37,568 nucleotides of DNA from a virus. The stretch is from the IMG/VR virus record IMGVR_UViG_3300037042_006459, positions 1 to 37,568 of that record; one strand, written 5' to 3'. This document shows positions 1 to 37,568 of this stretch, in pieces (position 1 is the first letter of the stretch; every line of letters starts with the position of its first letter). A program made the position numbers and the translations under genes. Under the pieces are notes generated by a model that saw nothing but the letters and a program-made list of their open reading frames with translations, ran no database searches and was not told where the DNA came from.

Positions 1-376
1 CTATATCTAATAATTTTAAAGTCTTAAGTGAGCATAATGTTTCAATAAAATCAAAACCTAAACTTTTAATATACTTACCTAACTCAGCGTGTTGCTCATA
101 ACTTAATTCTAAATATGCTCTATGTTCCCCGTATGTTTTACCAAATGAATGTTTGCCAGTATATGGAGCTAACATTCCATCTTTAGATAATTCCTCATCT
201 AAATCTCTTTTAGTTAATTTAATAGCATTAACCTTATTTAATCTATCTCCACTTATTTCATCATATGGATATTGATTAAGTTGATCAATTAATTTTTTAG
301 CTATATCAACATCACCATTATGGTTTTGTCCTACTTCAGCTATAAAATAAACTTCATTATTATTTTTTACAAACAT
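1..376 (-). CDS. Sialic acid synthase (NeuB/PseI-like), N-terminal part, cut by window edge
   Basis: An open frame begins with ATG at 376 and runs off the left edge; 125 residues are visible. Residues 11-24 read as the NeuB-family opening strand and loop (IAEVGQNHNGD), followed by a Lys-rich helix. Residues around 50-60 (AIKLTKRDLDEEL) and 82-100 (GEHRAYLELSYEQHAEL) also match the pattern of N-acetylneuraminate/pseudaminate/legionaminate synthases. These condense phosphoenolpyruvate with an N-acetyl hexosamine to make nonulosonic acids. The C-terminal antifreeze-like (SAF) domain would lie outside the window. It is the last visible gene of glycan module I, 1 nt after the HAD phosphatase. The exact sugar cannot be told from this half. 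Confidence 0.8.
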   Translation of the reverse strand, partial: MFVKNNNEVYFIAEVGQNHNGDVDIAKKLIDQLNQYPYDEISGDRLNKVNAIKLTKRDLDEELSKDGMLAPYTGKHSFGKTYGEHRAYLELSYEQHAELGKYIKSLGFDFIETLCSLKTLKLLDI

Positions 377-377
377 A

Positions 378-671
378 TTATATTTCTTCTATTCGTTTTG
401 TTCTATCACATATTAATAAATCATATGGAGGTTTATTACCAACATTCAATTCATGATATTTACATCCCCATTTATTTAATTGATCACGAGTTATGTCTGT
501 CCAATCTAAACCACTAACACTTCCTCTAGCTGTCCAATAAGTTATATGATGTCCTTCATCATACAATTTATTTATTTTATTAATATTTTCTAGATTTGGT
601 TCTGCTAAAGGATATTCTCTTTTTTCACCATAAAAACAAATTGTCTCATCTATATCAACATAGATAACCAT
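378..671 (-). CDS. Small HAD-family phosphatase of capsule/polysaccharide type
   Basis: A 97-residue protein starting MVIYVDIDET. The motif I aspartates (DIDET, residues 5-9) and a threonine in ITYWTARGS (motif II region, near residue 43) are typical of short HAD phosphatases in capsule and nucleotide-sugar loci. A longer frame extends upstream to 719, but that start would overlap the previous gene by 44 nt and adds a non-conserved leader, so ATG 671 is preferred (4 nt after the dehydrogenase stop). It probably dephosphorylates a sugar-phosphate intermediate for the neighbouring synthase. Motif IV is only partly recognisable (LLICDRTK), so activity is inferred. Confidence 0.75.
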   Translation of the reverse strand: MVIYVDIDETICFYGEKREYPLAEPNLENINKINKLYDEGHHITYWTARGSVSGLDWTDITRDQLNKWGCKYHELNVGNKPPYDLLICDRTKRIEEI

Positions 672-675
672 TGTA

Positions 676-1527
676 TTATTTTTGATGTGGGGTTGGTGTA
701 GGAGTAATTGCTCTACCAACTAAATGTTTCCAATCTTGTTCTGGTCTAACTTCTAAATTTGTTTTCCAAGCTGCCTCAAGTGTATTCATATCAACACCTA
801 ATTCTTTACCCATTGTAATTAAAGCATTAATATCTTTAGGAAAACAAGTACCTCCAAATCCTAACTTACCATCATGTCCTGGAACGTTAGTATGTGAGTT
901 ACCTATACGAGGATCAGAAACAAATCCTTCTAAAGCATCATTCCAATTAGCTCCTAATACTTTAGACATTCTATAAAACTCATTCACAACAGATACTTTA
1001 ACAGCTAAAAATGTATTAGCCATATATTTAATAAACTCAGCTGTTGTAGGGTCAGTTAATATATAGTGTTTTTGTCCAAAACGAGCTTTAAATAATTCTA
1101 ATACTTTTTCTGTATGTTGAGTATCACCTCCAATTACTATTCTAGATTGAGTTAACATATCTAGTTTAGCTGTTTTTTCAGTTAAAAACTCAGGGCAAAA
1201 CACTATATTAAAATTATGTTTATCAATTAGTTGCTTTGTTGTACCTGGTAATACAGTTGATTTTAAAATGAATATAGCGTTTGTATTATATAAACCTATA
1301 TTATTAAAGAAATTTTCAATGTATGAATTATCTTGTTCACCATTTTCTTTCATTGGTGTTGGTAAAGCTACAAATATAAAATCTTGAGATAATACCTCAA
1401 GTAATGTATGGGTTGCTTTAACAGGATTAATATCAAATATTTTAACATCAGCTATAGGTGAAAAAGCATATGCTTGAGATTCACCTACAAACCCATTACC
1501 TATAACTCCTACTTTAAATTTGCTCAT
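676..1527 (-). CDS. ugd: Short nucleotide-sugar (UDP-glucose-type) 6-dehydrogenase
   Basis: The protein has 283 residues from the chosen ATG at 1527. The Rossmann motif GNGFVG is at 10-15, the serine/threonine strand STVLPGTT at 90-97, CPEF at 111-114, the catalytic lysine near 177 (NTFLAVKV) and the catalytic cysteine at 228 (GFGGTCFPKD). These define UDP-glucose/GDP-mannose dehydrogenases, which oxidise the sugar C6 to a uronic acid using NAD+. Cellular members are about 390-450 residues; here the C-terminal nucleotide-sugar-binding domain is absent and replaced by a short Thr-Pro tail (TPTPTPHQK). Short forms also occur in other phages. The start at 1557 was not used because it gives a long overlap with the glycosyltransferase gene. 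Confidence 0.88.
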   Translation of the reverse strand: MSKFKVGVIGNGFVGESQAYAFSPIADVKIFDINPVKATHTLLEVLSQDFIFVALPTPMKENGEQDNSYIENFFNNIGLYNTNAIFILKSTVLPGTTKQLIDKHNFNIVFCPEFLTEKTAKLDMLTQSRIVIGGDTQHTEKVLELFKARFGQKHYILTDPTTAEFIKYMANTFLAVKVSVVNEFYRMSKVLGANWNDALEGFVSDPRIGNSHTNVPGHDGKLGFGGTCFPKDINALITMGKELGVDMNTLEAAWKTNLEVRPEQDWKHLVGRAITPTPTPHQK

Positions 1528-2143
1528 AAAATTTATTTTGACGTTCTTGTCTTTCAATTGTTTTAGGATGTACTAATTCATATCCTTCAGGTAGATTAGC
1601 TATTGTTTTCCATCCCATAAGACGCTCATGTACTTTATTTTTCCATTGAATATCTTTTTTATTAGCACAGACACGTGTTTGATAATCTGGATAGTTAACC
1701 CATCCATTATCATCTACAAACCATCTCCATTTATCAATATGATCACGAGTTAATCCTTCTACTGTATTGATTCTAGGTACAGCGATTAGATCTACTAGAC
1801 CCTTATTTGTCTCTAATATCTCATGAATGTTTTCAGCTAAACCCTTACTTAGGTACTCATCAGCATCAATAAAAAATATCCAATCTCGAGTACAATGATT
1901 TTTAACATTGTTTTTAAATGTAGCAAAATCATTATTTAATGATGAGTATATTCTATGATATTCAAATTTATACCCAATATTGTATTTATCAGCTACTTTT
2001 TTTACTTCAGATGTAGCTGTTGAATCTAATTGGAGCATTATTTCATCTCCTGGTTTAAGAATTTTTACTAGTTGATCTAATAAACGTTCTAATTCAATAT
2101 GCTCATTGTGGCAAGTCACTGCGAATGATATTGATGTTCCCAT
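1514..2143 (-). CDS. Family 2 (GT-A) glycosyltransferase
   Basis: A 209-residue protein with the N-terminal FAVTCHNEH strand of GT2 enzymes, a metal-binding FIDADEYLS motif near residues 90-98 (DxD equivalent), and a C-terminal HPKTIERQ segment common to this subfamily. It should transfer a sugar from a nucleotide donor to a glycan acceptor in the cytoplasm. The first 28 nt overlap the end of the homing endonuclease gene, and the last 14 nt overlap the dehydrogenase start, so it is translated as part of a compact operon. Donor and acceptor cannot be told from the sequence. Confidence 0.85.
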   Translation of the reverse strand: MGTSISFAVTCHNEHIELERLLDQLVKILKPGDEIMLQLDSTATSEVKKVADKYNIGYKFEYHRIYSSLNNDFATFKNNVKNHCTRDWIFFIDADEYLSKGLAENIHEILETNKGLVDLIAVPRINTVEGLTRDHIDKWRWFVDDNGWVNYPDYQTRVCANKKDIQWKNKVHERLMGWKTIANLPEGYELVHPKTIERQERQNKFYEQI

Positions 2144-2679
2144 AACTCTATAAATTTACAATTTAATAATTTGATAATTTCTTGTTTTCTTTTTTTATCC
2201 TTGTTTTTTATTTTTGTTTTTCTATGATGTAACTCATAATATTCTATAACTATGTTTTTATTTTTATCATAACCATCAACCCAATAACCTAATTCTTTAA
2301 TATAATATTCTCCTCCATTTAACGCATGTTGGAAATTATAACCATGTTGTTTACCATATTCTTCTATTATTTGACAAGCTTTAGGGTTAAAATTAGGTTT
2401 AAATTTTCCTTTTATACCTAATTCTCCAAATCTTGTTCTCATTCTAATACCATGTTCTCTAGCTTGTTTTTTAGATATTTTTCTTCCTTTTAGTTTTTTA
2501 GATATTTTATTTTTTATTTCATTAGATCGAGGTTGTTTTAACTTAGTTTTATTTTTTCCTACATTAAAACATGTTCTTGAACAAAAAATCCTATTATCTG
2601 ATTTATATGATTTAAATATTTTATTACAATACAGACATTCTTTTTCTATAGATCCTAATTGGTTTTTATATTTAGGCAT
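2116..2679 (-). CDS. Homing-type endonuclease with zinc finger, NUMOD-like and PD-(D/E)XK-like C-terminus
   Basis: A 187-residue basic protein. Four cysteines (15, 18, 33, 37) form a zinc finger; residues 52-70 are a Lys-rich NUMOD3-like repeat (NKISKKLKGRKIS). The C-terminal region 121-182 (GGEYYIKELGYWVDGYD, then NIVIEYYELHH) has the acidic spacing of Vsr/EDxHD or PD-(D/E)XK-type homing nucleases. It sits as a free-standing insertion between two unrelated genes, and its 3' end overlaps the glycosyltransferase start by 28 nt, typical of intron-less mobile endonucleases. It is an unlikely participant in glycan synthesis. The catalytic class is uncertain. Confidence 0.7.
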   Translation of the reverse strand: MPKYKNQLGSIEKECLYCNKIFKSYKSDNRIFCSRTCFNVGKNKTKLKQPRSNEIKNKISKKLKGRKISKKQAREHGIRMRTRFGELGIKGKFKPNFNPKACQIIEEYGKQHGYNFQHALNGGEYYIKELGYWVDGYDKNKNIVIEYYELHHRKTKIKNKDKKRKQEIIKLLNCKFIELWEHQYHSQ

Positions 2680-2688
2680 TTAATTATT

Positions 2689-2704
2689 TATAATAAATAT
2701 CCCC
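2689..2704 (-). promoter_or_regulatory. Leader element shared with another homing endonuclease gene
   Basis: On the minus strand this reads GGGGATATTTATTATA, 9 nt before the start of the endonuclease at 2679. The identical 16 bases occur at 27870-27885, just before the GIY-YIG gene at 27868, although the two proteins are not related. It contains an ATATTTAT box like other candidate promoters here. It may be a promoter or mobility-associated boundary; function not shown. Confidence 0.35.
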
Positions 2705-2724
2705 ATGTGAACCAAAGGAGGACT

Positions 2725-3153
2725 TTATATAAGACCCACATAATGACATGCCTCATCAAATTGTTCCTTACTAAACATCATTAATGTTTTAGGATCTGAT
2801 TTATGAGTGGCACCTTTAAGTTTTTGTTTTTCTTCTTCTGTTGTTTCAATTGATTTAATACCTGCCCATCCCCAATTATCTTTACTAGTACCATTTGCAA
2901 ACACAGTACCTTTATCAGGTATATTGATGACTGTTGGATACCAAACTCGTTTTTGATCATCTATAAATTTAATATCTTTATATAGTTCAGGCATTACTTC
3001 TTCTGTTTCAGTCATTAATTGACTACCTTCAGTCATTAATTCATTAGTCATATATCCGCAACTCATACAACTCCAAACAGATATACCTTGTGGTTTATAT
3101 TCATAACATGCGTCTGAATTACAATGAGAACAAATTACTAATTTATCTTCCAT
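2725..3153 (-). CDS. Zinc-ribbon phage protein of unknown function
   Basis: A 142-residue protein. The N-terminus carries two CxxC pairs (CSHC near 8-11 and CMSC near 29-32), a zinc ribbon that may bind nucleic acid or stabilise the fold. The rest (VWYPTVINIPDKGTVFANG, then DPKTLMMFSKEQFDEACHY) has the look of a conserved phage hypothetical. Start ATG 3153 lies 2 nt after the stop of the preceding small gene. No enzyme motif was seen. Confidence 0.75.
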   Translation of the reverse strand: MEDKLVICSHCNSDACYEYKPQGISVWSCMSCGYMTNELMTEGSQLMTETEEVMPELYKDIKFIDDQKRVWYPTVINIPDKGTVFANGTSKDNWGWAGIKSIETTEEEKQKLKGATHKSDPKTLMMFSKEQFDEACHYVGLI

Positions 3154-3155
3154 AA

Positions 3156-3341
3156 TTAAAATATTTTACTTTCTTCTGGTTGTGGGGTTTGAATACAAGT
3201 AGGGGTTGGTTTTATTTGAGGTGTGTCTTCAACTATATCTAATTTATCTTTTATTTCATCCCATTGTTTAGGAGTAATGTTATAAGAATTAGCCGCTGTA
3301 GAAAAACCTTTTAACCAAATAACAAAATCTCTACTTGTCAT
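3156..3341 (-). CDS. Small conserved phage protein (MTSRDFVIWLKGF type)
   Basis: The 61-residue protein begins MTSRDFVIWLKGFSTAANSYNITPKQW. This helical module recurs at the N-terminus of short hypothetical proteins in phages of many hosts (from memory of the family). The C-terminal third is a Pro/Thr-rich tail. Its start ATG shares one base with the stop of the glycosyltransferase (3341), indicating translational coupling. No function is known. Confidence 0.75.
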   Translation of the reverse strand: MTSRDFVIWLKGFSTAANSYNITPKQWDEIKDKLDIVEDTPQIKPTPTCIQTPQPEESKIF

Positions 3342-4675
3342 TAATCTAATTTTTTAAGTTTAGGCAAACTAATTTTAGGTGCTTCAGTAACTGAACCTAA
3401 TTTTTTTAATGCTGGTAATTTAAGCTCAACTTGTTTAGGTACTCTAGTTTCAAAGATATTATTTAATATCTCAGCCATTTTATCAAATGAGTAATTTGTT
3501 TTAGCAAAATGAGCTTGACGTTTAGCTTTTTCTAAATACTTATCATAATCATTATAAACTGATTTATAAGCATCAGCAACTTCACCATCATTAGGAGTGA
3601 ACCAACTTGACTCAGCTAATATCATATTTTTAGCTTGAGCTGACTTATGAACTGGAGTTAAAGTACCATTCACTAAAATATTATATTCTGGATGTAAGAA
3701 ATCAATATGTCCACTCCAGTTACTAGCAATAATAGGTTTTTTAGATAAACTAAATTCAAGTAATGGTCTTCCAAATCCTTCACCTTTAGTTAATGACACC
3801 ATTGCTTTTATTTTATCATGGTTATATAAGTCATTTATATCCTTATCATCTAAATCACCATGTAACAAATAAATGTTTGGTAAATCACCTTTAACAGTAT
3901 TTTTAATAGCATCAATCTTTTTAAGTACTTCATCTCTATCCATTATAGAGTTAGTTACTTGAGCTGTTTTTAAAATAAGTGCTGGTTTAATTCCTTTTTT
4001 ATTCTTAAATGTTTCTAAGAATGATTTAATCATATAACCAACATTTTTTCTATCTTCACCTATATCACCTTGCAACCAGTGGCCTACAAATAAGAAACAA
4101 AAACTTTCTTCAATTTCATCTAAAGCTAAAACTAAATCTGTTTCTTCTAACTCATCATTATTAATAGCAAAATATTTATTTAAATCAGCTCCCTCAAATA
4201 ATACATCAACTGGTTTTTCTAATTTAATAACACCTACTAATTGTTGACTGTTTTTATCTTTCTTCTCAAAAACAGATTGTTCAAATACTTGTTTAGCATG
4301 ATTTGATGATACTAAAGTTAAATCCATTCTATTAATACCTTCAATCCATGTTGGATCACATACTGTTGTTTCAATACCTGCTGTGATACCAATATTACAT
4401 TTACCAATTGGTTGAAACTCATTTGGTACTGTAATTTGAATCCAAACATCAGGTTGTTTAGGTAATTGAGGTTGGCGCCAAATTAAATCTAATAACTGTT
4501 TGTCTTCAGTTTTATTAGGATCTAAAGCATTCCAAGCTGTGTTACCCCAACGTTGAGAAATAACTTTAACATCATATTTGTCATATTTCAAAAGTGCTTT
4601 AACTATGTCTCTAGATCTAGCACCATACCCTGACATTGTTTCAAGAGGGCAACTTATAACTACTAATGGTTTCAT
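3341..4675 (-). CDS. Family 4 (GT-B) glycosyltransferase
   Basis: A 444-residue protein. It has an N-terminal GT-B domain starting PLVVISCPLETMSGYGARSR and a C-terminal donor-binding domain with the EX7E-type motif near residues 300-312 (TKGEGFGRPLLEFSLSKKPII). It should add a sugar from an activated nucleotide donor to a glycan. An unusual tail near 415-444 holds two related Lys/Leu/Pro segments (LPALKKLG and LPKLKKLD), possibly a membrane or partner contact. It sits 6 nt downstream of a second GT4 gene. The substrate is unknown. Confidence 0.85.
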   Translation of the reverse strand: MKPLVVISCPLETMSGYGARSRDIVKALLKYDKYDVKVISQRWGNTAWNALDPNKTEDKQLLDLIWRQPQLPKQPDVWIQITVPNEFQPIGKCNIGITAGIETTVCDPTWIEGINRMDLTLVSSNHAKQVFEQSVFEKKDKNSQQLVGVIKLEKPVDVLFEGADLNKYFAINNDELEETDLVLALDEIEESFCFLFVGHWLQGDIGEDRKNVGYMIKSFLETFKNKKGIKPALILKTAQVTNSIMDRDEVLKKIDAIKNTVKGDLPNIYLLHGDLDDKDINDLYNHDKIKAMVSLTKGEGFGRPLLEFSLSKKPIIASNWSGHIDFLHPEYNILVNGTLTPVHKSAQAKNMILAESSWFTPNDGEVADAYKSVYNDYDKYLEKAKRQAHFAKTNYSFDKMAEILNNIFETRVPKQVELKLPALKKLGSVTEAPKISLPKLKKLD

Positions 4676-4681
4676 AACTTA

Positions 4682-6112
4682 TCAATAAACTAATTTGTGA
4701 CGAATATGTTTTCTTTTAAGTGGTTCAGTTTTAATTAACTCAAATTTATGTCTTGGTTTCCAGTTAGCCAAAACTTCATTAATATGCTTTATAACATTTC
4801 TACTCATGTTTTCAGCTGACATCATTGATTCATCTGATGTTACCCACTCACGAGCTAATTTTCCTCTACGTTTACGTTCTTCATCTCCCATTTCGTACAT
4901 CTTCATAATAGCATCAGCTGCATCTCTAAAGTCAGCTCTGTCATCATAGATATAAGGTGTTGGAACAGAACCTTGAATACTTATATTACTTGGAAATACT
5001 GGTATAGTCCAATCACCACACTGTTTGTATTTACCGAAATGATTAGAACAAAAATCAGCATCAAAATCAATCCATTTGCCATTTTCATCTACAAAACGCA
5101 TTTGGTCTTGCATTCCACCTGTTACATTACCAATAATTGGTTTACCACACATCATTGCTTCAGTGAGTGATAACCCCCATCCTTCATTTGATGTTAATAA
5201 AATACAAGCATCAGAAATATTATAAACTAAATTAAGATCTGAAGTTGGTATTCTTACATCTGAAAAATATATTTGTGAGCATTGTTCCTCAGTAAATAAC
5301 ATATCTTTTACAGCATATAAATCTGTACCATGTTCATCAACAGTTTGAGTATGTAATACTAAAGCACATTTATTAGCTTTTTCTTTAGGTAATTTATCTA
5401 AAAATACCTTAAACGCAGCCATAGTATCTGGTATTTGTTTACGTCTAATATTTCTAGAGTTAAACATTAAAACAAAATCATATTGTTTATCACCAAATAA
5501 TTTTTTCTTAACTTCATCTAGTTTAGAGGTATCTTCAATTGGGAAAAAATGTTTTTCATTAATACCATGTGGTACATAACTTAACACTTTATTTTTAGCT
5601 TTATCACCTAATACTATTTTATTTATATTAAGTGTTTGTTTTGATATAGCCATTAACCCATCACATGACTCATAATATGGTTCATTATATAATGGAGCTG
5701 GATAATCATCCCAAATGTTAAGGTAAATAATAGGTATTCTTCTCCTAATTTCATTTTCAATTTGAAATAACCAAATCCAATATCTTGGATCTGTAAACAT
5801 CATTAAAGCATCTGGTTTTTCAAAATCTAACATTTGTCTAATGTACTGAGCATCCCCATATCCACTTATTGGATATAGAATAATATTAGCATCATCAATA
5901 CCAGCATGTTTATTAGTATCAGCATTTAAATCAAAACGCTTACCTTGGTCTGGATGGTTAATAGCACCTCCAATGTTAACCCAATTGTAGTGATGTGCTG
6001 TACCTAGTACAATTTCTCTAGCCATTGTTGATATACCAGATGTCATTCTGATATCATCACACAACAATAAGATTTTTTTCCTTTGCGCTTGTGGAACGTA
6101 ACTTTCTTTCAT
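4682..6112 (-). CDS. Family 4 (GT-B) glycosyltransferase
   Basis: A 476-residue GT-B enzyme. The N-terminal Rossmann half contains KILLLCDDIRMTSGIST, and the C-terminal half contains the nucleotide-sugar EX7E motif SNEGWGLSLTEAMMCGKPII near residues 308-327. A Lys/Arg-rich C-terminus (KRKHIRHKLVY) could contact membranes. It is one of three glycosyltransferases in module I and probably acts sequentially with its neighbour at 3341-4675. Length is normal for GT4. Donor and acceptor are not identifiable. Confidence 0.85.
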   Translation of the reverse strand: MKESYVPQAQRKKILLLCDDIRMTSGISTMAREIVLGTAHHYNWVNIGGAINHPDQGKRFDLNADTNKHAGIDDANIILYPISGYGDAQYIRQMLDFEKPDALMMFTDPRYWIWLFQIENEIRRRIPIIYLNIWDDYPAPLYNEPYYESCDGLMAISKQTLNINKIVLGDKAKNKVLSYVPHGINEKHFFPIEDTSKLDEVKKKLFGDKQYDFVLMFNSRNIRRKQIPDTMAAFKVFLDKLPKEKANKCALVLHTQTVDEHGTDLYAVKDMLFTEEQCSQIYFSDVRIPTSDLNLVYNISDACILLTSNEGWGLSLTEAMMCGKPIIGNVTGGMQDQMRFVDENGKWIDFDADFCSNHFGKYKQCGDWTIPVFPSNISIQGSVPTPYIYDDRADFRDAADAIMKMYEMGDEERKRRGKLAREWVTSDESMMSAENMSRNVIKHINEVLANWKPRHKFELIKTEPLKRKHIRHKLVY

Positions 6113-6131
6113 AACGTGATTAAATAATTTT

Positions 6132-6329
6132 TTAAGATTTACTACCTGTTAATGATAAGTTTGTATGATTATGAAGTTGTTTTCTATAGTCTTCATCAGT
6201 TAGATATGAATGAATACTTCTATCAACTAATTTTTGTAGTGAGAACTTAGTTCTAACACATAATACTTTAAATTCTTCAAATAATTCTTCATTAACCTTA
6301 ACACTAGTTAATTTACTTTTGTCCGCCAT
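6132..6329 (-). CDS. Ribbon-helix-helix DNA-binding protein
   Basis: A 65-residue protein. Residues 7-45 (LTSVKVNEELFEEFKVLCVR and the following helix FSLQKLVDRSIHSYL) have the strand-helix-helix pattern of Arc/MetJ-type RHH regulators, which bind DNA as dimers through the paired strand. It stands alone behind a promoter-like box (6347-6356). A role in phage transcriptional control is plausible but not shown. Confidence 0.65.
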   Translation of the reverse strand: MADKSKLTSVKVNEELFEEFKVLCVRTKFSLQKLVDRSIHSYLTDEDYRKQLHNHTNLSLTGSKS

Positions 6330-6346
6330 ATATTATATTTTATATA

Positions 6347-6356
6347 TATAAATATA
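6347..6356 (-). promoter_or_regulatory. Promoter-like box TATATTTATA
   Basis: The minus strand reads TATATTTATA 17 nt upstream of the RHH start. The same box stands 17-24 nt before starts at 22502, 23117 and 37528 and, with one or two changes, before 8021 and 23804. It resembles the Bacteroidota -7 element (TAnnTTTG). No convincing -33 TTG at normal spacing was seen. Confidence 0.4.
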
Positions 6357-6364
6357 TACGGAGA

Positions 6365-7306
6365 TTACAAAGCGACATTTTTATCACATAATTCTTTATT
6401 AGAATTAAATGGGCAATAAGTACAACTATCTTTACTTACTATTTTAGAATATTCTTTAATTACATGTTTACCATCATTATCAAAACATTCATTTAAAAAC
6501 ATACTAAATTTCTCAGCTGCTTGTTTACGTTTAATTTTACCACTAGCTGGTCTAAATGAGGTAATGTAAGGTATAGCAAACGCATCATTGTCCCATATCT
6601 TTCTTTTCAATATAAAAAACTCAACTTCAATTTTATCAACATCAATATTATATTGTTTAGCAAAATATTCTTTATAAAGCAATATTTGAGCTAACTTAAT
6701 ATCATCTTTTTTATCTTTATCTCTCCATCCTGATCTAGATGTTTTAATATCATAGATATAAACTTTATCTAAATCCTTATCATATAAAACAAAGTCAATA
6801 TATCCTTTTAGAAATACATTTTTAGATAAACCAACCATCAAAGGCATTTCAATACCTAATAATACTGTGTTACGAGTGGTAAAAAATTGACCACGATGTT
6901 TTTTAAACCACTCAAGTATATTAACTCCATCCTCATAAAACTCTCTCATCTCATCTGGATTAGAGAAATGTTGTTTAGATGCTTCAAATTGTTCTTTATA
7001 AACTGCTCTAAAACGTTCATTAAACATTCCTACTATATCTTCTCTATCAGCGGCCGCACCACTTTGCTCATACATTACCTTAAGATAATGCTGCATTGTT
7101 TCATGAATAGCGGTTCCAAATATAGTATGAATTGAGGCTGAATATGGAGCTAAATTCTTAACATAGGCTAAATACCATTGATGTGGGCAACGTCTGTAAA
7201 CACTATATTGACTATAAGATACAGTATTTTGATACCTATAATCAACTTCTTTAAGTTGATGTGTTTTTATTTTAAGTTCAATCTCTGTTAATTTACTTTT
7301 TGCCAT
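6365..7306 (-). CDS. PD-(D/E)XK nuclease of Cas4/RecB type with probable Fe-S cluster
   Basis: A 313-residue protein with the ordered Cas4/AddB-like motifs: Cys40 (RRCPHQW), His68 (GTAIHET), Glu153, Asp171 (GYIDFV), Asp186-Ile-Lys188 (YDIKTS), the QILLYKEY motif near 207-214, and three C-terminal cysteines at 295, 298 and 307. Cys40 plus the last three would coordinate a 4Fe-4S cluster. These enzymes are metal-dependent DNA exonucleases or helicase-associated nucleases. No cas genes or CRISPR array are present, so a role in phage recombination or DNA end processing is more likely. Its start overlaps the GIY-YIG gene end by 14 nt. Confidence 0.82.
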   Translation of the reverse strand: MAKSKLTEIELKIKTHQLKEVDYRYQNTVSYSQYSVYRRCPHQWYLAYVKNLAPYSASIHTIFGTAIHETMQHYLKVMYEQSGAAADREDIVGMFNERFRAVYKEQFEASKQHFSNPDEMREFYEDGVNILEWFKKHRGQFFTTRNTVLLGIEMPLMVGLSKNVFLKGYIDFVLYDKDLDKVYIYDIKTSRSGWRDKDKKDDIKLAQILLYKEYFAKQYNIDVDKIEVEFFILKRKIWDNDAFAIPYITSFRPASGKIKRKQAAEKFSMFLNECFDNDGKHVIKEYSKIVSKDSCTYCPFNSNKELCDKNVAL

Positions 7307-8021
7307 TTTTATATTTCCATTTAAAACCTATTGCTGTTTTGTATTTTCCTTTACAACAAAGTGATATACTTACTCTAGTAGAATTGTATTTTTCAGAATT
7401 AAAATATAAAGTAGCTTCTTTAATACTGCTCCATTCTTTTATAAAATTATCCTGTAAGTCATATTGTAAAATAGGAATGTATCTTTTACTACCATCTTTT
7501 TTAATTCCTTTTAAATTCCAAGTAATTTTTCTTCCTTTATTAGCTTGACTTATTTTTTGTTTTGTTAGTTCAGAACATGATTTTCCTTTATGTATTTTAC
7601 TTTTTTTATTAAAAGTTGATAATGAATCTTTTTTACCTAATCGACTCTGTCGAATTTTTTCTCTTGATTCAGGGGTATGTTTAGATTTTTTCATTTTTTC
7701 TATACTTTCTAAAGTATGTACTCTATTAGTCATTCCTCCTATTATTCCACACTCAGCTATATTAGTCAATATATATCCTTTATTTAATAAATCTAAAGAT
7801 ACTTCTTTTTCTTTTAATAAAGATTGTTCTTTAGTTAACCCATCAAATAATATTTTAGATTCAAATACTCCCCTATTTTTATTAACTATATTCCACCAAT
7901 ATTGATTTCTACCACGTTTATTATTTCTACGTTGAGGTCTACCTTCTCCAACATAAAAAGGTTCATTTGTGTCAGGTCTTATGTGAATATAAACTATAAA
8001 ATTATTATTCTTTACCTTCAT
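7293..8021 (-). CDS. GIY-YIG homing endonuclease with NUMOD repeats
   Basis: A 242-residue basic protein. The N-terminal region (VYIHIRPDTNEPFYVGEGRP, about 10-29) is a divergent GIY-YIG nuclease core. Residues 100-175 contain Lys-rich NUMOD3-type repeats (SREKIRQSRLGKK, TKQKISQANKGRK). The C-terminus (ILQYDLQDNFIKEWSSIKEA, ending AIGFKWKY) is a NUMOD1-like DNA-binding domain. It is a free-standing mobile gene whose last 14 nt overlap the Cas4-like gene. It differs from the other two GIY-YIG genes here in its nuclease core. Confidence 0.85.
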   Translation of the reverse strand: MKVKNNNFIVYIHIRPDTNEPFYVGEGRPQRRNNKRGRNQYWWNIVNKNRGVFESKILFDGLTKEQSLLKEKEVSLDLLNKGYILTNIAECGIIGGMTNRVHTLESIEKMKKSKHTPESREKIRQSRLGKKDSLSTFNKKSKIHKGKSCSELTKQKISQANKGRKITWNLKGIKKDGSKRYIPILQYDLQDNFIKEWSSIKEATLYFNSEKYNSTRVSISLCCKGKYKTAIGFKWKYKNGKK

Positions 8022-8039
8022 ATAAGTGATTTATATAAT

Positions 8040-8049
8040 CATAAATATA
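8040..8049 (-). promoter_or_regulatory. Promoter-like box TATATTTATG
   Basis: Minus-strand TATATTTATG lies 18 nt upstream of the GIY-YIG start at 8021. It differs by one base from the boxes at 6347, 22523, 23142 and 37548 and has similar spacing. Confidence 0.35.
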
Positions 8050-8062
8050 TAAAAGTATTAAA

Positions 8063-8407
8063 TTAACTATATTTTTTTCGTATTATTTCTCCTAATTCTT
8101 GATCATTAGAATATTGTTTAACCATATCCTGAATGGTGTTTAATGTGGTAATTTCTTTTTTAAGATATTGAGCAAAATCTAATGCTTCCTCATAGGCGTG
8201 TTGTAACATATTTTGATTATTATTCTCACCTAATGTTGTGTTATATTTTTTATAACCACGTTCAGCTCTAGCTTTTAAATCTTCAATCACTTGATTTGTG
8301 ATATTGTCTTTAGTGTGTTTCATACGACTTTGTTCCATTAATGTTTCTCGTTCACGTTCCATCATCATCATGTATTCGCGATACGATTTTGAATCTGATA
8401 TATGCAT
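8063..8407 (-). CDS. MazG-like all-alpha NTP pyrophosphohydrolase candidate
   Basis: A 114-residue helical protein. Residues about 45-88 (ARAERGYKKYNTTL, then LQHAYEEALDFAQYLKKEI) resemble short phage proteins whose EExxD signature and preceding KY-TTL segment suggest an all-alpha NTP pyrophosphatase fold. The usual first ExxE helix is not clear, so catalysis is uncertain. The N-terminal 30 residues are a Met/Glu/Arg-rich helix. The gene precedes the replication block and would fit a nucleotide-pool role. Confidence 0.45.
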   Translation of the reverse strand: MHISDSKSYREYMMMMERERETLMEQSRMKHTKDNITNQVIEDLKARAERGYKKYNTTLGENNNQNMLQHAYEEALDFAQYLKKEITTLNTIQDMVKQYSNDQELGEIIRKKYS

Positions 8408-8450
8408 AACTTAAATTTAAATGACTTAATTGGGACAGCCAAGTTAATTA

Positions 8451-8765
8451 TTAATTATTATAACTGATTGTGTTACTATTTTTATCTATTTTTGAGACAT
8501 AATTGCGTTCAATATGATTATTGAACTTATCGAATCGTGAATCAGTATAACTATAGTTTTCATCAACTCTTCGATTGATAATGTCTATAGCTTGATCTAA
8601 TTTACGTTCAATTGAATTGTAACGTTCTTCAATATCTCGCCATTGGATTATGTTTTCTTCTTCTAATGACTTGACCCTTTTTAGTGATCCAATAACACTA
8701 ATTGTAAGCCAAATCAGTACCCCAACCGCTACTGCAGCCAAAGCACCTAATGTAAATGTAATCAT
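8451..8765 (-). CDS. Single-pass membrane protein with coiled coil
   Basis: A 104-residue protein. Residues 3-26 are a hydrophobic helix (ITFTLGALAAVAVGVLIWLT). Residues 30-85 are a charged heptad-like region (VKSLEEENIIQWRDIEERYN and onward) likely to form a coiled coil. Its ATG overlaps the stop of the gp62-like gene by 4 nt, and a clear GGAG stands upstream of the start. It might anchor a complex at the inner membrane. No family was recognised. Confidence 0.65.
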   Translation of the reverse strand: MITFTLGALAAVAVGVLIWLTISVIGSLKRVKSLEEENIIQWRDIEERYNSIERKLDQAIDIINRRVDENYSYTDSRFDKFNNHIERNYVSKIDKNSNTISYNN

Positions 8766-9169
8766 GATTTTTTTCTCCTTTTTTTATTTGTACCTGACTG
8801 TCCCAAGTTAAGCACATTTTTAATATTATTTATATCTACTATATTAATATATTCTTTTGCTTCACGAGTACTACATTGATAATACTCAGCTACTGCTTTA
8901 ATTGTTTCTGGATCATCCTTAGCACTTGCTTTAACATACTTAAAGAATGCTTTTTGTTTAGGTAATAACTCACAATAGAATTGATATACCTTTCTTTTAG
9001 GACAATCTGGATAACGTTGAATTAAATTAACAACATCAATATAACTTGAGTTCATACTTATAAAACGATTAATCATATAAGTATTGAACTCAGTCTTATC
9101 TTCATCCGTGAATGTAACCCATGGACGTTTATGATATGTTATTTCATTTAACCAATCAAAAATATTCAT
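8762..9169 (-). CDS. 62: Clamp loader small subunit, T4 gp62-like
   Basis: A 135-residue protein. The N-terminus MNIFDWLNEITYHKRPW and the segment YMINRFISMNSSYIDVVNLI, followed by LLPKQKAFFKYVKASAK, match the general pattern of phage clamp loader subunit B (gp62), in which a helical domain completes the gp44 pentamer ring. The location, two short steps downstream of the gp44-like ATPase, supports this. The C-terminus is strongly basic (NKKRRKKS). Sequence conservation in gp62 is low, so the call depends partly on context. Confidence 0.65.
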   Translation of the reverse strand: MNIFDWLNEITYHKRPWVTFTDEDKTEFNTYMINRFISMNSSYIDVVNLIQRYPDCPKRKVYQFYCELLPKQKAFFKYVKASAKDDPETIKAVAEYYQCSTREAKEYINIVDINNIKNVLNLGQSGTNKKRRKKS

Positions 9170-9171
9170 CC

Positions 9172-9429
9172 TTAATTATTAAATGAAAACCCAATTTCTT
9201 TAAACTCATCTTTAATTTCCGGAGGTAACATATCTAAAGCAATTTTATGAGTTTTAATATCATAAAATACAGGAATGGGTACTAAAGCATCTTGTGTTGT
9301 ACCAACTAAAAACTTATTGGCTTTTCTTAAAATAATAGCTTCACCTAAAATAATAGGCTCACCTGCCTCATTAGTGATTGTTACTGTTTTCTCTAACGGG
9401 ATGTTTAATTGCATTTTTTCTTGACTCAT
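9172..9429 (-). CDS. Hypothetical protein between clamp-loader genes
   Basis: An 85-residue protein with a beta-rich pattern (TVTITNEAGEPIILGEAIIL, then FYDIKTHKIALDMLPPEIKDEF). It lies between the gp44-like and gp62-like genes with gaps of 1 and 2 nt, so it is co-expressed with the clamp loader. No known motif was recognised. It could be an accessory of the loader or an unrelated passenger. Confidence 0.65.
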   Translation of the reverse strand: MSQEKMQLNIPLEKTVTITNEAGEPIILGEAIILRKANKFLVGTTQDALVPIPVFYDIKTHKIALDMLPPEIKDEFKEIGFSFNN

Positions 9430-9430
9430 A

Positions 9431-10315
9431 TTATATGTTTAAAAGTTTAGCTACACAACCCATAAAACATATTTCTTTATCAGGTATAGTAGTTGAATGA
9501 AATATATATTCCTCTATAATTATTGTTGATTCTGGAGATGAATAGTGATCATATAATGATTTATATAAGCCAGTGAAGTCATTTATATTATTATTAGCTA
9601 TGATCTGTCTAATATTATTAAATGCTGTTTTCTTTTTAGATTTAAGTTCATCAATAACTTGTTCAATATAGTTACTATCTATTACTTCACTTAGTGTTAA
9701 CTTGCCTTTAACTGAATTACTTTGTAGTATATTAATTGCTCGTCTTAAATCAGGATATGTTTTTTTAACAATAGTAACTATATCTTGCTTATCATATTTA
9801 ACACCTTCATTATCAAGTATACCAACTAAATGTTTAGCTACAAGTTTAATATCAGCTGTTGCTAAATGAAAACTAGTTAGTCGTGATTGTAAAGCATCAA
9901 TAATACGTTCTACATAGTTACAAGTAAAAATAAACCTAGTATTTAAACTAAATGTCTCAATAATGTTTCTAAGTGCAGCTTGAGCATTTATAGTCAAGAA
10001 ATCAGCTTCATCTAATATAACCACTTTAAGTGGTTTGAATGTAGCACCTGAAGCAAATTGTTTTACTTTATCTCTAATCACATCAATACCATTCTCATCA
10101 GAACAATTTAAATATAAAAAGTCACAATTAATATTTTTAACTACTAATTTAGCAGCAGTTGTTTTACCTGTACCTGGTGAACCATAGAGTAATAAATTAG
10201 GAAAATTATTTTTTTCAATCCACTCACCTAATGACTCAGTGAATGCTTCATTTCCTAAATAACCCTTTAATGTATCAGGACGGTATTTTTCAATCCACAA
10301 TGTATGTTTACTCAT
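9431..10315 (-). CDS. 44: Clamp loader ATPase, T4 gp44 / RFC small subunit-like
   Basis: A 294-residue AAA+ protein. It opens with WIEKYRPDTLKGYLG (RFC box), followed by Walker A GSPGTGKT (45-52), Walker B VVILDEAD (98-105), sensor I TCNY (131-134) and the SRL arginine-finger region (144-146). It should form the ATPase ring that opens and loads the gp45-like clamp at primer-template junctions. T4 gp44 is slightly longer (319 residues). The start overlaps the previous stop by 4 nt. The clamp and polymerase genes are about 18 kb away in this window. Confidence 0.93.
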   Translation of the reverse strand: MSKHTLWIEKYRPDTLKGYLGNEAFTESLGEWIEKNNFPNLLLYGSPGTGKTTAAKLVVKNINCDFLYLNCSDENGIDVIRDKVKQFASGATFKPLKVVILDEADFLTINAQAALRNIIETFSLNTRFIFTCNYVERIIDALQSRLTSFHLATADIKLVAKHLVGILDNEGVKYDKQDIVTIVKKTYPDLRRAINILQSNSVKGKLTLSEVIDSNYIEQVIDELKSKKKTAFNNIRQIIANNNINDFTGLYKSLYDHYSSPESTIIIEEYIFHSTTIPDKEICFMGCVAKLLNI

Positions 10316-10551
10316 ATATAATCCATTATTAGTTCTTCTCCATAACAGAGATATTTTAAGGTAGTAAATTTATTTGGATGGTCCAAAGGTTTCGCTTCCT
10401 TATAGTCATCAAGCCATATCAATTGTCCACCGTAAGCCATCCCACAAAAGTACTCTAGTTTAGAGTTCATAACAATAAACCAGTCTCGTTTTTCTTTTTC
10501 TTTTTTCTTACGAGTCTTTTTACCTTGTTTGGCCAACACTAAGTTCCCCAT
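10312..10551 (-). CDS. Small basic hypothetical protein
   Basis: A 79-residue protein with a Lys/Arg-rich N-terminus (KQGKKTRKKKEKEKRDWFIV). Its core (MNSKLEYFCGMAYGGQLIWL) resembles small phage proteins with a strand-rich WFIV, EYFCG, IW pattern. The start at 10551 overlaps the phosphoesterase by 32 nt. An internal Met at codon 28 (10470) is an alternative start that would remove the basic leader. Function unknown. Confidence 0.55.
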   Translation of the reverse strand: MGNLVLAKQGKKTRKKKEKEKRDWFIVMNSKLEYFCGMAYGGQLIWLDDYKEAKPLDHPNKFTTLKYLCYGEELIMDYI

Positions 10552-11257
10552 TACTAATAATTAAATATTCACCTGTTGTTTCTTGACAATCAATTAAGTA
10601 ATATCTACCACCAGCTGTTTTTTGAGAACCAACTAAATCAAGTTTTTTAACTTGAGTATGACCTACTATTTGAATATATTTTTTCTTTAATCCTTTATCA
10701 TGTTTTTTATTAACAGCCATTAATGAACGAGGTCTAATCCAAAGTGGTGTTTGATAAGTATTATCACCATAAGGATCAGTACCATTAAAATCAAACGATT
10801 TAGGTTTATATTTAAATAGATCATTTAATAATTCTACTACATTATCTTCAACCCATCCTTCCTCCCCAAATTCACCATCCATAAATGTTGGACTAACACC
10901 TGCGTGTGCAAATAGAAATTCATCAAATGAATAAGCTATTTGTAGATGTTGTCTATTTTCATCTATAACTTGATTAATAGATGGAGCAATACGTGATTGA
11001 TAACCACTAGTACCAGTATAACCCACCTCAGGAAAATAATGATGATCATGATTACCAATCAACATAATAACCTCTTTACCTGATTTTTCTTTATATTCAA
11101 TAATTTCTTTAAAGTTTTGAATTTGTTCTACACCTGATATTTCAAATGAATCAAAGTAATCACCTATAAAGATAATTCTATCAGCATCTTGTTCTTGGTT
11201 AACAATCAATTTCCATAATGAACGTCCATGAACATCTCCAATTACTACTGTTTTCAT
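10520..11257 (-). CDS. Calcineurin-like metallophosphoesterase
   Basis: A 245-residue enzyme carrying the full metallophosphatase signature: GDVHG (7-11), GDYFDS (32-37), GNHDH (68-72), HAG (118-120) and a late GHTQ (about 200-215). It should bind two metal ions and hydrolyse phosphoesters. The family covers protein phosphatases, diadenosine-tetraphosphatases and DNA phosphatases, and the substrate cannot be told. The gene lies in a 4-nt-overlap chain with the neighbouring nucleotide genes. Confidence 0.88.
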   Translation of the reverse strand: MKTVVIGDVHGRSLWKLIVNQEQDADRIIFIGDYFDSFEISGVEQIQNFKEIIEYKEKSGKEVIMLIGNHDHHYFPEVGYTGTSGYQSRIAPSINQVIDENRQHLQIAYSFDEFLFAHAGVSPTFMDGEFGEEGWVEDNVVELLNDLFKYKPKSFDFNGTDPYGDNTYQTPLWIRPRSLMAVNKKHDKGLKKKYIQIVGHTQVKKLDLVGSQKTAGGRYYLIDCQETTGEYLIISNGELSVGQTR

Positions 11258-11631
11258 TTTCTTACAAATTGTACAAAGTACAGTTTAACTGCAAATTGTT
11301 TTTGTTCTTTAATTGAATTAAATGTATTGTCTCCTCTAAGGTCATACAATTCTAATCTTATTTTATTTACAATTGCTTCATCAATGTATCTCATCTCACT
11401 ATGACCATCTATTTCATCAAGACCATTGACTGTAAAATTATATTTAATTTTAGGATATCTTTGTAAAAACTCATTTTCAATTTCATTAGCCTCTTCTTTA
11501 GAAAACCATCCACTGAATATAACTTTCAAATCATATTGTTCTAGTAATGGATGATTTTTGAATCTATCTTCAACTTTAAACTTAGTTGTGATACCAAATT
11601 TACTTATAACTGGTGGGTTTTTTATTGTCAT
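11254..11631 (-). CDS. GIY-YIG/T5orf172-like small protein
   Basis: A 125-residue protein. Residues about 10-60 (KFGITTKFKVEDRFKNHP, then FSGWFSKEEANEIENEFLQRYP) resemble the middle and end of the T5orf172/MUG113 branch of the GIY-YIG superfamily: KxGIT, an arginine helix, and a Glu in an ExxE/N helix. The first GIY strand is not present, so nuclease activity is doubtful. It overlaps both neighbours (phosphoesterase, thyX) by 4 nt, unlike a recent mobile insertion. Confidence 0.5.
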   Translation of the reverse strand: MTIKNPPVISKFGITTKFKVEDRFKNHPLLEQYDLKVIFSGWFSKEEANEIENEFLQRYPKIKYNFTVNGLDEIDGHSEMRYIDEAIVNKIRLELYDLRGDNTFNSIKEQKQFAVKLYFVQFVRK

Positions 11632-12296
11632 AATTCAAATGCTTCAATTGTTTCTTTAAATGGATTACCTTCTATTTGTTTAACTAAATCAAGCATATCT
11701 TGAGCTAGTTGTCTTACTTCAAGCTGAGCATGTTCACTATTTCTTAACTGTTGAAAATGATAAAATGAACGCCAGTTAAACATTACGTCCATTGTGATTT
11801 GACTATTGAATGTTTTAAAGAAGCGAGCTGATTCTTTAGCACGTTTACGGCCTAGTATTGGTGTTAGATCTTCTAATGCATTATGGTATAATTGATTTCC
11901 AAGCTTAGTAAATTTTTCTAAAGCCGCAGCCCAGTCTTCAAAATACCAATCATCATCGAGTCCAGCAATATTATTAACTCTTATATTATTTTTCCAATCC
12001 TCAGGAATATAGTATTTATCTTCCTTCAATTCTTTATAACGAGCAGATTCACCATTAACTGAAACACCAATACGGTGTTTGATTAGATGAATATGTGTTG
12101 CTTGTTCTACTGTTACTAGAAAATGTAATGATGATTTTTCAAATGGAGTATGATGACCCTCACTCGCTAACATCTTAAGTAACTTACCTACTCTAGCTTT
12201 CTTATCATCAGTTATGTCTCTAGATGTTGATGTCCAAGCTGATTGAGCATGAACTAAATCTGAGCCATAATAACCTAATAATTCTACTTTGTTCAT
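11628..12296 (-). CDS. thyX: Flavin-dependent thymidylate synthase
   Basis: A 222-residue protein containing HHTPFE (48-53) and the ThyX signature region KHRIGVSVNGESARY (73-87), close to the family consensus RHRxxSxNExSxRY with Lys in the first position. ThyX makes dTMP from dUMP using FAD, NADPH and methylene-tetrahydrofolate. In phages it boosts dTTP for genome replication, which suits this AT-rich genome. Full length for the family. It lies in a 4-nt-overlap operon with the downstream GIY-YIG-like gene and the upstream NTase-like gene. Confidence 0.93.
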   Translation of the reverse strand: MNKVELLGYYGSDLVHAQSAWTSTSRDITDDKKARVGKLLKMLASEGHHTPFEKSSLHFLVTVEQATHIHLIKHRIGVSVNGESARYKELKEDKYYIPEDWKNNIRVNNIAGLDDDWYFEDWAAALEKFTKLGNQLYHNALEDLTPILGRKRAKESARFFKTFNSQITMDVMFNWRSFYHFQQLRNSEHAQLEVRQLAQDMLDLVKQIEGNPFKETIEAFEL

Positions 12297-13132
12297 ATTT
12301 TTGTTTTGCTTAATTGTTTAGTGAAATTCTCATGTTCTTTTTCCATTGTTAAAGTGAATGGATCAAGTGTTTCATTAAATACTTTTTCAAAAAAGTTTTC
12401 CATATTATATGCTCTTCTATCAGCCAACTCTCTTATTTTAGCTATTTTATCTTTATTACCCTCAACATTAGCATTATGTTCATGAATACGAGCTATCATT
12501 TTATAAATGGCTCTAATTTTGAGATAGTACTCCTTAGCATTTCTCATAAACTCACTCATACGCTCCCAATATTTGTATGTTGTAGAACCTCTCTGATCTA
12601 GAGCATATCTCATTCTATAACTGTAAGTAACACTTGGATGAATTAAACGAATTGGAAAATCATCATACCATATTTCAATAATGTCTTTTTTTCTAATCAT
12701 TTCATCATTGAATATATCTATTTTAATTTCAGCTGTTCTATTAAATGTATCATCTACATTAACTTCCCAATGTTTACCAAACTGCCATAAATGAGCATTT
12801 GGATCAAATTCTTTTTTATCTGATTCATGACCATATTTTTCTCCATATGATGTAAAGAAACCAAAGAAATTTTTAACTGTAGTAAACTCCTCTTCAGTAA
12901 ATGCTGATGTTAACCCAATGTCAAAGTCACCTACTTTATCTAATGGTTCAAAACCAAGTAATTTAAGTGATAAACTACCAGTTAAAACAAACTTATCATT
13001 CATAGCTAATAAAGGTAATAGATACTTATCAAACGCCTCTCTATTATCCCTATCTAATGATTTAAGTAAGTTATCCTTAAACTTAAGCCTCATTATTCCT
13101 GTCTCGGAATTAATGTCATAGACAATATTCAT
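12293..13132 (-). CDS. Nucleotidyltransferase-fold protein
   Basis: A 279-residue protein. Residues about 49-74 (FVLTGSLSLKLLGF, then VGDFDIGL) give the GS plus DxD motif of DNA polymerase beta-type nucleotidyltransferases. A third acidic strand is present (EIKIDIFND, about 135-143). The C-terminal half is helical and charged. Such folds include tRNA-modifying, antibiotic-modifying and toxin-like enzymes; no subfamily was recognised. It is directly upstream of thyX with a 4-nt overlap, so a nucleic-acid or nucleotide role is likely but unproven. Confidence 0.7.
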   Translation of the reverse strand: MNIVYDINSETGIMRLKFKDNLLKSLDRDNREAFDKYLLPLLAMNDKFVLTGSLSLKLLGFEPLDKVGDFDIGLTSAFTEEEFTTVKNFFGFFTSYGEKYGHESDKKEFDPNAHLWQFGKHWEVNVDDTFNRTAEIKIDIFNDEMIRKKDIIEIWYDDFPIRLIHPSVTYSYRMRYALDQRGSTTYKYWERMSEFMRNAKEYYLKIRAIYKMIARIHEHNANVEGNKDKIAKIRELADRRAYNMENFFEKVFNETLDPFTLTMEKEHENFTKQLSKTKI

Positions 13133-13154
13133 AACCTTATTTTATTTAAATATA

Positions 13155-13577
13155 CTAAAGTCTTCCAGCACCCTTATAACTTCTGTTATAAGGATAACTA
13201 TTCAGATCACTTATGATCACTCCTTCTCTTCTATTTGAAGCATGAACAAATTTATTATTACCAATATATATTCCACAATGCCATCCTGATGGTGATAATT
13301 TGCTGTTAAAAAATACAATATCACCTATTTCTAATCCTGCTTTTAATATTCGTTTAGTTTGATTCCATTGTCTCCAAGCTACATTTTCTAATTGTTCATT
13401 ATAAACTTCTTTATATAAACGTTTAGTAAATTGTGAACAATCAATTCCTGTTTTAGAATTACCTCCTAAACGATAAGGAGCACCTAACCATTCATTAACA
13501 AATGAATCTAATGTTTTTGTTTGTCCATAACTTAAAGTAGACAAACTTAAAAATAATACTAATAATATCTTTTTCAT
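13155..13577 (-). CDS. Exported NlpC/P60 cell-wall peptidase
   Basis: A 140-residue protein with a Sec signal peptide (MKKILLVLFLSLSTLSYGQ, cleavage near 18/19) and a compact NlpC/P60 domain. It has catalytic Cys47 (GIDCSQF), His100 (SGWHCGIYIGN) and a third polar residue at His112 (FVHAS). These enzymes cut D-Glu to diamino-acid bonds in peptidoglycan stem peptides. The signal peptide means it could reach the periplasm without a holin. It is followed on the transcript by thyX-block genes and preceded by tiny membrane proteins, so it is the likely endolysin. Confidence 0.88.
   Translation of the reverse strand: MKKILLVLFLSLSTLSYGQTKTLDSFVNEWLGAPYRLGGNSKTGIDCSQFTKRLYKEVYNEQLENVAWRQWNQTKRILKAGLEIGDIVFFNSKLSPSGWHCGIYIGNNKFVHASNRREGVIISDLNSYPYNRSYKGAGRL
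13172..13193 (-). repeat. Perfect inverted repeat in the 3' end of the NlpC gene
   Basis: Two 9-base arms (CCTTATAAC and GTTATAAGG) are separated by a 4-base loop inside the last codons of the peptidase gene. No T-tract follows on the minus strand, so it is not a typical terminator. It could stabilise the mRNA 3' end or be coincidental. Confidence 0.4.
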
Positions 13578-13681
13578 TGGTTGTACATTAATAGTTTAAA
13601 AGATTCAGCAATGTAATAAAACACTACACCTAATATAATAAAACCAATAATTAATTTTATTTTATTCCACCTCGAGATCAA
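13574..13681 (-). CDS. 35-residue membrane peptide overlapping the NlpC start
   Basis: From a TTG at 13681 the frame reads a short basic start (MISRWNKIK), a hydrophobic helix (LIIGFIILGVVFYYIA) and a short tail. Its TGA stop overlaps the ATG of the peptidase (ATGA), a hallmark of translational coupling. Its 5' end overlaps the preceding gene by 20 nt. TTG is the only usual start available, which lowers confidence. Position next to the endolysin suggests a holin or spanin-like accessory, but this is inference. Confidence 0.4.
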   Translation of the reverse strand: MISRWNKIKLIIGFIILGVVFYYIAESFKLLMYNQ

Positions 13682-13919
13682 CTTGTTCAGCAGTTTTAGG
13701 ATGAATTTCTTTTATTTTCCCCCACATAACCTCATATGAACCAATTTGAATATCTTTCACAAACATTTCATTATTAAGTGAATCAATAGTCCATTGTTTA
13801 GATTTAGTTTCTACTCTTAAAGTAGCTAATTCTTTTTGTTGTAAATAACAAACAGTTAATACTGATAATGCTCCTACAACTGTGAATGCTTGTTTATACT
13901 TGTTAATGAATTTAATCAT
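13662..13919 (-). CDS. Small inner-membrane protein, possible i-spanin-like
   Basis: An 85-residue protein: short cytoplasmic start (MIKFINKYKQ), one transmembrane helix (AFTVVGALSVLTVCYLQQ, about 11-28) and a charged helical tail (KELATLRVETKSKQWTIDSL and onward). The N-in membrane anchor plus periplasmic coiled coil is the architecture of inner-membrane spanins and Rz-like proteins. Its neighbours are the NlpC peptidase and other tiny membrane proteins. No sequence family was recognised. Confidence 0.6.
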   Translation of the reverse strand: MIKFINKYKQAFTVVGALSVLTVCYLQQKELATLRVETKSKQWTIDSLNNEMFVKDIQIGSYEVMWGKIKEIHPKTAEQVDLEVE

Positions 13920-14127
13920 AATTAAAAAATTTACTTATAACTTGTTGTTCGCTTTTTGTTCTAGGTTTAGCTTTGGGTTTTTCTTTAATTTTTGGTTTAC
14001 GTCCTCTTGGTTTACCTTGATAATCATTTTCATCAACTGTGTTCCAATTCCAATTAGCTACTTTCTTACGAAATGCTTCTCGGGCACGTTCTATACTACC
14101 ATTATCTTTAGGATAAACTGGTTCCAT
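13912..14127 (-). CDS. Small basic protein with AT-hook-like segment
   Basis: A 71-residue, highly basic protein. The middle segment GKPRGRKPKIKEKPKAKPR contains a PRGRKP core like an AT-hook, which binds the minor groove of AT-rich DNA. Its end overlaps the next gene by 8 nt. It may be a DNA-binding or packaging accessory, but the AT-hook resemblance is short and could be coincidental. Confidence 0.55.
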   Translation of the reverse strand: MEPVYPKDNGSIERAREAFRKKVANWNWNTVDENDYQGKPRGRKPKIKEKPKAKPRTKSEQQVISKFFNYD

Positions 14128-14154
14128 AATATAAATATTAATATATTATTGAGG

Positions 14155-14313
14155 TCAAAAATTTCCTTCAGTATGATTCTTATTATCATCCCAATCTAAA
14201 AAATCTCCACCTTTATAATCAGGATGATTTTTTTTCATATTATCAATTCCTCGAACCCAAAGAATTGATATTGGTATAACTACTATAAGTGTAATGATTA
14301 TTCCTGTCACCAT
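14155..14313 (-). CDS. 52-residue membrane protein
   Basis: ATG at 14313 gives MVTGIIITLIVVIPISILWV followed by a charged tail ending KNHTEGNF. One N-terminal transmembrane helix is obvious. Its start overlaps the stop of the 42-residue membrane protein by 7 nt, so the two are translationally coupled. It is too short to be found by routine length cut-offs. Function unknown; the location fits a lysis or envelope role. Confidence 0.6.
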   Translation of the reverse strand: MVTGIIITLIVVIPISILWVRGIDNMKKNHPDYKGGDFLDWDDNKNHTEGNF

Positions 14314-14435
14314 TTGAATATATCTTTAAATTTTTTAGTTGGTTTAATAACATTACCATCATTATCCAATTGAGGTGCTCTCCATATTTCAAAAGATAAC
14401 CACCCAAACACTATTATAATAATTAATCCCACCAT
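14307..14435 (-). CDS. 42-residue membrane protein
   Basis: ATG at 14435 gives MVGLIIIIVFGWLSFEIWRA and a polar tail ending KKFKDIFKW. It has one N-terminal transmembrane helix. It overlaps the preceding gene by 13 nt and the next by 7 nt, consistent with a real coupled gene. It shares its N-terminal style (MV.. plus Ile-rich helix) with its neighbour, perhaps from duplication. Function unknown. Confidence 0.6.
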   Translation of the reverse strand: MVGLIIIIVFGWLSFEIWRAPQLDNDGNVIKPTKKFKDIFKW

Positions 14436-14923
14436 CTTCTAATGTTTTGTTCTAGTATTTTAAATAATAATTTATGTGCTCGTTCTTCATTTATTTTAGC
14501 TATTTCAAAAGCAATTCTATCTTTAGGAGCGTTTAAATCAGGAACCATTCTATATATTAAAGGATATTTTTTAAAATATTCATCAAAATGTTCTGATTTT
14601 TGTTCTATTTTCATCTCATACATTCCTGGATGGTCCTTACTATCTATCCATTTATACTCTGATTCATGATAACTAAAGTATTCAGTACCGTAGTATTCGT
14701 CTTGTATTTTTTCAATCAAACGAACACATAACATCATTATTTCAGCATCACGTTTAGCATTAATATATCTGTCATGATAACCAATATACTCAGCTTGATT
14801 TTTTAATTTGAACTTAAGTATTTCAAAAATGTAATGGTCATCCCAATCCTGGTCTTTCCATATAATTGGAAACCAACGATATAAATTATAGATGCGTCTA
14901 AAAAATTGTTTTACCCTATACAT
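14423..14923 (-). CDS. Conserved phage hypothetical protein (FFRRIYNLYRWFP type)
   Basis: A 166-residue protein rich in aromatic and charged residues. The N-terminal region (QFFRRIYNLYRWFPIIWKDQ, then HYIFEILKFKLKNQ) and the segment KRDAEIMMLCVRLIEKIQDE resemble a hypothetical family common in T4-like phages (from memory of the pattern). The C-terminus NEERAHKLLFKILEQNIRRW is helical. No catalytic motif or membrane segment was seen. Confidence 0.75.
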   Translation of the reverse strand: MYRVKQFFRRIYNLYRWFPIIWKDQDWDDHYIFEILKFKLKNQAEYIGYHDRYINAKRDAEIMMLCVRLIEKIQDEYYGTEYFSYHESEYKWIDSKDHPGMYEMKIEQKSEHFDEYFKKYPLIYRMVPDLNAPKDRIAFEIAKINEERAHKLLFKILEQNIRRWWD

Positions 14924-14955
14924 AACATTAATTTAAGAAAAAAAACTTGGGTTAC

Positions 14956-16389
14956 CTAATTTGAGGAATGAGACAGGTTCACATCACCAAGTATACAATA
15001 TTTGATATTTTGAATAACATCACTTGTGACTACATTGATAGTGAAGAATGTAACTGGATTGGTTGTAGCGAAATTAGTTCTAGTTATTAAATCATAGTTA
15101 GTAGCTGTAAACCATAATACTTTATTTATTAATCTATATCCACTATTATGAGTAGCAATTAAATAAGCATCACCTAAATCAAGTATACCATTTTCATTAA
15201 CATCAGCTGCCTTCCATTGTTTAGTACCTGTCATTACTAGACCTACAGCTGTTACAGGTGGAGTACTTTCATTTTGTACCTCACCCCATACTAAATTAAA
15301 ATCAGCTGATGTCACACCTTGCATTGTTAATGATGGTACTAATTTATATGTTGAGTTTTGGTTTGGTAATGTAAAAGTATAAGTACCGTTTGTAGCTACT
15401 GTCTTATAGTCTACAAGTTGATCAACGCCATTCACTACTCTATAAAGTGTAAGTAATGGTCTTGAGCTTAATCCTGCTGGTATGGTAACTGTACCTGATA
15501 ATAGATTGGTTATTGCAACTGTATTAGTAGTATTAGCAGTGTAGAAATCAGTAAATGTAGCATCAGCTGGGTTAGACCAAGTACCAAATTCAACTATATA
15601 AGCACAACTAAAATTATTAGGCAAATCATTCCAACAACTACCTCCTCCCCATTTTGTTACAGCATAATCTTCATTACCAGAATTATTAGGTTCACCTCCA
15701 CACCAATTATTATATTGACCTGCTATATTACCTGTCAGTTGTCCATTAGCTGTTTTAATTAAAGTACCTGCTTCAGGTCCAGCATCTACTCTCCAATATC
15801 CTTCTGTTACTTCATCACTTAAAGCAATCCAAATATTACTTTGTGGTACGTTTGAAAATATAAAATTTTCTTCATTTGATGAAGTAACTGTCACTAAATA
15901 TCCTGTTTGTCCTTTAAATGTTTGTTGAATGGCTAATGATCTAGCTGTTGTATACGTTTGACCTGTTGATACAGGTAAATAAAAGTGACCATTAACAGCA
16001 TTATAATAATAACCAGCTGGATTAACTGTAGTTGATATTGATATTTGAACATTACCTAAAGTAGAACCAGTATTTACTTTTAATGAAGCTAAAGCATTAT
16101 TTACATTGGCTTGTGTTCCTGTAAAACTTAAACGTGTTTGATTCACCCATGAATTATAACCTGTAGCAAATGACAACCCAGTAGTTGTAGTTAAACTGAA
16201 TGTAGTTCCAGCTGGTGGGTTAACAAATCCAATTGATGTTAGTAATACTTGTGAGCCAAATCCACTAATTACAAATCCACTAGCATCTTGTCCACTTAAA
16301 CTAACTTGATAAGTTCTACCTGGTGGAGCAGTTATAGACTGTCCCATTACTATAAATGGAAATAATAATATGATAAGTAATAACCTCAT
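14956..16389 (-). CDS. Secreted C-type lectin with dockerin-like C-terminal module
   Basis: A 477-residue protein with a signal peptide (MRLLLIILLFPFIVMGQ) and a beta-rich N-terminal region (about 20-125). A C-type lectin domain follows (about 134-268) with the calcium/sugar EPN motif at 233-235 (mannose-type) and WND at 253-255. A beta module (about 295-355) and a dockerin-like segment end it, with a calcium-loop pattern DVNENGILDLGD (396-407) and GDVN (468-471). The last 170 residues resemble residues about 195-380 of the T9SS protein at 20140-22029 but stop before a cohesin-like or sorting domain. It overlaps the upstream barrel gene by 4 nt. EPN suggests binding to mannose/GlcNAc-like glycans, by family rule. 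Confidence 0.82.
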   Translation of the reverse strand: MRLLLIILLFPFIVMGQSITAPPGRTYQVSLSGQDASGFVISGFGSQVLLTSIGFVNPPAGTTFSLTTTTGLSFATGYNSWVNQTRLSFTGTQANVNNALASLKVNTGSTLGNVQISISTTVNPAGYYYNAVNGHFYLPVSTGQTYTTARSLAIQQTFKGQTGYLVTVTSSNEENFIFSNVPQSNIWIALSDEVTEGYWRVDAGPEAGTLIKTANGQLTGNIAGQYNNWCGGEPNNSGNEDYAVTKWGGGSCWNDLPNNFSCAYIVEFGTWSNPADATFTDFYTANTTNTVAITNLLSGTVTIPAGLSSRPLLTLYRVVNGVDQLVDYKTVATNGTYTFTLPNQNSTYKLVPSLTMQGVTSADFNLVWGEVQNESTPPVTAVGLVMTGTKQWKAADVNENGILDLGDAYLIATHNSGYRLINKVLWFTATNYDLITRTNFATTNPVTFFTINVVTSDVIQNIKYCILGDVNLSHSSN

Positions 16390-17807
16390 AGATTAATCTT
16401 ACTACCAATTAGGAAGAATGATAAGATAGGAAAATCAGGGTTGGTAGACAAATTTGCTTTATAATTCATATTAAATTTAAAGCGTCTTGTTAGTTGATAA
16501 TCAAACCCACTACCTATAAATGCACTGAATGTTCTATCTGTTGTTGTTATTTTCTCTACTGTTGAATATAATAATGGAGTAGATATAATATATAACTCAG
16601 GAGATATAGTTAAACGTTTACTTGCTTTAAATGGTTTAGTATAAAACGCTGTTAATGATGGAGATATAAATGTGTTTTTCTGTTCACCATTTATTTTAGT
16701 CATAGCTATACTAGTATTAAAACCAGTCACACCCCATTTACCAGCATTTAATATTCCACTATAACCAACAAACCCAATTATATTACCGTATGAATAAACA
16801 CCTGTTAAATTAATATTATGTACCCATTTTAACTTACCGTTTTTACTAAAGTTAATTTTAGTGTATTTACCTGATAAAGCAAATTGTTTAAAATTAAACC
16901 ATATCATTGATGTTAATCCCCAACTTGACATTCCAGTCATTGATGACTGATTCATACTTAAATTAAGTATTGGGGTAAATGACTTATCTAGATTTTGAGC
17001 TGTTGTAAAGTCAGATGATACTATCAGAGGGTTAGTTGTTCCACCTTTGCCTCCATTTTTACCACCTTTACCTCCTCCCCCTCCTCCACCACCATTGTCG
17101 TCTTTAGAATCATTTTGATTTTGTTGATCTACATTCATTGTAGTTGTAGCTGCTACTTCTTCTCCTTTTTGTTCAGTTTTGGTCTCAGTTTTAGTAGTTC
17201 CTTGACTATTCCCTTCATTACCGCCACTATTATTGCCCCCGCCAGCACTACCATTACCCCCACTATTTTGATTGTTTCCTCCACCGCTTGAAGGACTATT
17301 TGAATTTTGGTTGCTATTGTTGTTTTCATCTTTTTTAGTTTTATTATCTCCATCTTTGTTGTTTTTAGTTGCTGCGTCACTTCCCCCAGCAGATGAAGCA
17401 TTTGATGTTGAAGCTGAGGTAGCAACACCTGTAATAGTGCTTGAGGCAGCTGATTGAGCTTGACTCATAATACTACCTACTACACTTTGAACTGTGTTAC
17501 TTACAATTTGAGCTGTGATTTGATTTTGTGTTACTTGTCCTTGTTGTTGACCACAAGGAGCTACTCTACGATAATCAGCATAAACTTGATTAACCCAAGC
17601 AGCAAATGCACCTGATGTTACATCCGCTGATGTAAACTGTCTTGATTGACTTAAGAAGAATATTGTTGTACCAGTAGCAGGTACTGAAAAGTAAGTTACC
17701 TGACCAGTGCAGGGATCTACAAACTGATGAGTAAGTGTCTGTGCCTCAGCTTTCCAACTGAGACATATAATAAGCAATATACTTAAGTATGTTTTTAACT
17801 TTCTCAA
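16386..17807 (-). CDS. Outer-membrane beta-barrel-like protein with long low-complexity spacer
   Basis: A 473-residue protein. It uses a TTG start at 17807: two in-frame stops lie immediately upstream and the signal peptide (MRKLKTYLSILLIICLSWKAEAQ) follows. Residues 25-110 are a small soluble region, about 120-265 a Ser/Asn/Gly/Lys low-complexity spacer with poly-Gly, and about 270-473 a strand-alternating region ending in an aromatic-poor beta strand (FFLIGSKINL), as in outer-membrane barrels. Its end (FSAFIGSGFDYQLTRRFKF, then LSTNPDF) resembles the end of the 259-residue protein at 17927-18706, so they are probably paralogues. The specific barrel family is not known. Confidence 0.7.
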   Translation of the reverse strand: MRKLKTYLSILLIICLSWKAEAQTLTHQFVDPCTGQVTYFSVPATGTTIFFLSQSRQFTSADVTSGAFAAWVNQVYADYRRVAPCGQQQGQVTQNQITAQIVSNTVQSVVGSIMSQAQSAASSTITGVATSASTSNASSAGGSDAATKNNKDGDNKTKKDENNNSNQNSNSPSSGGGNNQNSGGNGSAGGGNNSGGNEGNSQGTTKTETKTEQKGEEVAATTTMNVDQQNQNDSKDDNGGGGGGGGKGGKNGGKGGTTNPLIVSSDFTTAQNLDKSFTPILNLSMNQSSMTGMSSWGLTSMIWFNFKQFALSGKYTKINFSKNGKLKWVHNINLTGVYSYGNIIGFVGYSGILNAGKWGVTGFNTSIAMTKINGEQKNTFISPSLTAFYTKPFKASKRLTISPELYIISTPLLYSTVEKITTTDRTFSAFIGSGFDYQLTRRFKFNMNYKANLSTNPDFPILSFFLIGSKINL

Positions 17808-17817
17808 TCATCAAATT

Positions 17818-17925
17818 TTAGTTTAATGATTTTAAAACCTTATGATTTGCCTTTATGCGAGCAGCTGTTTTACGACCAGCTTTAATGCTCTTCATGTTGT
17901 AGTGTTTCTTTTTAGAACGTGCCAT
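17818..17925 (-). CDS. 35-residue basic protein
   Basis: ATG at 17925 gives MARSKKKHYNMKSIKAGRKT and a Lys/Arg-rich helix ending KVLKSLN. It lies 1 nt after the barrel gene stop (17927) and 10 nt before the next TTG start, filling what would otherwise be an intergenic gap in this packed operon. It has the composition of a nucleic-acid-binding or ribosomal-protein-like peptide. It is below usual length limits; function unknown. Confidence 0.6.
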   Translation of the reverse strand: MARSKKKHYNMKSIKAGRKTAARIKANHKVLKSLN

Positions 17926-17926
17926 T

Positions 17927-18706
17927 TTAAAAATTAAATTTATTTCCTATTGAAATGTTATTCATTAATCCAAATTTTGGATTTGTGTTAATATTACCTC
18001 TATAAGCAACTAATAATATAAATCGTTTACTAATCTTATATCCAAATGATGTACCTACTAATGCATTAAATGTTGGATCAGTTGTTTGTGTTCCTTTACC
18101 TTTATCCCAGTACATATGAGAATAACTTAATAATAAATCAGGTGTTATTGTAAATTTACCTGCACTATACATTCTGTTAATAAACAATATCATTGAAGGT
18201 GCTACTATATGCATTGGTGGTAATGAATCTGATTCTATAACTTGATTAAATGATGATGATAAGTTAATACCGAATCCTTTATTCCATTTACCTTTATATA
18301 ATTTAGCATAAGTAAGTGTTGTTGTTCTACTCTTAGCTAATTCAACATAAGATAAAAATAAATTGTTATTACCTTTAGATACAAACCCAGAAATACCTAA
18401 TTGAGAACCATCTGTTGATACAAAGCCATTTCCACCATATGAGTAAATTCCATTAATAGATGATTTACCCCACCCCAAAGACACTGCTTGTAGCCACCCA
18501 CCTACATAAGTTGGTTTTTGTAAGAATACAAAATCAGATGACGTTAAGAAGGCATTTGTTTTAACAACTGAACCTTTAGGTCCTGGTGGGGGTGGAGGTG
18601 GAGCTGGTTGTAGGTTATTTACCTGCATTTGCATTTCTCTATTTTTTGCATCTTGTGCAAATAATATTGTTGGGAGTAATAATAAAATTAATAATATTTT
18701 TTTCAT
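17927..18706 (-). CDS. Outer-membrane beta-barrel-like protein
   Basis: A 259-residue protein with a signal peptide (MKKILLILLLLPTILFAQ), a short Pro-rich linker (PAPPPPPPGPKG, about 34-45), then about 210 residues of alternating hydrophobic/polar strands ending in Phe (SIGNKFNF), the usual outer-membrane barrel C-terminus. The terminal region (FNALVGTSFGYKISKRF, then NINTNPKFG) parallels the barrel at 16386-17807. Its ATG overlaps the CsgG-like stop by one base, so pore and barrel are co-translated. A role in export or surface anchoring of neighbouring proteins is inferred. Confidence 0.72.
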   Translation of the reverse strand: MKKILLILLLLPTILFAQDAKNREMQMQVNNLQPAPPPPPPGPKGSVVKTNAFLTSSDFVFLQKPTYVGGWLQAVSLGWGKSSINGIYSYGGNGFVSTDGSQLGISGFVSKGNNNLFLSYVELAKSRTTTLTYAKLYKGKWNKGFGINLSSSFNQVIESDSLPPMHIVAPSMILFINRMYSAGKFTITPDLLLSYSHMYWDKGKGTQTTDPTFNALVGTSFGYKISKRFILLVAYRGNINTNPKFGLMNNISIGNKFNF

Positions 18707-19461
18707 TATTGCATTTTAAATATACCTTTCTTATGCATACGGAGTAATATCTTACCAGCAGCTATTTCCAATGCTTTTTTAGTGGATGTACCTATAGTTG
18801 ATTGGTTGAATTTAACTTCACTAAAGTTATCATCATTCATTAATGTTAATTCTCTAACTGTTTTAGCTTCACCTAAACCTGAACCAGTGAAATATTCACC
18901 TGTTTCAGCATTAACAAATTTAACTTGTAAACCTAAACGAGTTACAACGGTGTTTTTAACTCCGTCTTTCATGTTTACTGTTTCGTCTTCTGAAACTGAG
19001 AAATCATAGCATTCGATATAAGCAAAGTAGTGGGCTAAACGTATTTTACCTCTACCATCTAATTTATCTTCAGTAATTCCAGATTGTGATGCTTGGAATT
19101 GCTTTACCATTCTGTTTTTAATTTCAGTTTTATCTTCAGTAAAGGTAAAGTGATTAGTTTCTTCTAAAAATTCAACCACAATATTAGTAACACCTAATCC
19201 AACACGTTTATCCTTTAATTCAGGATACATTGCATATACCTCTTCACTAATACCTAAACTTAAAATTTGAATAGGAATCTTAGGACCATCATACTCAAGT
19301 AAACTATCAATATTAGATTTCTTCTCAAATGACGCTTTATAATCTTCAGTTACTGTTTTACCTACTACTTGAGCTGTAGCTTTTTGGGCTAACAAAAACA
19401 TTAGTACAACATATGTTATTATACCTATAACAGCTTTAACCATATTTGATTTTTTTTCCAT
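18706..19461 (-). CDS. csgG: CsgG-family outer-membrane secretion pore protein
   Basis: A 251-residue protein. After an N-terminal hydrophobic export segment (about 9-31) the core matches the CsgG pattern. There is an early VTNIVVEFLEETNHFTFTED helix-strand (about 90-110), a region AHYFAYIECYDFSVSED, the strand pair RLGLQVKFVNAETGEYFTGSG (about 175-196) and a C-terminal ALEIAAGKILLRM helix. CsgG forms a nonameric outer-membrane channel that exports curli subunits in other bacteria. No lipobox cysteine was seen near the signal segment, unlike E. coli CsgG. The substrate here may be the neighbouring surface proteins (inference). Confidence 0.75.
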   Translation of the reverse strand: MEKKSNMVKAVIGIITYVVLMFLLAQKATAQVVGKTVTEDYKASFEKKSNIDSLLEYDGPKIPIQILSLGISEEVYAMYPELKDKRVGLGVTNIVVEFLEETNHFTFTEDKTEIKNRMVKQFQASQSGITEDKLDGRGKIRLAHYFAYIECYDFSVSEDETVNMKDGVKNTVVTRLGLQVKFVNAETGEYFTGSGLGEAKTVRELTLMNDDNFSEVKFNQSTIGTSTKKALEIAAGKILLRMHKKGIFKMQ

Positions 19462-19479
19462 TACAATAAATTTTAAGGT

Positions 19480-19501
19480 GCGCCTAGGAAAACCTAGGCG
19501 C
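19480..19501 (-). repeat. GC-rich perfect hairpin between two genes
   Basis: Nine-base arms GCGCCTAGG and CCTAGGCGC enclose a 4-base loop, strikingly GC-rich for this genome. It lies 7 nt after the holin-like gene and 18 nt before the CsgG-like start. No T-tract follows on either strand, so it may be a processing site or a mRNA-stabilising/attenuating hairpin rather than a standard terminator. Confidence 0.6.
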
Positions 19502-19508
19502 TCTTAAA

Positions 19509-19772
19509 TTACTCTTCAGTTGGAGTTTCTTCTGATTTATTACCTTTTTTAGCATTGATAAATTTGTCAATAGATCCAATACCAAATGAACCTAAGACAA
19601 TCACCATGAAGCCATCAAAGATAAACTCATTAATAACAAATTCTTTACCAGCAAATCCAGTTACAATGTCAACGCCTAAAGCAATTACCATCATAAAGAA
19701 TGCTATAAATCCAATAACTGATTTTTCATTGATTGTGTTGTTGTCATCAAACAACGTTTTAAACCATCCCAT
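19509..19772 (-). CDS. Two-helix membrane protein, holin-like candidate
   Basis: An 87-residue protein with N-terminal MGWFKTLFDDNNTINEKSV, two hydrophobic helices (about 19-39 and 50-70, including FDGFMVIVLGSFGIGSIDKF) and a charged C-terminal tail (KKGNKSEETPTEE). The size, two spans and charged tail fit small phage holins or membrane accessory proteins. It sits in the export island rather than next to the NlpC enzyme. The holin role is inferred from architecture only. Confidence 0.55.
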   Translation of the reverse strand: MGWFKTLFDDNNTINEKSVIGFIAFFMMVIALGVDIVTGFAGKEFVINEFIFDGFMVIVLGSFGIGSIDKFINAKKGNKSEETPTEE

Positions 19773-19798
19773 AGTATTTATTTTTAATTGTTAAGGGG

Positions 19799-20128
19799 TT
19801 ACCATTTTGGTTCTTCTGAAAACGGCTTTGGTTTTGGAGCAGGAGCTGGTTGAGCAGCTGGTTTTTCAACTACACGCTCAATTACTTTTGTTCCACCACC
19901 AGCAGCTTGTTGTTGCTGTTGAGTGTTGTTAATAACAATAGTTGGTTGAACAGGAGCAGCTTGTTCTGTTTTAGCTTCTTCTTTGTCCTCACTATGGTCA
20001 CCAAAAAATGTAGTGGTAACCCAAGTTCCAGCGCCTAATACAGCTGTGCTAAGTGTTCCAATAATTGTTTTCTTAAGACCTGACCATGTTCCGTCATTGT
20101 GGTCTTGTACATTTGTTTCTTCTGACAT
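19799..20128 (-). CDS. Membrane-anchored protein with Pro/Ala-rich tail
   Basis: A 109-residue protein: polar N-terminus, a hydrophobic helix (LKKTIIGTLSTAVLGAGTWV, about 18-37), an acidic/Gln-rich stretch (INNTQQQQQAAGGG) and a Pro/Ala/Lys-rich tail (PAAQPAPAPKPKPF). Such tails usually span the periplasm or mediate flexible partner contacts. It is co-transcribed with the holin-like gene and the T9SS protein. No family was recognised. Confidence 0.6.
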   Translation of the reverse strand: MSEETNVQDHNDGTWSGLKKTIIGTLSTAVLGAGTWVTTTFFGDHSEDKEEAKTEQAAPVQPTIVINNTQQQQQAAGGGTKVIERVVEKPAAQPAPAPKPKPFSEEPKW

Positions 20129-20139
20129 ACTATTTAATT

Positions 20140-22029
20140 TTAAATTTTAACAAATTGTTTTGCTAAACGCTTTTGATTTTCATTATCTAACACTAATAAA
20201 TAACGCCCATTAGCAGCTGATGTTAAATCAACTTGTCTAACTACTGTTGTTACATATTGATCACTTACTAATCTACCTATATCTTTTATTTTGCGACCTT
20301 GGATATCGTAAACTGTAGCTAATGAAGTCATATTTTCTTTAGGGAATACTACTACTAATTCAAAGAAACCACTAGTTGGATTTGGACGAATTGTAGCTGT
20401 AATTTCACCTTCTGGAGTTGGTATTAATGCTTGTCTTGTAGCTAATACTACATAATCAGACTGTAAATTAATATTGAAATGATCTCCATTTTTATCAGCG
20501 GCATCCATTAAACTTCTAACATATACATTAGTCATAATGTCGTTAGTACCAATTGGAGAGAACTTTAGTCTAAATGGGGTAACATTACCAACTAATGAAC
20601 CTAATATTTGGTTATTCATTCCACCAAAACGAATAATACCATTAGCATCATCATGTGTTAAATATTGTAACCATGGTCCTTGAATATTTGAAATAATTTC
20701 TTCAAATTTTACTTTAGTTGGATCATATCTCATTTCAAACTGTAAGCCATCATTCTTTAAACCATTTGTGTTAATATTAAAGTTAGCATACATTGCTTGA
20801 CCAGTTGGAGCAGTTACATTTGGAATATTAATATCTAAATTACCAATATAATTTGGTCTAGCTACTAAAGCACCACCCGCATCATATACTGGAGATGAAT
20901 GTGTTCTATCAACATCACCTAAGATAAAGTATTTAATATCTACACCTGTTAAGTTAACTGTACCTACACTATCAAAGATGTGAGTTACACCATTAATATG
21001 TCCAGACCAATCGTTCCATTGGTTTACACCTAATGCTAATGAATCATAAGTATTTTTAGTGAATACATTAATTAACTTAGTAGTATCAATTGGTTTTAAA
21101 CCTGACACTGAGGCATAAATTGAATAGGCATCACCACCATCTAATGCTCCTGTTTTATTAACATCAGCAATCAAATATGCTAACCCATTTCTTAAGTATG
21201 TTCTTGGAAACACTTGGTTAACATCTGTGTTAGTATATTCATCATAAGTTTTAACAGCGTCAGCTATTGTTACAGCTTGATCTCTAATAGTAGATAATGG
21301 AGATGGGAATCTAACTTCTAACTTATACCTTGTGTTTTCATCAATATTATCTAAGGTATAAGTACCGTCTGTATTTACAGTTACTGAGTCAATAAATGTG
21401 TTGTTATTAGCTTGATAACACCAAATAACAGGCTTTAATGTCATTTGAGGACCTAACCATACTTTACCTGATAATGTTAAGTTACCTAATAATTTAATAG
21501 CTAATCTTTGGTTTGTAAGTTGAGCTACATTATCACCAATTGTAGCACCATTAACATCAAACATACGAGCCCAGTTCACAGTAATTGTATCTGATACGTA
21601 GTTTGGAGCTACAGCGTTAATCTTATACTTGTTATGGATAATATAACCATTAGATCCAATAGTAGATCCACTTGACAATACTAAATAGTTACGTCCTACA
21701 GTCCAATCTGTATTTGAAGTGTAAGTATAAGTACCATTTGAGTAGGTATTATACTTGTAGTTATCCCAAGTTTTATAACTTACTGATGGAGTCATTCCAT
21801 TAACAGCAGCATCAACTGTAGTTGAGATATAAGTTAATAATGTTTTTTTATACTGCCAGTCAACCTGGAAAGTACGAACATCGGAAGTACCTGGTCTGTA
21901 ATACCAAGCAACATCTAATGTATCACCTCTTCTTACAGTAGCAAGAGTCTGGAAGTGTCCAATTTGAGGTGTTTGAGAATAAGAGGCGAAACTAATTAAA
22001 AGCGAAATTGCTAATAATAATTTTTTCAT
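20140..22029 (-). CDS. T9SS-sorted surface protein with cohesin-like and dockerin-like modules
   Basis: A 629-residue protein. Signal peptide 1-19 (ends FASYSQ), an N-terminal beta domain (about 24-185), a small beta module (about 186-245), and dockerin-like calcium-loop motifs (DVNKTGALDGGD, about 289-300, and GDVDRTHSS, 371-379). A cohesin/CBM-like beta domain follows (about 395-530). The C-terminus (about 546-629) has the type A T9SS sorting pattern: RPNPTSGFFEL, YDIQGRKI, DLTSAANGRYLLVL and a final KQFVKI. T9SS exists only in Bacteroidota and removes this tail while anchoring cargo at the surface. The neighbour gene at 14956 shares the dockerin-like half. Family knowledge supports export; binding partners are inferred. 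Confidence 0.85.
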   Translation of the reverse strand: MKKLLLAISLLISFASYSQTPQIGHFQTLATVRRGDTLDVAWYYRPGTSDVRTFQVDWQYKKTLLTYISTTVDAAVNGMTPSVSYKTWDNYKYNTYSNGTYTYTSNTDWTVGRNYLVLSSGSTIGSNGYIIHNKYKINAVAPNYVSDTITVNWARMFDVNGATIGDNVAQLTNQRLAIKLLGNLTLSGKVWLGPQMTLKPVIWCYQANNNTFIDSVTVNTDGTYTLDNIDENTRYKLEVRFPSPLSTIRDQAVTIADAVKTYDEYTNTDVNQVFPRTYLRNGLAYLIADVNKTGALDGGDAYSIYASVSGLKPIDTTKLINVFTKNTYDSLALGVNQWNDWSGHINGVTHIFDSVGTVNLTGVDIKYFILGDVDRTHSSPVYDAGGALVARPNYIGNLDINIPNVTAPTGQAMYANFNINTNGLKNDGLQFEMRYDPTKVKFEEIISNIQGPWLQYLTHDDANGIIRFGGMNNQILGSLVGNVTPFRLKFSPIGTNDIMTNVYVRSLMDAADKNGDHFNINLQSDYVVLATRQALIPTPEGEITATIRPNPTSGFFELVVVFPKENMTSLATVYDIQGRKIKDIGRLVSDQYVTTVVRQVDLTSAANGRYLLVLDNENQKRLAKQFVKI

Positions 22030-22502
22030 AGTAGTTTATCGATTAGGTTAATAATGGTTTTTTTAAGTGCAGAACGTGCTGACGCTTGATTAAAACCACC
22101 ACCTTCATCAATTATCATAGTTGAGGTAGATATTTCAGAACTCTTACCTGTTGCGATATATTCTTTAGGCTTTTTATCATTTGTATAAAGAATACCTTTT
22201 ATTCTAATTATTGTTTCATTTTCTGTTTTATGAAATACACTTACACCTGTAGCTGTTTGTTGTATATCAAAATATATAATTTCTAAATCTAATCTAAAAG
22301 CTGAGCTATCATTATTTAGATCATGTCCTTTATCTAGAATTGCTTCTTCAGCAATATTTTTGATACCAAATGCTAAATTTTTATTACCTGTTAAAGGACC
22401 CATTTTAACTTTGTTGGTGACAGTACCAACATATACTGTAGTGGGTTGTGCACTTAGTATTGTATATAGTGATATCAATATACTAGTTAAAAACAGTCTC
22501 AT
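22026..22502 (-). CDS. Secreted CsgG-associated-like protein
   Basis: A 158-residue protein with a signal peptide (MRLFLTSILISLYTILSAQ). The mature region has a beta-alpha pattern (RLDLEIIYFDIQQTATGVSV, then ETIIRIKGIL) and a conserved-looking end (STSTMIIDEGGGFNQASARS, then ALKKTIINLIDKLL). The C-terminal helix after a Ser/Ala turn resembles the end of CsgG-like proteins, and it could be a soluble partner or divergent paralogue. It overlaps the T9SS protein start by 4 nt and is the first gene of the export island. Precise family uncertain. Confidence 0.55.
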   Translation of the reverse strand: MRLFLTSILISLYTILSAQPTTVYVGTVTNKVKMGPLTGNKNLAFGIKNIAEEAILDKGHDLNNDSSAFRLDLEIIYFDIQQTATGVSVFHKTENETIIRIKGILYTNDKKPKEYIATGKSSEISTSTMIIDEGGGFNQASARSALKKTIINLIDKLL

Positions 22503-22522
22503 ACTTTTAATTAAAGGTCATG

Positions 22523-22532
22523 TATAAATATA
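22523..22532 (-). promoter_or_regulatory. Promoter-like box TATATTTATA before the export island
   Basis: Minus-strand TATATTTATA stands 20 nt before the ATG at 22502 and directly follows the T-tract of the terminator at 22534-22560. The terminator and promoter-like box form one compact unit, repeated at 23142-23177. Confidence 0.45.
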
Positions 22533-22533
22533 G

Positions 22534-22560
22534 AAAAAAGGCAACCAATTAATGGTTGCC
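22534..22560 (-). terminator. Intrinsic terminator after the virion-like gene
   Basis: On the minus strand, an 8-bp stem (GGCAACCA/TGGTTGCC, loop of 5) is followed by six T residues. It lies 26 nt after the stop at 22587. Confidence 0.85.
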
Positions 22561-22586
22561 TAATTTAATTTAATTAAAATTTTATA

Positions 22587-23117
22587 TTAGCAAGGATTTA
22601 TATTACTAACAGATCCTGTAGCATTAATTATACCTGAATAAGCACTTCCAGATCCATTAATTTGTATTTTGTAATACCCACCATTACCAACATAAAGTGT
22701 AGTTAATGTTATATCATCATATAATGTAGTTAATGTGTTGATATTTTGAATTGAAAATGCATTAAATGAAGATGTAAGTAGACAAGCATCAGATCCAGTA
22801 GCTGCTGATCCTGAGCTTATTGAATAGAAATGAATATATGGAGTTGGGGTTGGAGTACTTGTAGGGGTTGGAGTTGGTGTTGGTGTAGCTGTTGGAGCTG
22901 GAGTAGTAGGAATTGTTGGTGTTCCAAGTCCAGCACCTGCCGCTGCTACAGCACTTTGCATACTTTGTTGTTGTTGTAAAGCCTCAAATAATTGAGTGGC
23001 ATATAAATTAGACTCCATCATATATTTTTTACTCACTTCATTAAGCGGTAAATTAATATTATCAGCTCTTTTTACATATTGAGCCCAAGGTCCTGGATCA
23101 AGTTGAATACGATACAT
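22587..23117 (-). CDS. Virion-associated-like protein with Thr-Pro repeat stalk
   Basis: A 176-residue protein. The N-terminus MYRIQLDPGPWAQYVKRADN and following helix (LPLNEVSKKYMMESNLYATQLFEAL) look conserved. A Thr-Pro repeat linker (about 66-93) acts as a stalk. The C-terminal domain (about 94-176, YIHFYSISSGSAATGSDACLL to the final NINPC) contains the AC, LYDD, TLYVGNGGYYKI, final-C arrangement seen in C-terminal domains of Bacteroidota phage virion proteins (from memory). It has its own promoter-like box and terminator, so it is a single-gene unit. A decoration or receptor-contact role is inferred. Confidence 0.6.
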   Translation of the reverse strand: MYRIQLDPGPWAQYVKRADNINLPLNEVSKKYMMESNLYATQLFEALQQQQSMQSAVAAAGAGLGTPTIPTTPAPTATPTPTPTPTSTPTPTPYIHFYSISSGSAATGSDACLLTSSFNAFSIQNINTLTTLYDDITLTTLYVGNGGYYKIQINGSGSAYSGIINATGSVSNINPC

Positions 23118-23141
23118 TATTTTATTTTTAATTATGTCGGA

Positions 23142-23151
23142 TATAAATATA
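23142..23151 (-). promoter_or_regulatory. Promoter-like box TATATTTATA
   Basis: Minus-strand TATATTTATA lies 24 nt upstream of the ATG at 23117, immediately after the T-tract of the terminator that ends the tmRNA. The sequence context (TTTTTTC then the box) matches that at 22523. Confidence 0.45.
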
Positions 23152-23152
23152 G

Positions 23153-23177
23153 AAAAAAAGCAACTAATGATAGTTGC
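23153..23177 (-). terminator. Intrinsic terminator after the tmRNA
   Basis: On the minus strand, a 7-bp stem (GCAACTA/TAGTTGC, 4-nt loop) is followed by seven T residues. It starts 14 nt after the tmRNA 3' end. Confidence 0.85.
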
Positions 23178-23191
23178 CTTTTAAAAATTAG

Positions 23192-23553
23192 TGGAGGAGA
23201 CGGGAATCGAACCCGTGTATCCATAAGGAACAATAACACCAGTGTATCACATGCTTAGATCTGCAAGCTGATCAGTAATTGGGGACGTTGATTTTGGTTA
23301 ACGTCGACTCCACCACCTAATTTTTTAGCGGAAATTAGGAAAACCAGAGTGCTGTTCTGTTGCAAGGCTATCAGCTGCCCCTTGCGGATTAGGCTGCTAC
23401 AGCGTAATCGGCACCTACGAACGCCATTAAGTCGTCGAAGGTCATTGTTGACATTTCGTCATTTATTGGTTGAAAATTTGTTTAAAGACGACATATCCAA
23501 ACGTCTGCATGTAGTGGTACCTTCACATTACGGAGCAATACCTGGACTCCCCC
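23192..23553 (-). ncRNA. ssrA: Transfer-messenger RNA (tmRNA)
   Basis: The 362-nt RNA has a 7-bp acceptor stem formed by GGGGGAG (5') and CTCCTCC (3'), including the G3-U70 pair that alanyl-tRNA synthetase requires, and a T arm (ACGGG, TTCGATT, CCCGT). The hallmark CTAAGCATGT near the 3' part pairs with ACATGC near the 5' part (helix 2). Hairpin GACGTT/AACGTC lies between them. The tag frame is at 23389-23424. CCA is not encoded (ACTA follows). It rescues stalled ribosomes by adding a degradation tag. It is one-piece, on its own between a terminator on each side. Confidence 0.93.
23389..23424 (-). other. tmRNA tag reading frame (AFVGADYAVAA, then stop)
   Basis: The probable resume codon is GCG at 23424-23422, preceded by TTAATG, which matches the TA spacing upstream of resume codons. 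The frame reads AFVGADYAVAA and ends TAA at 23389. The end YAVAA matches the ALAA/AVAA-type protease signal of bacterial tags. A later resume at GGT would give GADYAVAA, closer in length to Bacteroidota tags; the exact resume codon is inferred. Confidence 0.75.
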
Positions 23554-23575
23554 ATAAATTAAAGAACTTAAACTT

Positions 23576-23603
23576 AAAAATGAAGCCACTAATTGTGGCT
23601 TCA
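23576..23603 (-). terminator. Intrinsic terminator after the lipoprotein gene
   Basis: On the minus strand, a perfect 9-bp stem (TGAAGCCAC/GTGGCTTCA, loop of 5) is followed by five T residues. It lies 24 nt after the lipoprotein stop and 22 nt before the tmRNA 5' end. Confidence 0.85.
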
Positions 23604-23627
23604 ATTAAGTTTTCTACTAAGTGTAAA

Positions 23628-23804
23628 TTACTTAGCTTCAACAGCAGGTGTAGAAGCGGTAGTGTCAACAGCTACAGCTGTGGTGTCTACAGCTACAGTA
23701 GAATCAACAGCAGTTGAGTCAACAGTTGTAGCGGCTCCTTCACTTGAGTTGTTACAAGCAGCGAACATAATTACGGCTGCGATTGCGAACATTACTTTTT
23801 TCAT
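23628..23804 (-). CDS. Small Bacteroidota-type lipoprotein
   Basis: ATG at 23804 gives a 58-residue protein. Its signal MKKVMFAIAAVIMFAAC ends in a lipobox (FAAC, Cys17), so it should be lipidated and cleaved by signal peptidase II. The mature part is a repetitive Val-Asp-Ser/Thr-Thr-Ala sequence (VDSTAVDSTVAVDTTAVAVD) ending in EAK. Tiny repetitive lipoproteins like this are common in Bacteroidota genomes. Its base composition is visibly richer in G+C than the neighbours, suggesting transfer from a host. It has its own terminator. The protein was missed by length cut-offs. Confidence 0.82.
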   Translation of the reverse strand: MKKVMFAIAAVIMFAACNNSSEGAATTVDSTAVDSTVAVDTTAVAVDTTASTPAVEAK

Positions 23805-23825
23805 TTTCCTGTTTTTTAATTGTTA

Positions 23826-23835
23826 ATAAATATTA
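23826..23835 (-). promoter_or_regulatory. Promoter-like box TAATATTTATT
   Basis: Minus-strand TAATATTTAT(T) lies 21 nt before the lipoprotein ATG and directly after the tRNA-Leu 3' end. It is a two-base variant of the TATATTTATA boxes. Confidence 0.3.
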
Positions 23836-23836
23836 G

Positions 23837-23922
23837 TACCTGAGGCGGGACTTGAACCCGCACGGGCGTTGCGGCCCAGTAGATTTTAAGTCTACCTTGT
23901 ATACCAGTTTCAACACTCAGGT
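23837..23922 (-). tRNA. tRNA-Leu (anticodon TAA)
   Basis: 86-nt class II tRNA. Acceptor ACCTGAG/CTCAGGT pairs perfectly, the anticodon loop is CTTAAAA (anticodon TAA), there is a long variable arm, and the T loop is TTCAAGT. CCA is not encoded. It decodes UUA, a codon expected to be frequent in this AT-rich genome. Confidence 0.93.
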
Positions 23923-23980
23923 GTTAGTTTTTTAATATAATTAAATATAATATTTTCTTTTTGGGTCAAAAATATTATTT

Positions 23981-24055
23981 TGGTAGTCCCGACAAGAATC
24001 GAACTTGTATCCGCTGCTTAGAAGGCAGCTGTTCTATCCGTTGAACTACAGGACC
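23981..24055 (-). tRNA. tRNA-Arg (anticodon TCT), CCA encoded
   Basis: Acceptor GGTCCTG/CGGGACT with two G-U pairs, anticodon loop CTTCTAA (anticodon TCT), T loop TTCGATT. It is the only tRNA here with an encoded CCA end (23981-23983). It decodes AGA. Confidence 0.93.
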
Positions 24056-24059
24056 GATG

Positions 24060-24134
24060 TGGACCCTATAGGACTTGAACCTATGACCTTCACATTATGA
24101 GTGTGCCGCTACTAACCAACTGAGCTAAGGGTCC
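24060..24134 (-). tRNA. tRNA-Met or tRNA-Ile2 (anticodon CAT)
   Basis: Acceptor GGACCCT/AGGGTCC pairs perfectly; loop CTCATAA gives anticodon CAT; T loop TTCAAGT. G1-C72 rules out a typical bacterial initiator. It could be elongator Met or a lysidine-modified Ile2; the sequence alone does not decide. Confidence 0.88.
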
Positions 24135-24142
24135 ATCAGTTG

Positions 24143-24229
24143 CGGAGACTCAGGGATTCGAACCCCAGTTACGATTTCTCGTAAATCGGTTTTCAAGACC
24201 GACGCATTCAACCACTCTGCCAAATCTCC
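24143..24229 (-). tRNA. tRNA-Ser (anticodon TGA)
   Basis: 87-nt class II tRNA with acceptor GGAGATT/AGTCTCC, anticodon loop CTTGAAA (anticodon TGA), a long variable stem-loop and discriminator G73, as usual for serine. CCA is not encoded. Confidence 0.93.
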
Positions 24230-24230
24230 G

Positions 24231-24301
24231 TTACCACTCCTGGATTCGAACCAGAACTAACAGAACCAAAATCTGTTGTGCTACCGTTACACCAAGTGGC
24301 A
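24231..24301 (-). tRNA. tRNA-Gln (anticodon TTG)
   Basis: Acceptor TGCCACT/AGTGGTA, anticodon loop TTTTGGT (anticodon TTG), T loop TTCGAAT. It abuts tRNA-Ser with one base between them. CCA is not encoded. Confidence 0.92.
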
Positions 24302-24307
24302 CTTTAG

Positions 24308-24381
24308 GTGACCATACTGGAATCGAACCAGTGGCACGGCCTATTTTAAAGGCTTGCTCTAACCTACTGAGCTAATGGTCA
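24308..24381 (-). tRNA. tRNA with apparent anticodon AAA (nominally Phe), atypical
   Basis: 74-nt tRNA fold: acceptor TGACCAT/ATGGTCA, D stem GCTC/GAGC, T arm ACTGG/CCAGT. Counting from the D stem gives loop TTAAAAT and anticodon AAA, with an A27-C43 mismatch and discriminator C73. Phe tRNAs almost always use GAA and A73. The fold is sound, but the amino acid identity is uncertain. Confidence 0.75.
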
Positions 24382-24417
24382 CACCGTGGCGTTCAATGCT
24401 TTCGCACCGTCTTCAGG

Positions 24418-24489
24418 TACTCTGTAGGGGATTCGAACCCCTATTACCTCCGTGAAAGGGAGGTGAACTAACCCTTATTCGAACAGAGC
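24418..24489 (-). tRNA. tRNA-Glu (anticodon TTC)
   Basis: Acceptor GCTCTGT/ACAGAGT (one G-U), anticodon stem CCTCC/GGAGG with loop CTTTCAC (anticodon TTC), T stem AGGGG/CCCCT. CCA is not encoded. Confidence 0.92.
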
Positions 24490-24496
24490 ATTTATG

Positions 24497-24573
24497 TCGG
24501 GATGGCAGGATTCGAACCTACGAGTTCTCCACGTCCCAAACGTGGCGGGGTAACCGGACTCCCCAACATCCCG
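24497..24573 (-). tRNA. tRNA-Pro (anticodon TGG)
   Basis: Acceptor CGGGATG/CATCCCG pairs perfectly; anticodon stem CCACG/CGTGG with loop TTTGGGA (anticodon TGG); T loop TTCGAAT. It starts 12 nt after the groEL stop, so it may be processed from the chaperonin transcript. Confidence 0.93.
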
Positions 24574-24585
24574 AACCTACTTAAT

Positions 24586-26223
24586 TTAAAATCCTAATCC
24601 AGGTCCAAGATCATCATCTTTTTTCTTCTCAGACGGTTCTTCATGAATAACACTTTCAGTTGTTAATATAGTACCTGCTACAGCTGCTGCATTTTCAACT
24701 GCTAAACGAGTTACTTTAGTTGGATCTAAAATACCTTCATCTTCCATATTAACAAATGTTTCTGATTTTAAATCATAACCATACCAAGTACCTTTTAACT
24801 TACCTAACTCGTACATATACCAAGTTGGATTATTTAAACCAGCATTATCTAAAATTTGAATAAACGGTGAAGATAAGGCTGAATAAACAATTTTTTTACC
24901 GATATTAAAATCAACACTATCATCCATTGACTCGCTTATAGCTTCTCTAGCATATAATAAAGCTGAGCCCCCACCTGGTAATACACCTTCTTCAACAGCA
25001 GCACGAGTAGCAAATAAAGCGTCTTCAACTCTATCTTTATATTCTTTTAATTCAATTTCATTATTACCACCTACATTAATAATAGCTACACCACCAATTA
25101 ACTTACCTAAGCGTTCTTGTAATTTTTCTTTTTCAAACATTGATTGAGCCTTATCAATTTGAATTTTGATCTCCTCAGCTCTAGCTGTAATTGCTTCTTC
25201 AGTACCTTTACCATCAACAACAGTTGTTTTTTCTTTTTCAACTGTTACTGTTCTGGCTTTGCCTAAATAAGTTGATAATTGAGCTACATTTAATTTGTCA
25301 AGTTTTAATCCTTTTTCTTTACTAATAACTTGACCACCAGTGACAATAGCTAAATCTTCTAACAATAATGTTCTACGCTCACCAAAGTCAGGCGCTTTAA
25401 CAGCTACTACTTTAACAATACCTCTCATTTTATTAACAATGAGTGTTGCTAATGCTTCACCATCAATGTCTTCAGCTACAATCAATAATGATTTATTTTC
25501 ACTATTTACTTTTTGAAGTACATTTAATAACTCAGCAGCAGCTATAATTCTACCATCATAAATTAAAACATATGGGTCATCAAGTACAGCTTGCATTGTA
25601 CTGTTGTTAGTAACAAAGTAAGGTGATTTATAACCTCTATCAAACTGAATACCCTCAACTACCTCAAGTGTTGTTTCACCTGTTTTACTTTCTTCAATAG
25701 CTACTACTCCATCACGACCTACTTTTTCAAGCGCTGATGCTACTAAATTACCTGTAAATTCATCATTATTAGATGAAATTGTAGCTACTTGTTTTAGTTG
25801 TTCTTCTGATGAAATATCTTTACTGTTTTGTTTAAGCGCTTTAACTACTTGTTTAACAGCTTTATCAATACCTTTTTTAATCTCAACAGCATTGGCTCCA
25901 GCTCTAACTTTACTTAAGCCTTCTTTAACCATAGTGTTAGCCAAAAGAGTAGTAGTGGTAGTACCATCTCCAGCTGTGTTGGCTGAACGTATAGCAGCTT
26001 GTTTAACAATTTCAGCCCCAATGTTCTCAATCGGGTCTTTAAGTTTAATTGATTTTGCGACTGTAACTCCATCTTTAGTTGATTGAGGTAATTCATTTTC
26101 TTTTTCAATAATAACATTACGACCAAATGGGCCTAATGTTGTGACAACGGCTTTAGATAACTTATCTACTCCGTCAGCTAGTTTTTGTCTAGCATCTGTG
26201 TTATATACTATAATTTTACTCAT
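24586..26223 (-). CDS. groEL: Chaperonin GroEL (60 kDa)
   Basis: A 545-residue, full-length group I chaperonin. The nucleotide-binding motif GDGTTTTT (85-92, catalytic Asp86), the TTLGPFGRNV segment (28-37) and the late VLPGGGSALLYA nucleotide loop are intact. The equatorial, intermediate and apical domains all align in order. The usual flexible GGM-rich C-terminus is replaced by a charged tail ending DDDLGPGLGF. It should form the ring that folds phage or host proteins with GroES. It overlaps the groES stop by 8 nt and is followed 12 nt later by tRNA-Pro. Confidence 0.97.
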   Translation of the reverse strand: MSKIIVYNTDARQKLADGVDKLSKAVVTTLGPFGRNVIIEKENELPQSTKDGVTVAKSIKLKDPIENIGAEIVKQAAIRSANTAGDGTTTTTLLANTMVKEGLSKVRAGANAVEIKKGIDKAVKQVVKALKQNSKDISSEEQLKQVATISSNNDEFTGNLVASALEKVGRDGVVAIEESKTGETTLEVVEGIQFDRGYKSPYFVTNNSTMQAVLDDPYVLIYDGRIIAAAELLNVLQKVNSENKSLLIVAEDIDGEALATLIVNKMRGIVKVVAVKAPDFGERRTLLLEDLAIVTGGQVISKEKGLKLDKLNVAQLSTYLGKARTVTVEKEKTTVVDGKGTEEAITARAEEIKIQIDKAQSMFEKEKLQERLGKLIGGVAIINVGGNNEIELKEYKDRVEDALFATRAAVEEGVLPGGGSALLYAREAISESMDDSVDFNIGKKIVYSALSSPFIQILDNAGLNNPTWYMYELGKLKGTWYGYDLKSETFVNMEDEGILDPTKVTRLAVENAAAVAGTILTTESVIHEEPSEKKKDDDLGPGLGF

Positions 26224-26506
26224 AAATTGATAGAATTTCTGATTCTTTAGTTACAATATAATCTTCTCCATCTACAGTGATTTTAACTGATCCCATTTTA
26301 GGAATAAGTACTTTTTGGCCTGGTGTTAACTTAGATGGAACATCTTGTCCTGTATGCCAGTTAAAGGTATCGCTTGTAGCGATTACTTCTCCAATTTCTG
26401 GTTTTTCTTTTCCTAAATCTGGAATGACAATATTACCGTATGTTTGTTCTTCAAACTCAATAGGTTTGATAATAACATTACCATTAACGGGTGTTAATTT
26501 ACTCAT
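26216..26506 (-). CDS. groES: Co-chaperonin GroES
   Basis: A 96-residue protein, normal length for GroES. It starts LTPVNGNVIIKPIE and has the mobile loop EEQTYGNIVIPD (about 18-29) that contacts GroEL, then KEKPEIGEVIA, PGQKVLIPK and a final strand EDYIVTKESEILSIYE. It caps the GroEL ring in an ATP-dependent cycle. It is directly upstream of groEL with an 8-nt overlap, the arrangement of cellular groESL operons, but with the phage gene spacing. Confidence 0.95.
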   Translation of the reverse strand: MSKLTPVNGNVIIKPIEFEEQTYGNIVIPDLGKEKPEIGEVIATSDTFNWHTGQDVPSKLTPGQKVLIPKMGSVKITVDGEDYIVTKESEILSIYE

Positions 26507-26529
26507 ATTACTTTATTTTATTAAATATA

Positions 26530-26736
26530 TTAATTTTTTTCCTCATCTCCAAGTATTTCAAGTTCTTCTATTTCATCTAGAAAAAATAAGTAACCTTCTT
26601 TTCTTAACACTTTATCAGCTTTAAGCCATTGCATTATTAGATCAAGATTATCACCTGTATACTTAGGATCATCAAGTATACGTCTAATTAGAAGATAAGC
26701 CTTATCCTGAAAGTAAATTACTTGTCTTGAAATCAT
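26530..26736 (-). CDS. Small acidic hypothetical protein in the chaperone operon
   Basis: A 68-residue helical protein (MISRQVIYFQDKAYLLIRRI to DEEKN) with a strongly acidic C-terminus. It lies between hsp20 and groES, 23 nt before the groES ATG. No motif was recognised. Its location suggests co-expression with the chaperones, and it could be an adaptor, but there is no direct support. Confidence 0.55.
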   Translation of the reverse strand: MISRQVIYFQDKAYLLIRRILDDPKYTGDNLDLIMQWLKADKVLRKEGYLFFLDEIEELEILGDEEKN

Positions 26737-26764
26737 AACTGAGTTTTGGTAGGTCTCGTTTTAG

Positions 26765-27202
26765 TTATCCTTTAAGGATTTGTTTTTTGTTTATTTTAAT
26801 TTCAATTTTCCTTGGTGCTTTTTCAGCCGCGTAAGGAATATCAACAATTAAGAGACCTTTATCTAAAAATGCACTTAACTGAGTTAAGTTAAATTTAGAT
26901 GCTATCTTCCATGCTAAATCAAATGAACGTTTAGCAATACCTCTTTGTAGGTAAGATTTGATTTCTTCTGTTTCTGGTTTGTTATAAGAGATACGTAATG
27001 TTTCTCCATCTACTTGAATGTCTAGATCAGATTCAGATAAACCTACTACTGCTAGTTCAAAACGTAACCCGTTTTCTGTTTCTAAAATATCAACTGGATA
27101 GTTGATTTTACTTTCAAATGTGTTAAATGTGCTGTTTGCATCGAAAAAATTTTTCCAGACGATGTCGAATGGGTCAATACCCCAATGTGCAATTCTTGTC
27201 AT
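26765..27202 (-). CDS. hsp20: Small heat-shock protein Hsp20 (alpha-crystallin family)
   Basis: A 145-residue protein. After a WGIDPFDIVWKNFF N-terminus, the alpha-crystallin core runs from about 38 to 135 (NYPVDILETENGLRFELAVV, then DIQVDGETLRISYN) and includes the KRSFDLAW and LDKGLLIVDIP strands. The C-terminal IxI-like region is IKINKK. These ATP-independent holdases bind unfolding proteins. Hsp20 genes occur in other T4-like phages. It has a 90-nt leader with two hairpins. Confidence 0.92.
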   Translation of the reverse strand: MTRIAHWGIDPFDIVWKNFFDANSTFNTFESKINYPVDILETENGLRFELAVVGLSESDLDIQVDGETLRISYNKPETEEIKSYLQRGIAKRSFDLAWKIASKFNLTQLSAFLDKGLLIVDIPYAAEKAPRKIEIKINKKQILKG

Positions 27203-27217
27203 TTTATTTTATTTTGT

Positions 27218-27273
27218 GCCCCCTAAGGTGGCGGTTAATTAATACATAACTTGAGACCTACCTATAATCTCAA
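27218..27273 (-). promoter_or_regulatory. Structured 5' leader of hsp20
   Basis: Two hairpins lie in the hsp20 leader: a 6-bp stem TTGAGA/TCTCAA (27251-27273, 11-nt loop) and a GC-rich stem GCCACC TTA GGGGGC (27218-27232) that ends 15 nt before the ATG. Heat-shock leaders often fold as RNA thermometers, but no Shine-Dalgarno pairing was seen. Confidence 0.3.
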
Positions 27274-27282
27274 TTTATTTTT

Positions 27283-27292
27283 AATAAATATA
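27283..27292 (-). promoter_or_regulatory. Promoter-like box TATATTTATT
   Basis: Minus-strand TATATTTATT just after the GIY-YIG stop at 27293 and 80 nt before the hsp20 ATG. It would give hsp20 a roughly 70-nt leader. One-base variant of the TATATTTATA boxes. Confidence 0.35.
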
Positions 27293-27868
27293 TCAAATTT
27301 TCCATTTCCATCCAAATCCATAACAAAATTTTCTTTTACCGTTACATACATCTCCAATAGATCCATTACTTATTCTTTTACCTAAACTTAAATTAGCTTC
27401 ACTTATTGAAGAATATTCAGTTATTTCACCTGTTTTTAAATTAATTTTAATTACTGGTTTTTGTTTAGATAAACTTATTTTGTCTCCATAGTTTATAGTA
27501 TGTTGAAATCTTTTTTGTTTATGTTCTTCAGTTTGTTTTTTTCCTTTCATAGCGATGCTTTTTCTTAATTTAGTTTCATCACTACATTTTCCTCTACCTT
27601 CTCCTAATCTTAAATTTAAACCATTTTCTCCTAAAACATTATAAAACATACCCCAATATAACTCTTTCTCATTTATTTGATCTAACGTACATTCTTCTAT
27701 AATTTCAAATATATGATTTTCTACACCATATTTTTTAAAAGATCTATTTAATTTAACTTGTTGTTTACATTCTGTTCCTCTATATTGTTTCCATCTTTTA
27801 GGAATATTAACAGACTGTCCTATATAAACTTTATTTACAGGAGATGTTATTTTATAGATACCTATCAT
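27293..27868 (-). CDS. GIY-YIG homing endonuclease
   Basis: A 191-residue protein with a standard core: GIYKITSPVNKVYIGQSVNI (3-22), then RWKQYRG, and an Asn-Glu-Lys-Glu helix (QINEKELYWG, catalytic Glu about 69). Residues 90-130 carry NUMOD3-like Lys-rich repeats and 135-190 a NUMOD1-like domain ending CYGFGWKWKI. It is inserted between the clamp gene and hsp20, and its leader overlaps the clamp stop codon. It belongs to the same subfamily as the gene at 28639-29340. Confidence 0.93.
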   Translation of the reverse strand: MIGIYKITSPVNKVYIGQSVNIPKRWKQYRGTECKQQVKLNRSFKKYGVENHIFEIIEECTLDQINEKELYWGMFYNVLGENGLNLRLGEGRGKCSDETKLRKSIAMKGKKQTEEHKQKRFQHTINYGDKISLSKQKPVIKINLKTGEITEYSSISEANLSLGKRISNGSIGDVCNGKRKFCYGFGWKWKI

Positions 27869-27869
27869 C

Positions 27870-27885
27870 TATAATAAATATCCCC
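27870..27885 (-). promoter_or_regulatory. Leader element shared with another homing endonuclease gene
   Basis: Identical to the 16-base element at 2689-2704 (minus strand GGGGATATTTATTATA). It is placed 1 nt before the GIY-YIG start and touches the clamp stop codon. See the entry at 2689. Confidence 0.35.
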
Positions 27886-28619
27886 TATTGTTCTGAAAGA
27901 CGAACCAAATAATAAACAGATTCTATACTTTCTTCTTTAAATGATACTTTCATTAATCCTTCCTGACTAATTTGAATAGTACCACTATCAGCCTCTTCAT
28001 TTGCTTTTAATAATTCCATCATCACATCAGCTGGGAATGGTAATTCATTTAGACCAAACATTGATTCACATGGTGTTTTGAATTTAATTTTATTAGCATA
28101 TCCATTTCCATCACCAATCACAATAACTAAATCTTTCATATTTTCACTATTTAATTCATCTTTAATAGTGAATTGTTTAACATCACCTAATGCTTTTTTA
28201 GCATTAGTAAATTTGGAAATAAAATCAGAATCAATATTTGCCTCAGCATCATAACTAGCTGGTTCATTAATAGCTGGTACTGACTCAATCAACATCAAGT
28301 CAGATAAATAATAATTTAAATCATATTGATTATCAGCTAATGTTAGTTCAAGTGGTGTACCATATGGGCTTTTAGTTAAACCTAAAACTACTGTATTATC
28401 CATTATTTTAACTAACTTATTAAATTGACTAGTATTATATATTCCTAGATCAGTATCATCTAAATCAAAATTAGGACTAGTGACTTTACCAACTAGATTT
28501 TTCATTGGTGTGATAAAGTCAACAGTTATATTTTTATCTTTAATATTCCATTTAACTGATTCAACAATACCATTTAGATGATATTTGTCAATAACTGATG
28601 TTAATGTTTGTTTTTGCAT
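27885..28619 (-). CDS. 45: Sliding clamp, T4 gp45-like
   Basis: A 244-residue protein, close to gp45 length (228 in T4). The start TLTSVIDKYHLNGIVESVKW, internal IYNTSQFNKLVKIMDN, and the C-terminal strand pattern (GLNELPFPADVMMELLKANE, then SVYYLVRL) follow phage clamp proteins, which form a trimeric ring around DNA. The gene lies next to the family B polymerase and is flanked on both sides by GIY-YIG endonucleases. In T4 it also activates late transcription; that role is not shown here. Confidence 0.82.
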   Translation of the reverse strand: MQKQTLTSVIDKYHLNGIVESVKWNIKDKNITVDFITPMKNLVGKVTSPNFDLDDTDLGIYNTSQFNKLVKIMDNTVVLGLTKSPYGTPLELTLADNQYDLNYYLSDLMLIESVPAINEPASYDAEANIDSDFISKFTNAKKALGDVKQFTIKDELNSENMKDLVIVIGDGNGYANKIKFKTPCESMFGLNELPFPADVMMELLKANEEADSGTIQISQEGLMKVSFKEESIESVYYLVRLSEQ

Positions 28620-28638
28620 ATATTAAATATAATATTTT

Positions 28639-29340
28639 TTAAATAAGTTTCCAAATATAATTACCTGCTGTTTTTTGTCTTCCTCTTATAGCGTCACTTA
28701 TGCAGGATTGAGTTATGTTAAGAGAAATAGCTGCTTCTGTTTGGCTATTCCATTTTTTTATAAAATTACCTTGTCTATCATATTGATTGATAGGAATATT
28801 ATTTCTAATCTTTCCTTTACTAGATTTACTAATATTTAGTTTATGTTTTAAAGTCAATGGTTTATTATTACCAGCTCCAGGTTTAGATTTTCCTTTGTTC
28901 CCTTCTCCTATTTTTTTATTTCTAATTTCACTTTTAATTTTTTCTCCAAAACTTTTAGGTCGTTTTATACCTTTAGGATAACCCTTAGTACCAATTTTTC
29001 CATTACTTATTTTTCTTTTAGTCTGTTCACTTTTTGGTCCACTTCCTTGATCATGCAAATTACAAAATAATACTTTACTCCAATCTCCCCCTACTTGATC
29101 TAAGTAGTATTGTTTCCAATATGTTTCTCTTTCATTAAGTTGTTCTATAGAACATTCTTCAAGTATTTCATGTTTATGGTTATTCCAACCATGTTTGTTT
29201 AGAGAATTATATAATTTAGGCCCTATACTATTTTTATATGAAGAGTAAAATTTATAAACTCTTTTTCTATTATTTATATTAACAGATTGGCCTACATATA
29301 CTTTATCATTTGGATTTGTTATTTTATATATTCCTATCAT
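28639..29340 (-). CDS. GIY-YIG homing endonuclease
   Basis: A 233-residue protein with GIYKITNPNDKVYVGQSVNI (3-22), an Arg-rich helix, and a Glu helix (QLNERETYWK, catalytic Glu about 70). NUMOD3 repeats follow (KRKISNGKIG, HKLNISKSSKGK) and a C-terminal NUMOD1-like domain (INQYDRQGNFIKKWNSQTEA). A clear AGGAG ribosome-binding site stands 1 nt before the ATG, rare in this window. It separates the DNA polymerase gene from the clamp gene and is a close relative of the gene at 27293. Confidence 0.93.
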   Translation of the reverse strand: MIGIYKITNPNDKVYVGQSVNINNRKRVYKFYSSYKNSIGPKLYNSLNKHGWNNHKHEILEECSIEQLNERETYWKQYYLDQVGGDWSKVLFCNLHDQGSGPKSEQTKRKISNGKIGTKGYPKGIKRPKSFGEKIKSEIRNKKIGEGNKGKSKPGAGNNKPLTLKHKLNISKSSKGKIRNNIPINQYDRQGNFIKKWNSQTEAAISLNITQSCISDAIRGRQKTAGNYIWKLI

Positions 29341-29364
29341 CTCCTATAAATATTAAAGCAGCTG

Positions 29365-31959
29365 CTAAAAACTAAAAAATTTATTAACATATGTATTGAG
29401 TGATGGAAAACTCCAACCTATATCTTTATAAAGATTTTGTAATTTATTTAACAAAACATTATCAAACAGTGCTTCTCTGTCTATATATTTCTCCACAAAT
29501 TCTATGATTTCAGGAGCATCATTAGATCCATTTATAGCTATAACATCTATATTATATGGATTGTTTTTTAAATTAATATAAAACATTTTATTACCCTCAG
29601 TAAAACATGGGTATTTCTTATCTAATTTTTTAAATCGTAATAAGTCATTTGTAAAAATTGCAGCCTTTGTATTAATAGGACATTTTTTCTCTAGCTTAGA
29701 AAATATTTGTCCTGATGGTGGAGCTGAAGCAATATATGTTCTAATATTCCTAACACCAGTTGGTTTGGCTATACTTTTATAAGGTAAAGCAGCTAATGTA
29801 TTTTTAAAATCAATAATTTTTTTATCAATATCTTTTTTAGCTTTACCATACATGATATCAAGTAATATTTCTTCTCCAAACTTACGATACAATGGAGTCA
29901 TGTTTGACTTCATCACATCCATACCTTTAATATCTAATTCTTCAGTTGGTACACCTTCTTTATTAACAATAAATTGAGCGTATCTTCTTTTACCAGCGAA
30001 ATAACCTCGTTCAAGTACAACCTCTTGTTTTAACTCAAAATATTCATTATCAACATTAAATAATGACTTACATAAGTCTTGCAGGAATGGTTTTGTTTTG
30101 TCTTGATACTCTTTAGTTATTTCAAGTGCTACAGGTACAACATCCTCTCTATTATTAATATTAACATCTGGTTTACGTTTCTTGATTAAGTCTTTTAATT
30201 CAAAAAACAAACTATCTGTATCAGCTGTAATCACATAATCTTTTTCAACACCTAATTCTTTAGTGACTTCATCATTAACAAAATTAATACTTTCTTGGTC
30301 TAAGCGTTGTCCTGTAAGTGTGATGGCTTTACTAATAAATAAATTACCGTCACTGTATCTCCATCCATTTTGAGCAAATACTCCATAAACGTCATTTAAT
30401 TTAATTTTGAACGCATGTTGTCTTTTATTATAAAACTCACCTAATACTGGATCTTTTTTAACTTTATAAGCTTCCTTCATTAGGTCCTTATATTGTTTTC
30501 TCTTATTAAACCAATCATTTAATATTTCCACTACAATACTTGATTTGTCTCGTCTAAATAAAGTGCCATTAGCAGATATGATTAATTTATTTTTTTCAAT
30601 TAGTTCAATTAAATCCTTAGCTTTAATACTACTTACCTTCACTTTTCTGTCTAGTGTTACTTTTTCAATGATAATATCAGTATCTGGTTCTAATTCCTTT
30701 AAATCACCTAATCCCCATTTATTATCATATTTATCTCTATTTTGTATTCGACCAACTAATGTTTCAATACCCATATTCAAGTTACGAATAATTGATGGAT
30801 ATAGTGAGGTAAAGTCTAAGTCAGATACCCACTCATATAATCCAGGTACTGGATCTTTAAGATAACCACCAGCATATTCTTCATTTTCTTCTTTTAATGC
30901 TGGGTTGTAAGTAGTTGGTTTATTAGGTGAAACTATGTCTTTTCGTTTCAGATATGTTAGAATAGCACCTTCATTTAATGCTGTTGAGTAATAAATGTTC
31001 TCATATGGTACATGACATAAATGACAAATGTTAGTTGTCAAATCAATAAACTGTAATTTTTTATCTAGTTCAATTAATATTTCAACGTCACGTAAGTTAT
31101 ACTCAATAAACTTATTTACATCTTCTTTAAACAATTTATCAAGTGATCCTTCATATTCTACTTTACCTAACTTAACATATTTTTCTCCTATGTCACCTAA
31201 TTTATAAGATGGCTCTTGCTTCATGATAAACTTCTTATGAAGTAACATGTAATCAAGATGGTTAATACCAGTTATAGTGACTGTGGATTCAGTTGTTTGA
31301 GCTCGTTTATTAAAATAATCTTTAACTGATATAATACCTAACGGTGATAGTTCTTTAGCTTTTTGTTCACCCAATACTTTGCATATCCTATGGTATAAAT
31401 AAGGTATGTCAAAAAACTCACTATTCCAACCACTAATAATAGTGGGATCACAAACCAACCAAATATCAATAAATTTAGATAATAAGCTCGCCTCGTCATT
31501 ACAAGGGATGATTTCTTTATTTTCTTCCTCAACATGCTTCAATTGTTTCTTCTCGTCTAAAATTAGACAGTAGTATTTTTTTAAATTAACATCATATAAA
31601 GATATTGATGTTATCTTCATTGGAGCTGACTTGATATAATCAGTTGTTAATGCTCCTCCAATCTCACACTCAATATCTAGAAATACTGTATTGTGGAATT
31701 TAGGAGCATCATCTAGATCTTTATAAGCATCCACTAACACCCTAGTTTCCATAGGAATATCTATTTCATAGTATGTTAATGGATCATTTTTATCACAAGT
31801 ATAAGTTTTAGATACTCGTTTACCATCTAATGTTTCAAACTGTCCTTTAGGATCTAACTTGTAATAAGTGGGAGTGTACTCAAATGATAACCAACCTTGT
31901 TGATCATCTCTTAAGTGACATGTTTTACTTCTAAAATCGTAATGAATGGATTGATACAT
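29365..31959 (-). CDS. 43: Family B DNA polymerase, T4 gp43-like
   Basis: An 864-residue replicative polymerase (898 in T4) with the 3'-5' exonuclease and polymerase motifs intact. ExoI DIE is at 95-97, ExoII GWNSEFFDIPYL at 177-188, ExoIII YNLRD at 287-291. Motif A is DFTSLYPSI at 382-390, motif B K..LNDVYG around 518-526, and motif C DTDS at 580-583. KRRY-type binding strand follows. The last residues (LNTYVNKFFSF) look like a clamp-binding peptide. It replicates the phage genome. It is followed by a homing endonuclease, then the clamp gene. Confidence 0.97.
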   Translation of the reverse strand: MYQSIHYDFRSKTCHLRDDQQGWLSFEYTPTYYKLDPKGQFETLDGKRVSKTYTCDKNDPLTYYEIDIPMETRVLVDAYKDLDDAPKFHNTVFLDIECEIGGALTTDYIKSAPMKITSISLYDVNLKKYYCLILDEKKQLKHVEEENKEIIPCNDEASLLSKFIDIWLVCDPTIISGWNSEFFDIPYLYHRICKVLGEQKAKELSPLGIISVKDYFNKRAQTTESTVTITGINHLDYMLLHKKFIMKQEPSYKLGDIGEKYVKLGKVEYEGSLDKLFKEDVNKFIEYNLRDVEILIELDKKLQFIDLTTNICHLCHVPYENIYYSTALNEGAILTYLKRKDIVSPNKPTTYNPALKEENEEYAGGYLKDPVPGLYEWVSDLDFTSLYPSIIRNLNMGIETLVGRIQNRDKYDNKWGLGDLKELEPDTDIIIEKVTLDRKVKVSSIKAKDLIELIEKNKLIISANGTLFRRDKSSIVVEILNDWFNKRKQYKDLMKEAYKVKKDPVLGEFYNKRQHAFKIKLNDVYGVFAQNGWRYSDGNLFISKAITLTGQRLDQESINFVNDEVTKELGVEKDYVITADTDSLFFELKDLIKKRKPDVNINNREDVVPVALEITKEYQDKTKPFLQDLCKSLFNVDNEYFELKQEVVLERGYFAGKRRYAQFIVNKEGVPTEELDIKGMDVMKSNMTPLYRKFGEEILLDIMYGKAKKDIDKKIIDFKNTLAALPYKSIAKPTGVRNIRTYIASAPPSGQIFSKLEKKCPINTKAAIFTNDLLRFKKLDKKYPCFTEGNKMFYINLKNNPYNIDVIAINGSNDAPEIIEFVEKYIDREALFDNVLLNKLQNLYKDIGWSFPSLNTYVNKFFSF

Positions 31960-31976
31960 GCATTAAATATAACAAG

Positions 31977-33074
31977 TTATTTTAGCGCAGGCAAACTCTT
32001 TACTTTATTAAGAGCACTGGCTATAACTTGATGCATGTCATAATATTTGTATTCAGCTAATCTTCCACCAAATATGATGTTTTCTTCTTTATCAGCTAAT
32101 GTTTTATATTGATTATATTTGGTATTGTTTTTCTCATCATTAACTGGATACATTGGTTCTGTTTTATCAGCTTTGTATTCAGTTGGATATTCATTAGTAA
32201 TCCAAGTAATTGGAGTTTTTGTTCCTTCAAAATGTTTATGTTCAATTATTCTAGTGTGAGGAACATTTTCATCAGTATAATTCATAACAGCTATACCTTG
32301 CCAATTATCTGTTTTTTTCTTTTGATGTTTAAATTCTGTTGTTTTATACTCTAATTCTCCAAATTGATAATTATAAAATTTATCTATTGGTCCTGTATAA
32401 ATTAGTTTTTTATATTCTGGAAGATGTTTTTTATCTGTAAAATAATCAACATTTAATCTTACATCTAACCCATATAATAATTTTTCAAATATTTGAGTAT
32501 ATCCTCCTATTGGGATACCTTGATATTTGTCATTAAAATAATTGTTATCATAAGTAAATCTTACAGGCAATCTTTTAATAATCTCTTTAGGTAATTGGTC
32601 ACATGATTTTTTCCATTGTTTGGCTGTATAACCTTTAATTAGTTTTTCATAAACATCTACACCTACTAATTTAATAGCTTGTTCTTCTAAATTTTTAGGT
32701 TCACCTATATGTTTACTTTGTTGCTCTATTATAAGTTGAGCTTGATGTGGATGAGTCACTCCCCATAGTTTATTAAATGTCCACATACTAAAAGGTAAAG
32801 AATAAGACTCACCTTTGTAAATTGCTAATGGAGAGTATCTAAAATTATTAAATGAAACAAATTGATTTATCCAAGTCCATACTTCCTCATTTGATGTATG
32901 AAATATATGAGGACCATAGATGTGAATATTAATATCATCTCTTTTTTCAGTATAGCAATTGCCTCCAATATGTTTTCTAGAGTCAATAACACAAACTTTA
33001 TAACCCTGTTTGTTTAATTCATAAGCACAGATAGAGCCATAAAAACCAGCTCCAACTATTAAATAATCAAACAT
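31977..33074 (-). CDS. glf: UDP-galactopyranose mutase
   Basis: A 365-residue flavoenzyme, normal length. FAD-binding GAGFYGS (8-14), GGNCYTEK (about 43-50), IYGPHIFHT (about 53-61), SLPFSMWTFNKLWG, and the C-terminal FGGRLAEYKYYDMHQ region are all family hallmarks. It interconverts UDP-galactopyranose and UDP-galactofuranose, providing Galf for surface glycans. It is in glycan module II with an FkbM methyltransferase and glycosyltransferases, so a methylated Galf-containing glycan is plausible (inference). Confidence 0.95.
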   Translation of the reverse strand: MFDYLIVGAGFYGSICAYELNKQGYKVCVIDSRKHIGGNCYTEKRDDINIHIYGPHIFHTSNEEVWTWINQFVSFNNFRYSPLAIYKGESYSLPFSMWTFNKLWGVTHPHQAQLIIEQQSKHIGEPKNLEEQAIKLVGVDVYEKLIKGYTAKQWKKSCDQLPKEIIKRLPVRFTYDNNYFNDKYQGIPIGGYTQIFEKLLYGLDVRLNVDYFTDKKHLPEYKKLIYTGPIDKFYNYQFGELEYKTTEFKHQKKKTDNWQGIAVMNYTDENVPHTRIIEHKHFEGTKTPITWITNEYPTEYKADKTEPMYPVNDEKNNTKYNQYKTLADKEENIIFGGRLAEYKYYDMHQVIASALNKVKSLPALK

Positions 33075-33075
33075 A

Positions 33076-33756
33076 TTATTTTTTTATAAAATGATAATCA
33101 GCATCAGGTCCATTACCATGAAAATATTTATTATTTCCTTGATGCATTAATTCAAATCCTAATGATTCAATAAATGGTATAGATTCATTTACTTGTTTAG
33201 CTCCTATATTATATTCAACATGTTGTAATTCCACTATAAGATGTTTTACTGTTTTTAAAGTGTTAGTCATACCACTTAATATATCTAACTCAGCTCCTTG
33301 AACATCTATTTTTACAAAGTCTGGAGGTGGAAATCCAGATAGTGAAACCATTGAATCTATAGTTATTGTATGTCTTGATTCTTCAAATTCTTTAGTGTAT
33401 ATATCTTTAGCGGCTGGAGAATATTTCTCATTTTCTTTGTAGTATGAATTGCCTCCTAAAAGAGTTGGGTTACAATGGTATATTACTTCTTTATTGTTTT
33501 CATCACTAAACACACCTAATGAATATTCAATACCATATTCATTATACCATTCCTCAACTTGAGTCATAGCTTCAAAAGCAATATATCTAGTATTAGGCCA
33601 AATTTGTTTAGCCTCTTTAGTCCAATGTAAAACAGCAGATCCAATATCATAAACAACAGAAGGAGTATATTGAATAGTTTTTAAGTAATTAACATGTCCT
33701 TGTGGTATACTAATATCATTATGTAGGCGTCTATAATAATCTGTATAATTATTCAT
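33076..33756 (-). CDS. FkbM-family methyltransferase
   Basis: A 226-residue SAM-dependent enzyme. Motif I is VVYDIGSAVLHW (about 34-45), the acidic strand is YIAFEAM (about 59-65), and the FkbM signature is PDFVKIDVQGAELDILSG (about 147-164), followed by LIVELQHVE. FkbM enzymes O-methylate sugars or hydroxyl groups in glycans and antibiotics. The start overlaps the upstream glycosyltransferase by 8 nt. A role in glycan capping is inferred from neighbours. Confidence 0.88.
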   Translation of the reverse strand: MNNYTDYYRRLHNDISIPQGHVNYLKTIQYTPSVVYDIGSAVLHWTKEAKQIWPNTRYIAFEAMTQVEEWYNEYGIEYSLGVFSDENNKEVIYHCNPTLLGGNSYYKENEKYSPAAKDIYTKEFEESRHTITIDSMVSLSGFPPPDFVKIDVQGAELDILSGMTNTLKTVKHLIVELQHVEYNIGAKQVNESIPFIESLGFELMHQGNNKYFHGNGPDADYHFIKK

Positions 33757-34933
33757 TCAATAACTGATTTATAAAGTCAATCCACATAGAACCAACTTTG
33801 TTAGAGTTAAATTTATCTAAAATATATTGTTTACCTTTTTGTCTTAGTTCTTCTTTTAATTGAGGATTGTTTTCTAGGTATTTTATTTTTTCAACTATAT
33901 GGTCTGTATACTTATAAACACCATCTAAATCTTTTGATAGTGATTCTTTTTGCATTTCCTCAAATGGTCTACTATTTGGAGGGGCATCTAACCAAATACA
34001 ATAACCATCAAAATTTTCAGGTAATGCTCCCAATGGATAAGTTATTGGTATAGCTCCTAAAGCAATAGCTTCAGCTACAACACATGAAAAAGTATCTTTA
34101 TGAACATCTTGATATGGTGTATAAAGAGGATAAATAAAATAATCACTTTCAGCTAAATGAGTAAATAATGTTTTTTTATCTACTCCATTATGCATTTTAA
34201 AGAATGGATCTTGATGAGCGTGGGTAGCCATCAAATAATCAAAAGCATGAAATTCACTGTCTGAATAATTTAATTGTCTAACAGTTTCTATAGCTACATT
34301 GCCTCCTCTAGCCCAAGCTGCGTGAAAAATAAATTTATGAGATTTTTTAATTGGATTAGACTCTAATACTTCATTAATAATATCATCCATCACTGGATTA
34401 GGTATTAATGTTTGTTTTAACTCAGGAATAGAATTTTTAATAGTGTTAACTATTCCTTGAGTCATACTTTTTTCCCATTCTGATATATTAACAAAACCTA
34501 GTTTTAAATTATTTTCTTTAGTGTAATCTATAATCTCTTGTAAACCATATACCCATTGCATATGATTCCAGTAGATAAGAGCTTTAGTTACTTTAATAGG
34601 TAACTCTTTATACTTATGAAACCATAAACTATTAACTAAAATATCAAATTCTTTATTTTCAATACCATCAAAATTTAAGTTAGTATAAATAACATTTCTA
34701 ACTTTCATTCCTGGTGTATATACTCTACCTAATTTTTTGTAAATTTCTTCTAATTGAGGTTCAAGTGCTTCAGTGACAAATATTACTTCATGTCCTTGAG
34801 ATGCTAGATATTCAGCTACTACTATAGAACTAGTATCTGTACCACTACCTCCTCCACCTCCATATCTTAGAGTGTCACCATTTAAATAATTACTTCTTCT
34901 ACTATTACCTATAACTGTAAAAACTATTCTCAT
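33749..34933 (-). CDS. GT-B glycosyltransferase
   Basis: A 394-residue GT-B protein. The N-terminal half starts RIVFTVIGNSRRSNYLNGDT and contains the Gly loop YGGGGGSGTDTSS (24-36). The C-terminal half has the donor-site motif DTFSCVVAEAIALGAIPITY (about 285-305). It should transfer a sugar to the same glycan as its neighbours. It overlaps the next gene's start and the previous gene's stop by 4-8 nt. Donor unknown. Confidence 0.82.
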   Translation of the reverse strand: MRIVFTVIGNSRRSNYLNGDTLRYGGGGGSGTDTSSIVVAEYLASQGHEVIFVTEALEPQLEEIYKKLGRVYTPGMKVRNVIYTNLNFDGIENKEFDILVNSLWFHKYKELPIKVTKALIYWNHMQWVYGLQEIIDYTKENNLKLGFVNISEWEKSMTQGIVNTIKNSIPELKQTLIPNPVMDDIINEVLESNPIKKSHKFIFHAAWARGGNVAIETVRQLNYSDSEFHAFDYLMATHAHQDPFFKMHNGVDKKTLFTHLAESDYFIYPLYTPYQDVHKDTFSCVVAEAIALGAIPITYPLGALPENFDGYCIWLDAPPNSRPFEEMQKESLSKDLDGVYKYTDHIVEKIKYLENNPQLKEELRQKGKQYILDKFNSNKVGSMWIDFINQLLNE

Positions 34934-36177
34934 ATATTTTTTTCGTAACGTTCACTCCATTGTTTTTCCTCATCAAATAGATACATAACTATTTTACCTG
35001 GTTTATCAATAGAGTTTATAGTGGTTGTGTAACGATTATTTTCTAGATTAACATATTGAGGCTCATTCTCAATTGTAAAATCTTTTCTATGTAATTCTAA
35101 TCCAGATCTTGTTTGTACACCTAAAGTTAAAAATTTAGGTTTTCTAGATTCAAATTTTTTAAAGAACTCAATATCCCATTCACACACAACATTAAATTGA
35201 TTAGTTATAAATTGATCAATCCATGGTTGTGGATTTGGTGGTTCTTTTACTTTTAAAGTATAGTCCTGTATTCTACAGTTTTTAAAATCAAAACCACCAT
35301 ACACTTCATATTCATATAAAGAACGTTTTTTACCTAAATTATACTTGCCTAAGTCAATACCATATTCTTCTGTACCAAATAATTGACGTGTTTTGTTTCT
35401 AGCAAATACATCTCGTTCACCACTTGTTTTTTTAGTTTGGCTTTCCTTACCATGATCATCCCAATGTTTAGGTCTATAATTTCTTGTATACTCATGCCAC
35501 ATCACCATTCTCCAAGGACTAAAGAAATCATATCCATTAGTAAATGCTCTAACACTTAAAGTAGTTTCTTCAGTATAACCACCAAAATAAATATCTGGAT
35601 CATAAGGTACTTCTTTAATAAATTTACCTGATGTAAAATAAAAGTGACCACTTATTGTTCTAGCTTTAATAACATGATTTCTTTCCTTATAATCTTGAAT
35701 ATACCAAGGCATACTCATCAATAACTTATCACCACTAAACTCATATTGTGACATCAAACATGGAACTGGATTCCAAGTTGATTCATCTTTGGTTGGATCA
35801 AATGGAGTACAATAAGTAGTAATAACTGGTTTTTTAGAGAGTTTTTTAGCTTGTTTATAGTCTTCTAAACAAATATCATCCCATCCTTCTACAAAACGAT
35901 GATGAGAATCAATTTGTAAAGTGTATTTCTCATCATTATATAATGTGTTTGTAATATGTCTAGCCCATCCTAAACCTTGACTTTCTGAATAATGATGTTT
36001 GCTGACTCTAAAACGAGGATCATTATCATATTTAGTTATATCCTCTGTTTCATCATATTGCCAACAAAGTCCAAATGTTAAATTTTCTGGGTGAGATGCT
36101 TTGGCGAGCATATCTTCAATAGTAGGAACCAACTGTGGATCCCTATAACTAGCGATCTGTACAAATATTTTATCCAT
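34930..36177 (-). CDS. Glycosyltransferase of GlcNAc-transferase (Skp1 type) family
   Basis: A 415-residue protein. The start IFVQIASYRDPQLVPTIEDM and the segment SQGLGWARHI, LQIDSHHRFVEGWD (about 105-118) match the GlcNAc-transferase family that includes Skp1 glycosyltransferase (GT-A, DxH metal site). A later GGYTEETTLSVRAF also fits. The C-terminal 150 residues are an additional beta-rich domain of unknown role. It is the first enzyme of glycan module II. Confidence 0.82.
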   Translation of the reverse strand: MDKIFVQIASYRDPQLVPTIEDMLAKASHPENLTFGLCWQYDETEDITKYDNDPRFRVSKHHYSESQGLGWARHITNTLYNDEKYTLQIDSHHRFVEGWDDICLEDYKQAKKLSKKPVITTYCTPFDPTKDESTWNPVPCLMSQYEFSGDKLLMSMPWYIQDYKERNHVIKARTISGHFYFTSGKFIKEVPYDPDIYFGGYTEETTLSVRAFTNGYDFFSPWRMVMWHEYTRNYRPKHWDDHGKESQTKKTSGERDVFARNKTRQLFGTEEYGIDLGKYNLGKKRSLYEYEVYGGFDFKNCRIQDYTLKVKEPPNPQPWIDQFITNQFNVVCEWDIEFFKKFESRKPKFLTLGVQTRSGLELHRKDFTIENEPQYVNLENNRYTTTINSIDKPGKIVMYLFDEEKQWSERYEKNI

Positions 36178-36191
36178 AACTTAAATATAAC

Positions 36192-37205
36192 TTAAAGCTC
36201 TTGGTTTTCCAATAAACCTTTAGCTTTTTCATAACTCATATTATAAACTTTTTTTCTTCTATTACCAGTGGTAATTTCAAGTTCAGAACATAAAGCTATA
36301 AAATTATTAATGTCTGTTTGATTACAATTTAGTTTTTGAGACGATACTAAAGCAGATAGTTTAGTTTTAGCTAACACTGGATCTTGTTCTTTTTTTCTTC
36401 CGTTTTGATAATATAATTTTAACAAGCGTAAATTTAATTCTAGTTGTTTAAATTTAGGTGTTGTTAATAATTGTTTCATTTCATCATATGAAGTCCAAAT
36501 ATAATAAGCATTAAATGCTACACCAATTAATATAATTAATTCTAAGAAGAACACCATCACAGCAAATGCAAAATCATTTTGTTTTAATTCTTCTACTTTA
36601 GCAGCTGATTTACCTTCAGTTTTAGATTCAATAGCTACTATTTTTTGATCTTTAGTTGTTTGTAAAACAGCCACAATTGAGTCTCTATATTTTCTATCTG
36701 CTCTAGTTCTAGCTACTTGATTACGATAAAAGTCTATTTCTTTATCATAATATCTAGCCACTGAATCTACTTTAGTTGATATAGTTTGATCTGTAGTTAT
36801 TTCAATAGTCTCAGAACTATCAATTAATCTGTGAGCGCCATTTAAACCTAAATAAAATGATCCTATTACTAAGGATAAAGTCACTAAAGTACCTAATATA
36901 ATATTAATTGTAACTTTTTTAACTCTTAATATTGTACTGGTTAATTGTTCAAAAGCAAATCTCTTAAATAATTCATATCCTGTCATAAACAAAATAATGA
37001 ATATAGAGAAAAATACTCCTTGTCCTGTAAATAAAACAGGGATAGTATTAGTTACATCTTTAATAAAGAAATAACTAAATAGAATTAGAAATATATTACC
37101 TAAAAATGAGAAATAATATAATGTCCTACTTAGAGGATTAAAGTTTTTCTCAAAGTTAAAGGTTTCTAATTCGTTTTTTAATTGAAAAAATTTATCTAAT
37201 TTCAT
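36192..37205 (-). CDS. Multi-pass membrane protein with coiled coil
   Basis: A 337-residue protein with three hydrophobic helices in the first 125 residues (LSRTLYYFSFLGNIFLILFS; FFSIFIILFMTGYEL; IILGTLVTLSLVIGSFYLGL), a charged helical stretch (about 135-205), another transmembrane helix (FAVMVFFLELIILIGVAFNA) and a basic soluble C-terminus with a Cys/Asn-rich segment. No family was recognised. It overlaps the upstream gene by 4 nt. It could be an inner-membrane organiser of phage or host processes; not testable from sequence alone. Confidence 0.65.
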   Translation of the reverse strand: MKLDKFFQLKNELETFNFEKNFNPLSRTLYYFSFLGNIFLILFSYFFIKDVTNTIPVLFTGQGVFFSIFIILFMTGYELFKRFAFEQLTSTILRVKKVTINIILGTLVTLSLVIGSFYLGLNGAHRLIDSSETIEITTDQTISTKVDSVARYYDKEIDFYRNQVARTRADRKYRDSIVAVLQTTKDQKIVAIESKTEGKSAAKVEELKQNDFAFAVMVFFLELIILIGVAFNAYYIWTSYDEMKQLLTTPKFKQLELNLRLLKLYYQNGRKKEQDPVLAKTKLSALVSSQKLNCNQTDINNFIALCSELEITTGNRRKKVYNMSYEKAKGLLENQEL

Positions 37206-37528
37206 ATTTCTTCTATTACCCCATCTCTTACATATGCTATCACATTCTGATGTACTGGGTCTTTTTTACTTATTTCCAAAACTGATCCTTTAAAATATCT
37301 AACATTACCTGGTCCCATGAAATCTTTTAACACTTTAAATTTACGTACTTTATCATCATAAGGGAATAACTCATTAAGATATTGTCGACGTTCATTACAA
37401 CCACATCCTGGAGCTCCAGCTAATTTAGCTACAGCATCTGCTACTTTATCAATACCAAAAAAATTAGTTATTTTGGCTATTGTATCACCAACACCTTGTG
37501 ATTCTTGTTTTGGGTCAAATCCTTCCAT
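37202..37528 (-). CDS. Conserved phage hypothetical protein (GCGCNERRQYLN type)
   Basis: A 108-residue protein. The N-terminus GVGDTIAKITNFFGIDKVAD and the cysteine motif GCGCNERRQYLNELFPY (about 42-58) form a short module also found in other Bacteroidota phage proteins (from memory). The C-terminal half has a beta pattern (VRYFKGSVLEI, VIAYVRDGVIEEI). The paired cysteines could bind metal. It is the first gene of the rightmost operon and follows a promoter-like box. Confidence 0.65.
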   Translation of the reverse strand: MEGFDPKQESQGVGDTIAKITNFFGIDKVADAVAKLAGAPGCGCNERRQYLNELFPYDDKVRKFKVLKDFMGPGNVRYFKGSVLEISKKDPVHQNVIAYVRDGVIEEI

Positions 37529-37547
37529 AATATAACATTTTACGTTA

Positions 37548-37557
37548 TATAAATATA
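37548..37557 (-). promoter_or_regulatory. Promoter-like box TATATTTATA
   Basis: Minus-strand TATATTTATA lies 19 nt upstream of the ATG at 37528, in an otherwise featureless AT-rich stretch to the window edge. Same box and spacing as at 6347, 22523 and 23142. Confidence 0.4.
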
Positions 37558-37568
37558 TATAAAATTAA

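Follow-up and report, generated by a model that had tools for sequence, protein, structure and literature searches.

The virus record IMGVR_UViG_3300037042_006459 encodes an exported, predicted calcium-dependent C-type lectin, which looks like the swappable tip of a conserved viral envelope gene set present in hundreds of aquatic phage contigs. The lectin gene ends a run of genes for exported proteins in the window (the whole stretch of 37,568 nucleotides analysed here), and its product shares a C-terminal module with a cohesin-like protein that carries a type IX secretion system (T9SS) sorting tail. As the leading explanation we propose that, towards the end of infection, the host cell displays the lectin on its surface, where it would bind glycans in a calcium-dependent manner; in our estimation this is about as likely as not, and the evidence on both sides is set out below.

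The lectin and its calcium site

The lectin gene (14956..16389; ATG start; all genes and features of the lectin and its neighbourhood described below lie on the minus strand) encodes 477 aa with four recognizable parts. A signal peptide (residues 1-16; 16342..16389), assigned from sequence and alignment and probably cleaved before QS, is followed by a beta-rich N-terminal domain (residues 18-125; 16015..16338) seen in the AlphaFold model and represented by a separate profile of its own, by the C-type lectin domain (residues about 121-271; 15577..16029), supported by Pfam, PDB profile search and structure comparison, and by a C-terminal module (residues 295-477; 14959..15507) consisting of a beta-sandwich, a dockerin-like DxNxNGxxxxxD stretch and a terminal GDVNLSHSS. 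An N-terminal signal sequence is present in every full-length homolog in the alignment, and the gene is under purifying selection, with dN/dS values mostly between 0.1 and 0.3. No family was assigned to the lectin in a PHROGs search, and a Pfam search of the lectin itself gave no match to the T9SS C-terminal sorting domain.

The domain matches Pfam Lectin_C (PF00059; E 4.8e-6, 27.7 bits against a cut-off of 22.6), and a profile of 23 lectin homologs retrieved langerin, DC-SIGN, mincle and mannose-binding protein from the PDB. An AlphaFold model based on 23 close homologs was poor (pLDDT 58) and was superseded by a model built from a 75-sequence alignment, whose mean pLDDT is 90.2. In this model residues about 121-271 superimpose on C-type lectin crystal structures with a best Z of 18.5 (rmsd 1.7 over 125 residues), and on MBP-C (1kza) with Z 17.1 (rmsd 1.3 over 114). 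The earlier note, made from the sequence alone, had described this reading frame as a C-type lectin bearing a signal peptide, which sequence, Pfam and model bear out, and had proposed structure prediction as a check; the predicted structure is indeed a C-type lectin fold. Its placement of EPN at residues 233-235 and WND at 253-255 is likewise correct.

The EPN motif (15685..15693; E233 and N235 as calcium ligands), E240 as the third ligand (15670..15672) and the WND motif (15625..15633; ligands N254 and D255) are invariant in 55 of 55 aligned lectin sequences. Judged from this conservation, the set of five ligands of calcium site 2 is complete. A specificity for mannose/GlcNAc would follow from EPN by likeness to characterised animal lectins; WND is a motif of the calcium site and not a code for sugar specificity. 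Langerin, DC-SIGN and mannose-binding protein share with the viral lectin the fold, the ligands of calcium site 2, EPN and WND. In contrast to these animal proteins, the viral lectin lacks the canonical disulfide cysteines and has the pair C230/C252 instead; we take the cysteine positions within EDC, VPC and VCEF of mannose-binding protein to correspond to Y, N and V in the lectin. Many non-animal members of the C-type lectin fold lack the canonical cysteines, so their absence bears on membership of the animal subgroup and not on the fold family. C230 and C252 lie beside EPN and WND; both are present in 20 lectin sequences, both are missing in 34 and only one of them is found in a single sequence, an all-or-none pattern which suggests that they form a lineage-specific disulfide in place of the canonical ones. 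On its own, the lectin would be a further case of a well-known fold family.

A run of genes for exported proteins

The lectin gene closes a one-strand gene run from 22502 to 14956. Six of the proteins encoded there have a signal peptide at the N-terminus, namely the lectin, the CsgG-family protein, the T9SS-tailed 629-aa protein, a small YajG-like protein and two whose C-termini are barrel-like. The YajG-like protein (158 aa; 22026..22502) shows a weak resemblance to Lipoprotein_16 in 6 of 22 relatives (best E 1.4e-5), and its profile comparison with CsgG gave a probability of 10.6. Behind the gene for the 629-aa protein follow those for a small membrane-anchored protein with a low-complexity tail, which is kept across the cassette (19799..20128), and for a small membrane protein of holin-like appearance without a family above cut-off (19509..19772).

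The exported CsgG-family protein (251 aa; 18706..19461) was assigned via a 38% identical Ignavibacteriales relative (L059), which matches Pfam CsgG (PF03783) with 28.6 bits against a cut-off of 20.8; the protein's own family gave no direct Pfam CsgG match. Its signal peptide ends in AQ and there is no lipobox cysteine. Next to it are encoded a 259-aa signal-peptide protein (17927..18706) and a 473-aa protein with a signal peptide, a low-complexity middle and a C-terminal beta-barrel predicted from sequence only (16386..17807); the C-terminal region of the former is similarly barrel-like. The gene for the 473-aa protein overlaps the start of the lectin gene by 4 bases, a translational overlap. 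The 473-aa protein had no match in Pfam or the PDB, and PDB searches with the CsgG-like and barrel profiles returned nothing significant. Curlin repeats (CsgA/CsgB), CsgE and CsgF were not matched among the scanned neighbour proteins. A signal-peptide NlpC/P60 peptidoglycan hydrolase (13155..13577; 79.7 bits), a candidate lysis or wall-opening enzyme, is encoded 1.4 kb downstream of the lectin gene. The sequence CTATATTTATA, considered as a promoter motif upstream of two cassette genes, was rejected as no commoner than chance, its count in the window being reached in 31 of 100 shuffles.

A C-terminal module shared with a cohesin-like neighbour

The 629-aa protein (20140..22029) consists of an N-terminal region, a dockerin-like module (residues 184-389), a cohesin-like region and a T9SS sorting tail (residues 549-625). 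By hhalign, this module and lectin residues 295-477 are homologous (probability 99.4, E 8.6e-22); a dockerin-type DxNxxG repeat occurs in each, as does a final GDVN/D...HSS motif. In the lectin, the C-terminus holds one clear F-hand (DxNxNGxxxxxD) and a truncated GDVN motif. Pfam Dockerin_1 was matched below threshold only, in two relatives, and the PDB dockerin match was weak (E 0.36); the name dockerin-like is therefore descriptive. The sorting tail matches Por_Secre_tail with 29.1 bits against a cut-off of 27 and is found in 18 of 18 relatives. The Pfam Cohesin profile is matched by 7 of these 18 relatives, and above cut-off (36.7 bits) by gp15 of Flavobacterium phage vB_FspM_immuto, and is not matched by the 629-aa protein of the window itself; a PDB search with the profile of this protein gave nothing significant.

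Distances among the lectin C-terminal modules correlate more closely with cohesin-protein distances (Mantel r 0.67) than with distances among the lectin cores to which the modules are joined (r 0.36), as would be expected if module and cohesin protein were partners, short of proof. We considered, and rejected, that the lectin core has been strongly shuffled as a domain: its r with the C-terminus was 0.11 in one set and 0.36 in a larger set with operon partners, so that we claim only modest shuffling. In L044-L046 and other loci, lectin, dockerin-like stretch and cohesin-like domain are fused in one polypeptide. In the L044 type, the T9SS tail is missing from both proteins of the pair. Cassettes without this tail have small lipoproteins encoded after the cohesin-like genes (L044 10286-10627, L045 11177-11898, L094 6771-7130), whose beta-rich regions resemble the sorting tail by eye only.

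Recurrence of the cassette and variation of its tip

The viral-contig search placed the lectin at 54 loci, and relatives of the lectin domain are encoded in 287 stretches of viral contigs; the CsgG-like neighbour matches at least 584 stretches. Distinct loci with the cassette number at least 84. Among 84 distinct CsgG-like loci, the barrel protein is present in 79, the cohesin/T9SS protein in 76, the YajG-like protein in 68 and the lectin in 37, and thus the block is conserved while its neighbours and its tip vary. In relatives the same C-terminal module carries PA14 (L052), a lectin together with Ig_7 (L110) or another, more distant lectin (L116), and other variable genes at the place of the tip encode a lipase or secreted nuclease. 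Since these relatives combine one module with other ligand-binding domains, their sequences suggest tip exchange as a way of matching different glycans. The lectin frame is broken and split into two ORFs in L042 (8001-9307) and L119; either the tip may be dispensable there, or these may be assembly errors. The earlier note had seen no nearby reverse transcriptase or template repeat, and no sign of a diversity-generating cassette came to light: reverse transcriptase (PF00078) is absent from 10 related phage records of 97-321 kb, which are possibly fragments, and from the scanned proteins of the 37.5-kb window.

Viral genome, host and origin of the cassette

The 37.5-kb record encodes a T4-type clamp loader, a family B DNA polymerase, GroEL/GroES, Hsp20, a tRNA run and a tmRNA. 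The full-length tmRNA gene (23189-23553, minus strand; Rfam RF00023, 66.3 bits against 47), with a tag ending in DYAVAA, lies beside eight tRNA genes, and the GroEL and GroES pair and the Hsp20 protein (24586-26506 and 26765-27202, both minus strand) are encoded near this tRNA block. Three homing-endonuclease-like genes (PHROG 314; 7293-8021, 27293-27868 and 28639-29340, minus strand) lie near the clamp-loader and polymerase genes. On either side of the region (676-6112 and 33749-36177, minus strand) lie several glycosyltransferase genes and one resembling UDP-glucose dehydrogenase, which suggests surface or capsule modification; two overlapping reading frames at 676-2143 may hold a frameshift.

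Ribosomal protein S21 is encoded in 8 of 12 related phage records, as it is in huge freshwater Bacteroidetes phages (PMC9723584), which makes a Bacteroidota host likely; the host is probably a Bacteroidota water bacterium. The cassette is no host gene set within 298 other Flavobacteriaceae genomes: the CsgG-like protein has no full-length relative there, with only two marginal 50-residue matches, and the lectin C-terminal module has none. On an Ignavibacteriales MAG contig (L059, 7986-15419), a CsgG-family lipoprotein, a second CsgG-like protein, an 825-aa protein and a barrel-like protein are encoded consecutively; the phage cassette may descend from a cellular gene row of this kind.

A putative surface display system and its alternatives

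Because the lectin shares its module with the cohesin/T9SS protein and is accompanied by genes for a CsgG-family protein and for predicted outer-membrane barrels, the surface of the infected cell, and not free release, would be its most likely location. The earlier note had proposed that an exported lectin decorates the host or the environment; the export signal stands, whereas stand-alone secretion does not, as the note overlooked the C-terminal module common to the protein with cohesin and T9SS tail. On the display reading, Sec would carry the lectin into the periplasm, and the CsgG-family protein (an outer-membrane channel, if CsgG-like in action) and/or the type IX system of the host would move the cassette proteins outward. 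The T9SS-tailed cohesin protein would be fixed on the cell surface and hold the lectin through the dockerin-like module, and the displayed lectin could bind glycans of cell surfaces or of the environment. Infected cells might thereby be kept close to new hosts or surfaces, or glycan receptors might be masked against competing phages. We count in favour of display the lectin fold and calcium site, the exported cassette at 84 loci, the shared module, the fusions in L044-L046, the split genes of immuto, the exchange of tips and the Mantel distances. Against it we count the dependence of the CsgG assignment on one 38% identical relative, the missing lipobox cysteine, the single clear F-hand with its truncated companion, the sub-threshold dockerin matches, the lack of a Cohesin match in the window's own protein and the tailless pairs of the L044 type. 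The more general proposal, namely that Bacteroidota phages own a surface-display system, built from an outer-membrane protein of the CsgG family and a cohesin scaffold sorted by T9SS, whose exchangeable dockerin-tagged glycan-binding tips (C-type lectin, PA14 and others) make the infected cell sticky before lysis, is more tentative, and we consider it possible and no better than that.

Three other readings deserve consideration. The lectin might be released to the medium or left on debris and mask receptor glycans, acting in superinfection exclusion or as a decoy more than as an adhesin. Its signal peptide without a sorting tail of its own would fit, as would several glycosyltransferase genes (e.g. 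3341-6112 and 33749-36177), which suggest that the phage also alters surface sugars; such genes are common in these phages, however, and the conserved C-terminal module and the partner protein suggest retention on the cell, so that we regard release as unlikely. A little less probable in our judgement is an outer-envelope lysis or egress module, in which the CsgG-like channel, the barrels and the small membrane proteins contribute to opening the outer membrane, with the lectin as an accessory. It would account for the holin-like gene within the cassette and for adjoining NlpC/P60 or GH19 endolysin genes, which follow directly after 14 of 100 lectin genes and lie within six genes of the cassette in 41 of 84 cases, and a lysis role has been proposed for the phage CsgGF of methylophage Melnitz (PMC9004378), but it leaves the exchangeable glycan-binding tips, the cohesin-like domain and the T9SS tail unexplained.

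The lectin and its companions might also be virion components, the lectin sitting on the particle or tail and aiding adsorption while the signal-like N-termini are processed or unused. Phage lectin domains usually sit on tails or capsids, and in some relatives tail genes, or a large fibre gene of S74 or collagen-like type, come after the cassette. However, a series of exported-type proteins, one of them of the CsgG family and another with a T9SS sorting tail, is ill-suited to particle assembly in the cytoplasm, and a structural PHROG match is absent; we consider a virion role improbable.

Comparison with known systems

The closest counterpart to the putative display cassette is found in immuto, a cultured phage isolated on Flavobacterium sp. 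LMO8. Its gp13-gp19 form one block that, like the window, encodes a lectin with a dockerin-like motif, a T9SS-tailed cohesin, a CsgG-like protein and small conserved proteins. The lectin (gp13, 'lectin C-type domain-containing protein') and the cohesin protein are already annotated as such. The CsgG-like proteins are 53% identical; in contrast, the lectin is 37% identical over just 29% of the query and lacks the large N-terminal domain. What corresponds to the dockerin-like and to the cohesin half of the 629-aa protein is encoded in immuto by two distinct genes, which adjoin those for the lectin and the CsgG relative.

Partial CsgG/CsgF operons are known from pelagimyophages, for which uptake of large molecules or aggregation by 'sibling capture' was speculated (PMC7029224). 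These and the Melnitz genes resemble the window at family level, in a phage-encoded exported CsgG-family protein within a conserved block; unlike the window, they are reported as CsgF/CsgG without lectin, cohesin or T9SS parts. The T4-like marine Bacteroidetes virus TARA_ERS488589_N000003 carries curli and surface adhesin genes, and its authors proposed that infected cells may attach near uninfected ones or new hosts (PMC7198788); in contrast to the cassette described here, that text mentions no lectin, cohesin or secretion tail. A survey of jumbo phages lists lectins as virion adhesins and does not mention curli, cohesin or T9SS parts (PMC7824862). The viral system resembles the cohesin-dockerin pairs of cellulosomes in that a dockerin-like repeat occurs together with a cohesin-like domain, either within one polypeptide or in separate proteins; it differs in that its second F-hand is degenerate or distant, enzyme cargo is absent and the pairing is putative. 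In the literature searched, outside which subscription papers and preprints lay, we found no mention of a phage lectin cassette with cohesin, dockerin and T9SS parts; phage CsgG genes are already known from pelagiphages, and this form of them appears to be undescribed there.

The pelagiphage reports raised a lasting question as to why phages encode genes for CsgG-type secretion. Here, a gene of this type is accompanied by an evident cargo, the predicted calcium-dependent lectin, by a plausible anchor, the cohesin with T9SS tail, and by swapped tips, and as a related set exists in a Flavobacterium isolate, phage-driven stickiness is directly testable. If the proposed display is true, phages would remodel the surface of their hosts by means of modular adhesins, which would bear on how cells aggregate and attach to particles in aquatic habitats.
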